IMG/VR virus record: IMGVR_UViG_3300025137_000023
Location: 1-64,000 of that record
Source of the DNA: a virus
Length of the DNA: 64,000 nt
Reading direction: 5' to 3' (one strand)
A program made the translations under genes and the position numbers. The notes beneath the pieces were generated by a model. It did not search any database, had not been told where the DNA came from, and saw only the letters and a program-made list of their open reading frames with translations. Shown piece by piece: positions 1 through 64,000 of this stretch; within the stretch, counting starts at the first letter, position 1; each line of letters begins with the position of its first letter.

Positions 1-24
1 TCCTTTTGTTTAACTTACTTTATT

Positions 25-52
25 ATAATAACACAAAACGCCAATCTGTCAA
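25..52 (-). promoter_or_regulatory. sigma70-like promoter reading off the left edge
   Basis: On the minus strand TTGACA (47-52) and TATTAT (25-30) are 16 nt apart. The downstream gene lies outside the window. The box belongs to a family of near-identical promoters here, several with the same 16-nt spacer. Confidence 0.65.
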
Positions 53-78
53 CCTTTTTACCGGTATTTTACCCATAA

Positions 79-105
79 AAAAAGCCTTATAAAACAAGGC
101 TTTTT
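79..105 (-). terminator. Rho-independent terminator
   Basis: A perfect 10-bp stem (79-88 pairs with 96-105) has a 7-nt loop and is flanked by A/T tracts on both sides, so it could work in either direction. It lies 33 nt past the stop of the GNAT-like gene and ends that minus-strand operon. Confidence 0.8.
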
Positions 106-137
106 AAACTTTTTTAATCTTTTTTAATTAAATTGTG

Positions 138-626
138 CTATTTGTACTCAAAGTTCTGTGTAGTTGAGCTAATTTTTATCAATTTTGCACCATTTCTTAT
201 GTGAAAATGTGTTGCCATTGGAGTCAATGGACTTAATGTTACCACACGTTTGATATGCGATAGTTCTTTATCAATATACTCTTTCAATTTAAGTATAATT
301 TCTCTACCAGCACCTCTCTTACGAGACCATACTGTATAGGCTATTGCTATTGTTGGATTGTTTTCTAAATTAGCAGTTTTACTCATTAGTTCCAGTTCCT
401 TTTCAGTTTCTGGCACTTCTTCAGTAAATGCTACACAAACAATACCTTCAATAGTATCTTCATACTTTAATCCGTAAATCTTTCTACCATAACTTGTTCT
501 AAACTCTAAGTCTAGTTTTGGTCTTACAGGATCTTCTGATACGTCGATTTCTTGTAGTTCAACTAGTTCGGTTCCTTTTATCCACCTAAAGAAGTCGTCT
601 ACCTTTTGATTATATTTCTTCAACAT
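138..626 (-). CDS. GNAT-type N-acetyltransferase-like protein
   Basis: 162 residues. The centre carries a GNAT motif A-like segment: a beta strand followed by SRKRGAGREII, matching the R-x-x-G-x-G/A acetyl-CoA pyrophosphate loop, then a helix. A following strand and helix (HFHIRNGAKLI) fit motif B. This family transfers acyl groups from acyl-CoA; the substrate is unknown. The ATG is preceded by a purine-rich GAGAG. It is the last gene of the operon before the terminator. Fold assignment is moderately sure, function is not. Confidence 0.55.
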   Translation of the reverse strand: MLKKYNQKVDDFFRWIKGTELVELQEIDVSEDPVRPKLDLEFRTSYGRKIYGLKYEDTIEGIVCVAFTEEVPETEKELELMSKTANLENNPTIAIAYTVWSRKRGAGREIILKLKEYIDKELSHIKRVVTLSPLTPMATHFHIRNGAKLIKISSTTQNFEYK

Positions 627-633
627 ATACTCT

Positions 634-867
634 CTATACTAGTTCTTCTAAGATGCCAAGTAACTCGGCAACAATTAATAATGCACCTGCCCACAAAAGG
701 TTCCCATAGAGGAGTGACCCTCCTGCGCCTATTCTTAAAACACTTTTGACCAAACTGACATAAAAATGGCCCTTGCTAGGATCTTTTGGGGCGGGTGATA
801 TCCCTTTAGGGGATTCTGTTTGTTCGCTAGGAACATAAACTCTTTCTGGTATTGGCATAGATGACAT
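634..867 (-). CDS. small single-pass membrane protein
   Basis: 77 residues: a Pro/Ser-rich N-terminal half followed by a hydrophobic, Gly-rich segment (about residues 45-75) that probably spans the membrane. A strong GGAGG lies 5 nt before ATG. It abuts the next upstream gene without a gap. I do not recognise a family. Confidence 0.6.
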   Translation of the reverse strand: MSSMPIPERVYVPSEQTESPKGISPAPKDPSKGHFYVSLVKSVLRIGAGGSLLYGNLLWAGALLIVAELLGILEELV

Positions 868-1182
868 TTAACCTCCGTAGTATGTAAATAAACCTATTAA
901 TAATATTGTCGTAAGTGTAGCATTCAACATAGTTAAGGCTCTATCATGCCAAAGCATTCCAACCCAAAACCATCCCATTGTGCCAATTAAACTAAACCAT
1001 AGATCTATTGCTGGAACTGTTCCGGCACTTCTAGCCGCAACGGCAATAAGAATAAAGAAACTTGCCGCCCACTTGATATACCAAGACAAGTCACCTTTAG
1101 GTGTTACTTTCTTAAAAACTCTTGTAGAGTTTAATTGCTTGATCTTATCGTCGAGCTTTTCTTTAATTGGTTCTATCGTCAT
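868..1182 (-). CDS. three-span membrane protein (paralogue set)
   Basis: 104 residues with about three hydrophobic helices after a charged N-terminal 30 residues. The segment WFWVGMLWHDRALTMLNA resembles WVLVGVLWKEKSLIVLNA in the 81-residue protein at 12744-12989, so the two are probably paralogues. The W-x-W/L-K/H-x-x-x-L-x-x-L-N-A signature recalls small PnuC/CBU_0592-type membrane proteins, but that is only a resemblance. AAGGAC precedes the ATG. Confidence 0.6.
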   Translation of the reverse strand: MTIEPIKEKLDDKIKQLNSTRVFKKVTPKGDLSWYIKWAASFFILIAVAARSAGTVPAIDLWFSLIGTMGWFWVGMLWHDRALTMLNATLTTILLIGLFTYYGG

Positions 1183-1285
1183 TGTCCTTCTCTGTAATTT
1201 CTATAGCCTTGAAAATGACATACAGTACAATTCCTGAAACTAACATACCAAGAAAGAAAAGACCTATCCCGTAATCAACTGGCAT
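1163..1285 (-). CDS. 40-residue single-span membrane peptide
   Basis: ATG at 1285 opens a 40-codon frame: MPVDYG, then a hydrophobic helix of about 20 residues, then a charged tail ending DDRTN. It overlaps the next gene's start by 20 nt and the upstream stop by 1 nt (TAATG), which argues for translational coupling. No family recognised. Confidence 0.5.
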   Translation of the reverse strand: MPVDYGIGLFFLGMLVSGIVLYVIFKAIEITEKDNDDRTN

Positions 1286-1467
1286 TAACGTTTAACTCTA
1301 GTTCTACGTTTACTTGTCTGTGTCTTACGAGCAGATCTCTGTTTTTTCATATGCTTTTGTAACCAGTCCCAGTCTTTCTTTTCAACCATTGTACCGTCAT
1401 CAGCAATATGATAAACTACATCATTTTTATCAAGATTTTGAAAATCTTTTTTAACTTCATCAATCAT
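1285..1467 (-). CDS. hypothetical basic small protein
   Basis: 60 residues, acidic and aromatic in the first half and very basic at the C-terminus (KRRTRVKR). The basic tail suggests nucleic-acid contact, but no domain is recognisable. It overlaps the upstream gene by 8 nt. Confidence 0.5.
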   Translation of the reverse strand: MIDEVKKDFQNLDKNDVVYHIADDGTMVEKKDWDWLQKHMKKQRSARKTQTSKRRTRVKR

Positions 1468-1663
1468 TGAAATCCGATCTAACTATATGTTTTCTCAATG
1501 CTCGAACAAGTTCTTCTATTTTATCAATTACAGAAATTAAACTTCTGTCTGTAATATACGATTGTTTTTCCCTTAACTTGTCATACTCTTTTAAAGGAAT
1601 AGTAACCGTACTTTGTTCGTTTTCAAACGTTGCATCATTGTCTCTATCATCAACACTTGTCAT
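1460..1663 (-). CDS. hypothetical small protein
   Basis: 67 residues, with an acidic start, a beta-like TVTIPLKEYDKL segment and a C-terminal helix. The pattern 'xVxIPxxEYdxL' resembles the start of coiled-coil phage proteins of unknown role. AGGA lies 5 nt before ATG. It follows folE directly. Confidence 0.5.
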   Translation of the reverse strand: MTSVDDRDNDATFENEQSTVTIPLKEYDKLREKQSYITDRSLISVIDKIEELVRALRKHIVRSDFND

Positions 1664-1669
1664 ATATTC

Positions 1670-2356
1670 CTATCTAGGAGCGAACTCCTGTTGTAGTTTG
1701 ATGTTATCCATGAACTCTTTTTTAGTGCCCATGTCTTCATTAAAAGCACCGTTAAGAACAGTAGTCTGTGTTAAACTACTGTGAGCCCCAATGCCTCTGT
1801 TCTCACAACAACCATGTGTTGCTTGAATATAAACACCTACGTTAGGACTTCCAGTTGCTGTCATTATCTCTTTAGCAATTACATTATTAAGTTCTTCTTG
1901 TAATGTTCCACGTCTTGCACACCATTGAGCAATTCGTGTATATTTAGATAAACCTATTAATTGATCTGCCGCGATAATTCCAATATATGCTACACCACTC
2001 ACTGGTTGGTGGTGATGAGAACACATACTTTTAATTTCACTTCTTACAACTAACATACCTTTATAACCATCTTCAACATGATTAGGAAATGCAGTTGCAT
2101 TAGGCATAGGATCATATCGTCCTGCCATTAGTTCATTGATATACATTTTAGCAAGTCGTCTGCCAGTATCCATACTATTGGGATCATTGTATCTATCGAT
2201 AACTAATCCATCTAATACTGATTCAAACTTTGGCGTAAGTTCATCGATAAGTTTCTGCTTATCGCCATCGTTTAAATACTTGCTAATATTATCTCCAGCC
2301 CAATGACGTCCGTTATCGGACTGAATTCTTTTTATTATTTCTTCACTTATAGTCAC
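1670..2356 (-). CDS. folE: GTP cyclohydrolase I
   Basis: Converts GTP to 7,8-dihydroneopterin triphosphate, the first step of both folate and 7-deazaguanine (preQ0) synthesis. The 228 residues are full length. Zinc and catalytic residues are present: C112 and H115/H116 in KSMCSHHHQP, H181 and C183/C184 in ATHGCCENRG, with SKYTRIAQW in between. The start is GTG with AGGAG 8 nt upstream. Phage FolE usually belongs to a deazaguanine pathway or supports nucleotide synthesis; the DpdA-like gene 5.4 kb upstream in the same orientation favours the former, by inference. Confidence 0.95.
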   Translation of the reverse strand: MTISEEIIKRIQSDNGRHWAGDNISKYLNDGDKQKLIDELTPKFESVLDGLVIDRYNDPNSMDTGRRLAKMYINELMAGRYDPMPNATAFPNHVEDGYKGMLVVRSEIKSMCSHHHQPVSGVAYIGIIAADQLIGLSKYTRIAQWCARRGTLQEELNNVIAKEIMTATGSPNVGVYIQATHGCCENRGIGAHSSLTQTTVLNGAFNEDMGTKKEFMDNIKLQQEFAPR

Positions 2357-2402
2357 TTTTTCTTCTCCTAGTTATACACGGCGAGACGTGTGTTATTGTT
2401 AT

Positions 2403-2432
2403 AGTTTACTACCTTATTTAGGTAAATGTCAA
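2403..2432 (-). promoter_or_regulatory. weak sigma70-like promoter upstream of folE
   Basis: TTGACA (2427-2432) and TAAACT (2403-2408) have an 18-nt spacer. The -10 is poor. The -35 overlaps the TGA stop of the upstream gene (TTGA), as also happens at 5180. Confidence 0.4.
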
Positions 2433-2632
2433 CCAAAATATTTGTTCAACATTTCAAGTCTATCATGTGCAGTTGCCATCTTATCCAATTCTTTTTGAAT
2501 TGTTTCGATAATATCGGAATGTTCTCCAATTCCTACAACCTGTTGCATATATACTTCAATGTTGGCTTTATGAAGATCAATTTCTGCGTCGGCGTGTTTT
2601 TTAGCCGCATCAATTAGTGTTTGTCTCAACAT
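2429..2632 (-). CDS. hypothetical helical protein
   Basis: 67 residues, apparently all helix with heptad-like spacing (LIDAAKKHADAEIDLHKANIE). AAGGATCTT precedes the ATG, and the start overlaps the stop of the HIT gene by 23 nt. Conserved-looking but unrecognised. Confidence 0.55.
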   Translation of the reverse strand: MLRQTLIDAAKKHADAEIDLHKANIEVYMQQVVGIGEHSDIIETIQKELDKMATAHDRLEMLNKYFG

Positions 2633-2984
2633 AAGATCCTTTCCTGTAGTTGCCTTGTTCAGGAATAACGTGTCTTACGCCACCCCTGGGATCATCCATA
2701 TCGCCTTTGCGACGTGGAATCAAATGTATATGCGGATACTCGACAGTTTGTCCTGCTTCAACTCCAACATTTTGTCCAATGTTAAAACTGTCACAGTACT
2801 TTCTATCGACCCAATCGTATCCCCATTTATACGCCGCCTCCCAACACTTAACCATATGTTGCCAGTCTGCGACCTTAGGCACAAATAAAATGTGTCCTTC
2901 GGTTACTGGGTAGCCATCCTTAAAAACCGTAAATCCTTTAGCATCAAGTAAAATATCTTTCCATGGAATGTCTTTAAACTCCAT
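2610..2984 (-). CDS. HIT-family nucleotide hydrolase/transferase
   Basis: 124 residues from the preferred ATG at 2984 (AGGAAAG upstream); a longer form from 3035 is possible. GHILFVPK forms the strand before the active site, and the histidine triad appears as YPHIHLIPRR, a reduced H-x-H version of HxHxHxx. HIT proteins hydrolyse NMP-linked substrates such as Ap4A or AMP-lysine. The first histidine being replaced by Y/P leaves catalysis uncertain. Confidence 0.75.
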   Translation of the reverse strand: MEFKDIPWKDILLDAKGFTVFKDGYPVTEGHILFVPKVADWQHMVKCWEAAYKWGYDWVDRKYCDSFNIGQNVGVEAGQTVEYPHIHLIPRRKGDMDDPRGGVRHVIPEQGNYRKGSYVETNTN

Positions 2985-4068
2985 CAACACTTTCCTTAAT
3001 TGTTTTATAAAGTTTTGTACCGTTAAAGAAATCATCTAATCTTGTTTTAAGCATATCATTTACGTCTTTATACTGTTCAAAATTTTCCATCATATCTTTA
3101 ATTTTGTCTGTTACTTCTGTAGGACTTTTTTCAAACCCTTCTAGTGTAACAGTTAATGCACTTGCATACTTCATTTCATCTGGATACATTTCAAAATAAC
3201 TTAATCTATTTGGTACTAATGGTAATGTATCAACCAAACAACCTTCGTATGCACTAATACCTAATGTTTCTTGTAAGTTAGCACTGAATACAATTTTTGC
3301 TTTACCTAGTAGTGTATGATATTCGTCTTTAGTAAGTTGTTTATCTTGACATACAACAAATTCATATTCTGGTAACAGTTCTTTTAGTTTAGCAAATATT
3401 TCAGGATTCTTTTCAGGTGCTACTCGATGTGGAAACAATATAATGTTTTCTTTCTTAATACCTTCATATGGCTTTAGTGTATCTTTTAAATACTCCATGG
3501 GCCAACCTACAATATGCATCTTACCTGTTTCTAAATTTTGATCAATATCTTTTGTATCAGTTAAGAAACTTTGTGCAAATAAATCTACATGGAAACGTGT
3601 AGCAAAGTAATTGTGATCATAACATTCAAACATACTTGCTTCTGCATAACGTACCCAAGGTTCAGCACCTATAAGTCTACCTAAAAAGTCTGCTGGATCA
3701 TAACTGCCGGCGTGCCACATACCACCAATTTTAATATTAATACCTAGTAGTTTTGCCATATACTTTAATTGTATAACAGTAGGATTCCAAGCATCAGTAT
3801 ACAGAAAGTAATCACCATCTTTAACTTTACCACTTGCTACCATGTCTGCTATTTGTAACATTTGCTGACTCTTATAACTGTTAGTTCCAGCAAAGTTTAA
3901 GAAAGCACCAGGCGTTGTTGTTTGAGGGACATCTCCTCCACTAATAACTTCTACGTTGTAATCTTCAGTACCTAAGTACTCAGACATTTGTATAGGTAAA
4001 TGTTTCTTCCATTGAGCCGTATATCTTGTTTCGACTGGCTCTAAGTCTACTATGTATATTGTTTTCAT
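2974..4068 (-). CDS. GT-B fold glycosyltransferase (GT4-like)
   Basis: 364 residues from ATG 4068; an ATG at 4077 is an alternative. The C-terminal half has the GT4 nucleotide-sugar signature: FPHRVAPEKNPEIF, then SANLQETLGISAYEG (the E-x7-E region) and PLVPNRLSYFEMYP. The N-terminal half lacks a signal peptide, so it acts in the cytoplasm. Phage GTs of this type may glycosylate modified DNA bases or virion proteins. Its position between folE and the DpdA-like gene makes DNA glycosylation thinkable but unproven. Confidence 0.8.
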   Translation of the reverse strand: MKTIYIVDLEPVETRYTAQWKKHLPIQMSEYLGTEDYNVEVISGGDVPQTTTPGAFLNFAGTNSYKSQQMLQIADMVASGKVKDGDYFLYTDAWNPTVIQLKYMAKLLGINIKIGGMWHAGSYDPADFLGRLIGAEPWVRYAEASMFECYDHNYFATRFHVDLFAQSFLTDTKDIDQNLETGKMHIVGWPMEYLKDTLKPYEGIKKENIILFPHRVAPEKNPEIFAKLKELLPEYEFVVCQDKQLTKDEYHTLLGKAKIVFSANLQETLGISAYEGCLVDTLPLVPNRLSYFEMYPDEMKYASALTVTLEGFEKSPTEVTDKIKDMMENFEQYKDVNDMLKTRLDDFFNGTKLYKTIKESVDGV

Positions 4069-4069
4069 A

Positions 4070-4450
4070 TTACTCATGTTCTCCACCAGGGTCGTTAGCC
4101 GGTAGGTTATATTTGTAAGGGTTACCTTTTTTATCCCTTAGGATCACATAGCCACGACCTCTGCCATATGAATGGTATCCTTTAATAAAGTTAAAAGATC
4201 CTGGACTACGTTCAGCGACCTTAAAAGTTGCTACAGTTATTACTATACCTGCAACAAACACCATATGTCCAATAGCACTAACACCAAATGCCCATACACT
4301 ATCTACAATTAATATTGCAAATATAGATGACCACATAAATGCTAGTATCTGCATCATCATATGTCTTACTTGCAAATCTGGAATATGTCTTAATGGGTTT
4401 TTGTTATGATCCATTATGCAGTTCCAAGATTCATAAATAAACTGCCTCAT
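4070..4450 (-). CDS. two-span membrane protein
   Basis: 126 residues with two hydrophobic helices (about residues 30-75) and a polar C-terminal domain rich in Gly/Arg (YHSYGRGRGYVILRDKKG). Start and stop overlap its neighbours (TAATG). No recognised family. Confidence 0.6.
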   Translation of the reverse strand: MRQFIYESWNCIMDHNKNPLRHIPDLQVRHMMMQILAFMWSSIFAILIVDSVWAFGVSAIGHMVFVAGIVITVATFKVAERSPGSFNFIKGYHSYGRGRGYVILRDKKGNPYKYNLPANDPGGEHE

Positions 4451-4656
4451 TACTTTCTGTAATTCCTTCTCATAGCCTTACCATCTCTTATCCATTGATT
4501 GTAAGGGCGTCTTTTGTTGGCAATACTTTTTTGCATATGCCCCCAAGGACTACTGTTGCGATCCAAATCTGCTTCGCTAAACGGATAACCGTTACTAACG
4601 CAGAACTGCCTATATTGATCAAGTCGATCAAAAATCTGCTCCATATGAGCCTTCAT
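4450..4656 (-). CDS. hypothetical small protein
   Basis: 68 residues, aromatic and basic at the C-terminus (RRPYNQWIRDGKAMRRNYRK). AAGGATT lies upstream of the ATG. Function unknown. Confidence 0.5.
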   Translation of the reverse strand: MKAHMEQIFDRLDQYRQFCVSNGYPFSEADLDRNSSPWGHMQKSIANKRRPYNQWIRDGKAMRRNYRK

Positions 4657-4661
4657 TGTGA

Positions 4662-5123
4662 TTAATCCTTCTTGTAATCATACTCTATTTGTGAACCATT
4701 TTCCCCGTCTTCACTAACTTCGATTTTCACAGAACGTTCGGGGTAACGTTCGCTAATTTGTTTAAATAGGTCATCACTTATCATTTCGCAAGACTTATAA
4801 TCAAGTTGTATAACATCTTCTTTATATAAGTTTTCTAACCAACGTTTAAATTGTATAAACTCTATATCTCTATCATCATGGAATACTTCGATAGCCACTT
4901 TAAAATGAAATATATGTCTATGCGGGTATCCTAAAAAACTAACATCATATTCGTCGCCAGTTGCTAGTTTAGGATCTTCTAATGCCGCAGGGTATTTATG
5001 AATACCTTCTTTTTTAAATGTTACCCAAATCATCTTACTTGAGTTTTGTAACTGCTTCTCTGTTGCGTCTTTAATAGCCGCCGCTCTCATTTCACTTATC
5101 ATATAATTATAATATTGCCCCAT
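4662..5123 (-). CDS. conserved phage protein, possible T-fold (QueD/PTPS-like)
   Basis: 153 residues. Middle and C-terminal parts show H68-R-H70 in a strand (PHRHIFHFKV), then DIEFIQFKRWLE, then a strand ending in EVSEDGENG. This order resembles 6-pyruvoyl-tetrahydropterin synthase/QueD (HxH zinc ligands, 'xDFxxLKxxL', 'VxVxET'), but the third zinc histidine and catalytic Cys are not evident. If it is a T-fold enzyme it would pair with FolE in deazaguanine synthesis; otherwise unknown. It has its own sigma70-like promoter. Confidence 0.4.
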   Translation of the reverse strand: MGQYYNYMISEMRAAAIKDATEKQLQNSSKMIWVTFKKEGIHKYPAALEDPKLATGDEYDVSFLGYPHRHIFHFKVAIEVFHDDRDIEFIQFKRWLENLYKEDVIQLDYKSCEMISDDLFKQISERYPERSVKIEVSEDGENGSQIEYDYKKD

Positions 5124-5154
5124 CCATATTGACCTTTACAGTTGTTATTGTTAC

Positions 5155-5183
5155 AGTATACATAAAAACTCTAGTAAAGTCAA
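5155..5183 (-). promoter_or_regulatory. sigma70-like promoter
   Basis: TTGACT (5178-5183) and TATACT (5155-5160) are 17 nt apart on the minus strand, with AAAGG before the ATG at 5123. The -35 overlaps the TGA of the DUF465-like gene. Confidence 0.7.
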
Positions 5184-5356
5184 GATTTACTTTTACTTAT
5201 TAACTCTTTAATTCTTAATTTTTCTTTCTTAAGTGCCAACAATTCTGATTTGCTTTTCCAACCTCTGTCGCCATTTCTAAGTTGTTCTGCTTCAGTTACT
5301 TGTCTTTTTAGATCTTTATGTTGTTTTCTAAGATCATCTGTTGTAGTTGCTATCAT
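5180..5356 (-). CDS. DUF465/YdcH-like small helical protein
   Basis: 58 residues starting at ATG 5356 behind a strong GGAGG. The pattern LRKQHKDLKRQVTEAEQL followed by LALKKEKLRIKELI matches the two-helix hairpin of the DUF465 (YdcH) family, whose role is unknown. Confidence 0.6.
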   Translation of the reverse strand: MIATTTDDLRKQHKDLKRQVTEAEQLRNGDRGWKSKSELLALKKEKLRIKELISKSKS

Positions 5357-5373
5357 TGTTTCCTCCTTAGGAT

Positions 5374-5928
5374 TTATTCAATGAATGTATCACCTGTGTA
5401 CTTGTCCCAATCCGAAAAGAATCGAGATTGTATAGCATCATCTAATGGCATACACCATACACCTGGATTTGTCTTGTTAAAGTCTACATCATCGAATTTT
5501 ATTGTGGCATTATGGCTATTCATATTCCATTGTTTCCAATAACCAAGTTTCAAACTCATCATAGGAATAAACTTCCTACTTTCAGTCCAGCCCATTTGTA
5601 ACATATCGTTACCATAAGTCATTAAATCAAAGTCTAGTGTTACCCACATATGAGCATCTAATAGACCTTTAATATAAGTGTCCCATGTCTTCCAGTCTTC
5701 GTCTGTTTTAGGAACAAACGTTGTGCCAGTTCCTAAATAGATATGAAATAGTTGAAGGTCTTTTGCATGATCCAAAGTTTTTTGTAAATCTTGTATACCA
5801 CATACAAACAAAGTTTGTTTACCATACATAGGAGTCTTCTCAACTTCTTTGTTCATAAAGAACTTTGCTTTATCAGTTGTAATAGTTCCACCGTCTTTAG
5901 TAGAATATGTTCTCATCATTTGTTTCAT
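5374..5928 (-). CDS. conserved phage protein of unknown function
   Basis: 184 residues, alternating alpha/beta. Notable stretches are VTLDFDLMTYG and DDVDFNKTNPGVWC, which read like an active-site region but match no enzyme I know. It overlaps the MDR dehydrogenase gene by 4 nt (ATGA) and lies in the DpdA-like gene cluster, so a linked role is possible. Confidence 0.6.
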   Translation of the reverse strand: MKQMMRTYSTKDGGTITTDKAKFFMNKEVEKTPMYGKQTLFVCGIQDLQKTLDHAKDLQLFHIYLGTGTTFVPKTDEDWKTWDTYIKGLLDAHMWVTLDFDLMTYGNDMLQMGWTESRKFIPMMSLKLGYWKQWNMNSHNATIKFDDVDFNKTNPGVWCMPLDDAIQSRFFSDWDKYTGDTFIE

Positions 5929-6890
5929 GTGTTACCCTCTTGTTGCTTAACAATAGCCTGAGCTCGTTGCTCTTCGTATATCTTAAACATATGTTTCTCC
6001 CAAGTAATATAACCTCTGCTATATCCTATAGGTCTTTCTGAACCATCTTTAAATGCATTCTTCCAATCTATTTCTCTACTATAACTCTTTGTCCAAAAAC
6101 TATTAACATTTAATATACCATTAAAAATCATATTAACTGCATCTGTCATACAAAAATGAAAGTTTGGACTTCTAGGACTTGGAAATACCATACTTGCATT
6201 CTTCCAAAGTAAATTACTAAACGTTGTAGTGATACCTTTTTTCTCTGCCGCTAATACTACAGTTGCATTTTCATTTAATATATCTTGATCAAATACAAGT
6301 GTACTATCATCTTTTAAATCAATTACGATATCATACTTGCCATCGGGTTTATCCATTAACCTATCTTCCCAAAACTTTCTATTACTAGAACCTATTACAT
6401 TTATTTGATAGTTTGTATCTAAAGAATGTAACTTTTTGTATACCACTGTTGCTAGAAAGCCACTACCAATAATTAAAATACGTGGATCTTTAAGAATGTT
6501 TAGTTTGTCTATAATAGACATAACAATATTAAGACCACAAGCCACAGGCTCTACAATGTATTTAGGTTCAGCAGTAGGTACCTTTACATATTCCTGAGTT
6601 CTTACATTATAGTAATCAGCATAAGCAGGTTCACCTCTAGTAGCAACAAAGTCTCCTATACTAACATCATTAATATCTTTTCCTACCTTAGTTACTTGTC
6701 CTAGTCCTTCGTGTCCTTGCATATGTATTGGTAATGGACCAAAATTTCCATGCATCATATCAATATCACTTCTACAAACTCCAGTCATTAATGCCTTAAC
6801 TTCTATTTCACTAGAATTTATATCTGGCTTATTCCATTCGACTTCTTCGAATTTACCATTACCTGTTGTTTGTAATAGTTTTACTAACAT
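5925..6890 (-). CDS. medium-chain (MDR) zinc-type dehydrogenase
   Basis: 321 residues from ATG 6890 with GGAAG upstream; a GTG further upstream is less likely. C39 and D42 (GVCRSD), H60-E61 (QGHEGLGQV) and SIGDFVATRGEPAYADYY give the catalytic zinc domain. ILIIGSGFLATVVY is the Rossmann dinucleotide loop. The structural-zinc four-cysteine lobe is absent. It would oxidise an alcohol or sugar with NAD(P)+. The gene overlaps the next oxidoreductase, and the two probably act in sequence. Confidence 0.85.
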   Translation of the reverse strand: MLVKLLQTTGNGKFEEVEWNKPDINSSEIEVKALMTGVCRSDIDMMHGNFGPLPIHMQGHEGLGQVTKVGKDINDVSIGDFVATRGEPAYADYYNVRTQEYVKVPTAEPKYIVEPVACGLNIVMSIIDKLNILKDPRILIIGSGFLATVVYKKLHSLDTNYQINVIGSSNRKFWEDRLMDKPDGKYDIVIDLKDDSTLVFDQDILNENATVVLAAEKKGITTTFSNLLWKNASMVFPSPRSPNFHFCMTDAVNMIFNGILNVNSFWTKSYSREIDWKNAFKDGSERPIGYSRGYITWEKHMFKIYEEQRAQAIVKQQEGNT

Positions 6891-7759
6891 AGTTCTTCCA
6901 TTTGTTCGTGTATCCACATATCTTTTTTAAATTGATCTTCCCAATAAGTATCATTATGCAGGTTTTTCAGTCCAATGTCAATCATTCTTTTATATGCATC
7001 TTCTGGACATAACCCTAATTCTACACGTTCTACGTTACCTAGTATCTCAAAGTTCATACCAATATCATCATATAAATCAGTTTTCCAGTTAGCGATTAGG
7101 TTGTAATCGCAGAACTTTGTTTTAAATGTCATACCTGCTTCATCATCTACATCATATATACCTAAAGGATCTGCTACGCCGTAATCTGTATCAAGTAGTT
7201 CTTTTAATTTCCAATTACTTTTTGCTATCTTATCTGATGGAGGTGTTGTTTCGTAATTAGGATTGAATACTTGATACAGACTTAACAAGTGAGGAAGTAG
7301 GTCTCTACTTACACCACCGTATGCTAATTCTTTTGTTGTAAACCAAGAACCTGGATTAGGTACTCTATTTTTATTACACCAATTAATATCTACAACTCTA
7401 CTAGTTCTTGCCATATTGGCATACTCGTCAATGTTGTGTCTATATTGATTGTTCTTAACCATAGAGATTCTACACTCTGGAAAGTCATAATGTAAATCTG
7501 CCCATGCTTTACTAGATTCTAGTCCGGGCTTTTCAATAAACATTAAATGACACCATGGTGCAATAAATCTTGCTATGTCTTCGTGTGTATCATTTGGTGT
7601 ACAGATATGTACTGTATCATACATATCAATTGGAACTTCTTCAATAGTTCTAAAGTTTGCTGGTCTTTTAGGATCTACTGTTACAACGTCAATACCCATT
7701 TCTGTAAGTACTTTCATGTACAGTTGCCCTATACCCATTCCAACTATTAAACTTCTCAT
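6884..7759 (-). CDS. Gfo/Idh/MocA-family oxidoreductase
   Basis: 291 residues from ATG 7759 with AGGA 6 nt upstream. The N-terminal Rossmann loop is LIVGMGIGQLY; EKP (76-78) is the hallmark lysine motif, and GGVSRDLLPHLLSL matches the G-G-x3-D-x3-H active-site helix. These enzymes act on sugars or inositols using NAD(P). Together with the MDR enzyme and the GT it forms a small sugar-chemistry module. Confidence 0.85.
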   Translation of the reverse strand: MRSLIVGMGIGQLYMKVLTEMGIDVVTVDPKRPANFRTIEEVPIDMYDTVHICTPNDTHEDIARFIAPWCHLMFIEKPGLESSKAWADLHYDFPECRISMVKNNQYRHNIDEYANMARTSRVVDINWCNKNRVPNPGSWFTTKELAYGGVSRDLLPHLLSLYQVFNPNYETTPPSDKIAKSNWKLKELLDTDYGVADPLGIYDVDDEAGMTFKTKFCDYNLIANWKTDLYDDIGMNFEILGNVERVELGLCPEDAYKRMIDIGLKNLHNDTYWEDQFKKDMWIHEQMEELC

Positions 7760-7766
7760 AATTTTC

Positions 7767-9230
7767 CTATGTAAATAAATTACTAAATTGTGCAGAACTG
7801 TTAACTGTCTTTTTGCCAACTGCTCCACGTGTACCAACGACTTTCATCCATAGTTTAGTATGTTCGTCGATAAGTGCTAGTGCTTTTTCTTTGCTATCTA
7901 ATTCAAATACTCTTGCAATAACATCTTTAACTTCACGTTTGTCAAATGTATCGTCTACAAGCATATTAGGATAATTGCCTTTATCATATTCTTGATTAGC
8001 AATCTGTACACTATTAATATGTGTGTATACGTTATGATTCATCATTAATGCATATGCAAAACTATCCCAACTAGTTTTAGTACTGACACCCATTCTGTTT
8101 ACATCATTAGGACCATATATACAAATATCATTTGCTTTTAATCCTTTTGTAATAGGAGTAGGCATCCATGTATGTCCATCTACTTGACTGAAATGTGCAT
8201 CACATAATTCATCATATGGAAACGTTTGTGTACTGTATGCTTTGTCATCTGGTGCACTAGACATCATATAACTCCACTTTTCATCTTGTACAGTTCTGTG
8301 TCCTGTATAAACTTGACCATTAGCAGTACATAGAAACGGACTAGCACAATCAAATGTTACAGTAAAGTTTTCATTATGATTCTTTCTAATACCACGTTGT
8401 ATTGCAGTAAGTACTAATGCCCATTCTAATTTACTTGTACCTAAGAAGTGCATTACATCATGTTTACCTTTTTCAAGTAAACCATCAAAACGAAGTTCTA
8501 CTACACGTTTCAATGCAAGATGTAAGTCACACATATTTTGTCCACCCATTGCCCAGCCATTAAAGTGTGCGTCAGGATATACTTTAGGATCACAATAGTG
8601 TTTCATCTGATTGTACCAATCATCTGCTTGTTGAAAGTTTTCACCTTGTAATACGTTTAAGAACTTACAATTACCATTTCTGTTCTTAATAAAATATTCG
8701 TTATTTTGTTGTGTGCCTTCTACTGCTTCTTGATACGAACTAATCTTACTTGCCGCGGCTCCTTCTGGAGAACGAGAAACCCAAGCCGGAATATCTAAAA
8801 TCATTCCGTAGTCCATAAATTTATCCATCCATCTTAAAACACCATCACGTTTTTTCTGTGCTTGTGGACAGCCACTGCCTTTACGCCAATCGCCTTCCCA
8901 CTTACCTTTACCAATCTGGAAGCCACCTGAATCACCAAGTAACCAACTAGTGTTTTTATCACGAACACGATACATATCTTCACGATACATATCCTTTACT
9001 AAATCTAGACTGGCGTGTCCTGCCGAGTGTAAACTCCACTTGTAACGCCATAAGCCCTCTGGTGCCAACCAGTTAATACTTTCTACGCCATGTTGTAAGA
9101 AACTTGGAACACGATTATAATCAATATACTCGTGTCTACGTTGCCTACCTACAAATAATGCATAAAAGGTACTGAGTGCCGGCAAAAAGAGTGCATAGTC
9201 TTTTTGTTCAGATGTAAGGTCTAGTTTCAT
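7767..9230 (-). CDS. tRNA-guanine transglycosylase-fold protein, DpdA-like
   Basis: 487 residues. D100-SGGFQ matches the base-binding DSGGFQ loop of TGT enzymes; NVLQG (192-196) matches GIVQGG; GWAMGG (225-230) matches GYAIGGL; D294 in TFDCASPF matches the nucleophilic Asp (FDCVxPT). Residue spacing is close to bacterial TGT (D102, D280). TGT swaps guanine for a 7-deazaguanine base in tRNA; phage members called DpdA do this in DNA. The lack of the usual C-terminal zinc cysteine set and the phage setting favour DpdA. The exact base inserted is unknown. Confidence 0.8.
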   Translation of the reverse strand: MKLDLTSEQKDYALFLPALSTFYALFVGRQRRHEYIDYNRVPSFLQHGVESINWLAPEGLWRYKWSLHSAGHASLDLVKDMYREDMYRVRDKNTSWLLGDSGGFQIGKGKWEGDWRKGSGCPQAQKKRDGVLRWMDKFMDYGMILDIPAWVSRSPEGAAASKISSYQEAVEGTQQNNEYFIKNRNGNCKFLNVLQGENFQQADDWYNQMKHYCDPKVYPDAHFNGWAMGGQNMCDLHLALKRVVELRFDGLLEKGKHDVMHFLGTSKLEWALVLTAIQRGIRKNHNENFTVTFDCASPFLCTANGQVYTGHRTVQDEKWSYMMSSAPDDKAYSTQTFPYDELCDAHFSQVDGHTWMPTPITKGLKANDICIYGPNDVNRMGVSTKTSWDSFAYALMMNHNVYTHINSVQIANQEYDKGNYPNMLVDDTFDKREVKDVIARVFELDSKEKALALIDEHTKLWMKVVGTRGAVGKKTVNSSAQFSNLFT

Positions 9231-9242
9231 TAACTAACCCCT

Positions 9243-9974
9243 CTATTTAGATTGTGCTGGAAGGATATAATCGTAAGCAATCATTCCGCTGTCTACAGAA
9301 ATCATACTAGCACCCTCATCTGAGAATCGCATAGTAATCTCGCCTGGAAGACTTAGAATACTAATTACTTGTTGCACGGGCCACTGCCAACCATGTTTCA
9401 ATGTACCAGTAATATCTGGTTGAAAAACAAAGTTACCTGCGTGTGTGCTATGGTCACCAAAGTAAAACTTTAAGTTGCCATCTTCTGTTTTAGCGATAAA
9501 AGTAGTTTCTTCGCTATGTACCTGTGCCTGCATCTTCAGTCTTTGTACTGCCGCTACAGTAGGTTTAATTTCAACGTTCCAGTTAACGCCTTTAAACTTA
9601 ACAGTCTTAAGTTTATCATTAATAACTTCGCTTGTCATAAAACGATAGTCATTTTTAAAGTCGCCTCTTACGTTTTCAAAATACAATCCAACTGGCACTT
9701 CTGCACCGTTACGTTCTTGTTTGCTGATTGTAATTTTTGCATCTTCCTTATATTCTTGAATACCAAGTAAGATTGCTAGTTTGCTTAAATTCGGCATACC
9801 GAATGTTCCCATAAACTCTGCGTATGGGCTTTTTAGTTTAGCCTGTACAATAACACTTCTGTCATCTGCTAAACCTTCAATATTTGTTTCAGTATCACTA
9901 CCGTTAACTTTAATTAAATCAATAAAGCCTAGGCTGTGTGTATGCTGAACAATATCATTTAGATAGTCTTTCAT
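9243..9974 (-). CDS. 45: DNA polymerase sliding clamp (T4 gp45-like)
   Basis: 243 residues, the usual length for marine T4-like gp45. FGMPNLSKLAILLGI and the C-terminal DYILPA match the clamp family. The trimeric ring tethers gp43 to DNA and, in T4, activates late transcription through gp55/gp33. It lies next to gp43 and has its own strong promoter and GGAG. Confidence 0.9.
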   Translation of the reverse strand: MKDYLNDIVQHTHSLGFIDLIKVNGSDTETNIEGLADDRSVIVQAKLKSPYAEFMGTFGMPNLSKLAILLGIQEYKEDAKITISKQERNGAEVPVGLYFENVRGDFKNDYRFMTSEVINDKLKTVKFKGVNWNVEIKPTVAAVQRLKMQAQVHSEETTFIAKTEDGNLKFYFGDHSTHAGNFVFQPDITGTLKHGWQWPVQQVISILSLPGEITMRFSDEGASMISVDSGMIAYDYILPAQSK

Positions 9975-10001
9975 TATAATACTCCATCAGTTAATGTTAC
10001 A

Positions 10002-10030
10002 ATTATACTAATATTTAGGTTCAAAGTCAA
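10002..10030 (-). promoter_or_regulatory. sigma70-like promoter for the clamp gene
   Basis: TTGACT (10025-10030) and a perfect TATAAT (10002-10007) are 17 nt apart, followed by a short leader with GGAG before ATG 9974. The clamp can thus be expressed early, separately from gp43. Confidence 0.8.
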
Positions 10031-10037
10031 GTGCTTT

Positions 10038-12698
10038 CTACTCAAAACTAAATAAATCGTTAAATTTAGTAGCAGTATTAGAGTCTAACGTTAGATCCCA
10101 CTCTAAAACATCTAGTAAATTGTTAATCTTACTGTCAATTACTGTACTTTCCATAGCACCATCATCAAACGGTAATTCTTTAAACCACTGAGGTAAATGA
10201 GGTTCATCTGTTGGATAAGCCACACTAGTATAACCCAGTGGATTTGCCTTTAGTTTACAAACAATAACTTTAGCACCATCTTTAATTTCTGTGCTATACC
10301 TGTCACTGTTCATTTTACGCAATCTATTCCAGTTCATACTTGCTCTAACGTGTCCTGGCATATTTGCTTTCCCAAGTCTTTCTTCAAGTGCTTGAAACTT
10401 TGTCATATTGTTAGCACGTCTTGGACTTCCTTTTTCCCAAGCCGGACGTAACATAAATTCTTCTTTAAATACTTTTACTTTTTCAAGTGTTTCATCTCTA
10501 CCAAGTCCAGTAAGTACACCTTGTAACACATCACTTAAAAAGTTCTGTACAATCTTAGGTGTATCCGAACGTTTAAGATCAAGTCCCATTGCTTTAATCT
10601 TACCTGGACTATCTCCTGTATCTGTTCTGTAACCTTCCATGTCATAGATTAGAACTGCATATCTTTTCTTTGTAATAAACAATCCTTTAGTAGCAACCAT
10701 TTCTCTACCACCAACAATAATCTCTCCATTCTCTCTAGGAGCATTAAAAGCCTTTTTCATAAAGTTAGGAAAACTCTGGTTAACATTATCTGCAATTTGA
10801 TCATACAATGCAATACAAGTTTCTTTGTTCCATTCTAGTTCACCCTTTTCAACTTTGTCTTTAAGTACGGGCCATGCACTAAAATAAGCAGAGTCAGTAT
10901 CACCATATATAATAGTTTTACCTCTGTGATCATATTCACCTGTCAGACATTCATTAACATATGCGTCCATGTGTTTAGCAATACTTCTACCACATAGTGT
11001 TGTACTCTGACCAATACGTTTATCAAAGAATCTACAACCAGGATTAAGAATTGCACCATATAAACTGTTCAAGTTAATCTTTTTAACAAGTTGTCTTTTA
11101 TCCCAGAACTGTTTTTCTTCTGGAGAAGTTGCACTTGCTTTTACTTTTTGTATGTCTTGTCTTTCTCTATACCAACGTGCTAGTAGTCCAGGAACAACTC
11201 CTTCTTTCTCTGAATTAAAGATTGTACCATTTGCACTTAACATCCACGGTTTGTTACTTAAAAATATAAGTTTATAGATTTCTTTACCAGACATTATATC
11301 ATGAGAACCATCTTCCCACTCGAGAACTATTTCTTTATCAATGTCTTGTGCCATAACTAATTCATATTCAATACTACCAAACATACCTTCCCAAGCATCT
11401 GCAAACGACTTTTTATCATCCATACTACTTTTGACGTGTGTGTTTGTATAGTCAGGACGTAACTGTCCTACAATAGTTTCGTTTCCCATATTAAGGGCTC
11501 TAATAGCCGAAGGATACAAACTGTTAATATCAATACTACCTATCCAATCATGCAATCCTTTTTGAGGATATGCCACGTAAGCACCAGCCGCCTGTGTATG
11601 TCCAAGTTCATCTCTACTCTTACGACTTGGTACTACTAGTCCTTGTTCGTGTGCTTCATTAATAATTGCTTGTTCTGTAACTGCAACTGCACCCATTGTT
11701 GTTTGTAATAACACTGTATTAGAGTGTGCTAGTTCACTACTCAATTCCATAAACTTTAGTTTCTTATCAAGTTTATCTAGTAGTGCAGTATCCTGTCTGG
11801 AGTAATCAATAAACTTTTCAAAGTCATTGTTATATAACTGATCAAGTGTTCCTTCATACTGAACCTTACGTTCATCTAGTTCGTATTCACCGATAGCATC
11901 TAAACTGTAACTGTGCATTTCATGATATGTATATTTTCTATACAGTTGCATATAGTCCATATGCACTCTTCCAATAGTATCAAATGTTAATGTTTCTGCA
12001 CCAAATCTTTCAAACGTTCTTGGCTTAGGATATGCTCCCCATAAACAAAAACGTCTTGTATCATCTTTACTTAACACACGTTTAACTCTGTTTACTAGAT
12101 AAGGAATATCATAACCTTCACTGTTCCATCCTGATAAAATATCAGCATCATCAATTAGTGTTAAGAATGTATCAAGTAATTGCGACTCTTCTTCAAAGAA
12201 GAAACAGTTTTCAAACTTCTCACATATCTTTGTGGATTCTTCTTTATCCATATACTTAGGTGGAATAGCCAACGTAATAAGTTGATCAGTCCATTGCAAG
12301 TATAAAGATATAGCAGTTACAGGATTAAAAGGATCTTCCGGAGGACTAAATCCACGTTCGCTGTCAAAGTCAACCTCAATATCAAAGAAACAAGTATTCA
12401 GTTTCGGTGCATCTTGCCCGAGGTAGTTTTCTTCTAATATGCGGAATACAGGATTAAAATCACTTTCATAAAGTTTCTTTTTGCCTACGAGCTTTAGTTC
12501 TCTACGGAAGTCTTTAATTGTACGGCATTGAATCCTGCTTACAGGATTGCCGTGAATACTTTTATGCTTTCCTTTCGGATCGTCATAGTAAAATATATAT
12601 TTTGCGGGATAATCACGATACTCTCTTTTACCGTGTTTGTTTCGTTCTACGATTTGTATTAAGTCTTTTTCTCTGTCAAAGAGTGCGTCAACGTACAT
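10038..12698 (-). CDS. 43: family B DNA polymerase (T4 gp43-like)
   Basis: 886 residues. Exonuclease residues: D106-I-E108, N192/D197 in SGWNSEGYD, D303 in YSRQDT. Polymerase motifs: DINSLYPS (A, D390), KKINLNSLYG (B, 539-548), YGDTDS (C, 598-603). All catalytic residues are present. The C-terminal FNDLFSFE resembles the T4 clamp-binding peptide. No intein or split is seen. It replicates the phage genome with gp45 and gp44. Confidence 0.97.
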   Translation of the reverse strand: MYVDALFDREKDLIQIVERNKHGKREYRDYPAKYIFYYDDPKGKHKSIHGNPVSRIQCRTIKDFRRELKLVGKKKLYESDFNPVFRILEENYLGQDAPKLNTCFFDIEVDFDSERGFSPPEDPFNPVTAISLYLQWTDQLITLAIPPKYMDKEESTKICEKFENCFFFEEESQLLDTFLTLIDDADILSGWNSEGYDIPYLVNRVKRVLSKDDTRRFCLWGAYPKPRTFERFGAETLTFDTIGRVHMDYMQLYRKYTYHEMHSYSLDAIGEYELDERKVQYEGTLDQLYNNDFEKFIDYSRQDTALLDKLDKKLKFMELSSELAHSNTVLLQTTMGAVAVTEQAIINEAHEQGLVVPSRKSRDELGHTQAAGAYVAYPQKGLHDWIGSIDINSLYPSAIRALNMGNETIVGQLRPDYTNTHVKSSMDDKKSFADAWEGMFGSIEYELVMAQDIDKEIVLEWEDGSHDIMSGKEIYKLIFLSNKPWMLSANGTIFNSEKEGVVPGLLARWYRERQDIQKVKASATSPEEKQFWDKRQLVKKINLNSLYGAILNPGCRFFDKRIGQSTTLCGRSIAKHMDAYVNECLTGEYDHRGKTIIYGDTDSAYFSAWPVLKDKVEKGELEWNKETCIALYDQIADNVNQSFPNFMKKAFNAPRENGEIIVGGREMVATKGLFITKKRYAVLIYDMEGYRTDTGDSPGKIKAMGLDLKRSDTPKIVQNFLSDVLQGVLTGLGRDETLEKVKVFKEEFMLRPAWEKGSPRRANNMTKFQALEERLGKANMPGHVRASMNWNRLRKMNSDRYSTEIKDGAKVIVCKLKANPLGYTSVAYPTDEPHLPQWFKELPFDDGAMESTVIDSKINNLLDVLEWDLTLDSNTATKFNDLFSFE

Positions 12699-12743
12699 TT
12701 CTATTTCCTTGTTCTTATGGCGAACATTGCCTTGTTACTTGCT

Positions 12744-12989
12744 CTATTGAGCGATAAAGTTTTCAATTATGCCAATTAAATAAATTATTGTTAAGCCTGC
12801 ATTTAAAACAATCAACGACTTTTCTTTCCAAAGTACACCAACTAGTACCCAAATTAGGTTTGCTAGTGTAAATGCATAACTATACCAAGGGTATATGTTA
12901 AAACTTGCCATTGTTGCCGCTACTAAAAGTATTGCAGTTCCTGTCCATGCTACCCACTGATGTGGTTTAGCAATTTCTGTCGTATTCAT
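12744..12989 (-). CDS. three-span membrane protein (paralogue of 868-1182)
   Basis: 81 residues, almost entirely three hydrophobic helices. WVLVGVLWKEKSLIVLNAGL aligns with the 104-residue protein at the left end. It sits just upstream of gp43 in the operon. Function unknown. Confidence 0.6.
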   Translation of the reverse strand: MNTTEIAKPHQWVAWTGTAILLVAATMASFNIYPWYSYAFTLANLIWVLVGVLWKEKSLIVLNAGLTIIYLIGIIENFIAQ

Positions 12990-13143
12990 TTTTATCTATC
13001 ATTTCTAATACTACTGCATCCATTTTAGCATCTTTGTATAAAATGTCAACCGTTTCCATTAAGTTTGGATATGTTTTTTCATACAAATAAATTGTTGCTT
13101 CTTGTGTGCCTCTAGTTACTATTGCCTTATAATATTCTGCCAT
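12967..13143 (-). CDS. hypothetical small protein
   Basis: 58 residues from ATG 13143, with AGG upstream; a GTG at 13173 inside a hairpin is less likely. Helical and acidic/aromatic. No family recognised. Confidence 0.5.
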   Translation of the reverse strand: MAEYYKAIVTRGTQEATIYLYEKTYPNLMETVDILYKDAKMDAVVLEMIDKNEYDRNC

Positions 13144-13158
13144 AATGTGCCTAAGTGA

Positions 13159-13178
13159 TAGGGGTGTTGCCACCCCTA
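13159..13178. other. 8-bp GC-rich hairpin between genes
   Basis: TAGGGGTG and CACCCCTA pair perfectly around a TTGC loop, 5 nt after the peroxiredoxin stop. No U-tract follows on the minus strand, so an mRNA-stabilising or attenuating stem is likelier than a classical terminator. Confidence 0.55.
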
Positions 13179-13183
13179 TACTA

Positions 13184-13726
13184 TTATTTGTTTTGGAGGT
13201 ATGTAATCATATTCTCTGGAGTAGTTTCAACATACGGATCATTATCTGATCCACTGTTGTTGATGCCAGGTTCCTGCCACCATTTTTCAACTATACCATT
13301 ATCAATGACACACATATATCGCCAAGAGCGATTACCAAAACCCCTATGATTTTTGCCGATAAGCATACCCATAAATCTTGTAAAGTTACCTGATCCATCA
13401 GGAATAACTTTCACGTTTTTGATTTTAAGCACTTCAGCCCAAGCATTCATTACAAACGTATCGTTGACACTACAACAATAAATTTCATCAATGCCCATAG
13501 CCTTAATGTCATCATAGTTTTCTTCAAAACTAGGAAGTTGTGTTGATGTACAAGTTGGTGTAAATGCGCCAGGTAAACTAAAAAGTACTACACGTTTACC
13601 TTTAAAGTAATCGTCTGTAGTAGTTTCTGTCCATTTACCTTCGTCAAAACTACAACCATCTTCTAATACAACATCTCCTTCTCTAACTTTAAATTTTGTT
13701 AAAGGGATAGGAAATCCTTCAATCAT
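13184..13726 (-). CDS. peroxiredoxin (Prx5-like)
   Basis: 180 residues. LPGAFTPTCTS carries the Prx active site (P52, T56, peroxidatic C59), followed by SVNDTFVMNAW, typical of Prx5/AhpE-type proteins. A conserved Arg lies in NRSWRY. It would reduce H2O2 or organic peroxides during infection with a host thiol donor. AGGA precedes the ATG. Confidence 0.93.
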   Translation of the reverse strand: MIEGFPIPLTKFKVREGDVVLEDGCSFDEGKWTETTTDDYFKGKRVVLFSLPGAFTPTCTSTQLPSFEENYDDIKAMGIDEIYCCSVNDTFVMNAWAEVLKIKNVKVIPDGSGNFTRFMGMLIGKNHRGFGNRSWRYMCVIDNGIVEKWWQEPGINNSGSDNDPYVETTPENMITYLQNK

Positions 13727-13752
13727 ATCGTCGTCCTATTGTTAGGTTATTA

Positions 13753-14034
13753 TTACCACCAATTTGCCGCTATACCATAACCAAATATGTTTACTAAACT
13801 AAAATAGAATGTAAGTACAGTAACCCAAGCGGCTCCTCTGCGTATTGATGAATAACACTGAGTAACGGATCCTACAAAGAATCCAGGATATACTATTAAC
13901 ATATTTGGATCTCTGGCATTGAATGCCAAAGTTAAACTAGCACCTACTGTAAATACAAAACTTACTAGTTCAAAGTAGAATGCAATTTTATCACTATTAT
14001 AAGAGGTAGCCCAAAAGGCTTTAATCTTCTCCAA
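13753..14034 (-). CDS. small multi-span membrane protein
   Basis: 93 residues, about three hydrophobic helices, Trp/Tyr-rich ends. The only plausible start is TTG at 14034, with AGGA 6 nt upstream, directly after the upstream TAA. It resembles the other small membrane proteins (868-1182, 12744-12989) in size and layout. Confidence 0.55.
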   Translation of the reverse strand: MEKIKAFWATSYNSDKIAFYFELVSFVFTVGASLTLAFNARDPNMLIVYPGFFVGSVTQCYSSIRRGAAWVTVLTFYFSLVNIFGYGIAANWW

Positions 14035-14316
14035 TTACTGTCCTGATCCAAGACCACCAATTTTACCAACTGTTGCTAGAATGTTTTCCATGCTACCATA
14101 ATCTTCTGCATTTTCTTGGAAGTTTCCTTTGTGTGCAGTTCTGATTGCTTTCTTTAGTACTGCTGGTTTAATTTGCATTTCTTCTGCAATCGCTTTTACA
14201 GTATCTGAAAGACCTTCATTTAAATCTTCTACTTCTTGCATCACACTGATGCCCTCATTTATAACTTGAGTTAATTTTGCTTTTTCTTCTGGATTGAATA
14301 CTTTATCTGCACTCAT
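14035..14316 (-). CDS. DsbA-like dsDNA-binding late-transcription protein
   Basis: 93 residues. The middle (EVEDLNEGLSDTVKAIAEEM, then a helix and HKGNFQENAEDYGSMENIL) follows the layout of T4 DsbA, a small helical protein that binds DNA near late promoters. Similarity is by pattern only. AGGAGAAATT precedes the ATG and a sigma70-like promoter lies upstream. Confidence 0.55.
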   Translation of the reverse strand: MSADKVFNPEEKAKLTQVINEGISVMQEVEDLNEGLSDTVKAIAEEMQIKPAVLKKAIRTAHKGNFQENAEDYGSMENILATVGKIGGLGSGQ

Positions 14317-14360
14317 AATTTCTCCTATCTAGTCATTAGATTGTTGATGTATTAGTTATT

Positions 14361-14389
14361 ATAATACACTAAATGGGAGTGGTTGTCAA
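14361..14389 (-). promoter_or_regulatory. sigma70-like promoter
   Basis: TTGACA (14384-14389) and TATTAT (14361-14366) have a 17-nt spacer and read toward the DsbA-like gene. Confidence 0.7.
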
Positions 14390-14396
14390 CCGTATT

Positions 14397-15461
14397 TTAA
14401 GATAATTTAGGATTGAACTGGAATAGCATTTCTTGTGGTTTTCCAGTAGTTACGATTGCTGGGTTTTTCTTTGCAGTTGTTACTTTATTAAAGTCTTCAC
14501 CTGTTCTCATTACACCTATGCAATTATCAGCAATACTAATACCGGCCAATAGTTCCCAGGCTCCGCCCATGTCACTATCTTTATACCATTCAAAGTTTGC
14601 TTGAATATATGCTTTTCTTACTTCATTAGGGTCTACGTTTTTCTTTTGGAACGAACTTACAATTATTGCACTTTTTCCAGGGAAGATTTTATTAAATAAT
14701 TCGTCACCTAGTTTCTTACGTTCTGGAGTATCAACACCAGTTGCATTAACAATACCTACAAAGTTCTCAACATTTAAACTTGCTTGTTTTGTTAAGTATT
14801 CATCTACAGGGCCTGCTAACCATTCATAACTTCTAATGATTTCTAAGATTGTATCTCTACTTGGTATGTTTCCAGTTTCGCCAAACCTTCCACCACCTGA
14901 TCCTTTTTTCTCACCAATTGCGGCTTTAACTTCTACAGGAGTTTTACCTACAGTAACATCTCCTTTACCTTTAATGCTGATAGTTGCACTTAAAATAGCC
15001 AATGCGTGTTCACATGGACCTTTCATAAGTTGTCCAACACCAAAGTCTTTTAAGTGTAAGAATACTTCTTTGTTAACTGCACTATCATAGCATAGTTTAT
15101 CAAGTGTATATGTTCCGGGTGTAATTAATACTTTAGGGTTAATAACTTTATTAGATGCCAAGTTATCAGTAAACTTCATCTTCTCTTGGTAACTTAATGG
15201 AGCCTGAGCAATTTTGCCAGCAATCTTCATAACCTGTGTGTCGTTATATTCGTCTTTGAGTACGGATGGTAGTACAGATGTAAAACGATCCAACACTTGG
15301 CTTTTATTTAAGACTGTGTAGATTTTATCTAATACTGCTTCTGCTTTTGCTCTAGCGTCCTCATCTTTAGAATCAGGGTCTATAGCATTAATACTTTGCA
15401 GAATTTCCTTCTTGGCTGTGCCTAAGTCAGTATATTCTCTTAAAAAATCTCTTGCTCTCAT
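14397..15461 (-). CDS. late protein with capsid-targeting-like N-terminus
   Basis: 354 residues. It begins MRARDFLREY, similar to the T4 capsid-targeting sequence (MKTYQEFIAE). A Gly-rich loop (GEKKGSGGGRFGETGN) around residue 185 follows the strand TPVEVKAAI, which could be an enzyme loop, but no family is recognisable. It is expressed from a late-type promoter 23 nt upstream. A virion or internal head protein is my inference. Confidence 0.55.
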   Translation of the reverse strand: MRARDFLREYTDLGTAKKEILQSINAIDPDSKDEDARAKAEAVLDKIYTVLNKSQVLDRFTSVLPSVLKDEYNDTQVMKIAGKIAQAPLSYQEKMKFTDNLASNKVINPKVLITPGTYTLDKLCYDSAVNKEVFLHLKDFGVGQLMKGPCEHALAILSATISIKGKGDVTVGKTPVEVKAAIGEKKGSGGGRFGETGNIPSRDTILEIIRSYEWLAGPVDEYLTKQASLNVENFVGIVNATGVDTPERKKLGDELFNKIFPGKSAIIVSSFQKKNVDPNEVRKAYIQANFEWYKDSDMGGAWELLAGISIADNCIGVMRTGEDFNKVTTAKKNPAIVTTGKPQEMLFQFNPKLS

Positions 15462-15483
15462 GGTTAATTCCTATAATATAAAG

Positions 15484-15491
15484 TATTTATC
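15484..15491 (-). promoter_or_regulatory. T4-late-like promoter GATAAATA
   Basis: GATAAATA on the minus strand; predicted +1 about 16 nt before ATG 15461, leaving AGGA as ribosome binding site. Confidence 0.6.
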
Positions 15492-15779
15492 TTAATCAGA
15501 TACTATCTCTACAACCAATTCACCTTCACCTTTGATTACCCTATGATACTCTTTTTTAGGGATAAAATGCGATTCGCCCATTATTAAGTCCTTAGGCAGT
15601 TCATTGTCCATTTGCAATTTCCAACCATTGCTACTAATAACTTTAATAGTACGGTCTTCTTTATCTCGGTGCCATACTAAATCGTCTTCCCAGATTGTCT
15701 CTGGAAATGTTCTAATTCTTGTATTGTTTGAAAGTGTTTCCTCTACGAAAGGGAAAACATTACCACCAAGTTCCGCCAC
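15492..15779 (-). CDS. cupin-like small protein
   Basis: 95 residues, mostly beta: HRDKEDRTIKVI ... GWKLQMDNELP ... KKEYHRVIKGEGELVVEI suggests a small cupin barrel with scattered histidines. GTG start at 15779 with AGGA 7 nt upstream; it overlaps the upstream gene by 20 nt. Function unknown. Confidence 0.5.
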   Translation of the reverse strand: MAELGGNVFPFVEETLSNNTRIRTFPETIWEDDLVWHRDKEDRTIKVISSNGWKLQMDNELPKDLIMGESHFIPKKEYHRVIKGEGELVVEIVSD

Positions 15780-16335
15780 CGCTTAATCCTAAACTTTTTG
15801 CATAACGTGGTAAACGGCAACTCCAATAACCTGCTTTAGTCTTGTCGTTCTTTTGATCGCAGTTGTGTCTATCTGCAAAGGCTTTTCTTGCCTTTGGATC
15901 TCTTAACTTAACTGCTAATTTTCCACCGCCACTGTCGGCACCAAAGGATACTTTAATAGTATTACCTTTTTTGTTTTTTGTATACACATAAAACTTTTTA
16001 CTGCCACCACGTTTAGGTTTATTTAAACTTACTTTTTTACCTTGATACTCTGCTTCTAAGAATGCTTGATGATTCTCTTCGCTAATAATCATATCTAAAG
16101 GTACATTACCTATTCTCAACTGTTCCCACTCTCCTAGTAGTGTATCGCGAAGTATCTCTTCATCATATGGGTGTAAGTTTTTTAACTTACCTTCTGCATA
16201 TAGTTTCCTTGCATCTCTAAACATCTGAAAGTATTCGTCACTACCTAGACGAAATATACTTTCGTGTAGTGGGATCTTATTAGTTTGGTGGTATTGCACA
16301 CCTTCGTTGACTGGTAATATTTCTTTGTACTTCAT
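15760..16335 (-). CDS. late protein with basic zinc-like C-terminal domain
   Basis: 191 residues. The N-terminus MKYKEILPVNE is capsid-targeting-like. IFRLGSDEYFQMFRDARKLY is a conserved phage segment. The C-terminal domain is basic with two cysteines (DRHNCDQKNDKTKAGYWSC), a phage-specific module of unknown role. The ATG lies 5 nt after a CTAAATA box with no Shine-Dalgarno, so the mRNA may be leaderless. Confidence 0.65.
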   Translation of the reverse strand: MKYKEILPVNEGVQYHQTNKIPLHESIFRLGSDEYFQMFRDARKLYAEGKLKNLHPYDEEILRDTLLGEWEQLRIGNVPLDMIISEENHQAFLEAEYQGKKVSLNKPKRGGSKKFYVYTKNKKGNTIKVSFGADSGGGKLAVKLRDPKARKAFADRHNCDQKNDKTKAGYWSCRLPRYAKSLGLSGGGTWW

Positions 16336-16340
16336 ATTAG

Positions 16341-16348
16341 TATTTAGC
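16341..16348 (-). promoter_or_regulatory. T4-late-like promoter GCTAAATA, leaderless layout
   Basis: GCTAAATA is followed by CTAAT and then ATG 16335; the box includes the TAA stop of the SGNH gene. Standard T4 late spacing puts +1 on the A of the start codon. Confidence 0.55.
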
Positions 16349-17054
16349 TCAAAAATTTATTAAAGTATTTTGCTAACGCATTATGCCCTAGTTGATTGGG
16401 GTGTTGCGTATTGTCAAATAATGCACTATTCATAGTAAAGTCCGTTCTTTCAAAGTGTGCTTTACGCCAATTACTATCACAGTTCTTATCTAGCCATGCT
16501 TGTCCAAATTCATTAGGTTCTTGTAAGTATCCTAATTCATATACAGGACAGTTGTACATAAGATATCTTTGTTTTTCTTCGAAGTGTAATAAGTTAATTA
16601 AACTATATTGTAAAAAAGGTTCTTGTTTCCTCCAGTAGTCGTCATCTTCGAAGACAGGGATAAAATGTACTTGACAATCCCAGGTTTGTTTTGCTATACA
16701 TTCGATTGCATGGAAATTATATAATGAATACTCCATAACATTCTTTAGTGTTACGCCATCATCAAATACTCTTTTTTGTGCATCTGCATACCAAGGGTCT
16801 GGATGTTGTGATATACATAATTCACTATTAACACTGATGTTAAGTGTCATTCGATTAATGCTTGTAAATGCAATTATAATTGCTTCTACATCTTCATCTG
16901 GGTAATCAAGACTTGCTTCGCATACTTGATCCACTATTTGTCTATTACTTGCTCCTGCATTAGCAAAATTTTTAGTTTCTTTATTTAATAACTCGGGCCA
17001 TGGTTTATGGCTTTGCCATTTTGCAGTCCAACTATCTCCAAATGTAAATATCAT
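16344..17054 (-). CDS. SGNH/GDSL hydrolase
   Basis: 236 residues. Block I is FGDSWT (S8 nucleophile), block II NAGASNRQ, block III-like FTSINR, and block V DNTQHPNQLGH with the catalytic Asp/His. No signal peptide. Such enzymes deacylate esters or carbohydrates and occur in phage tail or cell-wall-active proteins. It overlaps the 2OG oxygenase gene by 4 nt. Confidence 0.85.
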   Translation of the reverse strand: MIFTFGDSWTAKWQSHKPWPELLNKETKNFANAGASNRQIVDQVCEASLDYPDEDVEAIIIAFTSINRMTLNISVNSELCISQHPDPWYADAQKRVFDDGVTLKNVMEYSLYNFHAIECIAKQTWDCQVHFIPVFEDDDYWRKQEPFLQYSLINLLHFEEKQRYLMYNCPVYELGYLQEPNEFGQAWLDKNCDSNWRKAHFERTDFTMNSALFDNTQHPNQLGHNALAKYFNKFLS

Positions 17055-17773
17055 GATACAAATTCTGTAAAAATACTTAACCCTGTTTTCTCTTCCATAC
17101 CATTTTCTAAGAAGTTACTAGCACAATGAAGTCTAGCACAATCAAAGATAATTGCATCTCCAGGTACCCAATTACATTCTGCTTCTACACTAAACCCTTC
17201 CAGCCATTCGTCTTTCATATGACCTGTACTAACATCTGGTACTCTATTGTCTTCGTGCAAGTTGTATACATCTTCGTATGTAAATATTGGTTCATTACCT
17301 TTAGCATACATCTTTGCCGCTTCTTTATTTTTAAAACATTTAACAGGACGATCAAAATACATTTGATCAAATATATAAAATTTAGCATCATCTAACATAG
17401 GCAGTTGATATTTTGTATATACTTTTTCTAAAGGCAATACAATACACTTGCCAGGAATTGTTGCATGATCCTTGGGTACGTCGTTATGTAATATATGTGG
17501 TTTTTTAACTGTAAAGTAATTTCCGCCAAAAGGCTTTACCTTACGTTTAAGTACTTCTTCAACTCTGCTTAAAATATTTTGATAGTGTTTATCTGATTTA
17601 TGTGGTAACTTACTAGCAATAGGACCTGTGACTTTAAATACTTTTTCTGAGTCTGGTCTATCCTTATGAATGTTTAGTAAGTGTATTAGTTCTGGTTCAG
17701 ATAGGAAGTTTTTAAGTTTTAGTGTGGGTGAACAAGTTTCTAAGATTTTTTCTTGTCTGTTTTTGATTCGCAT
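17051..17773 (-). CDS. 2OG-Fe(II) oxygenase-like protein
   Basis: 240 residues. H96-x-D98 (ILHNDV) and a distal H in FDCARLHCASNF followed by K/G-x-S (EKTGLSIFTEF) give the facial triad and 2-oxoglutarate-binding strand of a double-stranded beta-helix oxygenase. Substrate unknown. One of four such proteins in the window. Confidence 0.7.
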   Translation of the reverse strand: MRIKNRQEKILETCSPTLKLKNFLSEPELIHLLNIHKDRPDSEKVFKVTGPIASKLPHKSDKHYQNILSRVEEVLKRKVKPFGGNYFTVKKPHILHNDVPKDHATIPGKCIVLPLEKVYTKYQLPMLDDAKFYIFDQMYFDRPVKCFKNKEAAKMYAKGNEPIFTYEDVYNLHEDNRVPDVSTGHMKDEWLEGFSVEAECNWVPGDAIIFDCARLHCASNFLENGMEEKTGLSIFTEFVS

Positions 17774-17922
17774 GATTCACATCTACAATGTTTACAAACT
17801 TCTATTTGTCTGTATTCGGCTTGTTGTTCTGAGGGATAGTCTACTACTTCTTTCCAGAGTGGTCCTCCGCAGTGGCTATTGTGTCCGCAATTTTGGCATC
17901 CAGTCATTGATTCTTTCTTCAT
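17740..17922 (-). CDS. cysteine-rich zinc-ribbon-like protein
   Basis: 60 residues from ATG 17922; a GTG at 17934 is also possible. Cysteine pairs GCQNCG and CKHCRCESC could bind one or two zinc ions. It overlaps the oxygenase gene by 34 nt. Role unknown, perhaps protein or nucleic-acid binding. Confidence 0.55.
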   Translation of the reverse strand: MKKESMTGCQNCGHNSHCGGPLWKEVVDYPSEQQAEYRQIEVCKHCRCESCESKTDKKKS

Positions 17923-17940
17923 TGACCTAAACACGGTCTA

Positions 17941-20286
17941 TTAAAGACCAGATAAGTGTTTGAGTCTGTCGATTTCGTTGTCTTGACTTGCGGCTAATTT
18001 TTCTTTTTTATCTGCATCAAGCATTTTTGCTAGTTCAGGATCAGCAACATATCTATCGTCGCCTTTCATAAAGTTTTGGTATGCAGGTGTGTTTGCTTTC
18101 TTATCCGCTAGTGTTACAGTCATCTTATCCATACTGCTATCCTTTATTGGTAATTCAGGGTCATATGCTTTCCATTCATCATATGTCATATACATATCTG
18201 TATCTGGATCATAGTACTTGCCTTCTACATTATCGTAGTAAACAACTTTACCTGAACGTGTCATAATAGGACCTTCTAGTCCATCACGTTCTTGATACTT
18301 TTCTCTGTCAATTGACGGAAGTATTGCATATCCTTCCATCTCTGTGTTATCAGATTGTACCATTGCTTGTTTAGTTCTTTTTGTGTTTTGCAAAGTGTTA
18401 AGTACATTCTCTGTCTTTTTCTTCTTTGGAGAATGTTCTGCACCGCAGGCTTCATTTGCTCTTTTTAGTGCATTTGCTACTGATGGATGATCTGCTAAAC
18501 CTGGTGCAACTTTATTAATAACTTCAACTGCTCCACTATAGTTACCACCTTTAAACTTTGGATCGTTTAAAATACCAAATGCCATTTTAATTTGTTTATC
18601 TGTAAATTCATCATCATCGTGTGATCCTGCGTGTCCCATTAATTTTTGAGATATCGCTTTACCATATTCTTCAATACGTTTTGCCATTTCTGAATCTATT
18701 TTTACAGTGCCTTCAAATATACCTAAACTGTCTAGTTCATCATTCATATATTCTACAGGATCACCATCTCTGGCTTTTTGTGTTCCGTATGGCATTCCTT
18801 CTTCTGAAAAATACTGAAATAAATCCATATATAACTCTGTATCATAAATTTCCATCATGTCACCATCACTTGCTTTTAATTGTGCATATGCTTGAGGGTG
18901 TTTACGCATTATATCCATTACATGGTCTTTTTCACTTTTAAATTTTGTTGCTTTAGGAAAGTCTGGATGTGTAGAATCAAAATCTTCATTGGCGTGCATA
19001 GCCGCCATATGTTTCTTATACTTTGCAGTACCTTTTTTGTGTGGGCTTTTGCCTTCTGTTGCGCCTTTATTCTGTTTGTTTAACATTCCAAAGACTGCGT
19101 TAGTAAGTTTATAAAAGCCTTCTTTAGTTCCCATCATATCAATCATTTTCTTTTGATTTGCAGGATTAACTTTATCAAATACTTTAGTTATTGCACTTGC
19201 AGAGTATAAATCAACTTTCATTTGACCATCTGCAAACTTAACAGGCATATTTTGTTTGTCTGTTACAATTTTTCGTAATGTATCTAATGCTACGTTACTA
19301 GGTGTCTCTTGTTCTTCTGGACTTGCTACTTCTAACATTGGATAGTATTTTCTAACATAACTATCACGTTCTTCTTGTTCTGCAGGTTCGATGTGACCAC
19401 GTGTGTTGTGTGCAGTCATAATCATTTCCATACGTTTAATTTCTTGTTCAGTACCAAACTTTGCTACAAGTTCCATTGCATTTTCAGTATGCATATTCTC
19501 ATCTTCGTTAGCAAGGAAATCTGCTTTAGTAAAGTCATATTCAACTTGACCACCTGGTGTCATATCATATGATTCGTTTTCAATACTCTTTGTTTGAAAA
19601 GCAGATAGTTCTTCTATACTATCAAATGGTCCGCCAACCATTTTACCGTTTCTAAATGCGTAGAACTTACCGTTCTTATGTACTGCCGAAATACCATACT
19701 TGTTCATTTGCGGAACCGCTTCATGCATTTCATCATCACTCATTAAGTTGCCATCTGGCATAACGTGATATCCGTCAGGTATAGGTTTACACATACCTGA
19801 TGATTTGCAAAAGTATTGACCATCTTTACATTGGTCTTTTGATTCAGCAACAATTGGCTGTACTGGTGTTAGTGTAGAAACACCTGCTAATTTCATAATT
19901 TGTTCTATATCTGCATCAGCATTTTCTACTGATGTAGGCTTAGGTAATTTATTATCAATTCCTAGCATCTTCGCAATTTTTTGAAAGCCTTCCCAACTAG
20001 TAACCATTGACTCTGCACTTTTTTTATCTTTAGGTTCTCTTCTTGCTACCCAACTATTAATTCGTCCAGCAATCGTAGGATCAATTTCAACTGTGTAACC
20101 ATCATCGAATCTAACAGGGTGTGCACCTGATTTTCTCATTTCAATATTTTGTAATACTCTATATGGGTCTGCTTGTTTAATAGGTGTATTCTTTTTACCT
20201 AACCCAAATAATTCTACTAGTTCTTCTTCTGAATAATATCTACGAGATTCTAGTTCTACGTTACTGTTTACTTCGTTAACTTTCAT
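17941..20286 (-). CDS. large late (probably virion/prohead) protein
   Basis: 781 residues from ATG 20286 (GGAG upstream). It starts MKVNEVNSNVEL, capsid-targeting-like. Low-complexity and charged, it contains a phage Cys module (YFCKSSGMCKPIPDGYHVMPDG region, about residues 155-175) and SPHKKGTAKYKKHMAAMHA, seen in marine phage structural proteins. No enzyme motif. An internal head or scaffold-associated role is inferred. Confidence 0.6.
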   Translation of the reverse strand: MKVNEVNSNVELESRRYYSEEELVELFGLGKKNTPIKQADPYRVLQNIEMRKSGAHPVRFDDGYTVEIDPTIAGRINSWVARREPKDKKSAESMVTSWEGFQKIAKMLGIDNKLPKPTSVENADADIEQIMKLAGVSTLTPVQPIVAESKDQCKDGQYFCKSSGMCKPIPDGYHVMPDGNLMSDDEMHEAVPQMNKYGISAVHKNGKFYAFRNGKMVGGPFDSIEELSAFQTKSIENESYDMTPGGQVEYDFTKADFLANEDENMHTENAMELVAKFGTEQEIKRMEMIMTAHNTRGHIEPAEQEERDSYVRKYYPMLEVASPEEQETPSNVALDTLRKIVTDKQNMPVKFADGQMKVDLYSASAITKVFDKVNPANQKKMIDMMGTKEGFYKLTNAVFGMLNKQNKGATEGKSPHKKGTAKYKKHMAAMHANEDFDSTHPDFPKATKFKSEKDHVMDIMRKHPQAYAQLKASDGDMMEIYDTELYMDLFQYFSEEGMPYGTQKARDGDPVEYMNDELDSLGIFEGTVKIDSEMAKRIEEYGKAISQKLMGHAGSHDDDEFTDKQIKMAFGILNDPKFKGGNYSGAVEVINKVAPGLADHPSVANALKRANEACGAEHSPKKKKTENVLNTLQNTKRTKQAMVQSDNTEMEGYAILPSIDREKYQERDGLEGPIMTRSGKVVYYDNVEGKYYDPDTDMYMTYDEWKAYDPELPIKDSSMDKMTVTLADKKANTPAYQNFMKGDDRYVADPELAKMLDADKKEKLAASQDNEIDRLKHLSGL

Positions 20287-21235
20287 TGCGTATTTCTCCG
20301 TCTTCATTACTTTCATTCTTTGCAACGAAGTCTTTAATCATTTTATATATGTCTTCACCTGCCTTAACGTATGCTTTAGCAAACTCATCTTCGCTATAAC
20401 CCATTAAGGAAGCAAGTCCTGGCTCGCCGTCACCTTTGTACATATCTATTAAATCTTTTTCCATAGAAGATGATAGAGACGTCATGCCTTCTTCAACTTC
20501 ATCACCATATGTTACACATGGGTCTTGTCCACAACCGCAGTTTTTCTTTTCTACTACTGCTTCTGCTTCTGCTGGCTCTTCGTTTAAAGCCGCTTCTAAT
20601 TCTGCTTTTAATTTACTATCAGTTACAATGTGTGCCATTGAACGATAGTGACCATCTTCTAATGCCTCATAGGCATTTGATAATGATTCTTGTATACTAC
20701 TGCAACACCCAGTATCACCACCAATAGCATCAATCTTTTTATGCATTAAGCCATCGGGTCTAAATACTTTCTCTAATGAGTTAATCATTGCTTGAGCTTT
20801 TTGAAACATATTCTCAACATAGTTCTCATCTGGTGTGCCTTCTTTAACTTCTTCTTCTTTAAAAGTATGACCTTCGTCTTCAGCCGTTTGTGCGAATGCT
20901 TCTAATACTTCATCAGTAGTTCCAAAGTCATCATTGTCAATAGTAAATGCTTTATCATTTCTATCGTATTGACCTTGTGCAACTATTTTATTATCAATTA
21001 ATACATCTAAATCATATGTGTCTGTGTGTGACTCTGTCATACGCATTTCAATATTGCCTTTAGATGCAATAAGGTTGTCATTTTCTTCTGATACACTATT
21101 AAACTTATCTAAGATGCCACGCATATCATCTGCAGACTCAGTAACAACTTCTTTATTGTTGTTCTCTGCGTTCTGATAATTCTCTTCTGACATTTGGTTA
21201 AGTTTGTTAACTAGTGTTGCAAAATCGTCTGACAT
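20276..21235 (-). CDS. acidic late protein, probably structural
   Basis: 319 residues, strongly acidic, with a Cys cluster CGCGQDPC near residue 225 and CC at about 176. The end overlaps the next start by 11 nt, so the two are translated together. No family recognised; the acidic composition would suit a core or scaffold protein. Confidence 0.55.
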   Translation of the reverse strand: MSDDFATLVNKLNQMSEENYQNAENNNKEVVTESADDMRGILDKFNSVSEENDNLIASKGNIEMRMTESHTDTYDLDVLIDNKIVAQGQYDRNDKAFTIDNDDFGTTDEVLEAFAQTAEDEGHTFKEEEVKEGTPDENYVENMFQKAQAMINSLEKVFRPDGLMHKKIDAIGGDTGCCSSIQESLSNAYEALEDGHYRSMAHIVTDSKLKAELEAALNEEPAEAEAVVEKKNCGCGQDPCVTYGDEVEEGMTSLSSSMEKDLIDMYKGDGEPGLASLMGYSEDEFAKAYVKAGEDIYKMIKDFVAKNESNEDGEIRNES

Positions 21236-21236
21236 A

Positions 21237-21602
21237 TTACTCTCCTTTAATTGATTCCTGTGGTTCTATTACTGGCATTTCTTCGCTTGGTAATTCCGTT
21301 GGCACCTCTGCAGGTCGCTCTACTTTTTGAATATCAATTTCTGGCTTCAGCATATCATATTCTAAATGATGTTTAACTGAGCTCATGTAATCTGCTGATT
21401 TTGTAATTTTGGCTTGTACCCAACCTTCTAAGCCTTCTTGTTCAGAAACGTTGGCTAACATTTTATGCAATTCGATTGCATACTTGGCAATTTTATAACA
21501 ATCACTACGAGCCATTTGCACTTCGTGGTCTTGTTCCATTACAGCCGCTTCTGAGGACAAATTTTCTTTTAAAGGTTTTTTAATAAATTGTCTTTTTCTC
21601 AT
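21237..21602 (-). CDS. conserved phage helical protein
   Basis: 121 residues. The helix pair around ARSDCYKIAKYAIELHKML and GLEGWVQAKITKSADYMSSV is a motif seen repeatedly in marine myovirus proteins of unknown function, often beside prohead genes. The Pro/Glu-rich tail is disordered. Late-type promoter upstream. Confidence 0.6.
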   Translation of the reverse strand: MRKRQFIKKPLKENLSSEAAVMEQDHEVQMARSDCYKIAKYAIELHKMLANVSEQEGLEGWVQAKITKSADYMSSVKHHLEYDMLKPEIDIQKVERPAEVPTELPSEEMPVIEPQESIKGE

Positions 21603-21633
21603 AATAACTCCAATTATATCTTTGCTTATGTTG

Positions 21634-21641
21634 TATTTATT
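21634..21641 (-). promoter_or_regulatory. T4-late-like promoter AATAAATA
   Basis: AATAAATAC on the minus strand, 31 nt before ATG 21602, with TTGGAG between. Confidence 0.55.
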
Positions 21642-21710
21642 CTTTTACAACAAATAAACTATCTCATAACTGCCCACGAATACACTTAATAGTAGAATAA
21701 TATACTACTG

Positions 21711-21935
21711 TTAAGCGAAGATTGATTTAACTTTCTTCGTATACGGGGGAAATTTAGTCTTTTTCTTCTTGGGTGTTGTATAACCATATGGATCTACTGC
21801 TTTTCGAGCCTTTTTAGGGTCTCCAAACAATGGAAATGCCACAGCCGCTCCAGCCACTGCACTACTATCTGTAGCACCAGGCGTTGCGTCTTCTTTGACA
21901 TTATTGTCCGTTGATGTAACTTCCCAAATTTTCAT
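21711..21935 (-). CDS. small late protein with capsid-targeting-like N-terminus
   Basis: 74 residues: MKIWEVTSTD start, Ala/Gly-rich middle, very basic C-terminus (TTPKKKKTKFPPYTKKVK). The composition suits a DNA-associated internal head protein. It has no Shine-Dalgarno; the ATG is 5 nt after CTAAATA. Confidence 0.55.
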   Translation of the reverse strand: MKIWEVTSTDNNVKEDATPGATDSSAVAGAAVAFPLFGDPKKARKAVDPYGYTTPKKKKTKFPPYTKKVKSIFA

Positions 21936-21940
21936 ACTAG

Positions 21941-21948
21941 TATTTAGT
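21941..21948 (-). promoter_or_regulatory. T4-late-like promoter ACTAAATA, leaderless layout
   Basis: ACTAAATA then CTAGT then ATG 21935; predicted +1 is the start codon's A. Confidence 0.55.
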
Positions 21949-21951
21949 TAA

Positions 21952-22737
21952 TTAATGATGTTCGGTCATACTCAATACCTTCAACACGTTTTCCCATGTT
22001 TTGGGTACGTTCATTACTAAATGTATAATGTTATCGTCCCAAGCCGCGGTTCTGTGTGTTTTTCTTGTATCGCAGTAATATAATCTCATTGGCTCAATGT
22101 CTACAGGTCTATAATCATGTACCCATTGAAATCCTTGGTGTCCGCAATTTTCACTTAAAAATCCGACAATTCTAAAACAATCTCTACTGAGGTATGGCGA
22201 ATCTCTGTGTGGTGGGAACCAACCTCCTTTATTCAGTTTAACTAACATACATCTTCCTAATGATTCGAAAGCATTAAAGATAGGGTGTAATGCAGTTAAA
22301 TTATGATATGCTTCTGTTGGGTAATGTAAGTCTGCTTCTAGTATACGTTCGCCTGGCTTCTCACCTAGACGTTTTCTTACTTCTGGCATACTTAAACTGT
22401 CACCTACTGCGTCTCCTTCGGCTCCTACTAACAATAATCCTTCACGGTCATTAGTAACACCTTCACGTCTTAAGTAAGGTACCCATTTATCTTTGTACTG
22501 TTTTAATTCTTTATCAAATAAATCTTTATCTATTTTAGTATCTAATGGAGCAAAGTCTCCAATGGCGTTTAACTGTAACTCACAACGAATATCTTCTTCA
22601 GTTGGTTCTGGCATTTTATATCCAGTAACACCATCATTAATGAAATAATGCTTATAATAATTAGGTGCATTCTTTCTAGGTGGTATCCAGTCAATTTTTT
22701 TACCGTCTTTGGTAAACTCGTCGTCTCTATGTGCCAT
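21952..22737 (-). CDS. 2OG-Fe(II) oxygenase / Asp(Asn)-hydroxylase-like protein
   Basis: 261 residues. FPPHRDSP gives H177-x-D179; RKTHRTAAWDDNIIHLVMNV supplies the distal His and the C-terminal strand. This layout recalls aspartyl/asparaginyl beta-hydroxylases. Its separate sigma70-like promoter means it is not restricted to late expression. Substrate unknown. Confidence 0.7.
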   Translation of the reverse strand: MAHRDDEFTKDGKKIDWIPPRKNAPNYYKHYFINDGVTGYKMPEPTEEDIRCELQLNAIGDFAPLDTKIDKDLFDKELKQYKDKWVPYLRREGVTNDREGLLLVGAEGDAVGDSLSMPEVRKRLGEKPGERILEADLHYPTEAYHNLTALHPIFNAFESLGRCMLVKLNKGGWFPPHRDSPYLSRDCFRIVGFLSENCGHQGFQWVHDYRPVDIEPMRLYYCDTRKTHRTAAWDDNIIHLVMNVPKTWENVLKVLSMTEHH

Positions 22738-22762
22738 GTTTGATTGTTTTCCTTATGCTTGT

Positions 22763-22791
22763 ACTATACATAACTTTGATGTGAATGTCAA
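22763..22791 (-). promoter_or_regulatory. sigma70-like promoter
   Basis: TTGACA (22786-22791), 17-nt spacer, TATAGT (22763-22768); AAGGA follows before ATG 22737. Confidence 0.7.
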
Positions 22792-22794
22792 GAA

Positions 22795-22992
22795 CTATTT
22801 AGAACCCATGTAACCAGCAATGATGCCAATTAATCCTGTGAGTGCCATTTTCATTAATGTAATAACACTTTCGTCTACAGGTCTATTCTCTTGTAGTGCA
22901 ACATAATAGTCTCCTATGATTATTACACCTAGTAATGTGAGTACTCCACCTACTAATAGTACTATAACTAAATCTTTTAAATTTTTTATCAT
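22795..22992 (-). CDS. two-span small membrane protein (holin-like size)
   Basis: 65 residues with two hydrophobic helices separated by a short charged loop (QENRPVDES) and the ending GYMGSK. Topology is compatible with a holin, but it is far from the lysis genes; function open. Confidence 0.5.
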   Translation of the reverse strand: MIKNLKDLVIVLLVGGVLTLLGVIIIGDYYVALQENRPVDESVITLMKMALTGLIGIIAGYMGSK

Positions 22993-22993
22993 A

Positions 22994-23296
22994 TTATTTC
23001 TTTACTGTATTGGAAACGTTCTTAGCCTTACCTTTACGGTTTTTACTAGGATCATCTCTGCGTTTCTTATTAACAGCCGCCGCGATTGCTTTTTTGCCGC
23101 CTTTGGCTCTTAAACTTGCCGCACGTGATTTAGATAAACACTTAGGCTTACCTTCGCCTTTGCTTCTGTCTCCGCATTTACCAATACGTTCTCCTTTGGT
23201 ATTATAACGATCCCAACCGCCTCCACCTGCTCCGCCTTTTTTTCCTTTGCCGAACCATGCTCGTAGGTCTTCTGATATAATCTCTGAGTATCGCAT
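22994..23296 (-). CDS. DUF5872-like basic late protein
   Basis: 100 residues. It starts MRYSEIISEDL (capsid-targeting-like). The body WDRYNTKGERIGKCG ... KPKCLSKSRAA ... KKRRDDPSKNRKGKAKNV is the basic, two-cysteine phage module I associate with DUF5872. Probably a DNA-associated virion protein; function unproven. Confidence 0.65.
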   Translation of the reverse strand: MRYSEIISEDLRAWFGKGKKGGAGGGGWDRYNTKGERIGKCGDRSKGEGKPKCLSKSRAASLRAKGGKKAIAAAVNKKRRDDPSKNRKGKAKNVSNTVKK

Positions 23297-23779
23297 TTAT
23301 TTTTTACTCTTGCCCCAATTAGCCGCACCAACTTTTCTACATTTTGTCAATGCACCACTGGCATATGCACTAGGCCATACCTTGTAACGTGATTTTACTT
23401 TATGATAACAAGCATCTTTTTCGCCTGCCTTTTCATCAAACTGTTCTTCAGTTAATGCTTTTTGTTGTGTAAGTTCTATTAATTTCATTTGTTTATCTTC
23501 GGCTACCTTAAAGTTATATGCAAAATTAACTTGCTTTGCTAATTGGTTGCCTCTATCTCTTTCACTTTTCTTAGAGCTTTTTTTTAAGTGATTTGCTTTA
23601 GCTCTAAGGTTTTTTAAATCTGTCTTACTTATCTTGTCTCCAGCACCTTTACCTAAGTATTGTGCCGCTTTGCGTTTTAAACTTCCTGGACGACTCCCAG
23701 GTTTGGCTTTGCCAGTGAAGTCTTCAAGTAAACTATCTAGTTCCTCAATAACCCATTGGACTCTATCTTGATAATCCAT
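23297..23779 (-). CDS. conserved basic phage protein (C-terminal DACYHKV module)
   Basis: 160 residues, Lys-rich. The last 45 residues (DACYHKVKSRYKVWPSAYAS, then LTKCRKVGAANWG) form a module common in marine and other phages, with two conserved cysteines. It abuts the DUF5872-like gene directly. A role in DNA packaging or as an internal protein is plausible only. Confidence 0.65.
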   Translation of the reverse strand: MDYQDRVQWVIEELDSLLEDFTGKAKPGSRPGSLKRKAAQYLGKGAGDKISKTDLKNLRAKANHLKKSSKKSERDRGNQLAKQVNFAYNFKVAEDKQMKLIELTQQKALTEEQFDEKAGEKDACYHKVKSRYKVWPSAYASGALTKCRKVGAANWGKSKK

Positions 23780-23798
23780 AACAAGTCTCCTTGTCTTA

Positions 23799-25208
23799 TT
23801 ATTTATTCCCTATACCTAAGTTACTTAATGTATTAGGGTCACTGTTCTTTGCCGCTGACTTATGCATCAACGGAGGGTTACCATTTTTATCAATGATAAG
23901 ACCCAATTTTTTTGCCTGTCGTTGTGTTTCTCCTGGCTTAACGTCTACTGTCGTATTTTGTTTAGTAATAATGCCATTTTCTATTATCGCTCTATCTCCA
24001 TATATTTCAGCATATGTCTTCATTAAGTTACGCCAATCTAAATTTTTAATAGTACGTCCTAGTTGTTGTGCATAGTATCCTGAAGTATGTTTTAAAGGTT
24101 CAGGAAATCTTTCTGCTTTCTTTCTTACCATTAAATCGTGTAGTAAGTCAGCCGCTCTCTTATATAAACTCGGGTGTGTTTTAAGGTTTGCAAATCTTTT
24201 AATATCATCTACAAAATCTTCATTAATTTCAGAGTCTAATTTAGATATAGTTCTATCTATAGTTTTGTTATTATGCTTAATAGCAATACCACCTGCTTGT
24301 TCCCATTTACGAATATTATCACCATAGTCGTCAATTAAACCGTTTGGAGTTCCGTCTGGTTGTTTAGCATACTTAGATTTGTTTGGATCAATAATAATCT
24401 TTTGTGGTGGGAATGATCCTAAATGTTTTTTAATCCATTCACGTTTCTGTGGTTCTGAGTTTTTGTCTCCTGGTAATGGAGCACTTAATATATTATACTT
24501 GCCTTTGTATGCTTTAATGGCACTTAATAATTGTAATGCGTTGCTTGTCATTGGAATATTAATCCAAAAGTCTTTTTGTTGTTTAACTTTTTCTAATGCT
24601 TGTGGAACGTCTTTGATATTACGCCAGTTGTCTACACCTATTAACTTTGCCCAACTTCCAAAAAAGTCTGCAAGTACGCCGTCCATGTCTACAAACAATT
24701 CTGAATTAGGTGCTAGTTCTTCAAATATATCTGTTCCAGCATAATCACCGTACATCTCTTGCCACTGTCTAGTATTATCTTCTTCTGCTTCAGTCCAACT
24801 AAATTCTTCTACTGCAAATTCAGGGTTGCTAGTTTTAAAATCTTTCTTACGCATCACAGTTTTTGCAACTAAATCTAATTCGTTATTAGCATTGTCCCAT
24901 TGTAAAACAAAAGGTATGTTAACATCAGTTCTCATATCTTTCATTACTGCTTCTGCATCTGGGCCTAATTGTGCAATTTTCTTACCGTAGTACTTGTACT
25001 CTTGTTTAAATATTCTTATAAGTTCAGCAACTGAAATTTGTTTATCGTTTCGTGAATCGTTTACTCTATCTAAGAAGTGTCTAGTAAACTCTACATCAAC
25101 ACCTACTTTAGCAAACAATCTATCAGCATAGTCTTCAAGTTTATTCAAGTCACCTTGTGTAACTGGTACACTATCTTTTGAATACTCTCTTAACCATTTA
25201 TACGACAT
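23799..25208 (-). CDS. multidomain protein: phage N-domain plus HAD 5'-nucleotidase-like domain
   Basis: 469 residues from ATG 25208 (GGAAG upstream). Residues about 40-130 form a phage-specific domain (HFLDRVNDSRN ... FVLQWDNANNELDLVAKTVMRKKDF). Residues about 168-340 are a HAD phosphatase: D174-M-D176-G, ILSAPLPGD, IDDYGDNIRKWE. The C-terminus contains GIITKQNTTVD...AKKLGL, shared with the neighbouring nucleotidyltransferase. A phosphatase that may be attached to, or carried in, the virion. Confidence 0.7.
   Translation of the reverse strand: MSYKWLREYSKDSVPVTQGDLNKLEDYADRLFAKVGVDVEFTRHFLDRVNDSRNDKQISVAELIRIFKQEYKYYGKKIAQLGPDAEAVMKDMRTDVNIPFVLQWDNANNELDLVAKTVMRKKDFKTSNPEFAVEEFSWTEAEEDNTRQWQEMYGDYAGTDIFEELAPNSELFVDMDGVLADFFGSWAKLIGVDNWRNIKDVPQALEKVKQQKDFWINIPMTSNALQLLSAIKAYKGKYNILSAPLPGDKNSEPQKREWIKKHLGSFPPQKIIIDPNKSKYAKQPDGTPNGLIDDYGDNIRKWEQAGGIAIKHNNKTIDRTISKLDSEINEDFVDDIKRFANLKTHPSLYKRAADLLHDLMVRKKAERFPEPLKHTSGYYAQQLGRTIKNLDWRNLMKTYAEIYGDRAIIENGIITKQNTTVDVKPGETQRQAKKLGLIIDKNGNPPLMHKSAAKNSDPNTLSNLGIGNK
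23800..23807 (-). promoter_or_regulatory. T4-late-like promoter AATAAATA
   Basis: The box is followed by AAGGAG and ATG 23779. Confidence 0.55.
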
Positions 25209-25504
25209 TATTTCTTCTTCCATTTACTTTCTTTGTTAGCATCAAACATATCTTCAACAGTTGTTTTACAATTCTCGTGCCAGTATCTGCCACTTTCTCT
25301 TAACTGTTCATTGTCTGTTCTTAGCATCTCCAATTTTTTCATTATCATCTTGTGTTGCCACTGTGATAGTTTTTGTTTGTCTTGTACCTTTTGTATTCTT
25401 TCTAGTATGTCATCTACTGTAGGACAAGTAAAGTCCGGATACTTAGGCGACTTCTTTTTTAACTTTGTCCAGTACTGTCTTTGGTCAACCTTTTTCTTTG
25501 CCAT
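25208..25504 (-). CDS. hypothetical coiled-coil protein
   Basis: 98 residues, basic at both ends, with a long amphipathic helix (about residues 30-75). GAGGG precedes the ATG; it overlaps the nucleotidyltransferase gene by 46 nt and the next gene's start by 1 nt. Function unknown. Confidence 0.55.
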   Translation of the reverse strand: MAKKKVDQRQYWTKLKKKSPKYPDFTCPTVDDILERIQKVQDKQKLSQWQHKMIMKKLEMLRTDNEQLRESGRYWHENCKTTVEDMFDANKESKWKKK

Positions 25505-26787
25505 GATTCCCTCAAATCTTTCTCAAAATTATCAAAAACATTTTTAGGGATACCTCGGCTGGCTTTTCCACCTGCACGTCTAGTATTTTCAATTTGAGTA
25601 AAAGCAGTGTCTAGTGATTTAACCATTAACTGCAATATTCCACTATCTAGTCTATTTTTAATATTTTTAAAATTAGTTGGTTCATTTTTACCTGCCTCAC
25701 TAGCCAAGTCTTTTAACTTGTTGTGTACGTCCATCATTAGTGTTTTAATTGTATAACGACCGACACCTTGAACAAGTACTTCACTGTTCATAATGTCTTC
25801 CTTATCTAATGCATACAGGCTTTCAACAATCTTTGTGTTGTTATGTATTTGAACTACTGCTTTCAACTGTTCTAGTTTACTATTGATCTTCATGGAGTCT
25901 TGAACTGTTAACTGTTTTTCCTCTTTTAATTTTTTTACTTCCGCTTTTATTGATTCCATTCTACTAATAAATGGCTTTTTCTTTTTACTACTTAATCCAA
26001 GTTTTTTAACGTTTGCATATTCACTGCCAACAGGACTATCTTTAGTTGCGTTTTGTTTTGTAACAATACCAACACCTGCTTCTGGCATTTTTTCAAGTTC
26101 TTTTCTTCTTACAAACTTGCTTGGTTTAGTTTGAATTTTTAAATTTGGTAACTTTTTATCTTTTTTCCATTGTCCTGTTTCTTTATGACCTGGATTCTTA
26201 ACAACAAACTCTGTAATTTTTGATGTCATTAATTTGTGTACTTCTGCATCATACTTGCCAAATAAATCTGTTACCATTTTTTTCTGTGTTTCATTATCTG
26301 CTTTTGCAAAATTACTTCTAAATTCTGTTGCACTTTTCATTGGCTTACCTAATACTTTAAAACTTAAAGTAGGCACTGCAATAATGTATCCGTGCTTGTC
26401 TAGTGACTGCATATCCTTACCTGCTTTTTGAAAGTAACTTGGGCTACCATCTTTTTTAGGTTTGAATGTAAAACGTGGATCTTCAGCCATATCCTTTTCA
26501 CTTACTGCAAACATTAATATAGTATCTGCAGGATCATACTTTGATACAAGCTCTTGTGCTTGGTATGGATTCTTAGTTTGGATAATAGCATTTGCAGGAA
26601 TGCCTGCAACTATCATCATCTTCTTTTTTTCTTCAAATGTAAAAGGACTTTTGGGAGGAGTAACTTTATCGCTTGTTGCTATGAATACTTTATCCGCACC
26701 AAACTTATTAACTAGTGAATTATATACACTAGCATGACCCTTATGGAAAGGATGGAATCTTCCTGGATAAATTACTAAATGATTCAT
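25459..26787 (-). CDS. NadM-like nucleotidyltransferase with phage C-terminal extension
   Basis: 442 residues. GRFHPFHKGH (9-18) is the class I nucleotidyltransferase (T/H)xGH active site as in NMN adenylyltransferase. The first about 190 residues look like the catalytic domain, so it may make NAD or activate another nucleotide. About residues 235-265 (GIVTKQNATKD ... VKKLGL) match the tail of the HAD protein, and the C-terminal 180 residues are helical and unique. It runs from a late promoter, unusual for a salvage enzyme. Confidence 0.75.
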   Translation of the reverse strand: MNHLVIYPGRFHPFHKGHASVYNSLVNKFGADKVFIATSDKVTPPKSPFTFEEKKKMMIVAGIPANAIIQTKNPYQAQELVSKYDPADTILMFAVSEKDMAEDPRFTFKPKKDGSPSYFQKAGKDMQSLDKHGYIIAVPTLSFKVLGKPMKSATEFRSNFAKADNETQKKMVTDLFGKYDAEVHKLMTSKITEFVVKNPGHKETGQWKKDKKLPNLKIQTKPSKFVRRKELEKMPEAGVGIVTKQNATKDSPVGSEYANVKKLGLSSKKKKPFISRMESIKAEVKKLKEEKQLTVQDSMKINSKLEQLKAVVQIHNNTKIVESLYALDKEDIMNSEVLVQGVGRYTIKTLMMDVHNKLKDLASEAGKNEPTNFKNIKNRLDSGILQLMVKSLDTAFTQIENTRRAGGKASRGIPKNVFDNFEKDLRESWQRKRLTKDSTGQS

Positions 26788-26805
26788 TGTTTCTCCTATA
26801 TAGTG

Positions 26806-26813
26806 TATTTATT
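26806..26813 (-). promoter_or_regulatory. T4-late-like promoter AATAAATA
   Basis: AATAAATACAC, then AGGAG and ATG 26787. Confidence 0.6.
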
Positions 26814-26819
26814 ATTTAA

Positions 26820-27512
26820 TTAAGAGAACGTGTGATAACCTGCATGGCCCAATTTAACGTCATTATGTGCCCATACTTTACCGCCCATATCACGCCAACG
26901 TTTACAAAATGTAAAGTCTTCGCTTAAATAGTTGCCATCGGGTAATAACCAAGTATCAAATAGTGCATACATAAATGGCTCAAACTTGCTATCTAAATTT
27001 AAAGTATTCTTATACTTTAAATCTACATAACGTTCAAACATCTTTTCTATAACGTGTCTTTTTATTAATAAAAAGCCAGTACCAATATCGTGTACTTCTT
27101 GTGTGCCTGATTCTTGTTGTACTTCATCTGGTAAAGGATTAATTACATATTGTATTGGGTAGTTCTTTTTAGGATATAATCCACCTATAACATCTTTATC
27201 AGCGGCTACTAATTTATAAACGTCTAATGTTTCAAATCCAATATCCGCATCTATAAACATTAAGTGAGTTGCTTGTGTGTTTGCCATTCCTTTTGCAACA
27301 AGATTATTTCTTGCTCTTGTAACTAAACTTTCGTTTGCAATAGTTTCTAATGAAAACCTTAAATTGTTTCCATTCATATTAATAACGTGTCTAGTAAAAC
27401 TAACAAAGAAATTTTCAAATACGGCGCCACCGTAACATGGAACCATAAAAGAAATATGGCTGTTTTTAATTAATGAAACTTCTGCTTCATTAAAGGCATT
27501 TTGTTGAGACAA
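26820..27512 (-). CDS. GT-A fold glycosyltransferase
   Basis: 230 residues. HLMFIDADIGF carries the DxD metal site, IGGLYPKK and GTGFLLIKR follow, and EDFTFCKRWRDMGGKVWAH supplies the acceptor/catalytic region; this is the layout of GT2-type or ANP1-like phage transferases. TTG start with AGGGG upstream. It sits beside virion genes, so it may glycosylate a virion protein. Confidence 0.8.
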   Translation of the reverse strand: MSQQNAFNEAEVSLIKNSHISFMVPCYGGAVFENFFVSFTRHVINMNGNNLRFSLETIANESLVTRARNNLVAKGMANTQATHLMFIDADIGFETLDVYKLVAADKDVIGGLYPKKNYPIQYVINPLPDEVQQESGTQEVHDIGTGFLLIKRHVIEKMFERYVDLKYKNTLNLDSKFEPFMYALFDTWLLPDGNYLSEDFTFCKRWRDMGGKVWAHNDVKLGHAGYHTFS

Positions 27513-27521
27513 AGGAACCCC

Positions 27522-27884
27522 TTAATAGTTGAATTGTACTTTTGTAAGTGTGCCGGCTGTGAAACTAGTTACTTTAGTTCTTATCCAAGTAAAGTTTCCT
27601 GTAAAATTATGTGTAACATTTGTGCTTGTTGCCGAACTACCATCACCAATTGTAACGCCAGGTATGTCTACCCAGTCTGTACTTGCTGGATCTTGTTCCA
27701 ATGTTCCTTGAAACGTAAGTATACCAATAAAACCATTGGGGAATACTGCGACTGTGTGTAAACCATCTGTGTATCCATAGTATCCATCTCCAGCAGATTT
27801 AACGCCAAAGAATGAAGTATCAGTGCCGTTATAATTGTCAGTTGGTGTACCGTGTGTAGTGGTTGCTATAAGTGTTTGTGTCAT
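27522..27884 (-). CDS. virion decoration/fibre-type beta protein
   Basis: 120 residues, all-beta and Thr/Gly-rich: FQGTLEQDPASTDWVDI and GNFTWIRTKVTSFTAGTLTK match a repeating domain of marine phage fibre or decoration proteins. It has a perfect T4-type TATAAATA promoter. Confidence 0.65.
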   Translation of the reverse strand: MTQTLIATTTHGTPTDNYNGTDTSFFGVKSAGDGYYGYTDGLHTVAVFPNGFIGILTFQGTLEQDPASTDWVDIPGVTIGDGSSATSTNVTHNFTGNFTWIRTKVTSFTAGTLTKVQFNY

Positions 27885-27902
27885 ATTATATTCCTATACT
27901 GT

Positions 27903-27910
27903 TATTTATA
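27903..27910 (-). promoter_or_regulatory. T4 late promoter TATAAATA (perfect)
   Basis: Exact T4 late consensus, 19 nt before ATG 27884 and overlapping the upstream gene's stop region. Confidence 0.75.
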
Positions 27911-28595
27911 CAATTCTGTATGTGTATATTTGATTAATCACATTGCCAGCCATTAAGTTAAGCATAGTAATACTTTCTTCATTTAAAGCATAAATGTATT
28001 CAGGCAAAGGCTTTTCCCTTGATCTGTTAACATACATTCTTCTAGTTTCCCAAGTCCAAGGAAACCTAATTTCTCCTGCTTCTTGGTAGTTTAATAGTGC
28101 TTCTACAACATCTTCAGGAACCCAAGTATACTTTGTTATACATTTTAGGTTGTATATACCATATGGCAGTTTGTCTGTAATGATAACGTTAGGTTCGTCT
28201 GTTAAACTTTCACTAAACTCAATTGCATTAAGTCCTGTATCTTCTGCTTTCTTTATGTAATCAACTTCATTAGTATAAAAGTCAATCATAGGAGATTCAA
28301 CTCTTATTTTACCAAACATATCGAACTGTTGTCTATAAGCAAATATCTTTAATAATGCTTCTACTTCTCTAGCATCTAAAGACCAGATACTTTTAAAACC
28401 ATATCCTGTTTGTGTAAATCCTGTTGGAGTATTTTGAAAGTCTTTTTCACGTTCACGCATTTCATTTAGTGCGTCAAGTATTGCCGTTTCACTATCGTAT
28501 TGATAACAAGTTCGCAATAAAGACACGCCTCTTCTTAAAATGAATCGTACGCGATATTTAAATCTATTATAAAATAGTCTTTCGTTAGTACCCAT
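27906..28595 (-). CDS. conserved late protein of unknown function
   Basis: 229 residues from ATG 28595; TTG at 28610 is a poorer choice. Rich in Tyr, Arg and Glu with mixed alpha/beta pattern, no signal peptide or recognised motif. Its position between fibre-type and chaperone genes suggests a virion or assembly role. No Shine-Dalgarno; the ATG is 5 nt after GATAAGTA. Confidence 0.55.
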   Translation of the reverse strand: MGTNERLFYNRFKYRVRFILRRGVSLLRTCYQYDSETAILDALNEMREREKDFQNTPTGFTQTGYGFKSIWSLDAREVEALLKIFAYRQQFDMFGKIRVESPMIDFYTNEVDYIKKAEDTGLNAIEFSESLTDEPNVIITDKLPYGIYNLKCITKYTWVPEDVVEALLNYQEAGEIRFPWTWETRRMYVNRSREKPLPEYIYALNEESITMLNLMAGNVINQIYTYRIV

Positions 28596-28600
28596 ACTAG

Positions 28601-28608
28601 TACTTATC
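28601..28608 (-). promoter_or_regulatory. T4-late-like promoter GATAAGTA, leaderless layout
   Basis: GATAAGTA, CTAGT, ATG 28595. One mismatch in the box; same five-nucleotide spacing as the other leaderless candidates. Confidence 0.45.
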
Positions 28609-28629
28609 AACTATTTTTTTATGGAAAAA

Positions 28630-30960
28630 TTATGCTTCTTTTGGTTTGAATTGATCTAAGACAATTAGTCCGTCTTGATCCACGCCAGGTGCCTGTGCAA
28701 TCTTATCAATTATAATATTATCTGTTTTATATTCAAATTCAAATTTGTCTTTAACATACTTTAGTATAATTTTTGTTCCTGCTATAGGCTTGTCTATAAT
28801 AATTGATTTAGCCAACGGAATTTTAATGTCGTTTTCAATTACACGTCTTAAAGGTCTTGCACCCATTAACGGATCGTAACCACGTTTAGAAAGTTCTTCT
28901 ACTGCACTCTCTGAAACTGTTAGATGTAAACCTTTTTCAATCATTAATTCATTTATGTCATCAATAAACTTAATAACAATCTTTCTCATAATACCACTGT
29001 CTAACTTGTTAAACTTAATAGTACCATCTAATCTATTTCTAAATTCAGGAGCAAAAAACTTTTTAACTTCTTCTGTACTAGCATTGTCATTTTCTGTAGC
29101 ACCAAATCCAATACCCATTTTCTCTGACTCTTTAGCACCTAAGTTACTTGTCATTAATACAATACAGTTTCTAGCATCTGCTTTTTTACCATTTGTACTT
29201 GTTACAAATCCTTCATCCATTAAACTTAACAATACATTTGTTACGTCTGGGTGTGCTTTTTCAATCTCATCAAATAAAATAATTGCATTAGGATCTTTTT
29301 CAACTTGACTCACAAGTAATCCACCACCTAAGTTTCCATCTTCATAACCAACATATCCTGGAGGTGCACCAATAAGTCTTGCGACTGTGTGTTTCTCTTG
29401 ATACTCTCCCATATCAAACCTTAGTAGTTTCATATGTAAATGTTCACTTAACAGTTTAGCCATTTCTGTTTTACCAGTACCAGTAGGTCCTACCATTAAG
29501 TAACTACCGATTGGCTTGTTATGTGCTTTAAGTCCTGCTCTTGTTATTGTAATTCTGTCCATAACTGTATCAACTGCTTTATCTTGCCCAAACAAGTTCG
29601 CTTTAATATCTGTATGAATCTTATCTAAATTTTCTTCTACTTTAACACCACTACTAGCACTACCTAATTGATCAACAGGAATCTTAACTGCTTTACTTAA
29701 TTCTTCTAGTATGTTTGGCTTGTTAATTGTAAAATTACTTCTGTTTAATAGTCTTTGTTTAGCACAAGCACTATCAATTAAGTCAATTGCTTTATCAGGC
29801 AATCTCTTGTCTGTCTGATATCTTACACTTAAATCGACACTTGCCTCAATGGCTTCTTGTGTAATTTTAGCAGTATGATATGTTTCAAACTCTTTTTTAA
29901 GTCCTTTTAATATATCTTTCGCAACTGCTGGAGTTGGCTCATCGATAGTAAGTCTATAGAACCTTCTCATTAATGCTCTATCTTTTTCAAAACTTGTATT
30001 GTATTCTTCCCACGTTGTACTTGCAATAACTCTTAATCCTTTTGTAATGTAAGGTTTAATCATCTGTGCAAAGTCAGGGCCACTACCACTAGTAGATCCT
30101 GCACCTCTCATTGTGTGTGCTTCGTCTATAAAAACAATACTACCTTTTTTAGATTGTAAACTATCAAAGACATCTTTAATTTTTTCTTCAAACTCGCCTC
30201 TGTACTTACTACCTGCAACTAGTCCACCTATATCTAAACTATAGATTGTTGCTTCTTTTAAGTACTCAGGTACTTCACCGTTTATAATTTTATTTGCTAG
30301 TCCTTCTGCAATAGCAGTTTTACCAACACCAGGATCACCAACTAACAACACGTTAGACTTGTTACGTTTACCTAGTATTTGACATAACTCTGCAAGTTCT
30401 TTACTTCTACCAATAACAGGATCAACTTTACCAGAGGTTGCTTGTACGTTTAAATTTGTACAGTACTCACTTAATGTACGTTCAACTTCTTGTGGACTAA
30501 ACGTTGCTTCTGGGTTTTCGTGTACATATGTTTCGTTAAAGAATTCTGTTAACTGTTGTTTTCCTATTCCAAATTTCTTAAACAAATATAAAGAATAACT
30601 TTTTTCTTCTGCACAAATACTTAAAAATACATCAATAGTTTGCATATGTTCTCTACCACCAAATAGTACTTGTGTGTATGCTCTATTAAATACTCTTTCT
30701 AAACCTTGTGTTCTTAAAAGTTTTACTTCACCTTCTGCATCAACTTTTTTACCAAACTTGTTGTCTGTAAGGTACTTGTTAAAAGCATCATTCAGACCTT
30801 CAAAGTCTGCACCATACTCTTCAAGCATAATTTTAAAATTCTTATAGTTGATTAATGCTAGTGATAGATGCTCAGTTGTAACGTATGAATGTCCATACTT
30901 AACTGCAAACTCACTTGCTTTTTCTACAATTAGTTCTATCTCTGGATTAGGTCTTAACAT
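28630..30960 (-). CDS. clpA: ClpA-like AAA+ unfoldase
   Basis: 776 residues, full length. N-domain about 1-145; D1 Walker A GDPGVGKT (208-215), Walker B FIDE (277-280); D2 Walker A GPTGTGKT (491-498), Walker B LFDE (562-565). The ClpP-docking tripeptide is present as IGF (617-619), between TSNLG and FAPEFRNRLD, exactly where E. coli ClpA has IGL. No ClpP is in the window, so it probably docks on host ClpP and redirects proteolysis. It is last in the dnaJ-def-clpA operon, overlapping def by 14 nt. Confidence 0.95.
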   Translation of the reverse strand: MLRPNPEIELIVEKASEFAVKYGHSYVTTEHLSLALINYKNFKIMLEEYGADFEGLNDAFNKYLTDNKFGKKVDAEGEVKLLRTQGLERVFNRAYTQVLFGGREHMQTIDVFLSICAEEKSYSLYLFKKFGIGKQQLTEFFNETYVHENPEATFSPQEVERTLSEYCTNLNVQATSGKVDPVIGRSKELAELCQILGKRNKSNVLLVGDPGVGKTAIAEGLANKIINGEVPEYLKEATIYSLDIGGLVAGSKYRGEFEEKIKDVFDSLQSKKGSIVFIDEAHTMRGAGSTSGSGPDFAQMIKPYITKGLRVIASTTWEEYNTSFEKDRALMRRFYRLTIDEPTPAVAKDILKGLKKEFETYHTAKITQEAIEASVDLSVRYQTDKRLPDKAIDLIDSACAKQRLLNRSNFTINKPNILEELSKAVKIPVDQLGSASSGVKVEENLDKIHTDIKANLFGQDKAVDTVMDRITITRAGLKAHNKPIGSYLMVGPTGTGKTEMAKLLSEHLHMKLLRFDMGEYQEKHTVARLIGAPPGYVGYEDGNLGGGLLVSQVEKDPNAIILFDEIEKAHPDVTNVLLSLMDEGFVTSTNGKKADARNCIVLMTSNLGAKESEKMGIGFGATENDNASTEEVKKFFAPEFRNRLDGTIKFNKLDSGIMRKIVIKFIDDINELMIEKGLHLTVSESAVEELSKRGYDPLMGARPLRRVIENDIKIPLAKSIIIDKPIAGTKIILKYVKDKFEFEYKTDNIIIDKIAQAPGVDQDGLIVLDQFKPKEA

Positions 30961-31420
30961 AAATTAACTCTTTCGGTATGTTAGTGTTATCAGTTCTTTG
31001 ATGAAACGTTATTCCGTTTAAATGATCGTATTCATGTAAACAGACTCTTGCTTGTAAACCATTCAACATTTTTTTACTTTTATTTCCTTTATGATCTTGC
31101 CATTCGAATTTAATTTCTTCAGGTCTACTTACAATAATATTTTCACCTTCAAAACTTAAACACCCTTCGTCAAAATCTACCATTTTATCACTCCATTCCA
31201 AAAGTTTTGGATTGAAGAAACTATTATATTTTCCTTCTACGAAAGTAACAAATAAACTAGTATCAATACCACATTGATTCGCGGCTAGACCAATACCATG
31301 GCTTTCTCTCATAAAGCCAAACATTATAACAGATAAACGTTCGTTTTCTATTTTCTGTTCCATAGTATCAAAAACCACAGGTTGTGTAGTGATGTTTAAT
31401 AGATCATTAGTTAGTTTCAT
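30947..31420 (-). CDS. def: peptide deformylase
   Basis: 157 residues. All three motifs are intact: GIGLAANQ (42-49), EGCLS (C87) and HEYDH (H129, E130, H133). It removes the formyl group from nascent N-terminal Met using Fe2+/Zn2+. It overlaps dnaJ by 4 nt and clpA by 14 nt. Like other marine phage deformylases it lacks a long C-terminal helix. Confidence 0.95.
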   Translation of the reverse strand: MKLTNDLLNITTQPVVFDTMEQKIENERLSVIMFGFMRESHGIGLAANQCGIDTSLFVTFVEGKYNSFFNPKLLEWSDKMVDFDEGCLSFEGENIIVSRPEEIKFEWQDHKGNKSKKMLNGLQARVCLHEYDHLNGITFHQRTDNTNIPKELIYVKT

Positions 31421-32232
31421 AATTTCCCATTCATTATACTTAATATAACTTGTTTTTGCGAATCTGTCAAGTCTTTTGGTACATTTACCCGTAATATAAC
31501 ATAATGGTGACCATTCTGTATACCTTGATTGGCTAGTTTTATGCGGGTTTCTGGCTGACTCCCTGGTTTTATTGAATATTTGACCTTTCGACCATTAACA
31601 GTTTCTAATTCTTTCTCGGTTCCTATTATTGCTTCCCAAACAGTAATTTCTTGCATACTAAAGATATCATTTCCGCTACGTTCAAATCTAGGATGCTCAG
31701 TTTGGTTTACTACAATAAACAAATCTCCTTTTTCTACAGGACCAGGATTGCCTTTTCCTTTGTATCTAACTCTTTGCCCGTTTGGCATTCCAGGTGGTAC
31801 AGTAATATTTAATACTTCATTTTTACCAGCAATAGTAACACTTATTGTTTTACTAACTCCACTAGCAATTTCTTCTAAAGACATTGGCATTTGTAACTGA
31901 ATGTCTGATCCTTTTTGTCTGGCTCTGTGCATACCACCAGGTCTTCCAAACATACTAGCAAATAAATCTGCTACACCTTCGGGGACTTCTCCGTCAAATG
32001 AAAATGCATTACTGCCTGGGCCTCCGAATTGAAATTGACTTTGTGGATTATCGTATTGTTTACGTTTTTGTGGATCTTTGAGTGTACTATATGCTTCGTT
32101 AATTTCTTTAAACTTTTCTTCGTCTCCACCTTTGTCAGGATGATGCTTCAACCCTAACTTTTTAAATGCAGTTTTTATTTCTGCTTCAGTGGCGTTTTTA
32201 TTAACACCTAATATACTATAGTAATCTTTCAT
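31417..32232 (-). CDS. dnaJ: DnaJ/CbpA-like co-chaperone
   Basis: 271 residues. J-domain 1-65 with HPDKGG (31-36), a short Gly/Phe linker, then the two C-terminal beta domains (KTISVTIAGKNEVLNITVPPG ... KGDLFIVV). The four CxxCxGxG zinc repeats are missing, so it is CbpA-like. It would stimulate host DnaK. Its sigma70-like promoter is so near the ATG that the transcript may be leaderless. Confidence 0.93.
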   Translation of the reverse strand: MKDYYSILGVNKNATEAEIKTAFKKLGLKHHPDKGGDEEKFKEINEAYSTLKDPQKRKQYDNPQSQFQFGGPGSNAFSFDGEVPEGVADLFASMFGRPGGMHRARQKGSDIQLQMPMSLEEIASGVSKTISVTIAGKNEVLNITVPPGMPNGQRVRYKGKGNPGPVEKGDLFIVVNQTEHPRFERSGNDIFSMQEITVWEAIIGTEKELETVNGRKVKYSIKPGSQPETRIKLANQGIQNGHHYVILRVNVPKDLTDSQKQVILSIMNGKL

Positions 32233-32238
32233 GACTAT

Positions 32239-32267
32239 ATTATACTACATCTTGTGTTAAGATGCAA
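32239..32267 (-). promoter_or_regulatory. sigma70-like promoter for dnaJ-def-clpA
   Basis: TTGCAT (32262-32267), 17-nt spacer, perfect TATAAT (32239-32244), then ATAGTC and ATG 32232. The usual +1 distance puts transcription start at or beside the start codon, and no Shine-Dalgarno is present. Confidence 0.65.
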
Positions 32268-32275
32268 GTGTTTAT

Positions 32276-32572
32276 TTAACTTTTGTTTTTGGAAGTTCCA
32301 GTGTATAAACCAAACCAAGCCGCGCCTGCACCAACTACGATACTTACTAAACCTGATTGTTCCATTGATGGACTTGGCAATGCCATATACCATAATACAA
32401 CTTTGTATAATAATACAATGTATACTGTTAAGAATAATCTTGGGAATATTCTCCAACTGTCTACTGCTTTTGCTAAATGAATTAACCATTGAAACGGGTT
32501 CTTGCTACTATCTACTTGGTTTGTGTCAACCTCAAGCTCGATGTTGATTTTCTTCTTTTGTACTTCTGACAT
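32276..32572 (-). CDS. holin-like membrane protein
   Basis: 98 residues: polar N-terminal 40 residues, two hydrophobic helices (FLTVYIVLLYKVVLWYMAL and SGLVSIVVGAGAAWFGLY) and a short polar tail. This type is conserved in T4-like marine phages and often called a holin; proof is lacking. Late-type promoter upstream. Confidence 0.65.
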   Translation of the reverse strand: MSEVQKKKINIELEVDTNQVDSSKNPFQWLIHLAKAVDSWRIFPRLFLTVYIVLLYKVVLWYMALPSPSMEQSGLVSIVVGAGAAWFGLYTGTSKNKS

Positions 32573-32608
32573 AGATACGATCTCCTAGTGTATTCTTAAC
32601 TACACTGA

Positions 32609-32616
32609 TATTTATC
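32609..32616 (-). promoter_or_regulatory. T4-late-like promoter GATAAATA
   Basis: 36 nt before ATG 32572 and just 5 nt past the stop of the oxygenase gene; TAGGAG lies between it and the ATG. Confidence 0.55.
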
Positions 32617-32620
32617 GTAT

Positions 32621-33331
32621 CTAGGTGTTTTTAGGGGGTCTTTCACTATACCAGCCAACTAAACTAAATCTAGGTTCTGGTGCTACAAAACTAACAGGAC
32701 TAACGAAATGCTTGTTAAACGACGGCTTTGACACGTCTAAGAGCACTAATCTGTTGCCTATTGGGAGTATAGTTGTATGTACTTTACCCTGTTCATCTTG
32801 TAAACATAACTGCCCGCCGTACTCTGCTTTCCACTCTTTTGTAAGGTAAAACAAATAAGCAACTTTTCTAGTAGGATCATAATGTGATGTAATCCAGTTA
32901 TCGTACTTATAAAAACTAAATGTAGGGTAAGCGGTATATAGGTTATCAAACCCGGTAATGCTTTCTACCCATTCCTTAAACACTTTGCCCAAGTTAATTT
33001 CTTGTGCAAACTCTTCTGTATGTTTATTTGTGTATTTGCTATCTCTTCTAACTTTTGCAATTCTATGAAAAAATGAAAAATCATCATTGAACATAGAGTG
33101 CTGAACTTTTTGTTTTAATAGTTCACCTAAAGCAGGTTTAGTATATGGTACTTCCTCATACCAATCACCAACTCCGCCTCTGAAATCATAATTTAATGTA
33201 GGGACAGTTTCGTATAATTGATTAATATATTCTTGTGTTAATATATTATCAAGTGTTAGATAGCCCTTGTCAGCGAAATGATCCTTGTACGCCTGTTGTA
33301 CATCTGGATCGAAAACTCCCAGATTGAACAT
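32621..33331 (-). CDS. prolyl-4-hydroxylase-like 2OG-Fe(II) oxygenase
   Basis: 236 residues. SHYDPTRKVAYLFYL gives H150-x-D152, GGQLCL is the conserved strand, and NKHFVSPV plus RFSLVGWY give the distal His and 2-oxoglutarate Arg. It adjoins lysis genes. Such marine phage enzymes have unknown targets. Confidence 0.85.
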   Translation of the reverse strand: MFNLGVFDPDVQQAYKDHFADKGYLTLDNILTQEYINQLYETVPTLNYDFRGGVGDWYEEVPYTKPALGELLKQKVQHSMFNDDFSFFHRIAKVRRDSKYTNKHTEEFAQEINLGKVFKEWVESITGFDNLYTAYPTFSFYKYDNWITSHYDPTRKVAYLFYLTKEWKAEYGGQLCLQDEQGKVHTTILPIGNRLVLLDVSKPSFNKHFVSPVSFVAPEPRFSLVGWYSERPPKNT

Positions 33332-33589
33332 TTACTTTTTCTTTTCTAACTTTTCTAATCTTGCTTCTATTTTATCTAATCTAGATGGCTGTTGTTGAAA
33401 CCAAGTCCAACCCCAACGATTTACTAAAAAATCTATAGTAGCATCAAACTTACTGTATAACCAAAGTCCAATTCTTGTACTTTTAAAATAAGTTGAAAAT
33501 GCTAATCCAAATAATGAACCAACTAAAGCAGTCCATATCCATAAACGATTGCTCGCCATCTCAGATATCATGTTTGAAATATATTCCAT
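33332..33589 (-). CDS. membrane-anchored coiled-coil protein
   Basis: 85 residues: one membrane helix (about 17-35), an amphipathic Trp-rich region and a C-terminal coiled coil (RLDKIEARLEKLEKKK). Adjacent to the oxygenase gene with no gap. Role unknown. Confidence 0.55.
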   Translation of the reverse strand: MEYISNMISEMASNRLWIWTALVGSLFGLAFSTYFKSTRIGLWLYSKFDATIDFLVNRWGWTWFQQQPSRLDKIEARLEKLEKKK

Positions 33590-33608
33590 ATTAATCCTTT
33601 ATTAGTAT

Positions 33609-33616
33609 TATTTATT
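33609..33616 (-). promoter_or_regulatory. T4-late-like promoter AATAAATA
   Basis: 19 nt before ATG 33589, followed by AAAGG. Confidence 0.55.
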
Positions 33617-33842
33617 AAAACGGACAGGACAATAATGCTTTAGGCTGTATACGAATAGTATGATCGCCTATTACTTCAACATCATTAGATTGCTTGTCTG
33701 ATTGTTCTACGCCGTCTTTGTTTACTTCAACTTTTTTCTCTTGTACTGTAACATCGGCGCTTGGATCTATTTTACAGTTTTTGTATTGTAGACTGCATCC
33801 ACTCATAAGAACTACGAGTGTAGACAATAACACAAGTCTCAT
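33615..33842 (-). CDS. small lipoprotein
   Basis: 75 residues with a lipoprotein signal: MRLVLLSTLVVLMSGC, cleavage before C16. The mature part is polar with a Cys pair (C23, C73). It may be a second outer-membrane lysis accessory. It overlaps the next gene by 1 nt. Confidence 0.6.
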   Translation of the reverse strand: MRLVLLSTLVVLMSGCSLQYKNCKIDPSADVTVQEKKVEVNKDGVEQSDKQSNDVEVIGDHTIRIQPKALLSCPF

Positions 33843-34027
33843 TACTTTCTTACTGAATCTATAAAGTTGTAAACTCTGCCAAATTGTTTATCAATACTAA
33901 TTAAATCTTGTTGAATCATATTGACTAAAATTTGAAGTTCCATTAACGTAATTAACGTCCAAGAAGCCAACCCTAATAGGATCGTACCTAATAAGCCTAT
34001 CAGCATTGTATTAGTTTTTCTTGTCAT
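33842..34027 (-). CDS. small single-span membrane protein
   Basis: 61 residues: a Gly/Leu-rich membrane helix followed by an amphipathic helix. Overlaps both neighbours by 1 nt, within the lysis cassette. Confidence 0.55.
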   Translation of the reverse strand: MTRKTNTMLIGLLGTILLGLASWTLITLMELQILVNMIQQDLISIDKQFGRVYNFIDSVRK

Positions 34028-34413
34028 TATTTGTCTTTTGGAGAATCTTTAGGTTCGTAGTATTCTTTATACTCGTTGATTATATTATCTTGTTGAATTA
34101 AATATGCTCTAATTTGAGCAAAGTTAATAGATAATGCTTCATAGCCTTCATCAGTTAAACCAAATATAACTGCATCAGTATTTTGTTCTTTTAATTTAGC
34201 AAATACTTCTTCAGCATTTTCACTGTTAATGATAATCCATTTGATATCAGATAAGTTTGCCGGAACCGGTTTCTCTAAATTAAGAGGTAGTCTCGGTTCT
34301 TCTTTAGTAAAAATTTCTAACTGTTTGACTGCCGTGCTACAACTAGTAAGGAACGTAACTAGGATTAGCAAGACTAGGACATTCAGGATTGATTTCTGAC
34401 TTCTTAGTAGCAT
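34027..34413 (-). CDS. o-spanin-like lipoprotein
   Basis: 128 residues. The signal sequence ends in VTFLTSC (lipobox, C25). The gene starts 71 nt inside the preceding coiled-coil gene in another frame, the classical Rz/Rz1 nesting. Spanin pairs fuse inner and outer membranes after the wall is cut. The domain PRLPLNLEKPVPANLSDIKW is longer than in lambda Rz1, so this is an unusual outer partner. Confidence 0.65.
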   Translation of the reverse strand: MLLRSQKSILNVLVLLILVTFLTSCSTAVKQLEIFTKEEPRLPLNLEKPVPANLSDIKWIIINSENAEEVFAKLKEQNTDAVIFGLTDEGYEALSINFAQIRAYLIQQDNIINEYKEYYEPKDSPKDK

Positions 34414-34828
34414 TTTTCTCTTTCTCGGTTAAAGGACTGCCCATTGCAATATCAAAACATCTTTTTGCGTTTGCACTTCCTTTATTGATTATTTTCTCTA
34501 TTACTTTTGATTTCTTAATGGCAAGGTCACCCAAATCTCTCTGGTCTCCTTTGCCATTAACTTTATTAAATTTGTTGTCTAATACTTTTATTTCTTTGTT
34601 TAGTGTATCGACTAAAACATTAAGTCTTTTATTAGTTTCGTTAATTGCCACAAAGTCTGCTTTCATTTGAGCAAGTGCCTGTTTTTGATCTTCAACACCT
34701 TGTTCTAATAACATATTGTTGGCTTCACTTGTTGCCAAATCGGCTTTAAGATTCTTAACGTAAATAAACCCGCCACCTGCTCCTGCAAGTACGAGTAACA
34801 ATAATCCTATTTTTAGTCCACTAAACAT
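34343..34828 (-). CDS. i-spanin-like membrane protein
   Basis: 161 residues: N-terminal membrane helix (6-24), then a long coiled coil (about 28-95) and a C-terminal part with two cysteines (KRCFDIAMG, ECPSLANPSY). This matches an Rz-type inner-membrane spanin. It follows the endolysin gene by 6 nt. Confidence 0.7.
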   Translation of the reverse strand: MFSGLKIGLLLLVLAGAGGGFIYVKNLKADLATSEANNMLLEQGVEDQKQALAQMKADFVAINETNKRLNVLVDTLNKEIKVLDNKFNKVNGKGDQRDLGDLAIKKSKVIEKIINKGSANAKRCFDIAMGSPLTEKEKNATKKSEINPECPSLANPSYVPY

Positions 34829-34834
34829 AAAGTA

Positions 34835-35347
34835 TTAACCTACTAATTTTTTTGCTAGTTCTGTGGTTTCATTAACACGTCTTGTCCAGCCTCTGCCAAA
34901 TGTAGCAAAGTGACTTAATTTTTCATAATAGGCTTGTCTGTTACTTTGATAAGTTTCAATAGTATCTACAAGTCCATTATCGTCCACATATTCTTTTAAT
35001 TTTGCTAAAGTGTTAGGACCAATTCCGCCGTCTGCTACTGTACCAATCATTGTTTGTAAGTATTTTGCGGCTCTACCGGGACCTGCGTTTACACCAAAGT
35101 CGAATACACATAAGTCTAATCCACCTGGTAGTTCATCGCCTTTCATTTTATCCCAATATCCTTTTTTGTAAATTGGTGCGACGTCTTCGACTAACAAGTC
35201 TTTCATATCTTTTGTGCCGCCGTGTTCTAAGTACACTTTTTTTGTAACTCCTAGGTTAGTTTCCCCACCTGGATCGTTAGGGTGATTTACATAACCACCT
35301 TCGTGATGTAGAATTGCTTCTAAACATTTATCATAATTTGATTGCAT
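34835..35347 (-). CDS. GH108 endolysin
   Basis: 170 residues. LHHEGGYVNHPNDPGGETNL carries the family's catalytic Glu (E16), and GLDLCVFDFGVNAGP starts the C-terminal peptidoglycan-binding part. It cleaves peptidoglycan to release progeny. There is no signal peptide, so it needs a holin to reach the wall. Confidence 0.93.
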   Translation of the reverse strand: MQSNYDKCLEAILHHEGGYVNHPNDPGGETNLGVTKKVYLEHGGTKDMKDLLVEDVAPIYKKGYWDKMKGDELPGGLDLCVFDFGVNAGPGRAAKYLQTMIGTVADGGIGPNTLAKLKEYVDDNGLVDTIETYQSNRQAYYEKLSHFATFGRGWTRRVNETTELAKKLVG

Positions 35348-35360
35348 TGTCTTTGCCTTT

Positions 35361-35930
35361 TTAAGTTTTTATATTGGCAAGAGACTGTATGAATGATGTG
35401 TCTTTATCTTTAGGCGCTTTTCGATATCTTTTATTAGGATCTAAGCCAGCCTGCATCATCATATCATCAAGCTCTTGTTCCTGCATTAGTCTATTTCTGT
35501 ATGCTTTAGGACTAGTTGGAATAACTTTTAAATTTTCTTCTGTTACAGGTAAAGGGTATTCGTTCTTATAATATGCAAATTGCCAATCCTGCTCTTTAGT
35601 AAGATGATTTAAGTCGCCTAATAATTCAACAATTTTATTCGGTGAATTAGTTCTACGATTAAATTCAACAAATACTGTAACTTTGCCTCTATCATCTGTT
35701 GCTGGACTTTGATTGGCATCTAGTACCCATTCATATCCAGATTCAATAAATTCAACTAGATCTTTTGCCGCTTCTTTGTGCATGGCTTTAAAACCTAAAA
35801 CAACAACTTGATCATCTTCGCCCATTTTACTTTTGAATCTATCAATAGTTACTGTGGGATCGATTAGATCAAATAAGTCTCCATTACGAAGACCTTCAAA
35901 TAATTTATTCTTGGGATTCTGTGTTGTCAT
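35361..35930 (-). CDS. conserved T4-like marine phage protein
   Basis: 189 residues from ATG 35930 (ATG 35942 is an alternative). NKLFEGLRNGDLFDLIDPTVTIDRF and a mixed alpha/beta body are typical of a core-linked gene of marine T4-like phages with unknown role. It overlaps the upstream gene by 26 nt, implying coupled translation; probably virion-related. Confidence 0.6.
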   Translation of the reverse strand: MTTQNPKNKLFEGLRNGDLFDLIDPTVTIDRFKSKMGEDDQVVVLGFKAMHKEAAKDLVEFIESGYEWVLDANQSPATDDRGKVTVFVEFNRRTNSPNKIVELLGDLNHLTKEQDWQFAYYKNEYPLPVTEENLKVIPTSPKAYRNRLMQEQELDDMMMQAGLDPNKRYRKAPKDKDTSFIQSLANIKT

Positions 35931-36420
35931 TTTCTGTACCATCTAAATCTAGGTCTTGTTGATAAGCACTGTTAATATCATCTAAGTCTACTTTTTCACC
36001 TTCAATTTCCATTGTGCCACGATATATATCTGACATAATAGTTTTAGGCATTCTGATTTCAACTAACCAAATAGGATCTGTTTTTAATTTAGGATATCTT
36101 CCACCTGGAGCATAATCGTCTGGTGCTTTAACAGTTACAGGACTTTCTAATACATCTTTTTTATAGTTAACTTTGATGTTATAGTCAAGTAATCTTTTTG
36201 CACCTATAGGCTCTGGCATCATTTTATGAGGCCACATAAAACTACACGTTACCCAATGTTTATCAACTTTAGGTCCCGCTACTAGTTCGCCTTTAATCCA
36301 GTTTTCGTAAACATATAAATGAACACTGTCTAAAACACGTTCAAAGTCTACTAGTGTAGCCATAAAACTTTCGGCTTGGTATAGTTTATTAACGTTTTCC
36401 GCTATATCTTTTGAATTCAT
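35905..36420 (-). CDS. conserved T4-like marine phage protein
   Basis: 171 residues. FERVLDSVHLYVYENWIKGELV, then SFMWPHKMMPEPIGAKRLL and KTDPIWLVEIRMPK, a pattern conserved in marine myoviruses and likely structural or assembly-related. The C-terminus is very acidic. A late-type promoter lies upstream. Confidence 0.6.
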   Translation of the reverse strand: MNSKDIAENVNKLYQAESFMATLVDFERVLDSVHLYVYENWIKGELVAGPKVDKHWVTCSFMWPHKMMPEPIGAKRLLDYNIKVNYKKDVLESPVTVKAPDDYAPGGRYPKLKTDPIWLVEIRMPKTIMSDIYRGTMEIEGEKVDLDDINSAYQQDLDLDGTENDNTESQE

Positions 36421-36451
36421 GATTTACTTACCGTCTTTTCGTTACTCAAAG

Positions 36452-36459
36452 TATTTATC
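36452..36459 (-). promoter_or_regulatory. T4-late-like promoter GATAAATA
   Basis: 31 nt before ATG 36420, in the divergent region between this late operon and phoH. Confidence 0.6.
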
Positions 36460-36568
36460 CTTTTTAAAGGTTCTAACTTATTATCGCTTATTTCTCGTCT
36501 AGAAGAGTTAAATATTTTTAAGTATATGACAACTCATATACCCCAACATTAAACGCAGGAGGTTCAAA

Positions 36569-37297
36569 TTGGGCAAACGTAGACACAGAAAAGAAGAATA
36601 TATGTATATCTCACAAGATAATCACTATAATAACACTGCACGACATAAAAAACAAGTCAATATAATTCCTAGAAGTAGAACGCAGGAATCCTATGTAGAT
36701 GCATTACTCACGTCAAATAAGAGTATTGTATTTGCTTCAGGACCAGCAGGAACGGGTAAAACCCTTATTGCTATGCTTTCGGCTATTAAACATTTTAAAC
36801 AAGGAGAAGTTGATAAAATTATTATGACCAGACCAGCAGTTGGTGTAGATGATGAGAAACATGGATTCTTACCAGGTGATCTCAACCAAAAAATGGAACC
36901 ATGGACTCGTCCATTGTTCGATGTTTTACACGAATATTACTCTCCTAAAGAAACAGCCAAAATGCTAGACGAACAAATCATCGAAATATCACCCCTAGCA
37001 TTTATGAGAGGTCGCACATTTAAAAATGCATATATCGTCGCAGACGAAATGCAAAATGCAACGCCAAATCAGATGAAGATGCTATTGACCAGAATCGGCG
37101 AAGGAAGTAAAATTGTTGTAACCGGAGATGTTAAACAGACTGATCGAAGTAATAAAGACAACGGCTTATTAGATTTCATGAAACTTGTACAAACAAAAGA
37201 TTCAAAATATATTGAATGTGTACAATTTTCACATAATGATATTGAACGTCATCCAGCAGTAACGGAGGTATTAGCAATTTATGGTGATAATGATTAA
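36569..37297 (+). CDS. phoH: PhoH-like ATPase
   Basis: 242 residues. P-loop GPAGTGKT (58-65), then VADEMQNATPNQMKMLLTRIG and VTGDVKQTD, all diagnostic of PhoH. It is widespread in marine phages and tied to phosphate stress in hosts, though its activity (RNA-linked ATPase) is unsettled. The start is probably TTG 36569: AGGAGG lies exactly 6 nt before it and the basic N-terminus MGKRRHRKEE fits; ATG 36602 is the fallback. One of few plus-strand genes. Confidence 0.95.
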   Translation: MGKRRHRKEEYMYISQDNHYNNTARHKKQVNIIPRSRTQESYVDALLTSNKSIVFASGPAGTGKTLIAMLSAIKHFKQGEVDKIIMTRPAVGVDDEKHGFLPGDLNQKMEPWTRPLFDVLHEYYSPKETAKMLDEQIIEISPLAFMRGRTFKNAYIVADEMQNATPNQMKMLLTRIGEGSKIVVTGDVKQTDRSNKDNGLLDFMKLVQTKDSKYIECVQFSHNDIERHPAVTEVLAIYGDND

Positions 37298-37311
37298 GTA
37301 AATTTTATAAT

Positions 37312-37330
37312 GTAGTGTTCCGGACACTAC
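37312..37330. terminator. hairpin between convergent phoH and transporter genes
   Basis: GTAGTGT/ACACTAC, 7 bp with a 5-nt loop, 15 nt after the phoH stop. A second imperfect stem (TGGGTG...CACCCA, about 37360-37380) serves the other strand. Neither has a clear U-tract. Confidence 0.5.
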
Positions 37331-37384
37331 TGCTATGAATACTGTATCGGTGATTATGGGTGAGCCGAAACCCACCCACTATCT

Positions 37385-38347
37385 TTAAAATCCGTTTGGT
37401 ATTAATACATAGTGAATTGTAATAACAATACCTACTGATGCTAACAATCCTGTTATCATCTTAAGAAAGTCTTTGCCAACTAAAGGAAATACTACTTTTA
37501 GTTTTCCATTGCCTAGCATAGTTGCCATTGCAAGTTCACGTCCACATAATAGTCCAACAAATACCCATGTTGTTGACATTGGGATATCATTGAGTTCTTT
37601 AAAGAACCAAAGCACTAACCAATAAAACAAATCAATTAACGTTGCACTTCTTACATATCTTGTATTGTGCTTTTCTAATACAATTTGTTGTATTTTTCCT
37701 CCACGTTCTCTAAACATAAAGAACAAGCCTATAACAAACACAAGGCTTATCATAACCATTAATTCAAAGTTTACTTGTCTTGGCAGGAATACGGCAATGT
37801 TTGCCATGTCATGACTTAACCAAGTCCACCATAAAAAACCAGTAGTTACCCATTGACCAACTCGCCAATATACTTTGTGTTTTTCTTTTACAGGGTCGTG
37901 CTTTTCATCTATAAATTTAGTTATAACAATCCATATGGCATAAGCCGCCACTGCCGCGACTGCATAACCCATAATAGATTTCATTAACATTTTTTCTAAT
38001 ACAAATGTACTAGCAAATGCCGACAATACTAAAAATGATGTACTAACAGGAATACCTACCCTTGTTAGTATTAAAAGTAAAGCAGGTGCCATTGCATGAT
38101 ACCATTTTACTTCTTGCCACGGTATCCTATTAAGACGTCCGTATGATATATCTCCTCCATTCACTGTCCAGCCATACCATAAGGCCCAAAGCAAAACCGC
38201 CGATGCGGCGATCCATAAAGTTTTCCAATTAAATTTTTCGTTGTTTGATGCAATCCATGTACCGAGAGTTTGTACTGAATCGTTTGCGATAACTGAATAA
38301 GCGGCTAGTAAAAAACCTACACCCATCCAAAGTGTTAATGCGTCCAT
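37385..38347 (-). CDS. PiT-family phosphate transporter
   Basis: 320 residues from ATG 38347 (GGAG 7 nt upstream). Two inverted PiT signatures are visible: ANDSVQTLGTWIAS near the N-terminus and SHDMANIAVFLPRQ in the middle, plus IPMSTTWVFVGLLCGRELA near the end. Eight or more hydrophobic helices. It would import phosphate by ion symport in the host inner membrane. The convergent neighbour is phoH. Shorter than bacterial PitA (about 500), near archaeal sizes. Confidence 0.88.
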   Translation of the reverse strand: MDALTLWMGVGFLLAAYSVIANDSVQTLGTWIASNNEKFNWKTLWIAASAVLLWALWYGWTVNGGDISYGRLNRIPWQEVKWYHAMAPALLLILTRVGIPVSTSFLVLSAFASTFVLEKMLMKSIMGYAVAAVAAYAIWIVITKFIDEKHDPVKEKHKVYWRVGQWVTTGFLWWTWLSHDMANIAVFLPRQVNFELMVMISLVFVIGLFFMFRERGGKIQQIVLEKHNTRYVRSATLIDLFYWLVLWFFKELNDIPMSTTWVFVGLLCGRELAMATMLGNGKLKVVFPLVGKDFLKMITGLLASVGIVITIHYVLIPNGF

Positions 38348-38404
38348 TTTATATCTCCATTCGACCAAGCTCGACGTTGCTTGAATTGATTTATATATTA
38401 TTTC

Positions 38405-38434
38405 ATTGTAACACTATTTACTTGGTAATGTCAA
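38405..38434 (-). promoter_or_regulatory. sigma70-like promoter for the PiT transporter
   Basis: TTGACA (38429-38434), 18-nt spacer, TACAAT (38405-38410). Just upstream is CTGTAAT (38442-38448), one mismatch from a PhoB half-site, but the second half-site is poor. Confidence 0.6.
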
Positions 38435-38470
38435 AAGAAAGATTACAGTTTTGTTAAATGATTTGCAACC

Positions 38471-39052
38471 TTAGACTGTTACAATATTATAGATGTGTTC
38501 CCAATCCTTTGCTATTGGGTAAGGATACTCGCCATTCATGTTGTGTCCATGTTCTACAAGTATAGGTTTAAGTCCTGCTTTTGATCCTGCTTCGCAGTTT
38601 ACAGGTTTGTCTTCAATCCACCAAAGTTTGGATCCTTTGTATTGTGCAAGTGTTTCATCTTTATCGTCTCCAGTACCTAAACAAATTAGTTTAGTAAAGA
38701 CTCCTTCTCCGAACAACTTGTCTAAATTTTTCTGTCTTAGCCTTTTTGCATATTTGTTGTTACTTAATGATGTAATGCAATGAAACTCCCAACCTTCGTC
38801 AGCAAGTTTTGTAACATATTGAACTGCGTCACGTAGAGCAGGTAAGTATCCGATTGTAGCACTTTCATTAAACTGTCTAATTAGTGTTTTAACTTGTGCT
38901 TTCGGAATACCATAACGTTCAGCCATATCGTATTTGAACTGGTATCCTTTTGTAGTTTTAAATCCATGTTCTTCCATCCAACAGTTAAAGGCGAACTCCC
39001 AATTAAGTAGTACACCATCTGCATCTGTTAATATAATTTTTTTCAATTTCAT
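38471..39052 (-). CDS. HAD-superfamily phosphatase/nucleotidase
   Basis: 193 residues. D10-A-D12-GVLLNW is HAD motif I, CITSLSNN motif II and WWIEDKPVN motif IV. Likely a small-molecule or nucleotide phosphatase. It has its own sigma70-like promoter. Confidence 0.8.
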   Translation of the reverse strand: MKLKKIILTDADGVLLNWEFAFNCWMEEHGFKTTKGYQFKYDMAERYGIPKAQVKTLIRQFNESATIGYLPALRDAVQYVTKLADEGWEFHCITSLSNNKYAKRLRQKNLDKLFGEGVFTKLICLGTGDDKDETLAQYKGSKLWWIEDKPVNCEAGSKAGLKPILVEHGHNMNGEYPYPIAKDWEHIYNIVTV

Positions 39053-39083
39053 CTTCTTCTTTTATTGTTTAACTTACAATACT

Positions 39084-39111
39084 AATATAGCACATTATGT
39101 CGTTTTGTCAA
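39084..39111 (-). promoter_or_regulatory. sigma70-like promoter
   Basis: TTGACA (39106-39111), 16-nt spacer, TATATT (39084-39089), leading to the HAD gene. Confidence 0.75.
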
Positions 39112-39265
39112 CCTTTTTTGCTTTAGATTTACCTTTCCAGCGATTTAATTTTTGCACGTCATCGGTTCTAGCACCCGGTTCACACACTGTAATTTTATTG
39201 CCTTTTGCTAACCATTCTTGTACTAGTTTATCGTGCTTAATTTGTTCTTCTTGAGTTATAGCCAT
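39095..39265 (-). CDS. hypothetical small basic protein
   Basis: 56 residues from ATG 39265 (AAGG upstream), helical start, then VCEPGARTDDVQKLNRWKGK and a Lys-rich tail. Its 3' end overlaps the promoter of the next gene. Confidence 0.5.
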   Translation of the reverse strand: MAITQEEQIKHDKLVQEWLAKGNKITVCEPGARTDDVQKLNRWKGKSKAKKVDKTT

Positions 39266-39286
39266 GTTAAGCCTTTCTGTAAGGTT

Positions 39287-39319
39287 GAACCCCCAGCGAC
39301 GGTACAACACTGGGGGTTC
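39287..39319. other. strong 10-bp hairpin
   Basis: GAACCCCCAG and CTGGGGGTTC pair perfectly around a 13-nt loop, between the stop at 39357 and ATG 39265. There is no U-tract on either side. Terminator, RNase barrier or regulatory stem. Confidence 0.6.
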
Positions 39320-39356
39320 GTGTAAGTTAAGAAGGAGATCGTACCGTTAACTTGGT

Positions 39357-40079
39357 TCACGTTATCTTAACGTAATTAAGTTGTGATTCTTTAACACCAT
39401 CGTACCACCTACTGAAATCAGTACGTTTTACTTTAGCATAAATTTTTACTTCTTTATTAACTTTATCAAGCCAATTATGTTGACTCCAAAAAGTAATTAG
39501 TTGATTATTGTTAGTAATACCAACATAGATATAACTAGTATAGTTACGACTATAAATTCCTGAAATAAGTTTAGCAGTAGTATTAATCTTAGTACCAACT
39601 GAACCAATCCAATCTCCTGTACAGGTTGCTAGTATCATATCTTCTAAACTCTCACGTTTTATAGTTCTTAAATATGTTTGTGGAATACTTGCAATTAATC
39701 CAAAATCGTAAGTAGTAATATCATCTTTTTCAAATGTTGCATATAAGTTAGATTCAAAACCATTTAGGTCTCCTGCTATGGCTCTCATAGCCAATCCTTC
39801 TAACCATTCAGAACATTCTTTTGAATTTTGTTTGTCTTTTTTTGAAGGGGTAATTTCTGTCTTGTTTAAGAGATCGATTGTTTCTGGTGTCATACCATAA
39901 TGTACATCACTTAAATTAAATCGAATAATTTCTTTATTAGAAACTGTTTTAGGAACAGCCTTATTATCGATCATCTCGATTTCAGTATCCTTAACGTATT
40001 TCTTGTTGAAGGATTGTGAAGCAAATGCCATTGCTAATACGTCTGTGAATTTGAAAGTTTCTTTACCAAATTTTGACAT
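39357..40079 (-). CDS. hypothetical early protein
   Basis: 240 residues, mixed alpha/beta, with no motif I can name. It is preceded by AGGAGAAGT and a strong sigma70-like promoter, and followed by a strong hairpin, so it is a single early transcription unit. Possible host-takeover factor by position only. Confidence 0.6.
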   Translation of the reverse strand: MSKFGKETFKFTDVLAMAFASQSFNKKYVKDTEIEMIDNKAVPKTVSNKEIIRFNLSDVHYGMTPETIDLLNKTEITPSKKDKQNSKECSEWLEGLAMRAIAGDLNGFESNLYATFEKDDITTYDFGLIASIPQTYLRTIKRESLEDMILATCTGDWIGSVGTKINTTAKLISGIYSRNYTSYIYVGITNNNQLITFWSQHNWLDKVNKEVKIYAKVKRTDFSRWYDGVKESQLNYVKIT

Positions 40080-40109
40080 CTACTTCTCCTTTTAATTAAC
40101 TATAATTAC

Positions 40110-40137
40110 AATATAACACAAAATGCCGTATTGTCAA
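40110..40137 (-). promoter_or_regulatory. sigma70-like promoter
   Basis: TTGACA (40132-40137), 16-nt spacer, TATATT (40110-40115). The spacer end TTTTGTGT also occurs in the promoter at 25-52. Confidence 0.75.
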
Positions 40138-40143
40138 CCTTTT

Positions 40144-40269
40144 TTATAGTCTTTTTGCGATTTTTTCTTTAGTAAATTCTGCCGCACCTGTAACATCTTT
40201 TCCAATGCCAGCAACAGTTGAACAAGCACCTAGAGATAGTGCTATTATAATAATCATAATGTATTTCAT
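40144..40269 (-). CDS. entericidin-like small lipoprotein
   Basis: 41 residues: MKYIMIIIIALSLGAC is a lipoprotein signal (C16), followed by STVAGIGKDVTGAAE, which matches the C-N/S-T-V-x-G-x-G-x-D-x-x-x-A-G core of the EcnA/EcnB (entericidin) family. These are envelope lipoproteins linked to stationary-phase lysis in bacteria. The ATG overlaps the upstream TGA (ATGA). Confidence 0.65.
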   Translation of the reverse strand: MKYIMIIIIALSLGACSTVAGIGKDVTGAAEFTKEKIAKRL

Positions 40270-40421
40270 TGATCTTCTTCCTTTTTTATGTAAAAATGTG
40301 GATACGCCTTTGGACGTTGTTCTTTGACCTGTTCTAAATACTCATTTGCATCCGACTCAGAGTCAAACTTTGCAACGACAACTTCGTCGTGTACTCTCGG
40401 AATGTATATGACTTGAAACAT
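40266..40421 (-). CDS. conserved small phage protein
   Basis: 51 residues, beta-alpha pattern FQVIYIPRVHDEVVVAKFD ... ANEYLEQVKEQRPKAYPHFYI, of a type common in marine myoviruses. It fills the gap after the next upstream gene and overlaps the lipoprotein gene by 4 nt. Confidence 0.6.
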   Translation of the reverse strand: MFQVIYIPRVHDEVVVAKFDSESDANEYLEQVKEQRPKAYPHFYIKKEEDQ

Positions 40422-40748
40422 CTACTCACCCACCCAAGCCTTTTCAAGTTTTTCGGCGTGCTTTTGTTTAAGCATATCTAGTTTCTTTTTATTTTTAGGT
40501 GCATGAATTTCTTTATTTGCATAATCGATTAATTGCATCTCTTCTGGCTTTAAGTCTTTGGCTCTGATGCTCCAAAGTTCTCCAAACCTACTTAAACGAT
40601 ATCCTAAGTCAGATAGTTTATTTGCTCTGATATCATCTTTTTCGATAAATGCTAGATCCATCATATCCTTACCTAATTGCATAACTTCCATCTCATTGGA
40701 AGTAATGTCGTAAATGCTCATGGTTTTACCCGTCATTTGATTAGTCAT
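40422..40748 (-). CDS. hypothetical helical protein
   Basis: 108 residues, helical, Lys-rich at the C-terminus (KNKKKLDMLKQKHAEKLEKAW). AGAGGG precedes the ATG. Unknown function. Confidence 0.55.
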   Translation of the reverse strand: MTNQMTGKTMSIYDITSNEMEVMQLGKDMMDLAFIEKDDIRANKLSDLGYRLSRFGELWSIRAKDLKPEEMQLIDYANKEIHAPKNKKKLDMLKQKHAEKLEKAWVGE

Positions 40749-40771
40749 TGTAGCCCTCTTCTATGTTTTGA

Positions 40772-41278
40772 TTATTTAAGTTTAAGTGTCGTGTCTTTGT
40801 GGTCTTGATTACAAGTCCACTTTTGTTTAGATAACTTGTTCGCTTGAGCCCAGCGGATAAACAAACCAAGTTCTCTGCCATGTGCTTCAACTTCCCAAGG
40901 GTAGTCGTAGTAATTTTCGTCATTTTCTTCAAACATCTTACCGCACCAACGTATTTTGTCAGCCCGGGCCATGTCAACCATTTCGCCTTTAGCAAACTGT
41001 TTAACGTGAACCATTTCGTGTGCAATAGTTTCAAGTAACCTACGAAGTCGTAATTTACTATCTGCTCGGACAGTAAACTCACGTGGTCTCCAGTTGTTGT
41101 CTTCCCAACATGAATCACCATACACTTGCTCCTTTTTCATTAAATTGGCTACAAGTTGTATTTCGACGTCTAAGTTCTTTTGGAGTCGCTTTGACATCAG
41201 AGTGTCTGCCGCAAATCTGGCTAGACTCTCTACATAATTTCGCTGGGTTTTGCACCCACCTGTCACTGAAATTTTCAT
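40772..41278 (-). CDS. SprT-like zinc metallopeptidase
   Basis: 168 residues. H87-E88-x-x-H91 in TIAHEMVHVKQF is the zinc site, with a downstream E in WEVEAHGRE as likely third ligand. SprT/Spartan-type proteins process DNA-associated proteins. It has a near-consensus promoter of its own. Confidence 0.8.
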   Translation of the reverse strand: MKISVTGGCKTQRNYVESLARFAADTLMSKRLQKNLDVEIQLVANLMKKEQVYGDSCWEDNNWRPREFTVRADSKLRLRRLLETIAHEMVHVKQFAKGEMVDMARADKIRWCGKMFEENDENYYDYPWEVEAHGRELGLFIRWAQANKLSKQKWTCNQDHKDTTLKLK

Positions 41279-41312
41279 ATCTGTTCTCTATACTATTTAA
41301 CATCATACACAC

Positions 41313-41340
41313 ATTATAACATAAGCAGATTATCTGTCAA
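41313..41340 (-). promoter_or_regulatory. sigma70-like promoter (near consensus)
   Basis: TTGACA (41335-41340), 16-nt spacer, perfect TATAAT (41313-41318), reading toward the SprT-like gene. Confidence 0.8.
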
Positions 41341-41409
41341 CCTATAAAAAACCCTTTATTTTCAACGATTGCGATATTTTGTAATAAAAATTATTTAAAA
41401 AAGATATCA

Positions 41410-41886
41410 TTAAACTACCATATTATCCTTTTTTCTACCCAGATAATCCTGTTCCATAATAGTTTTGATATTATGGCACGTTTTACATAATGCACTTATA
41501 TTCTCCTGTGTATCGTCTCCGCCCATGGATTTAAGCACTTGATGATCTCCATCCATAACAGATCTCATTGCTCTTAATCTAACAAAAGGATCCTCTATTT
41601 GATCAAATCTTGGATCTTCTTGTACATTATATCCACAGCCAGGAAAACTTTCAGTACCTACACACACCCAGCCTCTATAGAATGTATGTGGTCTATCAGG
41701 TTTACCAAGTCCTCCATATGGAACACTTTTTAACTGATGATCTCTGCATAAACAATCTCCACCAGGACCTTGATGTACACTTAATAGTTTATTACAATCC
41801 ACTAGTTTACACGTTAAGCCTAATTGTGCTTGTTTCATTCTTACACTAGAACTTTTAAGTTTGTCTTTGTTAGGATCTCTAATCAT
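41410..41886 (-). CDS. HNH endonuclease
   Basis: 158 residues. MDGDHQVLKSMGGDD, then ENISALCKTCHNIK supplies the HNH beta-beta-alpha-metal site; several earlier CxxC-like cysteines (CRDH, GCGYN) suggest an extra zinc site. It could be a free-standing homing nuclease or have a role in packaging or host DNA cleavage. Confidence 0.8.
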   Translation of the reverse strand: MIRDPNKDKLKSSSVRMKQAQLGLTCKLVDCNKLLSVHQGPGGDCLCRDHQLKSVPYGGLGKPDRPHTFYRGWVCVGTESFPGCGYNVQEDPRFDQIEDPFVRLRAMRSVMDGDHQVLKSMGGDDTQENISALCKTCHNIKTIMEQDYLGRKKDNMVV

Positions 41887-43027
41887 TCCAAAGATCCATT
41901 TTATCTACTGCCCAAAGATGTTTATACTTTGGTGTTTTAAGTTTTGTACTCTTTTTCATTTGTGCAATTAAGAATGGTACACCAAATCTGGGCTCTGTAG
42001 TAAAGTTACTTTTTTGCTTTTCTGCCCAGGCTTCAGGGTTAGATTTTTTAAACCAATTTTCATATGCAATTTTTACTTTGCTCCAGAATGGTCCTTTTTC
42101 TGACCAATTACTATTAAGATAATCTTTTACAAATGAAACAAATTCTAATAGATACTTGTCATCAACTTTTATATTATCTTTTAAACAGTGGTCAAAATAA
42201 TCATAAAGTACTCTAGCCTCTTTTGCCTGTACAGGTCTATTAGCATTCATGTATTGCCAATACCTACCAAACATTTTTGTAACTTCAACATCTTTACGTT
42301 TCTCTGGAGTTTTTGACATAATTGTATCAGACAACAAAGTAAATGCACCTACTTGAGTATGATCACCAAACTTTTCAGCAGTTGCAAACAAACCACATTT
42401 TTCAAAAATGTTGTTTATCTCTGCACTCTTAATCCAATTTGGATCATCACTGTTATCTACATTTACACCAAAAACGTGTCCAGTATACAAGTCAATTGGT
42501 TGTACTTGTAGTTTACCTTCTTGCGAATTTAGTTTAATATAGTTTTCACGAATTTCTAATCTTTTGCTAACAGGATATATGTTACAAGGAACTTCTACTT
42601 CTACTTGTCTTTGTCCAAATACTCTTGTTAATATAATATACCAAACAATCGATGTGTGCTGACCTTCCCAACATACATAATTGCCATCTTGCTTATAAAC
42701 TTGCAAAGGCATACACATTGTTTCTCTAAAGTTACCAAGTATATCTGTTACCCAAGTCAAGTCTAGTGGACGTTGCATTGTTGTATCAATTAATATCTCA
42801 TCGAACTTTACTGGAATTCCTTGTACAAGGCCCTTCATATCACTAAACTTTTTTAAGTTAGGATGACGCCTTTTGAATTCATCTACTATTTGTTCTATTA
42901 TGGGAAGGAAATATTGTGATTTATTTAAGGCTTCTTCTAGCCTTGTTTCTAAATCTACATAATTGCTCTCTATTTTGCTATACTTTGAATTTACTTCATC
43001 TGCATAACGAGTAAAGGGTTGACTCAT
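41879..43027 (-). CDS. ParB/sulfiredoxin-fold-like protein
   Basis: 382 residues. IPVKFDEILIDTTMQRPLDL, VYKQDGNYVCWEGQHTSI and a following strand (VEVPCNIYPV) resemble the ParB/Srx N-terminal domain, with GQHT in place of G-H-x-R. The helical C-terminal half could bind DNA. Fold assignment is tentative. The gene overlaps the HNH gene by 8 nt. Confidence 0.5.
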   Translation of the reverse strand: MSQPFTRYADEVNSKYSKIESNYVDLETRLEEALNKSQYFLPIIEQIVDEFKRRHPNLKKFSDMKGLVQGIPVKFDEILIDTTMQRPLDLTWVTDILGNFRETMCMPLQVYKQDGNYVCWEGQHTSIVWYIILTRVFGQRQVEVEVPCNIYPVSKRLEIRENYIKLNSQEGKLQVQPIDLYTGHVFGVNVDNSDDPNWIKSAEINNIFEKCGLFATAEKFGDHTQVGAFTLLSDTIMSKTPEKRKDVEVTKMFGRYWQYMNANRPVQAKEARVLYDYFDHCLKDNIKVDDKYLLEFVSFVKDYLNSNWSEKGPFWSKVKIAYENWFKKSNPEAWAEKQKSNFTTEPRFGVPFLIAQMKKSTKLKTPKYKHLWAVDKMDLWND

Positions 43028-43086
43028 TTTTTGCTCCTATTCTTTATCGGCTTTTTAGCCTTAGGTTTTTATTAACTTATATACAT

Positions 43087-43114
43087 ATAATAACATATCT
43101 AGTCAGTCTGTCAA
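43087..43114 (-). promoter_or_regulatory. sigma70-like promoter
   Basis: TTGACA (43109-43114), 16-nt spacer, TATTAT (43087-43092), driving the ParB-like and HNH genes. Confidence 0.75.
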
Positions 43115-43136
43115 CCGGTTTTTTTGCACTTTTTTA

Positions 43137-43144
43137 AATAAATA
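43137..43144 (+). promoter_or_regulatory. T4-late-like promoter AATAAATA
   Basis: Plus-strand box 32 nt before ATG 43177, with AAGGAG between; it serves the two plus-strand envelope genes. Confidence 0.55.
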
Positions 43145-43176
43145 TGTATGAAGGGCATAATTTATAAGGAGATATC

Positions 43177-43596
43177 ATGGATATCAAAAAAGTTATGACC
43201 TGGCTTCCTATCGCCCTTGCCCTGATAGGTTCTCTATATACTGGTATAAATGTGGTATCTAAACTTAACAATACCATAGAACAACATACTATTAGCATCA
43301 ATAGTTTGACTGCTACAGTAAAAGGTTTAGACGACAAATACACTATAGAGATTAAAAATTTAACACAAAAATACACTGAAGCAAGAGAAGAACTTGTTGC
43401 TGAAATGACTCGTGTATGGACAGAGATTGCACAAGTAAGAGCTAAATCAGATTCTTTACAACAAGGGTCATATAAAACAGCCAGCCAAGCAGAATTAAGA
43501 GCATTAGAAGATAGTTACTACAAACTATACGATTCTTTACAACAACTCACATACGATATAAAAGATTTAAAACGTGAATTGACGGGTGGGTATTAA
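43177..43596 (+). CDS. membrane-anchored coiled-coil protein
   Basis: 139 residues: N-terminal membrane helix (about 9-27) and a long coiled coil. AAGGAG 7 nt before ATG. Co-transcribed with the secreted protein behind it. Spanin-like in shape but remote from the endolysin. Confidence 0.6.
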   Translation: MDIKKVMTWLPIALALIGSLYTGINVVSKLNNTIEQHTISINSLTATVKGLDDKYTIEIKNLTQKYTEAREELVAEMTRVWTEIAQVRAKSDSLQQGSYKTASQAELRALEDSYYKLYDSLQQLTYDIKDLKRELTGGY

Positions 43597-43612
43597 TATG
43601 GAGAGTATAAGG

Positions 43613-44104
43613 ATGGACTTACGTTTTACATTTTTGTTATTAACATTATTAGCCTTATTGGCATTATTTGTTAAACCAGCTCATGCAAGAAACGACTACT
43701 TACAATACGACCAGCATTGTCAAGGTATTACACTAGAACCATATATGGAATACAGTCAAAGTACTAACAGAGGTACTGGATCAAGTAATAGTGGATATAA
43801 TGATGATAGAGGTAGTATTGGTGTACGTTTAAGTATTCCTTTACAATCTACTTGCTCAAAACGTTATAGAGGAATTGTAACAGAAAATGCCGCCATTAGA
43901 CAGCAACTTGAATTGTTAAAAATGTGTGGTAGATACAAAGGACTTGAATTAGGACCTGACTTTAAAGAACTTAAAGATAAGTGTTCTCAAGTTTGGAAAT
44001 CTGAAGAATTACAGAAAAAGCAAGACGCAGAAGAGTTAGAATTTAAAAAGCAACAAGAAGAATTAAACAAGTCATTTGAAAATCTTAAAAAAGATACAAA
44101 ATAA
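43613..44104 (+). CDS. secreted protein with C-terminal coiled coil
   Basis: 163 residues from ATG 43613 (GGAG upstream); ATG 43598 is also possible. The signal peptide is Leu-rich and ends near KPAHARN. The mature part has four cysteines (CQG, TCSK, MCGR, DKCS) and a Glu/Lys coiled-coil tail, so it is probably a disulphide-bonded periplasmic protein. No family recognised. Confidence 0.6.
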   Translation: MDLRFTFLLLTLLALLALFVKPAHARNDYLQYDQHCQGITLEPYMEYSQSTNRGTGSSNSGYNDDRGSIGVRLSIPLQSTCSKRYRGIVTENAAIRQQLELLKMCGRYKGLELGPDFKELKDKCSQVWKSEELQKKQDAEELEFKKQQEELNKSFENLKKDTK

Positions 44105-44116
44105 TAAGTCATAAAA

Positions 44117-44148
44117 AAGCCCGGGTATCGTTTTATCGTCCCGGGCTT
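44117..44148. terminator. bidirectional Rho-independent terminator
   Basis: AAGCCCGGG pairs with CCCGGGCTT around a 14-nt loop; T-rich tails lie on both sides. It separates convergent genes ending at 44104 (+) and 44157 (-). Confidence 0.9.
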
Positions 44149-44156
44149 ATTTTTAA

Positions 44157-44762
44157 TTAAAAGTTAATAATCATACCAAGTGCTAATTCCTTGTCTTCAA
44201 GGTCAAAGCCATTTGAACGATCTTCAACAATAGATGCACTTAATGTCATCTTGTCGCTTACCTTAAATAAAGATCCGTATTCTAGATAAGAATCATTTCT
44301 ATCAAAATCAGTAAAGCCACCACTCTTAGACTGCCAGTCAAAACCGACCTCTACAAAAGGTGTTAGTGCATTCATTTCTTTTTGAACACCTATATACGGA
44401 GAAGCAGTTAATGTTTCATCAGTTAAACTATCTCCCCATTTATAAGCCATTCCGGCACCAACATATGTTTCTGCAAATGGATCGGTATCAATACCGCCAC
44501 CTAATGGAAACATTAATTGCTTTGTTGCTTTTAATTGGTAATCTTGTACACTACCATTTTGAAAGAACTTAAATTCACCATTAAATGCACCTAAGTTTTT
44601 GGCGATGCCATACTCGTTTGCACCAGTTTCTGGTGTTTTAATTGATACTGCATAATCGTCAGTAACTGCTACTAACTCTATCGTACCGTTATTATAGTTT
44701 TCTGCAAACGCCGATGTTGCCATCAGTGTTAACAATGCTACTACACTCATTAATTTTTTCAT
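44157..44762 (-). CDS. outer-membrane beta-barrel-like protein
   Basis: 201 residues: a clean signal peptide (MKKLMSVVALLTLMATSAFA, cut after AFA), alternating strands with Gly/aromatic girdles (YVGAGMAYKW, PYIGVQKEM, FVEVGFDWQ) and the C-terminal strand ALGMIINF ending in Phe, the barrel-assembly signature. A phage-made outer-membrane protein could mask receptors (superinfection exclusion) or alter uptake. Closest type unknown. Confidence 0.7.
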   Translation of the reverse strand: MKKLMSVVALLTLMATSAFAENYNNGTIELVAVTDDYAVSIKTPETGANEYGIAKNLGAFNGEFKFFQNGSVQDYQLKATKQLMFPLGGGIDTDPFAETYVGAGMAYKWGDSLTDETLTASPYIGVQKEMNALTPFVEVGFDWQSKSGGFTDFDRNDSYLEYGSLFKVSDKMTLSASIVEDRSNGFDLEDKELALGMIINF

Positions 44763-44873
44763 ATATATTTTTCCTTATTATGAATATACAATTACGTCCT
44801 GTAATTGTGTTAATCACAACAATAGACACCTATCGGTGCCTAAAGTTGTAAGTCTTACGGGTTGTGTCTTAGA

Positions 44874-45791
44874 TTAAATCTGAGATAGTTCAACCAATGT
44901 TGCTGAAAGATTGATCTCTGGATCGCTAACTAGAGAATGATTAACTAAACCATTTCTAATTGTTAGGATCGCTTTGTCTTGTCCTTCTTCTGTTTCGCTC
45001 CAAAGTTCCAAGTTATCATACATCCAACGAAACAAGTCTTCCATTTCGTCTGCCCTTACTTGGCTAGTTAATAGTTTTCTTGCTTCACGAATTTTACCTT
45101 CTTTAAACAAGTCCACCATTGCTAGTTTATAATCAGCAGTAGTATTTTCACTTTCTTTTGGACTTTGTAGCTCACCATCGACATTATTCATCTGGCATAA
45201 GTTTAAACTCTTACGCAAGTCTGGATATGTCGCTTTAACGTAACTGTCTAATACATCTAATTCAAACTTTACATTCTCGTCAATAAGAACTTTGGCAACT
45301 CTTGCCGTAAATTCTGTTGTATCAATTTTTTCAATATGAAAGCCTTGACAACGACTATGTAATGCTGGAATTACTCTATTTGGATAGTTACACGTTAATA
45401 CAAATCTAGCAGTACTGGCATATGTTTCCATAACACCACGTAATGCCGCCTGACCATTTGGACTAATATAGTCCGCTTCGTCTAAAAGCACAATCTTAAA
45501 TTCTCCAAAAGGCATTGTTTGTACAAAGCCAGTTATCTTATCTCTAATTGTGTCTACGGAATTTTCTCTACTAGCATTTATTTCTAGTACATCATACTCA
45601 TCAATGCCTAGTTCGTTAATTAGAATCTTTGCTAGTGTAGTCTTACCGACGCCTGGTGCCCCACTGAAAAGCAGATGAGGAATGGCGCCGGATAAGACCC
45701 AAGATTCTACTTGTTTCTTTTGTGCTTCATCTCGAAACACATAATCCCCTACAGAAGAGGGTCTATACTTTTCAGTCCATAATTCTTTCAT
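44874..45791 (-). CDS. 44: clamp-loader ATPase (T4 gp44-like)
   Basis: 305 residues. Walker A SGAPGVGKT (43-51), DEAD box (104-107), SRC arginine finger (146-148). It loads gp45 onto DNA. In T4 gene 62 follows directly; here the next gene is the outer-membrane protein, so the small subunit is elsewhere or too diverged. Own strong promoter. Confidence 0.95.
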   Translation of the reverse strand: MKELWTEKYRPSSVGDYVFRDEAQKKQVESWVLSGAIPHLLFSGAPGVGKTTLAKILINELGIDEYDVLEINASRENSVDTIRDKITGFVQTMPFGEFKIVLLDEADYISPNGQAALRGVMETYASTARFVLTCNYPNRVIPALHSRCQGFHIEKIDTTEFTARVAKVLIDENVKFELDVLDSYVKATYPDLRKSLNLCQMNNVDGELQSPKESENTTADYKLAMVDLFKEGKIREARKLLTSQVRADEMEDLFRWMYDNLELWSETEEGQDKAILTIRNGLVNHSLVSDPEINLSATLVELSQI

Positions 45792-45820
45792 TGAGCACCT
45801 TTATTAAGTAGTTAAACTAT

Positions 45821-45849
45821 ATTATATATAATTTACCGCCCAATGTCAA
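45821..45849 (-). promoter_or_regulatory. sigma70-like promoter for gp44
   Basis: TTGACA (45844-45849), 17-nt spacer, TATAAT (45821-45826); AAAGG precedes ATG 45791. Confidence 0.8.
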
Positions 45850-45867
45850 GAACTTTTGGACTTAAAA

Positions 45868-46125
45868 TTATATTTCTACTTTTTCGATTTTAGTAACTGT
45901 AAATGCTTTAGTAGTCAAGTTTGGAAAAAAAGCGTCGAATTGAGCTTGATCTTCAAATATGATTGTTCTACGTATTCCAACCGGTGGATCTAGTATTTCA
46001 AATTGAATACCAGTACAACCTGGATTGTTAGCACCGCATGGTCCGTGTTCAGCCTTGAAAGCCTCTACGTCTGCGTATGATTTACCTGCGTCGTCTTTTA
46101 AATCAGATATATGTCTAATTGCCAT
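45868..46125 (-). CDS. hypothetical small protein
   Basis: 85 residues with a CGANNPGC loop and beta-rich C-terminal half. AAGGAG before ATG. A GATAAATA box lies at 46212-46219. Function unknown. Confidence 0.5.
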   Translation of the reverse strand: MAIRHISDLKDDAGKSYADVEAFKAEHGPCGANNPGCTGIQFEILDPPVGIRRTIIFEDQAQFDAFFPNLTTKAFTVTKIEKVEI

Positions 46126-46211
46126 TGTGTTTCTCCTTAACGTCTATCCTTCTAGCATTTCTGCCTCGAGGCGTGTAGTTAGATTAAAATAATGTACTTA
46201 TTGTACAGTAT

Positions 46212-46219
46212 TATTTATC
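46212..46219 (-). promoter_or_regulatory. T4-late-like promoter GATAAATA
   Basis: Overlaps the end of the GroES-like gene and would give an 80-nt leader for the gene starting at 46125. Confidence 0.45.
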
Positions 46220-46577
46220 GAGAATGATCACTTTGGTCTTCATCAGATACCAGCATTAATGCGTCTGGATCTACTTTACGAATTTTAAACTCGTTTCCGT
46301 CTTTATCTTTTACATTGACACCACGTGTCCATCTTCCATGGTCAACATAAACCCATTGACCTGGTTTTACGTCGTTTTGCTCAGGACCAACTGCGTATAC
46401 TTCAGCCCACCTGGCTCTTACACCATCACTGGTGCCATCGTCACTTCGTAGAATAATACCACCAGTAGTGATTCTTTCTTCAAAGTTCATATCTTTAACT
46501 AGAACGTTTTCGTGTAAGGCCCTTACGGTCCCTATTTCATACGTTCCTTCGTATGAGGGTTTATGATTTACTTGCAT
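46215..46577 (-). CDS. GroES-like co-chaperonin (T4 gp31 analogue)
   Basis: 120 residues. ALHENVLVKDMNFEERITTGGIIL reads like the GroES N-terminal strand plus mobile loop, with VYAVGPEQNDVKPGQWVYVDH as the core barrel and DALMLVSDE at the end. A phage co-chaperonin can replace host GroES on GroEL to fold the capsid protein. It lies next to a structural-type gene. Confidence 0.8.
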   Translation of the reverse strand: MQVNHKPSYEGTYEIGTVRALHENVLVKDMNFEERITTGGIILRSDDGTSDGVRARWAEVYAVGPEQNDVKPGQWVYVDHGRWTRGVNVKDKDGNEFKIRKVDPDALMLVSDEDQSDHSR

Positions 46578-47113
46578 TATATTCTCTTTATACCTGTTTT
46601 AGATCTTGCTTTTTGTTTAGGTGTTTGTTCTTTAGGAACACTCACGGATTTTTGTGGTGCTAATGCATCTGCAATACCTTTAGTAGTTTTCTTTTCCAGG
46701 TCTTCTGGTCTAACAAAATTACCTTCAGCATCTTCAACCCATTCATCTTCACTTACAGGTTCGTCTAATGGACCTGATGGATCTTCGTCAACAATTTTAT
46801 CTGCTTCTACTGTAGGAGCAGGTACTTGTTGTACTGGTTCGTCGGCTTGTACTTGATTATTTACAACACCTTCACCTTCGATGTTTGGATCTCTAGGCAT
46901 AGCATCATCTTTAGGAACAATAGAGTTAGAAGTTGCATAATGCTCTTTCATAACATCTTCTCGAGTCCTAACAATTTTACCACCAGCGCCTAACTGATCT
47001 CCACGGGCATTTACACTCATATTTCCGACAGCAATTACTGTTTCGTTTTGTAGAGTTAATGTACCCATATCGACTTGCTTACCGTTAGCAGTTCTGTATG
47101 TCTTATTTGCCAT
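46577..47113 (-). CDS. conserved marine phage protein, probably structural
   Basis: 178 residues. The N-terminal 60 (TANGKQVDMGTLTLQNETVI ... GDQLGAGGKIVRTREDV) are a conserved marine myovirus segment; the remainder is acidic and disordered with a basic C-terminus (KQKARSKTGIKRI). Late-type promoter and GGAG. Capsid- or tail-associated by inference. Confidence 0.6.
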   Translation of the reverse strand: MANKTYRTANGKQVDMGTLTLQNETVIAVGNMSVNARGDQLGAGGKIVRTREDVMKEHYATSNSIVPKDDAMPRDPNIEGEGVVNNQVQADEPVQQVPAPTVEADKIVDEDPSGPLDEPVSEDEWVEDAEGNFVRPEDLEKKTTKGIADALAPQKSVSVPKEQTPKQKARSKTGIKRI

Positions 47114-47140
47114 ATTATTTCTCCAATTATATACTACTAT

Positions 47141-47148
47141 TATTTATC
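47141..47148 (-). promoter_or_regulatory. T4-late-like promoter GATAAATA
   Basis: 28 nt before ATG 47113. Confidence 0.6.
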
Positions 47149-47656
47149 TAAGGAACTCGCCCACATCTAAATCATAGTACATACTGTTAACTTTGTGTAC
47201 TCCTAATTTATATAAAACAAAACTTGAGACACTAGAACCTCTTCCAAGTCCCATTACCACATTGTTTTTCTTCATAGTTTCTACAAAATACTTTAAAAAC
47301 TTCAATAGTTCTATTAATTTACGTTCTTGGTACATGAGTAATTCAGCACCAACTCGTTGTAATTCTTCGTCATTATCACATTGTTCTAGTAGCCATTTAC
47401 ATATATCAAAATCTGCATATTCTTTAGGCATATTCCAATGGCTTTGATTTTCAATGTCAAAATCTTCTACAGAAATGCTTGGCTTTTCAATTGACTGTAA
47501 TCTAGGACCTTCACTATATAACTTATTCGCACTGCTATTATACGCCTCTGGATCTAATACATTAAACTTACTAATATCTAAATTAGGGTTTTCATATAAT
47601 GCTTTAAAAAGATCAAGTTCGTTATGATATACAATACCGTATTCGTCTGTGTGCAT
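47144..47656 (-). CDS. small protein with DnaE (Pol III alpha)-like motif
   Basis: 170 residues from ATG 47656 (GGAAAG 4 nt upstream). The C-terminal NNVVMGLGRGSSVSSFVLYKLG and following YYDLDVGEFL mirror the bacterial Pol III alpha region GPGRGSAAGSLVAYxLGIT...YxLLFERFLN. The catalytic Asp palm motifs are absent and it is about one seventh of DnaE length, so it cannot be a full polymerase. Perhaps a dominant-negative or interaction module. Confidence 0.6.
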   Translation of the reverse strand: MHTDEYGIVYHNELDLFKALYENPNLDISKFNVLDPEAYNSSANKLYSEGPRLQSIEKPSISVEDFDIENQSHWNMPKEYADFDICKWLLEQCDNDEELQRVGAELLMYQERKLIELLKFLKYFVETMKKNNVVMGLGRGSSVSSFVLYKLGVHKVNSMYYDLDVGEFLR

Positions 47657-47678
47657 ATTACTTTCCATATAATACTAT

Positions 47679-47708
47679 ATTATACAGTATATGGTGACTA
47701 TTTGTCAA
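47679..47708 (-). promoter_or_regulatory. sigma70-like promoter
   Basis: TTGACA (47703-47708), 18-nt spacer, TATAAT (47679-47684). It supports ATG 47656 rather than 47668 as start, since the latter would be almost at +1. Confidence 0.7.
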
Positions 47709-47937
47709 GTATATTATTATTCTTCTTTTCTTGCTTTTCTATCTGCATTTGACTAGATTTTGCCCATCTCTTTTCTTGTTCCATATTGGCTTCTCCTAGC
47801 ATAACAGTAATTTGTTGTATTGCGCCAGTATTTCCAGTCTTATAAAAGAAGTTGTGTCTTTTGTGTAAGTCGCTAATTCTATCAGTTAATTTATCATCAC
47901 TGAGTTTAGTTATATCTTCTTGTCTAGGATCAAACAT
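47698..47937 (-). CDS. hypothetical helical protein
   Basis: 79 residues, helical and charged (TKLSDDKLTDRISDLHKRHNF ... IEKQEKKNNN). Overlaps rpiB by 8 nt. No family recognised. Confidence 0.5.
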   Translation of the reverse strand: MFDPRQEDITKLSDDKLTDRISDLHKRHNFFYKTGNTGAIQQITVMLGEANMEQEKRWAKSSQMQIEKQEKKNNNILDK

Positions 47938-48391
47938 TTCTTAATTTTCCTAATCTTTTAGTATGTCTTCCACCTTCAAATTTAGTAGTAAAAAATGCAC
48001 GGACAATTTCCCATACATCTTTTTGTTTTACAAAATCTGCTCCTAAACATAATACATTAATATCGTTATGCTTACGAGCCATGTGTGCATCTTTAACAGT
48101 TCTACAATTTGCCGCTCTAATATGTGGATATCTATTTGCGGCAATAGTTACACCAAACCCTGACCCACAGACTAAGATACCATGTGTTTGGAATTCTAAA
48201 TTACTTGCTAATTCTTTTACAATATCTGGATAGTCAACAGACTTATCATTGTACGCACCTACATCTATTAGTACACCAATACCAAATTTTGTAGGCTCTT
48301 CGTCTGTATTGGGTGCAACGTAATTATAAATCCAGTCTTTAAGTTTTAGACCTCTATGGTCACTTCCTATCGATAAACTAATGTCTTGCAT
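47930..48391 (-). CDS. rpiB: ribose-5-phosphate isomerase B
   Basis: 153 residues, full length. SDHRG (10-14), VDYPDI, VCGSGFGVTIAANR (C75 catalytic), ARKHNDINVLCLGA and GGRHTKR are all present. It converts ribulose-5-P to ribose-5-P, the substrate of the phage Prs 3 kb away. No Shine-Dalgarno; the ATG is 5 nt after GTAAATA. Confidence 0.95.
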   Translation of the reverse strand: MQDISLSIGSDHRGLKLKDWIYNYVAPNTDEEPTKFGIGVLIDVGAYNDKSVDYPDIVKELASNLEFQTHGILVCGSGFGVTIAANRYPHIRAANCRTVKDAHMARKHNDINVLCLGADFVKQKDVWEIVRAFFTTKFEGGRHTKRLGKLRNV

Positions 48392-48396
48392 AATAG

Positions 48397-48403
48397 TATT
48401 TAC
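48397..48403 (-). promoter_or_regulatory. T4-late-like promoter GTAAATA, leaderless layout
   Basis: GTAAATA, CTATT, ATG 48391. Predicted +1 at the start codon. Confidence 0.5.
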
Positions 48404-48408
48404 TCATT

Positions 48409-49647
48409 TTAAAAGTAGTTCTGTATTTCTCCTTCTCGAACAGTATCTAATGTTAAACAATGTAGACCCCCGTCCCAGAAGTTTCTATGCCTAAAACGGC
48501 AGTATATTGGTTCTATTCCATGTTGTTTTAACTTATTGTGTACTTGTTTTTGGTAGTTCATTGATAAAATAGTACTTTCATTTACACTCAACATATTAAC
48601 TTCAAATTGTGTTTCTTCTGCATATCCTACCCACTGATCTAACCACGATTCAATAAATTTAGTATACTCTGGATTATCTTTAGCATCAGGTGTCCACCAT
48701 TTTCCTTGTGTAAGATGTTTCTCTTCTTGCCAACTACCATATTCTGACTGCATAGTTTTTGCTTTACCTGTACCAATTTGTAAAACTTCCCAACCTGGTA
48801 ATGTTTCTTTAAAATCATCTTTGTCTAAATACGAAGCGGCAATAACAAGACCTGGCTTTGGTAAATTAAACGTTGCATCACTATGACCACCATTAGCAGT
48901 ATTAGTACGTCTAAACTCTGGGTACAATTCTATCATAGCATCATCTAAATTTTCAACATCTTTTGTGTCAATAATTAAAGTGTTGCCTACTCTAGTAACA
49001 GTTGGTGCCCAGAACCCCCAAGTATAACTCATTGCTCTAATATAGTCAGGGTCACTAGAAAACGTACCTTCTGGAATACTTGGATCAAACCATTCTGCTT
49101 TATATTTTGTATCGTATTCAACGTAGGACTTTCTAGGTATAAACGGTCCTCTAAATTTTCTTTTCTTTGGATCAATAGTTAATCTTAAATCTAAACAATC
49201 TGGATTAATAAAGTTTTGTCCACTTGTTGTCATAAACTTATGGAATTCTGGATACTGTTGAGTTAACAATATCTTTTTACCCATTGTTATAAGATAATCT
49301 CTAGGCATTAAAGCAGGTTTAGGTATTCCTCTAAAACCTTCTTTTTGATCTTCGTAATATTCCATAATACTTGAATACCCAACTCCGTGAGTACTAGTAT
49401 CTGATAACGTTGCCGCCTGTGTTAAGTTAGGGTGCAATCTAACAACATCTACACCTAAATCTTCTAGTGTCTTTTGTATGTTGTCTAAGTCTTCGTGTGT
49501 CTCGTATAAAAGTTTTTGTAACAAGTCTCTTAACTTGTGATCTTTTAAGTCTTCAAAAAATTCTGGTTTAAAAACATTTCCTAAAACAACTTGCTTTAAT
49601 GGATCCCAACCATTCCATGCGTTTGCTTTATTAATTCTATAATCCAT
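48409..49647 (-). CDS. amidinotransferase (glycine amidinotransferase-like)
   Basis: 412 residues. GGHSD (253-257) supplies the catalytic His; the C-terminal GGLHCLTLDT has the nucleophilic Cys (C397) of the guanidino-modifying superfamily. The N-terminal NGWDPLKQVVLG also matches. It would move or hydrolyse amidino groups from arginine, affecting polyamine or arginine pools. The start overlaps the zinc-finger gene stop (TAATG). Confidence 0.88.
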   Translation of the reverse strand: MDYRINKANAWNGWDPLKQVVLGNVFKPEFFEDLKDHKLRDLLQKLLYETHEDLDNIQKTLEDLGVDVVRLHPNLTQAATLSDTSTHGVGYSSIMEYYEDQKEGFRGIPKPALMPRDYLITMGKKILLTQQYPEFHKFMTTSGQNFINPDCLDLRLTIDPKKRKFRGPFIPRKSYVEYDTKYKAEWFDPSIPEGTFSSDPDYIRAMSYTWGFWAPTVTRVGNTLIIDTKDVENLDDAMIELYPEFRRTNTANGGHSDATFNLPKPGLVIAASYLDKDDFKETLPGWEVLQIGTGKAKTMQSEYGSWQEEKHLTQGKWWTPDAKDNPEYTKFIESWLDQWVGYAEETQFEVNMLSVNESTILSMNYQKQVHNKLKQHGIEPIYCRFRHRNFWDGGLHCLTLDTVREGEIQNYF

Positions 49648-49808
49648 TAGTCTTCTTTTAATCTAAATTTAATATTGCAATATCCACATATTGCTTCTCC
49701 ACCATCTGGTATATTATAATATACTTTAGGATGATCATCATCTTCTCCAGTACATGACACCTGCTTACTGCTTACATATATTATTGTTTCTTCTATTTTG
49801 TCTTCCAC
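49647..49808 (-). CDS. zf-CHCC-type zinc finger microprotein
   Basis: 53 residues from GTG 49808. VSCTG, then HPKVYYNI, then GEAICGYCNIKF: a C-H-C-C zinc ribbon like that of mitochondrial complex I NDUFS6. It overlaps both neighbours by 1 nt (TAGTG and TAATG), so it is probably translated only by coupling. Role unknown. Confidence 0.7.
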   Translation of the reverse strand: MEDKIEETIIYVSSKQVSCTGEDDDHPKVYYNIPDGGEAICGYCNIKFRLKED

Positions 49809-50242
49809 TACAGTGGGCCTAGCCTTTCAAATCCTTGTATATTCTCTTTATATTTGTGTGCTGGTCCTAAATACATATATTTGTAACCTTTTGCTTTATA
49901 TATTGCACATTCATGACGTAAACTTTTTATTCCTAAATGTAATTTAGGATTTTTGTAGTCCCAAGCAAATTGATATGCTTCAACATTTTTATCATCATAA
50001 TTTTGTATAATACTAAATGCAACTAATTCGTCTTTGTCATAATATCCCATAATATCATTCTGCTCAAATTCGGCAGGAAATATTGGCATGAAACTTTTAA
50101 ACTTTTTATACCTGCAATAGTCTTCATAGATACTTAACAATCTTTCGATTGGAGGATCTTGCAGTATCTTTGCATTTTTAATTTGTTTGTAGTTAGTCTT
50201 TTGTAAATTTATTCGACAGTGGATAAGTTCAAATTCTTCCAT
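49808..50242 (-). CDS. GNAT-fold protein resembling ATE-type aminoacyl transferases
   Basis: 144 residues. ELVAFSIIQNYDDKNVEAYQFAWDY, LHLGIKSLRHECAIYKAKGY and YMYLGPAHKY follow the C-terminal (GNAT) half of arginyl/leucyl-tRNA-protein transferases, where YLGY-x-K is diagnostic. The N-terminal Cys domain is missing. It could transfer acyl or aminoacyl groups; tentative. Confidence 0.5.
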   Translation of the reverse strand: MEEFELIHCRINLQKTNYKQIKNAKILQDPPIERLLSIYEDYCRYKKFKSFMPIFPAEFEQNDIMGYYDKDELVAFSIIQNYDDKNVEAYQFAWDYKNPKLHLGIKSLRHECAIYKAKGYKYMYLGPAHKYKENIQGFERLGPL

Positions 50243-50268
50243 TCAAATACTCCTAATTAGTAGAGTAG

Positions 50269-50276
50269 TATTTATT
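50269..50276 (-). promoter_or_regulatory. T4-late-like promoter AATAAATA
   Basis: 27 nt before ATG 50242 and overlapping the upstream stop codon. Confidence 0.55.
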
Positions 50277-50751
50277 TGAATCTCCATGTCACTACATCAT
50301 CATAGTGATCCTTATCCCATTCTTTGTAATAACCTTTTTTCTTTAAAATTTTACTTGCTTGATTAAGTTTAGAAAGCCTTTGCACTAATATTAGAATACA
50401 CTTTCCAAAGTTTAAACTGACGGTTTTCCATTCCTCTGCGTCATCTGGGTGATCTTCTAATGCTACTATATCTTTATCCATAGCATTATTATTAAAAGCA
50501 TCAACCAGTTCTACTAATTGCACTGGTGTAAATTCTTTTGTATCTGCATATAAGCAAACAACTTCAAATTTATCATTCCAATTATCAACCAAATGTACTA
50601 GTGTTGACAGTGTATTACTTTTATCTACTTCTCTGTATTCAATTTTATTAGATACTAAGGCTTGTTTGGCAAATGGACATGGAATTTGGTCTATAGTGGT
50701 ATTATGCACCGACACAAATTCTTCTATCCATTTTTTAATTTCATCAATCAA
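50272..50751 (-). CDS. hypothetical protein
   Basis: 159 residues, alpha/beta, with IPCPFAKQAL near the N-terminus and two cysteines. TTG start overlapping the MazG stop (TTGA), AAGG upstream. Unrecognised. Confidence 0.55.
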   Translation of the reverse strand: MIDEIKKWIEEFVSVHNTTIDQIPCPFAKQALVSNKIEYREVDKSNTLSTLVHLVDNWNDKFEVVCLYADTKEFTPVQLVELVDAFNNNAMDKDIVALEDHPDDAEEWKTVSLNFGKCILILVQRLSKLNQASKILKKKGYYKEWDKDHYDDVVTWRFK

Positions 50752-51158
50752 AGATCGCCTTCTTTACGATTCTCTGAATAATGTACATCAAATTCTCCGC
50801 CTGGATAACGTGACTTTAATTTATGCACGTTTTCTTCTATAACTGCATTAGGATCCAAATCCAAAGCACGGCAAGAATTAATCCAATACCACATAATATC
50901 GCCCAACTCTCGTTTGGCATGAAATATAGTTTCATCGTCCAATGGTTTACCTTGGAAGATACATTTTTTAACAATTTCAGCAAATTCACCTCCTTCACTT
51001 GCTATACCTATTGAACCGGTTAACAATAATGCCATATTAACACCACTGTCTTTTTCAAGTTTTTCTAACTGTGCAGTTAGTCCACCAGTTTCGTTACTTT
51101 GTAGAGAAGTTACCTTCTCTACGAATTCTTTATACTTGTTTAAATCAACTTGGTTCAT
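50748..51158 (-). CDS. mazG: MazG-like nucleotide pyrophosphohydrolase
   Basis: 136 residues. EGGEFAE (E55, E58) and KRELGDIMWYW (E84, D87) form the ExxE...ExxD metal site of the MazG/all-alpha NTP-PPase superfamily. It hydrolyses (d)NTPs and is common in marine phages, where it may trim non-canonical nucleotides. Confidence 0.9.
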   Translation of the reverse strand: MNQVDLNKYKEFVEKVTSLQSNETGGLTAQLEKLEKDSGVNMALLLTGSIGIASEGGEFAEIVKKCIFQGKPLDDETIFHAKRELGDIMWYWINSCRALDLDPNAVIEENVHKLKSRYPGGEFDVHYSENRKEGDL

Positions 51159-51159
51159 A

Positions 51160-51246
51160 TTAAGATACCTGTATTGCTACATAGATTAAAACTCCAAGTA
51201 TGCTGAAATTAATAATCATATTGATATAGTTTGGGTTTGGTGTCAT
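51160..51246 (-). CDS. 28-residue membrane microprotein
   Basis: ATG 51246 opens MTPNPNYINMIIN, followed by a hydrophobic helix. It starts 2 nt after the prs stop and ends 3 nt into the mazG start region, filling the gap exactly. Small size limits certainty. Confidence 0.4.
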   Translation of the reverse strand: MTPNPNYINMIINFSILGVLIYVAIQVS

Positions 51247-51247
51247 A

Positions 51248-52204
51248 TTATTTTACTCCATTATTAAATAAACTGCTTACAGATTCTTCGTTTGTAATTC
51301 TACGAATTGCTTCGCCAAATAATTGTCCTGTTGAAAGTTGAAATGTCTTTTTGCAATCATCTGGACAACGCCATTTAATCGAATCTGTAATTACTAACTC
51401 TTCTAAAACACTTCCTTCAACTTTTTTACAAGCGTCATTTGTAAGAACACCATGTGTAATATATGCTCTAACAGATAATGCTCCTTGATCCATAATTGTT
51501 TTGGCGGCATTTACAAGTGTGCCTCCACTATCAATAATGTCATCAACTATAATTGCGTGTTTATCTTTAACGTCACCTATAAGTCCCATTACTTCACTTA
51601 CACCTGCTTTAGGTCTACGTTTATCTACAATAGCAATATCGCCATTGAACATATCTGCAAACTTACGAGCTCGTGCAGTACCTCCTGCATCAGGACTAAC
51701 AAATACTGTTTCTGATTGTGTTGTATCTGATAAGTTTAATTTTCGTTTAATATCTTTTGCAAATACAATTCGACTTGTTAAGTCATCAACTGGTATATCA
51801 AAAAATCCTTGTATTTGTCCTGCGTGTAGATCCATAGTTAAAACTCTATCGGCTCCAGCAGTAGTAATTAAATTTGCAACCAACTTTGCAGTAATAGGTG
51901 TACGACTTGCACTCTTCCTATCTTGCCTAGCATAACCAAAGTATGGCATAACTGCCGTAATACGTTTTGCACTACTACGTTTGGCGGCATCAATCATAAC
52001 CATTAATTCCATAAGGCTATCATTAACTGGTGTACTTGTTGATTGTATAATAAAGACGTCTTCGCCCCTGACATTTTCTAAAAACTCTACACTGCTTTCG
52101 CCATCTGCAAAGGTTGAAATATTAGAAGGGACTATGTTTGTGAAACAATGTTCAGAAACATCATTAGCAAGTTGGGGATTGCTATTTCCTGCGATAATCT
52201 TCAT
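51248..52204 (-). CDS. prs: ribose-phosphate pyrophosphokinase
   Basis: 318 residues, full length. DLHAGQIQGFF (125-135), PYFGYARQDRK (ATP loop) and the PRPP loop VDDIIDSGGTL (220-230). It makes PRPP from ribose-5-P and ATP for nucleotide and NAD synthesis, matching RpiB and the NadM-like gene. Strong promoter and GGAG. Confidence 0.96.
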   Translation of the reverse strand: MKIIAGNSNPQLANDVSEHCFTNIVPSNISTFADGESSVEFLENVRGEDVFIIQSTSTPVNDSLMELMVMIDAAKRSSAKRITAVMPYFGYARQDRKSASRTPITAKLVANLITTAGADRVLTMDLHAGQIQGFFDIPVDDLTSRIVFAKDIKRKLNLSDTTQSETVFVSPDAGGTARARKFADMFNGDIAIVDKRRPKAGVSEVMGLIGDVKDKHAIIVDDIIDSGGTLVNAAKTIMDQGALSVRAYITHGVLTNDACKKVEGSVLEELVITDSIKWRCPDDCKKTFQLSTGQLFGEAIRRITNEESVSSLFNNGVK

Positions 52205-52231
52205 AGAAACTCCGTGAATTAATTATAAGTT

Positions 52232-52261
52232 ATTATAATATATTCAAGTGTCTAAAGTCAA
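52232..52261 (-). promoter_or_regulatory. sigma70-like promoter for prs
   Basis: TTGACT (52256-52261), 18-nt spacer, TATAAT (52232-52237). Confidence 0.7.
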
Positions 52262-52278
52262 GTAAAAAGTAAGATTTA

Positions 52279-53022
52279 TTACCAAGTAAGTGTTGTTCTT
52301 GTCCAGATTGCAGTACTGCCATCATAGTTTGCTACACAAACATATAGATATTCTGTTGAGCCATCTTTACCACGGCATACCATGCCTTTTGTGTCGCCTG
52401 CGGCACCAGTATTTGTAGTAATTACACGTTCTGGAATACCTTTTGCAACCTGTGGTCCTGATAAAACTGTTACAGTTATTGTAGTACCGTTGTCGTCTGT
52501 AGAGAATCTAAACAGATGTTTACCTGTAGAAGCAAAAGTAATCACGTTACTTGCAATTCCTTGGATACTTGAAGTACCTAATGAAACTGCTGAAGGTAAT
52601 GTTAAAGTGTGTGTAACATTTGTAACATCAATTTCAACGTGTAGTTCTGCATACTTGCCTGTTGCGGGCCAGTTGCTAAAACCTAATGTAACGGAACCAC
52701 TAGTTGATAGTGTAGAAAGTTCGCCACTTTGGAAGTTTAATGTTACAGTACCTGTTACAGTTCCTGCTGAATTTTTAGTTTTAACTACTCTGTTTAATTC
52801 AACGTTATATATAGTATTTCCACCTAAATCGTTATCAAGTGATCCACCTGTTAACGCAGATTTGAAAATACCTTTAGTTTGTAGGTCTTCAATTTCAGTT
52901 TTCGCATAACCTAGGTTAGTCTTTACGTTAGTAAAGTTATCTCTAAATCCTTGTGAACTGTTATCCTGTCCTGCAACTGGAAACGTACCGTCTATATTTG
53001 TTGTATTAATTGAACTAGCCAT
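52279..53022 (-). CDS. virion structural (tail fibre-type) protein
   Basis: 247 residues. INTTNIDGTFPVAGQDN and SQGFRDNFTNVKTNL are the conserved start of a marine phage structural family; the middle is beta-rich. The C-terminal GAAGDTKGMV ... YDGSTAIWTRTTL resembles the end of the 230-residue protein at 57204-57896. Confidence 0.75.
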   Translation of the reverse strand: MASSINTTNIDGTFPVAGQDNSSQGFRDNFTNVKTNLGYAKTEIEDLQTKGIFKSALTGGSLDNDLGGNTIYNVELNRVVKTKNSAGTVTGTVTLNFQSGELSTLSTSGSVTLGFSNWPATGKYAELHVEIDVTNVTHTLTLPSAVSLGTSSIQGIASNVITFASTGKHLFRFSTDDNGTTITVTVLSGPQVAKGIPERVITTNTGAAGDTKGMVCRGKDGSTEYLYVCVANYDGSTAIWTRTTLTW

Positions 53023-53059
53023 ATTTCTTAAACTCCGTATTACTTTTGTAATATATATT

Positions 53060-53067
53060 TATTTATC
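53060..53067 (-). promoter_or_regulatory. T4-late-like promoter (double GATAAATAAATA)
   Basis: Two overlapping boxes (53056-53063 and 53060-53067), followed by CGGAG before ATG 53022. Confidence 0.55.
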
Positions 53068-53072
53068 ATTTA

Positions 53073-55439
53073 TTATGGTAAGTTTATTATCGTGTCCCTA
53101 GGGAATTTGACATAAACATTGCCATCTGTTATTTCTTTACGTTTTGTATCGATATTTGGGAAAAATCTTGTATTTTTGCCATCTAGGCTAGTTTTAGTTG
53201 AATCGAATGTTGTTTCATCTCCTACTAACCATGCCTTTGGACTACTTGTTTTGTCATAATTATTACTGAAATATGCATCTAGTACATACCTGTCCACAGT
53301 AAAATTAATTTTATTTAAGTTAATGGCAGTATTAATATTTAAATAATAAAGTATACGTTCTCCACTACCTGGTTTTAAATATGCTACTACGCAGGCTGGT
53401 GTGTATCCTAATACTGTTCCATCATCTTGTACACTAGTCATCCATCTTGGTAAAGTTCTACTATCTTGGATTCCTAGTTTGTCCTCAACACGTTTTTTCA
53501 TACGTTGTAAACTTGCTGGGTATAATCTTTTATTATTGTTTGCACTTGCTCTTAAATTAGCATTGTCTATATGACCGGCTCCTTCTGCCGTAATAGGATT
53601 ATTAATTGAAGAGTATGTAACTTCTAAATTTGCAGTTGTACCAACTGGTGGATCAAACACATCAGTTATTTCAGCATAAACAACATCATATATATGATTG
53701 TTGTCGTTGTCTGTTGCTTTTGCATATTTAAAATTACCAAATCTTAAATTTATAGTATGATGATTTCTATATACTGATTCAAAGTATTTTGAAAGTGTGT
53801 TTGCTGGTAGTCCTGGTAAGAAAAGCATTCTTGCTTTTTCTTGTCTACCAAAGTAAATATCGGTTGGTCTATATAATGCTTCATCTGGAATATCTTGTCT
53901 ATTGAAAACAACATTATCCCAAACTTTTCTATCTGCTGAAGTTGGTAATAAGTCAATATATAAATCTTCGTAAGGTGCACTATACTCGTTGTTAACTATA
54001 ATATTAAATGCTCTGTCATTAAACAAAGTACCAGTGTTATCTCTGGCTCTAATAGTAAACTTGTATGTTCCGTCAACTGTAGTTGTTGCTGAACTTGATA
54101 CTACATCTAATTTTGTTGTTCCTGAATCTAATTGGAATGTTTTAAAACTAGCTCTGCCTTCAATTTCTCCTCTAGAGTTTAAAGCCAAACCTTGTGGTAA
54201 CTTACTATTAGGTCTCATTTCGTAAATTAAATTTGTACCGTTTTTAGCAGTTGCCGAAACACCTAATGTACTAACTGATCCTGCTTGTAATACACCTAAA
54301 TCTGAAAGTGTATTCCATGTAATATCTAAATCTTTATTAGATTGTATTGTTAAGTTAAATTCGTGCGAATCAAAAAAGTTACTTGGATCACTTGTTCTTG
54401 CCGCTCTAACAATAAAAGTATAATCCTTAACTACTTGATTTAAGAAAGGAAGTTTTCCATGTATCCAGCCTGTAGTAGGATCAATAGTTAATCCACTTGG
54501 TAATACACCTGCTCTTGCATCAAATAATTCTGCATCATAACCTGCATTATCATAACTAGCATTACCTGTATATATACTGTAAGTAATACCAGCACCACTA
54601 TAATCAATAGCATCTACTTTAAAACTAAACATATTATCATGTAAAAATGTTCCAATGTTTGCTTTGCTATGTCTAATAATCGGACCATATTCACTGCTTG
54701 TATCTGCTTGAATTAATAAATCGTTTTTATCAGCACTAATTGTATCACTATCTGCTTTTAAATCAAATGCACCATATACATATATACTAAATTCTTTAAC
54801 AATAAATGCTTTTCCGTCAGTTGCTCTTGCAACAAAACGATACATTTTACTATAACTACCTACACCTGTACCAAAGTCAAAAAGTACAGTATCATATGCT
54901 GAAGTATCAAAACTTCCTGCCGCACTAGAACCTTCAACTAGTTTTGGTTGTATAAATCCTCTTACATAACCATCAGATGTTAGTGTTGCTCCTGTTGGTA
55001 ATTCGCCACTTAAAAATTCATATGATAATGTATCATCACTATCAGGATCATTTACTAATAATTGTTTATCTAGATATTGGAAGTCGATATAACTTCCTAA
55101 AAATTGTGTTGTTTCCCATACAGGAATATCTTGCCCTGTTACTGTTAATTGAAATGTTCTATCATTAACAATACCTGTAGAATCTGTTGCTCTTACTGTG
55201 AATTTACTTGTTACGTCTTGGCTTACTTCCATAGGAACGCCTTGCACCACTTTTCTAGGGTGTCCAAAAAGTGTTCCATTAGTTGCTAGTTCAATACCAT
55301 CAGGCAGTTTACCAGATACTGTTGAATATGCAATCGACCCACTTGCTGGATCTCTGGCATCAAGAGCAAAATGATAAAATTGACCTTCTTGTATTACGCC
55401 TAGGTTAGTTGCAGTAGTGTACCAAACAGGTGCCGCCAT
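53073..55439 (-). CDS. large Ig-like-repeat virion protein
   Basis: 788 residues. At least four putative-Ig (He_PIG) repeats with the G-x-LP-x-G-x-x-L...G-x-I/L-x-G pattern (SGKLPDGIELATNG, SGELPTGATL, AGVLPSGLTID, NSKLPQGLALNSRG) occupy about 1-480. The last 300 residues are different (VAYLKPGSGERILYYLN). Probably a baseplate or tail-fibre attachment protein. Confidence 0.8.
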   Translation of the reverse strand: MAAPVWYTTATNLGVIQEGQFYHFALDARDPASGSIAYSTVSGKLPDGIELATNGTLFGHPRKVVQGVPMEVSQDVTSKFTVRATDSTGIVNDRTFQLTVTGQDIPVWETTQFLGSYIDFQYLDKQLLVNDPDSDDTLSYEFLSGELPTGATLTSDGYVRGFIQPKLVEGSSAAGSFDTSAYDTVLFDFGTGVGSYSKMYRFVARATDGKAFIVKEFSIYVYGAFDLKADSDTISADKNDLLIQADTSSEYGPIIRHSKANIGTFLHDNMFSFKVDAIDYSGAGITYSIYTGNASYDNAGYDAELFDARAGVLPSGLTIDPTTGWIHGKLPFLNQVVKDYTFIVRAARTSDPSNFFDSHEFNLTIQSNKDLDITWNTLSDLGVLQAGSVSTLGVSATAKNGTNLIYEMRPNSKLPQGLALNSRGEIEGRASFKTFQLDSGTTKLDVVSSSATTTVDGTYKFTIRARDNTGTLFNDRAFNIIVNNEYSAPYEDLYIDLLPTSADRKVWDNVVFNRQDIPDEALYRPTDIYFGRQEKARMLFLPGLPANTLSKYFESVYRNHHTINLRFGNFKYAKATDNDNNHIYDVVYAEITDVFDPPVGTTANLEVTYSSINNPITAEGAGHIDNANLRASANNNKRLYPASLQRMKKRVEDKLGIQDSRTLPRWMTSVQDDGTVLGYTPACVVAYLKPGSGERILYYLNINTAINLNKINFTVDRYVLDAYFSNNYDKTSSPKAWLVGDETTFDSTKTSLDGKNTRFFPNIDTKRKEITDGNVYVKFPRDTIINLP

Positions 55440-55462
55440 GATTTATCCTTAAATTACACTAG

Positions 55463-55470
55463 TATTTAGC
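55463..55470 (-). promoter_or_regulatory. T4-late-like promoter GCTAAATA
   Basis: 24 nt before ATG 55439, with AAGGAT between; same CTAAATACTAGT core as the leaderless candidates but with a normal leader. Confidence 0.55.
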
Positions 55471-55473
55471 AGA

Positions 55474-57189
55474 TTACAGTGCCGCTATTCTCGACTGGAA
55501 GTCAGCAAAGTCTGAACTCGCCGCCACAGTTGATTTTAATGTCGCTAAAGTAATCGTCTCAACGTTTGTAAGTCCACTTCCATCTCCAACAAAATTAGTT
55601 ACTGATAGTGTTTCAGTACTAGCATTATATGTGTATGCACTTCCATCTGTTTTAACTGTTAAGGCGCCTATTTGTCCTGTTCCAAACATTGGAAAACAAG
55701 TTGTGTCTGAACTTTCATCACCTACATTAACGCCGTCAGCATAGTCACCTGCATTGGCTAACTTTATCCAGTTACCACCATGTGCAAAATAACCTGCTCC
55801 AGTGCCATGTACGTGAGCAAACATACCGTGATATGTAGTTGCATTTGGTAAATCCGCTTCTGCAGAATACATATTTGAATATAAAATTTTACCTGTAGTA
55901 GTAATATTAAATGCTTGAGCATCTAAGTTACCACCAAGTTGTGGTGTTGTATCTGATACAACACTTGCAATACCGCCATCGGTTATTCCATAACCTGCTA
56001 TTGTAGTTGGCTTACCTGTTAAACTTGCGAATGATTGTGCCGGAACACTTGTTAAGTAAGTTCCTAAATCACTAATTTGTGATTCTGTAATACTTAATGA
56101 CGCTTGGTGTTGTGTTACTGCACTTGCTGGAACATTTGCATCTGGAATGTTTGCCCATGTTACTGCCGCAGTTAAATCGTTTACTTCTGAACCACCGCCA
56201 ACTGTGCCTGGTTCCCATTCTAAATTACTATTGTTCCAAACTAGTGCTTGTCCATTAGTTGGAGGTGTTGTTGAAGTATCAACATCACTTAAATTATTAA
56301 TGCCTGTTGGAATGTCAGATATAAATGCTACTGTACCACTTGCATTTTTAAATGAGATTGTATTATCCTGTGTAGGATTTACTACAGTTACAATAGTTTC
56401 GTGTGCATCAGCAGTACTTCCTTCAAATGTAATTTGGTTGTTAACTAAAACATCATTTGTTTCTAAAGTAGTTGTTGTACCTTGTACAACTAAATCGCCC
56501 GTTACAGTTAAGTTTTGAACGTTACTAGGGCCAGTTGCAGTTAAGTTAACAGTCGTTATGTTAGTATTGTTTACGTCACTAGCAATAGTACTGTTTACTG
56601 TTCCAGTAAATGTACCTGTAATAGTTCCACTAGCGTCAATGTTTGTTGTGTTTAATGTTCCCCAACGATTACTTACTGCACCTAAATTTTGTGTAGTACT
56701 AACTGGAAGAAAATCCGTTGCCGCTTTGGCATTGTAAGTAACTGTATCTGTATTAGCATTACCTAGTACAGTATTACCTGATATACTTACAGTTGCTAGT
56801 GTTGTTGAGCCTGAAACTTTTGCATCACCTGTTACATCAAGTGCTACTGTAGGAGCATTATTTTTAATACCAACAAACCCGCTACTTCCTTTAACATATA
56901 AAACATCACTTGCTAAATCTGTGTTAACAGTAAAATTAAAATTACCGTTATCTGGATTTATGATGGTATCACCGGCTACTTTAAAAGCGCCTGTATCTGC
57001 AGGATCTATGATAACATCAGTTGTACCAACAATACTGTTGGCAGTAATATTTAAATTACTGTTAACTGCGCCATATGTCCATATGTCGTCAAAGTTTAAG
57101 TTTATTTTTTCAAATGCCGAACGAAGTAAGTCGCCTGTACCGTCGTCTGCGTTTGTTCCTATATTAATTACTCTTTTAGTTCCAGCCAT
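55474..57189 (-). CDS. tail fibre protein
   Basis: 571 residues. The N-terminal INIGTNADDGTGDLLRSAFEK is a shared phage fibre anchor. Long Thr/Ser/Gly beta repeats (SGSTTLATVSISGNTVLGN) and NNLSDVDTSTTPPTNGQ-type linkers follow, ending in a short helical tail. It probably forms a trimeric fibre for host recognition. Confidence 0.8.
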   Translation of the reverse strand: MAGTKRVINIGTNADDGTGDLLRSAFEKINLNFDDIWTYGAVNSNLNITANSIVGTTDVIIDPADTGAFKVAGDTIINPDNGNFNFTVNTDLASDVLYVKGSSGFVGIKNNAPTVALDVTGDAKVSGSTTLATVSISGNTVLGNANTDTVTYNAKAATDFLPVSTTQNLGAVSNRWGTLNTTNIDASGTITGTFTGTVNSTIASDVNNTNITTVNLTATGPSNVQNLTVTGDLVVQGTTTTLETNDVLVNNQITFEGSTADAHETIVTVVNPTQDNTISFKNASGTVAFISDIPTGINNLSDVDTSTTPPTNGQALVWNNSNLEWEPGTVGGGSEVNDLTAAVTWANIPDANVPASAVTQHQASLSITESQISDLGTYLTSVPAQSFASLTGKPTTIAGYGITDGGIASVVSDTTPQLGGNLDAQAFNITTTGKILYSNMYSAEADLPNATTYHGMFAHVHGTGAGYFAHGGNWIKLANAGDYADGVNVGDESSDTTCFPMFGTGQIGALTVKTDGSAYTYNASTETLSVTNFVGDGSGLTNVETITLATLKSTVAASSDFADFQSRIAAL

Positions 57190-57203
57190 AACCTATTCTC
57201 CTA

Positions 57204-57896
57204 TTACCAAGTTGATACTAATACACGTTTCCAAATGTCAGCACTGCCGTCATGTGTTCCTGTGCAATAGTATATGTAACTTGAATCAAAGGCTACATCT
57301 CCATTAATATCACCTGCGGCTCCTTTAGCCGTTGCTGGTGTATATGTTGTAGAAACATTTATTCTGTCGCCTGATGCCGTTAATTTTGTTCCAAAGATCC
57401 CACGCCATACGTTTGCCGCTGATCCTAAATCTTTTGTGTTTGTTGCATTACTTAAAATGTGACCTGAAACGTTAACTTCGCCACCACCTGGTACTAAATT
57501 AATGTCGTTTGCTGTCGCTGTCAATGTAGTTGTAGTACCGTTAATTACTAGGTCGCCCATAGTAACTGTTGTACCGTCATCAACTACAGAACTTACTACT
57601 ACATTACCACTTGCATCAAACTTTAAGATTGAATTGTCAGTGTGTGTAGTAAACTGTAAATTTTTGGAAGTGTCAACAATGATTGCACCTGTACCGTTCG
57701 GACTTAATGTAATATTTCCGTTAGTATCATCTGATCCAATAGTATTACCTGAAATGCTGATATTACTTAAACTTGATCCACCTAATTCTGTATAGACTTC
57801 AGTGAAGTTTTCGTTAATCTTATTAAAGGCAGTTCTTAAAGGATCACCTGCGCCATCATTTGCACTGCTTCCAATGTTAATTGCTTGTTTCGCCAT
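57204..57896 (-). CDS. short tail fibre protein
   Basis: 230 residues. The N-terminal INIGSSANDGAGDPLRTAFN matches the larger fibre; the C-terminal AKGAAGDINGD ... YIYYCTGTHDGSADIW is a common marine phage fibre tip. Paralogous to the larger fibre at its head and to 52279-53022 at its tail. Confidence 0.8.
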   Translation of the reverse strand: MAKQAINIGSSANDGAGDPLRTAFNKINENFTEVYTELGGSSLSNISISGNTIGSDDTNGNITLSPNGTGAIIVDTSKNLQFTTHTDNSILKFDASGNVVVSSVVDDGTTVTMGDLVINGTTTTLTATANDINLVPGGGEVNVSGHILSNATNTKDLGSAANVWRGIFGTKLTASGDRINVSTTYTPATAKGAAGDINGDVAFDSSYIYYCTGTHDGSADIWKRVLVSTW

Positions 57897-57935
57897 TGTT
57901 ATAACTCCTGCAGATTATATAATTTTGTCTACAAG

Positions 57936-57943
57936 TATTTATC
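57936..57943 (-). promoter_or_regulatory. T4-late-like promoter GATAAATA
   Basis: 40 nt before ATG 57896 with AGGAG between; divergent from the plus-strand late box at 57975. Confidence 0.6.
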
Positions 57944-57974
57944 CATCTTATTCAATAGCCGAATGCTAATAACG

Positions 57975-57982
57975 AATAAATA
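57975..57982 (+). promoter_or_regulatory. T4-late-like promoter AATAAATA, leaderless layout
   Basis: AATAAATA, CTTGT, ATG 57988 on the plus strand. Same five-nucleotide spacing as the minus-strand cases. Confidence 0.55.
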
Positions 57983-57987
57983 CTTGT

Positions 57988-58266
57988 ATGTATTTAGGTT
58001 ATACATTTATTAAACAGTGGCATCAACGACAGCAGAAATCAGTCAAACGTAATCTTCAAGTTTACGCCTTAATGTGTGATAATTGTTTCAACCTTTTCTT
58101 AAGAAGTTCAAAAAACATTAGCAAAAGTCGATTAAACAGATGGGTTAATCATTACTGCGGATCCTGTGGAGACGTTTATAAACTTGCACAAAAAGATAGT
58201 GCATTACGAAAGAGGACATTAAAATATGACGCGAGTTCAACAATGCCTATTAATCGTTTGCGTTAG
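57988..58266 (+). CDS. basic zinc-ribbon-like protein
   Basis: 92 residues, strongly basic. CDNC (about residue 30) and CGSCG (about 57) could hold one zinc ion. The C-terminal part overlaps the protease gene by 41 nt. No Shine-Dalgarno. Possible nucleic-acid binding; unknown function. Confidence 0.55.
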   Translation: MYLGYTFIKQWHQRQQKSVKRNLQVYALMCDNCFNLFLRSSKNISKSRLNRWVNHYCGSCGDVYKLAQKDSALRKRTLKYDASSTMPINRLR

Positions 58267-59317
58267 TTTCTTTACATTTTGTGGCTGGACTTCAGTTGCA
58301 AATAGTAGTTTACCAAACATTGAAAATAATTTACATTCAACTGTTTTAGTTGCTACTAAAAATGTAACACCGAGACTGGACGAAACTACACATAATATGG
58401 CTCCGGTTCCAGCACCGGATATTACGAATCCTGGAATGGGAACAGGTATTATTATGACTGATAAAGGTCATATTATTACTAACTACCATGTTGTTGAAAA
58501 GGGCAATACAATTTCTGTATGGATGTATGAAGATGAAACTATGACAGAATATGATGCAACTATCGTGGGCTTCGATAAACTGTCTGATATAGCAGTTATT
58601 AAAATTGATTTACCAAAAGATTACAATTTTAAAAAAGTAGAATGGGGAAGATCACCTGATTATGGTGATGATATCTATGTAATAGGGCATCCACAAGGAA
58701 TGATATGGAGTGTGAGTAAAGGAGTTGTTAGTCATCCTAAAAGATTTGTAACATCACCTTGGCAAACACTTATTCAATCTGATGCTTTAATAATGCCTGG
58801 TAATAGTGGCGGTCCACTCTTTGACCACCATGGTGATTTAGTAGGTATAAACACTCTTATGATTTTGAGTCGTGATCCAACTGCCAAGACCCAAGCATGG
58901 GCAATGAGTATTCATTTAGATGATGTGAGATGGGTTTACGACAGAATAATTGAGTACGGTAGAGTACGAAGACCTGCTTTAAACATCGAAGTTGATTTCG
59001 ACGTTGAGAATAAGTTGGTAAAAATAAAGGCTGGACCGGACACCGCATTAGGAAAGTTAGGAATGAAAGAATCTTATCTTTTAGAAATTGACGGAATAGA
59101 GGTCAAAGAATATGGCGACATCTTTAATTACTTAAGAAGTAAATTAGATGGGGATACTGCTATTATTAAGGTTAAAGAGTTAGAATCAGGAGAGGTTAAG
59201 TCGCTAACATTCAAATTAGCGGATTGGGAGGCTTTACAGTCTAATAAGGAAAAAGATAAAGTGTTGGAGAAAGAAGAGGAACTAGAAATACCACATGGTA
59301 TTCCTTCGCCTAAGTAG
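58226..59317 (+). CDS. secreted DegP/HtrA-like serine protease
   Basis: 363 residues. Signal peptide to about residue 26, then a chymotrypsin-fold domain with H88 (NYHVV), D121 (LSDIAVIK) and S194 (GNSGGPL), followed by a PDZ-like domain (about 245-335) and a charged tail. It would act in the host periplasm. GAGG precedes the ATG. Phage-encoded secreted HtrA is unusual. Confidence 0.9.
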   Translation: MTRVQQCLLIVCVSFFTFCGWTSVANSSLPNIENNLHSTVLVATKNVTPRLDETTHNMAPVPAPDITNPGMGTGIIMTDKGHIITNYHVVEKGNTISVWMYEDETMTEYDATIVGFDKLSDIAVIKIDLPKDYNFKKVEWGRSPDYGDDIYVIGHPQGMIWSVSKGVVSHPKRFVTSPWQTLIQSDALIMPGNSGGPLFDHHGDLVGINTLMILSRDPTAKTQAWAMSIHLDDVRWVYDRIIEYGRVRRPALNIEVDFDVENKLVKIKAGPDTALGKLGMKESYLLEIDGIEVKEYGDIFNYLRSKLDGDTAIIKVKELESGEVKSLTFKLADWEALQSNKEKDKVLEKEEELEIPHGIPSPK

Positions 59318-59320
59318 AAT

Positions 59321-59650
59321 TTAAAATCCTACAGATTCTCCACAACCACAAGAACTAGTGGCTTGGGGGTTTTCGATTACAATTTGAGAGCCTCCAAAGT
59401 CTTCTTTGAAGTCTATTACACAACCCATAAGATAAAATAAACTTACACCATCAATAATTAAATTTTTAACTTCATTTAATTTTATTAAGTGATCTTTAGG
59501 ATTGATTTCTTCTGTTTTGATTGTAGACCAGTCGTATTTGAATCCTGCACAACCTCCACCTTTAACTCCAAAGTGTACATTCGTGGCATCATTCTTATCA
59601 GCCATTGTAATTAAATAATCTTTAGCGGAATCTGTGATAGTCGGTAACAT
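59321..59650 (-). CDS. A-type Fe-S carrier (IscA/SufA/ErpA-like)
   Basis: 109 residues from ATG 59650 (GGAG 9 nt upstream). GGGCAGF (C34) and SCGCGES (C101, C103) give the three conserved cysteines. It carries Fe-S clusters to target proteins. It overlaps the SufT-like gene by 29 nt and is convergent with the protease gene. Confidence 0.92.
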   Translation of the reverse strand: MLPTITDSAKDYLITMADKNDATNVHFGVKGGGCAGFKYDWSTIKTEEINPKDHLIKLNEVKNLIIDGVSLFYLMGCVIDFKEDFGGSQIVIENPQATSSCGCGESVGF

Positions 59651-60050
59651 ATTCATCTTCTCCTGTGTCTCCGTCTAGGTTAAGTGTCATTTGTGCTAGT
59701 TCACTCATTTGTGATGGGCTAAACGTAGGTTCAAATGTCATCTCAACTTCTACTTCGTTAATACCAGGTACTTTTAATAATGCTTCTTTTGTCCATATTG
59801 GCATTTCGCCTGCTACTGGACAAAAAGGACTTGTAAGTGTCATAAGTGTAATACATTTACCATCTATAACATCACAATGATATATTAATCCTAGCTCAAA
59901 TATATTTATACTGATTTCGGGATCGTATACTTCGCGAAGTTCTTTTTTTATGTCTTCTTGTTTTACGTTTTTATCTTGAATTTCTAGATTAAAACTTCCG
60001 TCTTCAGACGCACTACGGTTAAAATCTTTTACTGCAATAGTACTGCTCAT
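59622..60050 (-). CDS. SufT-like (MIP18/DUF59) Fe-S maturation protein
   Basis: 142 residues. EVYDPEISINIFELGLIY is the DUF59 start, and TLTSPFCPVAGE carries the conserved C77. The end FEPTFSPSQMSELAQMTLNL fits. SufT helps Fe-S cluster insertion. A strong hairpin precedes the gene. Confidence 0.9.
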   Translation of the reverse strand: MSSTIAVKDFNRSASEDGSFNLEIQDKNVKQEDIKKELREVYDPEISINIFELGLIYHCDVIDGKCITLMTLTSPFCPVAGEMPIWTKEALLKVPGINEVEVEMTFEPTFSPSQMSELAQMTLNLDGDTGEDEYVTDYHRFR

Positions 60051-60076
60051 ATTTTATAGTTGGCCCTTATAAGGTG

Positions 60077-60110
60077 TTCCGCAGGCACTCATAAAGCGGT
60101 GCCTGAGGAA
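60077..60110 (-). other. strong leader hairpin upstream of the SufT-like gene
   Basis: TTCC-CAGGCAC and GTGCCTG-GGAA pair for 11 bp with one internal mismatch and a 10-nt loop, between the small membrane protein stop and ATG 60050. No U-tract. Possibly a processing site or regulatory stem. Confidence 0.6.
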
Positions 60111-60156
60111 TTATTGTTGAAATTAAACTTGCCTTGTATTAGGCGTTGGCGAGATG

Positions 60157-60318
60157 CTAACCTTTTTTATAGATTTGCCATGCTCCGTAACCTATGGCTA
60201 CATAAGCCGCCAATTTAGCAAAAGGTCCAGCAATTAGAACTATTACTCCAATAGCGACTAGAGCCGCTCCAGAGTGAGACGTTCTTTCTTTTACTCTCTC
60301 TTTTATCCAATTTGTCAT
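60157..60318 (-). CDS. small membrane protein
   Basis: 53 residues from ATG 60318 (AAGGAG upstream): basic amphipathic start (WIKERVKERTS), then a long Ala/Gly/Ile hydrophobic stretch and YGAWQIYKKG. Conserved in marine phages; unknown role. Confidence 0.6.
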   Translation of the reverse strand: MTNWIKERVKERTSHSGAALVAIGVIVLIAGPFAKLAAYVAIGYGAWQIYKKG

Positions 60319-60349
60319 TTATTTGTCTCCTTATTAAATGGTATCACTA

Positions 60350-60583
60350 TTACTTTCTAGTAAAAATGTGATACAACACCCAAATTGCTACTAAACCTAC
60401 TAAACCATTTGCTGAAAAACCAGCAATGATATTTTGTATATTTGCAATAACTCCGATGTTTGGCCAGAACGGTATGTTCTGTCCGTTAAAAAGTACTTCT
60501 AGTACGACTCCTACAGATATTAAACTAATACCTGCTTCTGTTAGAGCGCCTGCCCATCCTTTTACTTTGTTAAGTATGTCCAT
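60350..60583 (-). CDS. two-span membrane protein (holin-like size)
   Basis: 77 residues, two hydrophobic helices separated by NGQNIPFWPNIG. Of the kind often labelled holin in marine phages; not adjacent to the endolysin. Confidence 0.55.
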   Translation of the reverse strand: MDILNKVKGWAGALTEAGISLISVGVVLEVLFNGQNIPFWPNIGVIANIQNIIAGFSANGLVGLVAIWVLYHIFTRK

Positions 60584-60598
60584 ATTTGACTCCTTTTG

Positions 60599-60820
60599 TT
60601 ATTTGTGTCGATAACTGATTCGTCCTTTATGCATATCATAAGGACTCAGTTCTATGTCAACTCTGTCTCCCAACAATACTTTAATATTGTTTTTTCGCAT
60701 TTTCCCGTTAAGGTGTGCGACAATGGAAACGTTATGTCCGTCGACTTTTACTTTGAAGAGAGTGTTTGGCAATAGTTGTTCAACTACACCCTCCACTTTG
60801 ATTGTGCTATCTTTTGCCAT
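60599..60820 (-). CDS. infA: translation initiation factor IF-1
   Basis: 73 residues, the exact bacterial size. VEGVVEQLLPNTLFKVKVDG, GKMRKNNIKVLLGD and ELSPYDMHKGRISYR align along the whole length with E. coli IF-1 (OB fold, A-site binding). It binds the 30S A site and assists IF2/IF3. The ATG is 6 nt after a GATAAATA box, so its own mRNA may be nearly leaderless. Confidence 0.95.
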   Translation of the reverse strand: MAKDSTIKVEGVVEQLLPNTLFKVKVDGHNVSIVAHLNGKMRKNNIKVLLGDRVDIELSPYDMHKGRISYRHK

Positions 60821-60826
60821 GTGTAG

Positions 60827-60834
60827 TATTTATC
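60827..60834 (-). promoter_or_regulatory. T4-late-like promoter GATAAATA before infA
   Basis: GATAAATA, CTACAC, ATG 60820, one nucleotide longer than the five exact leaderless layouts. Confidence 0.55.
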
Positions 60835-60837
60835 GGT

Positions 60838-61275
60838 TTAACGCCTCATTCTTGCCAATTCCTTGGCATCTTCGTCGCTAAATACGGGCACTAGATTGCT
60901 TTTGTGCATAGTTGCTATGCCTAACAAACGTCTTTCACCACTATATTGCATAGGTTTTCTTGCCTTGCATGGTGCAAACGTTTTTTCTGAAATAACACTA
61001 GGATAATCTGCAATAGTTTCTCTTTTATAGTCTCCTGCAGACTCGTGCCATGGTGTATTCAAAACTGGTTGTGTTTTTGGTTTATAGTTACCTTGTGTGT
61101 AATCTGTGTATTCTTTTAAATTCATTACTAAATTAGGACACCCAAGTTTTTTCATATACTTGTTGTGTTCTCGCATTTGTACTTCAAGTTTTGAAATCTT
61201 ACTTTCGGTAAGTTTTTTCTTTTTTCTTTTTTTAGTATTTAGAGTTGTAAGTCCTCTATCTAAATGCATTGTCAT
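60838..61275 (-). CDS. conserved marine phage basic protein
   Basis: 145 residues. MHLDRGLTTLNTKKRKKKKL and RRLLGIATMHKSNLVPVFSDE are stretches typical of marine T4-like phages. AGGA precedes the ATG and the start overlaps the radical SAM stop (ATGA). Function unknown. Confidence 0.65.
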   Translation of the reverse strand: MTMHLDRGLTTLNTKKRKKKKLTESKISKLEVQMREHNKYMKKLGCPNLVMNLKEYTDYTQGNYKPKTQPVLNTPWHESAGDYKRETIADYPSVISEKTFAPCKARKPMQYSGERRLLGIATMHKSNLVPVFSDEDAKELARMRR

Positions 61276-62288
61276 TTGGCGTTCCTGTTTGTTGCTTTAA
61301 GTTTATCGATACAAAATTTGTTACATATTACAGATTGTCTATTGTCTATAATATCTGATAGTCTCTTATTATACCATGAATTTGATAAAATGTCAAGTAA
61401 CTTGTGGTTGTATATGTTATTTTCTTGTGGATTAAATCCTGGCAAATCCATAGGTTCTGCACCGGCTTCAGGAGCCCTAGCGGCTGTCCAACAACAGGGC
61501 CATATAGTTCCCCAAGGATCTACTTGTATTCTCATATCGTCATACCATGCACAAGGAGTATCAAAATTTGCTTTCTCTGGTACAGGGTAATTTTTATATG
61601 TATTTTTCTTAAATTCTACTAACTTTGATTTAAAGTTTCTAACTTTTTTATGTGTAACTTGATAACTTTTATCTTGTACTGTTAGTGTTTTGTTTCTATC
61701 AAAACTGGGTCTAATATAATGTGTATAAGCACCTAATTCTTTTGCTAGTTCGGTAATTTTATCTAGTTGTTCTAAGTTATGATCAAATGCAGTTGTAATA
61801 ACTTCAGCAACTCCGCCGGCATTAGTAAATGCTTTAATATTTTCGCATATCTTTTTAAAACTTGTATTACGTCTATATAAATGATGTGTATCCTCTAAAC
61901 CATCAATAGCAAATTCAATCTTATGTGAATGTGCTTGTTGTAATACACTAGAAAGTTCTATCCACCAATTTTTATCTCGCATACTACCATTTGTAGCAAT
62001 ACCAATAGATGTTTTAGGATGATTGTTTACAATACTTTTACAGATGGAAATAAAGTCAGGGTGCATACAAGCATCTCCCCAAACTCCGTTGAAATGAACT
62101 TTTTTAAATAAAAATCCTTTAGTATCCTCGGACATAACTCTGTCCCATATTTTAGGATCTAAATGATTTAGTTTTAAACTTGGGATCGTGTCCCCGCCGT
62201 CTATGTTTCTTACACAACTAACACACTTGGCGTTACAATAACTAGTAGGATCTACTTGTATAAATTGAACACGTTCTGACCATTGCAT
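61272..62288 (-). CDS. radical SAM/SPASM-domain enzyme
   Basis: 338 residues. C18-x3-C22-x2-C25 (YCNAKCVSC) binds the SAM-coordinating 4Fe-4S cluster. GVWGDACMHPDF takes the place of the GGE SAM-binding motif. The C-terminal CAWYDDMRIQVDPWGTIWPCC and CNKFC form a SPASM-type auxiliary cluster site. Such enzymes modify peptides or sugars. It is upstream of the SufT-like and A-type carrier genes. Confidence 0.9.
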   Translation of the reverse strand: MQWSERVQFIQVDPTSYCNAKCVSCVRNIDGGDTIPSLKLNHLDPKIWDRVMSEDTKGFLFKKVHFNGVWGDACMHPDFISICKSIVNNHPKTSIGIATNGSMRDKNWWIELSSVLQQAHSHKIEFAIDGLEDTHHLYRRNTSFKKICENIKAFTNAGGVAEVITTAFDHNLEQLDKITELAKELGAYTHYIRPSFDRNKTLTVQDKSYQVTHKKVRNFKSKLVEFKKNTYKNYPVPEKANFDTPCAWYDDMRIQVDPWGTIWPCCWTAARAPEAGAEPMDLPGFNPQENNIYNHKLLDILSNSWYNKRLSDIIDNRQSVICNKFCIDKLKATNRNAK

Positions 62289-62575
62289 TACTCAACTTCG
62301 GCCCACTCTTTTTCTTCCTGTTCTTTGTTAGAGTCTTTACCTAATTCTTTTATTTTCTTCACATCACCTGATCCTAGAGCTCTAAAGAATTGCCCTATTG
62401 CAGTAGTTGTGGGATCGTATTTGTTAGGTATCGAACAACCAACTAGTGCTACAAGTATTAATACTACTACAACACCTTTAAAGAAAGAAACCCACATAAA
62501 ACCATAATTTGTCATTCCGAATGCGTCTTGCATTCTTGCTATGTGTTTTTTATGCCATTCGATAAATTTCTTCAT
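62288..62575 (-). CDS. membrane protein with internal lipobox-like site
   Basis: 95 residues: polar N-terminal 25, hydrophobic helix ending ALVGC (C47), then a charged tail. The Cys could be lipidated if the long N-region is tolerated; otherwise a simple membrane anchor. Unknown role. Confidence 0.5.
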   Translation of the reverse strand: MKKFIEWHKKHIARMQDAFGMTNYGFMWVSFFKGVVVVLILVALVGCSIPNKYDPTTTAIGQFFRALGSGDVKKIKELGKDSNKEQEEKEWAEVE

Positions 62576-62577
62576 AA

Positions 62578-62766
62578 TTACTCAATCGGTTTTTTAATCG
62601 TTTCTGCACCTGATCGAATCTTTGCCGCAAACTCAGGATCATTCTCTAGATCCTTTCTCATACGTTTAGCCATTTTATAAGCCTTTCGAGCATTTTCTCT
62701 TCTTACTGCTCTACTTTCGTTATTTTCGGCTTTCGACTGCATAAAGTCGCCTACTTTATTGAACAT
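62578..62766 (-). CDS. hypothetical basic helical protein
   Basis: 62 residues, helical and Arg/Lys/Glu-rich (SRAVRRENARKAYKMAKRMRK). Adjacent to its neighbours with 1-2 nt gaps. Unknown. Confidence 0.5.
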   Translation of the reverse strand: MFNKVGDFMQSKAENNESRAVRRENARKAYKMAKRMRKDLENDPEFAAKIRSGAETIKKPIE

Positions 62767-62767
62767 A

Positions 62768-63004
62768 TTATCTAACCTTTACTTTGACTTCTTCTTCTTC
62801 AGATTTTACAGGTTCTTGTTGATGTGACTGAATTACTAAATCTAACAATTCTGACGTATCATGCTTTTGAGTGTCTAACTGTTCTATTGCGTCACCAACA
62901 TCTTTAGCAACACCAGTTCTAATCATTCTTGCCACAACAAGGATCAGCTCGTTTTTACTGTATCCAGTAGTATTTATAGTATCTTGTGTGAAAACTCTTC
63001 CCAT
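62768..63004 (-). CDS. hypothetical protein
   Basis: 78 residues, helical with an acidic tail (KSEEEEVKVKVR). First gene after the strong promoter at 63040-63067. An exact TATAAATA (62971-62978) lies inside it. Confidence 0.5.
   Translation of the reverse strand: MGRVFTQDTINTTGYSKNELILVVARMIRTGVAKDVGDAIEQLDTQKHDTSELLDLVIQSHQQEPVKSEEEEVKVKVR
62971..62978 (-). promoter_or_regulatory. perfect TATAAATA inside a coding region
   Basis: Exact T4 late box on the minus strand within the first codons of the 78-residue gene; would allow late transcription of the downstream genes. Confidence 0.4.
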
Positions 63005-63039
63005 ATTATGCCTTTCAAGTTAAATTGTTATTATAGTTC

Positions 63040-63067
63040 ATTATAGCACTTTTAAACTTAATGTCAA
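63040..63067 (-). promoter_or_regulatory. consensus sigma70 promoter
   Basis: Perfect TTGACA (63062-63067), 16-nt spacer, perfect TATAAT (63040-63045). Strongest promoter in the window by sequence; heads the operon toward the radical SAM gene. Confidence 0.85.
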
Positions 63068-63077
63068 GCACTTATTT

Positions 63078-63151
63078 TGGCTGGGATACAAGGATTCGAA
63101 CCTCGATTGACTGGATCAAAACCAGTTGTCCTACCATTAGACGATATCCCA
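63078..63151 (-). tRNA. tRNA-Gln (UUG)
   Basis: 74 nt including encoded CCA. Acceptor TGGGATA/TATCCCA, D-arm GTCT/GGAC, anticodon arm ACTGG-TTTTGAT-CCAGT with anticodon TTG, T-arm CGAGG-TTCGAAT-CCTTG, discriminator G. Decodes CAA, favoured in AT-rich DNA. Confidence 0.95.
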
Positions 63152-63172
63152 ACGTTTTTGTTAATTTCTGGG

Positions 63173-63258
63173 TGGTGCGAATGGAGGGACTCGAACCCAC
63201 ACACCTTAAAGATAACGGATTTTAAGTCCGTTGCGTCTACCTATTCCGCCACACTCGC
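63173..63258 (-). tRNA. tRNA-Leu (UAA)
   Basis: 86 nt including encoded CCA, discriminator A. Acceptor GCGAGTG/CATTCGC with one G-U, anticodon arm ACGGA-CTTAAAA-TCCGT (anticodon TAA), long class II variable arm. Decodes UUA. Confidence 0.95.
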
Positions 63259-63260
63259 TT

Positions 63261-63461
63261 CTACTCACCCAAATTAGGTTTTTTTCTTAAATCGCTAACT
63301 CGTTCTTTCATCCAACCAATAGCAGTATGTATGTGTCCAGTATCATGTGGTTCTAAACACGACTTCGCATATGCTATTTCTTCTTTTAAAATACGAATTT
63401 TTGTTGTAGTATCTAATATATTAGTAGATAGGTCTAGTTCTAATTGTTTTGCTTTTTCCAT
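63261..63461 (-). CDS. small conserved phage protein between tRNA genes
   Basis: 66 residues, helical, with SCLEPHDTGHIHTAIGWMKERV, a recurrent marine phage segment with three histidines. It sits between tRNA-Trp and tRNA-Leu in the same transcript. Unknown function. Confidence 0.6.
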   Translation of the reverse strand: MEKAKQLELDLSTNILDTTTKIRILKEEIAYAKSCLEPHDTGHIHTAIGWMKERVSDLRKKPNLGE

Positions 63462-63473
63462 AATGTTCTCCGT

Positions 63474-63559
63474 TGGCAGAGGTGAAAGGATTCGAACCTA
63501 TTTGACTTTACGCCCTGGTTTTGGAGACCAGTGTGCCACTCCAACTGCACCGCACCCCC
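63474..63559 (-). tRNA. tRNA-Trp (CCA) with 8-nt insertion in the T-arm
   Basis: Acceptor GGGGGTG/CACCTCT, D-arm GTGC/GCAC, anticodon arm CTGGT-CTCCAAA-ACCAG (anticodon CCA), discriminator G and encoded CCA. The T-stem reads AAAG-TCAAATAG-G before TTCGAAT-CCTTT: removing TCAAATAG (63498-63505) restores a canonical 5-bp stem. As it stands the gene has a 13-nt variable region with a mismatched T-stem. Confidence 0.8.
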
Positions 63560-63581
63560 TCATTTGCAACGTTTATAATTT

Positions 63582-63610
63582 AATGTAGCAAAGAAAGTGC
63601 CGTTTGTCAA
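63582..63610 (-). promoter_or_regulatory. sigma70-like promoter for the tRNA cluster
   Basis: TTGACA (63605-63610), 17-nt spacer, TACATT (63582-63587), about 23 nt before tRNA-Trp. It overlaps the region after the last gene's stop. Confidence 0.65.
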
Positions 63611-63618
63611 CTGTTTTT

Positions 63619-64000
63619 TTACTCTAATGGTAAAATAAATTCACCCTTGTTGTGTTTATCCACTACATCGTTATATGTTTCTCCGTTTGTTCGAAAACGT
63701 AAAACAACTCTATAATCTTTCATTTCTTCAACACTGTGAATTGCTTTGCCTGTAACTAGTGTTGGATGTTCTGTACTGTAGTAAACTTTGTAAATTTCTT
63801 TTCCTGGGTTTCTGAAGTCGTCACCTTCTAAAAATGTTAATGGTTCTCCTCCATCTTTAGGAATGATAGGTATCATAATACTTAATTCAACTTCCTGGTC
63901 AATATGTGGTACAAATTCAAAGCCAGGTTCGTATGCTAATATCTGTACATCTGTTATTCCTAACGGAACTTTAAAATTAAACTGTTTAATAAACTTTTGT
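63619..64000 (-). CDS. 2OG-Fe(II) oxygenase-like protein, 5' end beyond the window
   Basis: The frame stays open through the right edge; the visible part is about 126 residues. FVPHIDQEVELSIMIPIIP provides an H-x-D pair, and TGKAIHSVEEMKDYRVVLRF the distal His and Arg. This is the double-stranded beta-helix layout, like phage Asp/Asn hydroxylase-type proteins. An internal ATG at 63876 would cut off the H-x-D and is not the start. Confidence 0.65.
   Translation of the reverse strand, partial: QKFIKQFNFKVPLGITDVQILAYEPGFEFVPHIDQEVELSIMIPIIPKDGGEPLTFLEGDDFRNPGKEIYKVYYSTEHPTLVTGKAIHSVEEMKDYRVVLRFRTNGETYNDVVDKHNKGEFILPLE

Follow-up and report, generated by a model that had tools for sequence, protein, structure and literature searches.

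The window analysed here is a stretch of 64,000 nucleotides from an uncultivated, T4-like phage, whose record is an 83,290-base fragment with a broken end. The first-pass annotation had proposed in it a deazaguanine DNA-modification cluster with a DpdA-like enzyme, accompanied by FolE, a glycosyltransferase (GT) and two oxidoreductases. This interpretation is largely supported by our analysis, and the open reading frames and motifs that it named all lie where they had been placed, on the minus strand. The start sites of two genes were corrected: the oxidoreductase frame most likely begins at 7747 and the GT frame at 4065. A small, conserved gene that the annotation had passed over (hyp5374, at 5374-5928) is part of the set. 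The genes are as follows:

1670 to 2356, minus strand: FolE, GTP cyclohydrolase I, the first step (PF01227, E = 3.6e-37; phrog_2197, E = 7.8e-42)
2610 to 3035, minus strand: HIT-domain protein, overlapping the end of the GT gene (Pfam HIT, E = 1.5e-8)
2974 to 4065, minus strand: predicted GT-B/GT4-like glycosyltransferase (EX7E, R..EK, linkage)
4662 to 5123, minus strand: QueD-like protein, probably T-fold, phrog_17812 (phrog match, invariant residues)
5374 to 5928, minus strand: hyp5374, phage-specific small protein of unassigned fold (linkage, AlphaFold2)
5925 to 6917, minus strand: zinc-dependent MDR alcohol dehydrogenase (ADH), optional module (Pfam ADH_N, motifs)
6884 to 7747, minus strand: GFO/IDH/MocA-like oxidoreductase (GFO), optional module (weak Pfam match, EKP motif)
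7767 to 9230, minus strand: DpdA-like, TGT-fold guanine exchange enzyme, 487 residues (motifs, AlphaFold2, Foldseek, hhalign)

The 487-residue protein carries the motifs DSGGFQ, VLQG, GWAMGG and FDCASP. Across 23 homologues with identities down to 28%, the residues D100-S-G-G-F-Q105, G196, G230 and D294 are invariant, and all 23 thus keep the DSGG motif and the nucleophile aspartate (D294) of the TGT superfamily. The annotation had named beforehand a structure lacking the TGT barrel as evidence against its reading. The AlphaFold2 model is confident (pLDDT 90) and its five best matches in a Foldseek search of the PDB are all tRNA-guanine transglycosylases (TGT; E 8.7e-7 to 4.7e-5), with nothing else below 0.001 and with modest TM-scores of 0.34-0.43 by query length. 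Judged by this model the protein is a TGT-fold enzyme. It has no match to PF01702, the Pfam TGT family, and none of the 23 homologues keeps the CxCxxC portion of the TGT zinc site. We class the protein as a divergent relative of DpdA that lacks this zinc motif. Aligned by hhalign, its profile matches the nt-1-type DpdA2 profile (88%, E = 2.8e-6, 194 columns) collinearly from DSGG to the nucleophile aspartate, and the GT profile, used as negative control, gave E = 0.55. Usable scores came only from this multi-sequence DpdA2 profile and from the single ACP17 sequence (E = 4.7e-5), among single sequences that also included nt-1, X1 and CAjan. Searches by tblastn with DpdA2 of nt-1 and ACP17 did not retrieve the cultured members of the window DpdA family, nor did the reverse search, and the profile of this family had no match in nt-1. 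It likewise had none in CAjan, 9g, Dp-1, CP220 and HVTV-1, genomes taken to carry DpdA1, DpdA3 or DpdA4. Sequence profile searches of the PDB with DpdA, GT, the QueD-like protein and hyp5374 returned nothing useful.

The protein at 4662-5123 had been described as a T-fold QueD-like protein. QueD-like it is, but a true QueD it is not, since it has no PF01242 match and no cysteine four residues before HxH, and it belongs to a separate family, phrog_17812 (E = 5.5e-36), which relatives have in addition to a true QueD. Its alignment to true QueD is confined to the C-terminal 44 columns, and the T-fold is therefore only probable. Invariant in the family are H42, H68, H70, C112 and E138. Every checked phage with a QueD-like gene carries FolE, and QueD-like and QueC genes are mutually exclusive in 14 named phages (8 versus 6; Fisher P = 0.0003, in a hand-picked set).

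The annotation had also stated that QueE, QueC and QueF are not in the window and that the route would use host enzymes or genes elsewhere. The window does lack QueE and QueF, and among the relatives QueF occurs only in Vibrio 2.275.O. In the relative G002, QueD and QueE lie next to each other (36793-38075) about 10 kb beyond FolE, and in relatives FolE, QueD and QueE share the DpdA operon. The window lacks QueD and QueE because the contig ends before the position that they occupy in longer relatives, and a need for host enzymes is therefore not indicated. A radical SAM protein at window positions 61272-62288 was rejected as QueE, being of the SPASM/twitch type and without a match to phage QueE. 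For QueC the whole record adds a divergent QueC-like PP-loop protein just outside the window (65553-66140). It has SGGADS (SGGxDS) and CEAKQPPRPCKECWWC (C(x)8CxxCxxC), whereas YPDC and VPxRN, the rest of the QueC catalytic signature (PMC13329287), are not seen in its sequence, and its main Pfam match spans the C-terminal end of the model only, short of full-length family membership. Since the window phage and several relatives encode a QueC-like PP-loop protein, the base may be preQ0.

The GT has a weak match to Pfam Glycos_transf_1 (E = 8e-4, below its cut-off). The EX7E motif is found in 22 of 22 aligned members and R..EK in nearly all, and these donor-site motifs predict a GT4-like GT-B glycosyltransferase. 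The oxidoreductase at 6884-7747 has an EKP motif and a GFO_IDH_MocA match below cut-off (E = 0.0028); its type is restricted to 11 phages of the PA5oct group among 50,697 phage records. Its neighbour matches Pfam ADH_N (E = 1e-10) and has the motifs CRSD, GHE and EPVAC, and the Paride homologue of this ADH sits between those of GFO and hyp5374. The hyp5374 gene is found near DpdA in 33 of 34 loci. Its AlphaFold2 model (pLDDT 90) had no PDB match below E = 0.001, and the sole significant match in a viral fold search was a protein of ACP17. The homologue of hyp5374 in ACP17 stands immediately before DpdA2. Bacterial homologues are limited to five MAG contigs, four of which also carry DpdA, the QueD-like gene and GT and are therefore probably phage contigs.

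The gene set is conserved well beyond this phage. In about 268 related viral loci the predominant order is DpdA-(oxidoreductase-ADH)-hyp5374-QueD-like-GT-FolE-QueD-QueE, which excludes chance, and a HIT-like family is a recurrent neighbour between GT and FolE/QueE (91 related loci). Within 8 kb of 31 anchoring GT genes we found DpdA in 30, QueD-like in 31, FolE in 31, hyp5374 in 28 and QueE in 27. Loci anchored on the QueD-like gene (n=44) contain DpdA in 44, GT in 44 and FolE in 43, and all 32 hyp5374 loci contain DpdA, QueD-like and GT. The DpdA, GT and QueD-like families recur together in the unrelated phages PA5oct/Paride and Phosso. In Paride and PA5oct the set is split in two, DpdA-GT-QueD-like and GFO-ADH-hyp5374, with FolE, QueD and QueE also present. 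In ACP17, X1 and BUCT-ZZ01 the GT and QueD-like genes are paired with a different DpdA, DpdA2, so that the GT is tied to the chemistry and not to a single lineage of DpdA. This GT was absent from the deazaguanine phages that lack a QueD-like gene (9g, CAjan, nt-1, Moby, Dp-1, HVTV-1 and CP220). Xanthomonas phage PhiXhv-12 has a distant GT beside a Gat-QueC fusion and a distant DpdA-like match.

We read the locus as a phage DNA-hypermodification operon in which a deazaguanine is inserted by DpdA and then glycosylated, and give this a probability of about 0.6. FolE together with QueD and QueE, the last two past the contig end, would convert GTP to 7-carboxy-7-deazaguanine (CDG). The QueD-like protein would act on CDG, in the named phages replacing QueC, and is possibly a decarboxylase. 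Once the phage DNA has been replicated, the TGT-fold DpdA would put the 7-deazaguanine so formed in the place of guanine, and the GT would attach a sugar, either to the new base itself or to a group that has been added to it. hyp5374 may join in the tailoring, as may the oxidoreductase/ADH pair in the subset of phages that has it, and the modified base would protect guanine-containing sites against nucleases of the host. The case for a deazaguanine in the DNA is strong. Gene content, fold, motifs and linkage are what the analysis shows; each chemical step is inferred, above all the sugar, which is deduced from gene linkage only. The sugar-type elaboration of the base that the annotation had raised as a possibility gains strength from a GT that follows DpdA across unrelated phages and two DpdA subfamilies. 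Were the QueD-like protein a plain decarboxylase, there would be no obvious C7 group for O-glycosylation, which counts against a sugar.

It is conceivable, if rather unlikely, that DpdA puts a simple deazaguanine (7-deazaguanine, CDG or preQ0) into the DNA and that the GT and the oxidoreductases serve a surface glycan, another base or a small molecule. All the findings on the DpdA side hold for this reading. Three named phages, RHph_I1_18, phiST and Bakedbeans, have the QueD-like gene without the GT, which is thus not essential to the base. Many relatives carry sugar-nucleotide genes between GT and FolE, which would allow for a GT that works on an unrelated glycan; in some of them, genes for an epimerase, a UDP-sugar dehydrogenase and an aminotransferase close to the GT could form such a pathway. 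However, six unrelated groups of phages, with two DpdA subfamilies among them, retain the GT alongside DpdA and the QueD-like gene. Its neighbour in Paride, Phosso, ACP17, X1 and BUCT-ZZ01 is the DpdA or QueD-like gene, and there it does not lie in a glycan cluster.

The TGT fold, and the fact that FolE and QueE serve tRNA queuosine as well, would also suit enzymes that modify tRNA in a queuosine-type manner or boost host queuosine. Against this very improbable reading, almost every locus has the DpdA-like gene immediately beside the sliding clamp and DNA polymerase, the zinc motif is missing as described above, and the closest characterised profile is that of phage DpdA2, whose bearer, Vibrio phage nt-1, has deazaguanine in its DNA (Hutinet et al. 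2019, PMC6884629). QueA, QueG and QueH were absent from the viruses analysed in that study. FolE is common to folate synthesis (PMC6884629), and FolE and the QueD-like protein might belong to folate or pterin metabolism beside an incidental TGT-like neighbour. The conserved order with the CDG-specific QueE in most long loci, and QueE in Paride, ACP17, X1, Phosso and BUCT-ZZ01, largely refute this, and we give it hardly any credence.

The proposed modification system can be set beside several known ones. The phage DpdA2 systems, as in nt-1, share a TGT-fold phage protein with FolE, QueD and QueE and the collinear profile match, whereas here the QueD-like protein replaces QueC in the named members, GT and hyp5374 are present and tblastn gives no link from nt-1. 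For PA5oct a "deazaguanine synthesis/incorporation system" has been predicted (Iyer et al. 2021, PMC7824862). The DpdA family, FolE, QueD and QueE are common to that system, with Paride as its representative, but the available text of that paper makes no mention of GT, QueD-like or GFO-ADH-hyp5374, which are annotated as hypothetical in Paride. The QueD-like family shows the distribution proposed for DpdL, with QueC absent and Cellulophaga phiST included. DpdL is reportedly a predicted CDG decarboxylase (Cui et al. in 2023), a phage enzyme that would use CDG where there is no QueC, and its identity with the QueD-like family, likened by distribution and description, is a lead. In T4, too, a phage GT is thought to decorate the modified base after replication, although that base is hydroxymethylcytosine and entry here would be by transglycosylation. 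Glycosyl-queuosine in eukaryotic tRNA is made by a GT-B enzyme, which attaches the sugar to a 7-deazaguanine nucleoside. The sugar transfer proposed here resembles this by description but concerns DNA and not RNA, and no genes for the queuosine cyclopentene were seen at this locus.

To our knowledge, the groups at C7 of the deazaguanine bases of DNA are all small (cyano, amido, carboxy, aminomethyl and similar). Literature searches found no report of a glycosylated deazaguanine in DNA and, outside Cui 2023, none of the GT module. That a widespread T4-like lineage and jumbo phages such as Paride make a glycosylated 7-deazaguanine through a QueC-independent CDG branch, with a dedicated GT, hyp5374 and in some members two oxidoreductases, is a proposition for which we see even odds. 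The Pseudomonas phage Paride, PA5oct, ACP17 and X1 are cultured carriers and make the question directly testable. If true, glycosylated deazaguanine would add a class to the known DNA bases, as the deazaguanine counterpart of the glucosylated hydroxymethylcytosine of T4; it would conceal guanine's major-groove face from nucleases and explain a gene set labelled hypothetical in cultured phages.

The source virus is a T4-like phage, and the window covers part of its 83,290-base record. Downstream of a sliding-clamp-like gene lies an operon on the minus strand; the observation is real, and it reaches well past the window. The clamp and polymerase genes were assigned by sequence and synteny, and the genes are arranged as follows:

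10038-12698, DNA polymerase
9243-9974, sliding-clamp-like gene
7767-9230, minus strand, TGT-like protein (487 aa)
6884-7747, minus strand, GFO/IDH/MocA-like oxidoreductase (GFO)
5925-6917, minus strand, zinc alcohol dehydrogenase (ADH)
5374-5928, minus strand, 184-aa protein
4662-5123, minus strand, QueD-like protein (153 aa)
2974-4065, minus strand, glycosyltransferase
2610-3035, minus strand, HIT protein
1670-2356, minus strand, FolE

The TGT-like protein has no match in Pfam or PHROG, and the NCBIfam model tgt_general matches only marginally (E=0.018). Its AlphaFold2 model (pLDDT 90, from 20 sequences of its own lineage) bears out the TGT barrel that the first-pass annotation had expected, since the best five PDB matches are bacterial or human TGTs and nothing else reaches E<0.001. 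The DSGG motif and the nucleophilic aspartate are invariant across 23 homologues, and the CxCxxC zinc motif is absent from the protein and its homologues. Direct sequence searches gave no link to DpdA2, but the phage DpdA2 family profile aligned collinearly over 194 columns (88%, E=2.8e-6; unrelated control, E=0.55). The protein's own profile found no match in CAjan, 9g, Dp-1, Campylobacter CP220 or HVTV-1. Judging from profile and predicted fold, we call it a putative divergent DpdA subfamily.

QueD and QueE are missing from the window because the record is truncated; both are found in relatives, where QueD belongs to PF01242 and QueE is akin to the Paride enzyme, and in the relative G002 they adjoin at 36793-38075, about 10 kb past FolE. 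The earlier statement that QueE, QueC and QueF are not in the window holds for QueE and QueF. A QueC-like protein is encoded just outside the window, at genome 65553-66140. It has SGGxDS and C(x)8CxxCxxC and lacks the remaining canonical signature; several relatives likewise give weak matches, Paride and Phosso none, and therefore canonical QueC lies outside the conserved set. Among relatives QueF occurs only in Vibrio 2.275.O. In 120 related loci the operon includes a phosphoribosyltransferase (for example L048:8148-8699; L124:3736-4194 in BUCT-ZZ01) that might salvage DpdA-released guanine to GMP, back towards GTP and FolE. IMPDH/GMP-reductase genes occur in 11 related loci. A Vut_1 family transporter (COG1738, YhhQ-like) is found in the operon region of 14 (for example L175:3119-3718), mostly between the QueD-like and glycosyltransferase genes; YhhQ is a preQ0 transporter.

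A SPASM/twitch-type radical SAM protein (61272-62288, minus strand) was rejected as QueE on account of its type and for want of any match to phage QueE. Several T4-like relatives (G001-G008, G014) carry 4-15 radical SAM genes, far above the usual phage number and often clustered (for example G003, 123-162 kb; G014, 45-60 kb). Adjoining SufT-like and A-type Fe-S carrier-like genes (59321-60050, minus strand) could support such enzymes. An HtrA/DegP-like serine protease, uncommon in phages, is encoded on the strand opposite the operon (58226-59317, plus). The record also has a UvdE-family UV endonuclease (genome 78039-79064, minus; 14540-15565 of source locus L001).

Viral contigs were scanned from three anchors independent of DpdA. 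Among loci with enough flank in the best 80 matches, DpdA lay within 8 kb of the glycosyltransferase in 30 of 31, of the 184-aa protein in 32/32 and of the QueD-like gene in all 44; limited to 80 matches each, the scans sample one broad clade. The predominant order in about 268 loci is DpdA-(GFO-ADH)-184-aa protein-QueD-like-glycosyltransferase-FolE-QueD-QueE, with GFO and ADH optional and occurring as a pair. Contigs of MAGs labelled Pacearchaeota, Euryarchaeota and Neomarinimicrobiota (L365, L366, L368), unlikely hosts, also carry the operon and are probably misbinned phage contigs.

Unrelated phages are a stronger test of linkage than these clade scans. Of 50,697 records, only 25 carry the QueD-like family and 19 the glycosyltransferase; at blast level the 184-aa protein and GFO are found in the 11 PA5oct-group phages. 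Paride has DpdA-glycosyltransferase-QueD-like in one place and GFO-ADH-184-aa protein in another; ACP17 has QueD-FolE-184-aa protein-DpdA2-glycosyltransferase-QueD-like-QueE, X1 FolE...glycosyltransferase-DpdA2-QueD-like-QueE, and BUCT-ZZ01 QueE...QueD-FolE-glycosyltransferase-DpdA2-QueD-like-glycosyltransferase. The glycosyltransferase and QueD-like protein so track deazaguanine insertion, whichever DpdA serves. Independently, the model of the 184-aa protein had one significant match in a viral fold library, a protein of ACP17. The two glycosyltransferases of BUCT-ZZ01 (L124:5653-6993 and 8644-9807) flank its DpdA2 and QueD-like genes. In Stenotrophomonas phage Moby an inositol-3-phosphate synthase gene (L126:3505-4755) between FolE and QueC/DpdA2 makes a different decoration possible. 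For PA5oct, PMC7824862 predicts a deazaguanine synthesis and incorporation system; neither "deazaguanine" nor "queuosine" occurs in the Paride paper.

The QueD-like family may stand in for QueC. Of 14 named phages examined, eight carry the family and give no above-cut-off QueC match (Paride, Phosso, ACP17, RHph_I1_18, X1, phiST, Bakedbeans, BUCT-ZZ01), and the other six (2.275.O, PhiXhv-12, nt-1, CAjan, pf16, Moby) have QueC and lack the family (Fisher P=0.0003, indicative only for a hand-chosen set). QueD has a catalytic cysteine four residues before HxH and a substrate-binding glutamate. The family conserves three histidines (H42, H68, H70), possible zinc ligands, and E138 at the apparent substrate-binding position, but lacks that cysteine, which suggests an enzyme acting on 7-carboxy-7-deazaguanine (CDG) by a reaction different from that of QueD. 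DpdL was reportedly proposed as a CDG decarboxylase by Cui et al. in 2023. In Vibrio phage Bakedbeans (L116:6182-7360) the QueD-like domain is fused to the end of an N-terminal region of about 250 residues.

The glycosyltransferase retains a donor-site signature (EX7E, R..EK) and is always accompanied by a TGT-like gene in the named phages examined. The distant copy in Xanthomonas phage PhiXhv-12 has a Gat-QueC fusion as a neighbour, together with a PIG-L deacetylase, and the weak DpdA-like match of that genome lies away from it. Also in this run of genes (L120, record 115739-124144), where the fusion is misannotated as glutamine-fructose-6-phosphate aminotransferase, are those for a GNAT protein and Leu/Phe-tRNA-protein transferase; the run possibly yields an amino-sugar, aminoacylated archaeosine-type base. 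Some relatives encode an NAD-dependent epimerase, UDP-sugar dehydrogenase or aminotransferase between the glycosyltransferase and FolE; these could supply the sugar, although they could serve something else. For attachment, a carboxyl, amino or hydroxymethyl substituent on C7 of the base would be suitable, and the GFO-ADH pair could create one. A search of open-licence papers gave nothing specific on glycosylated deazaguanine in DNA, and we put sugar elaboration of the base at even odds. Insertion of deazaguanine into DNA by phage DpdA, protecting against restriction, is established (PMC6884629), and that this operon serves deazaguanine insertion into DNA has, in our estimate, a probability of about 0.85.
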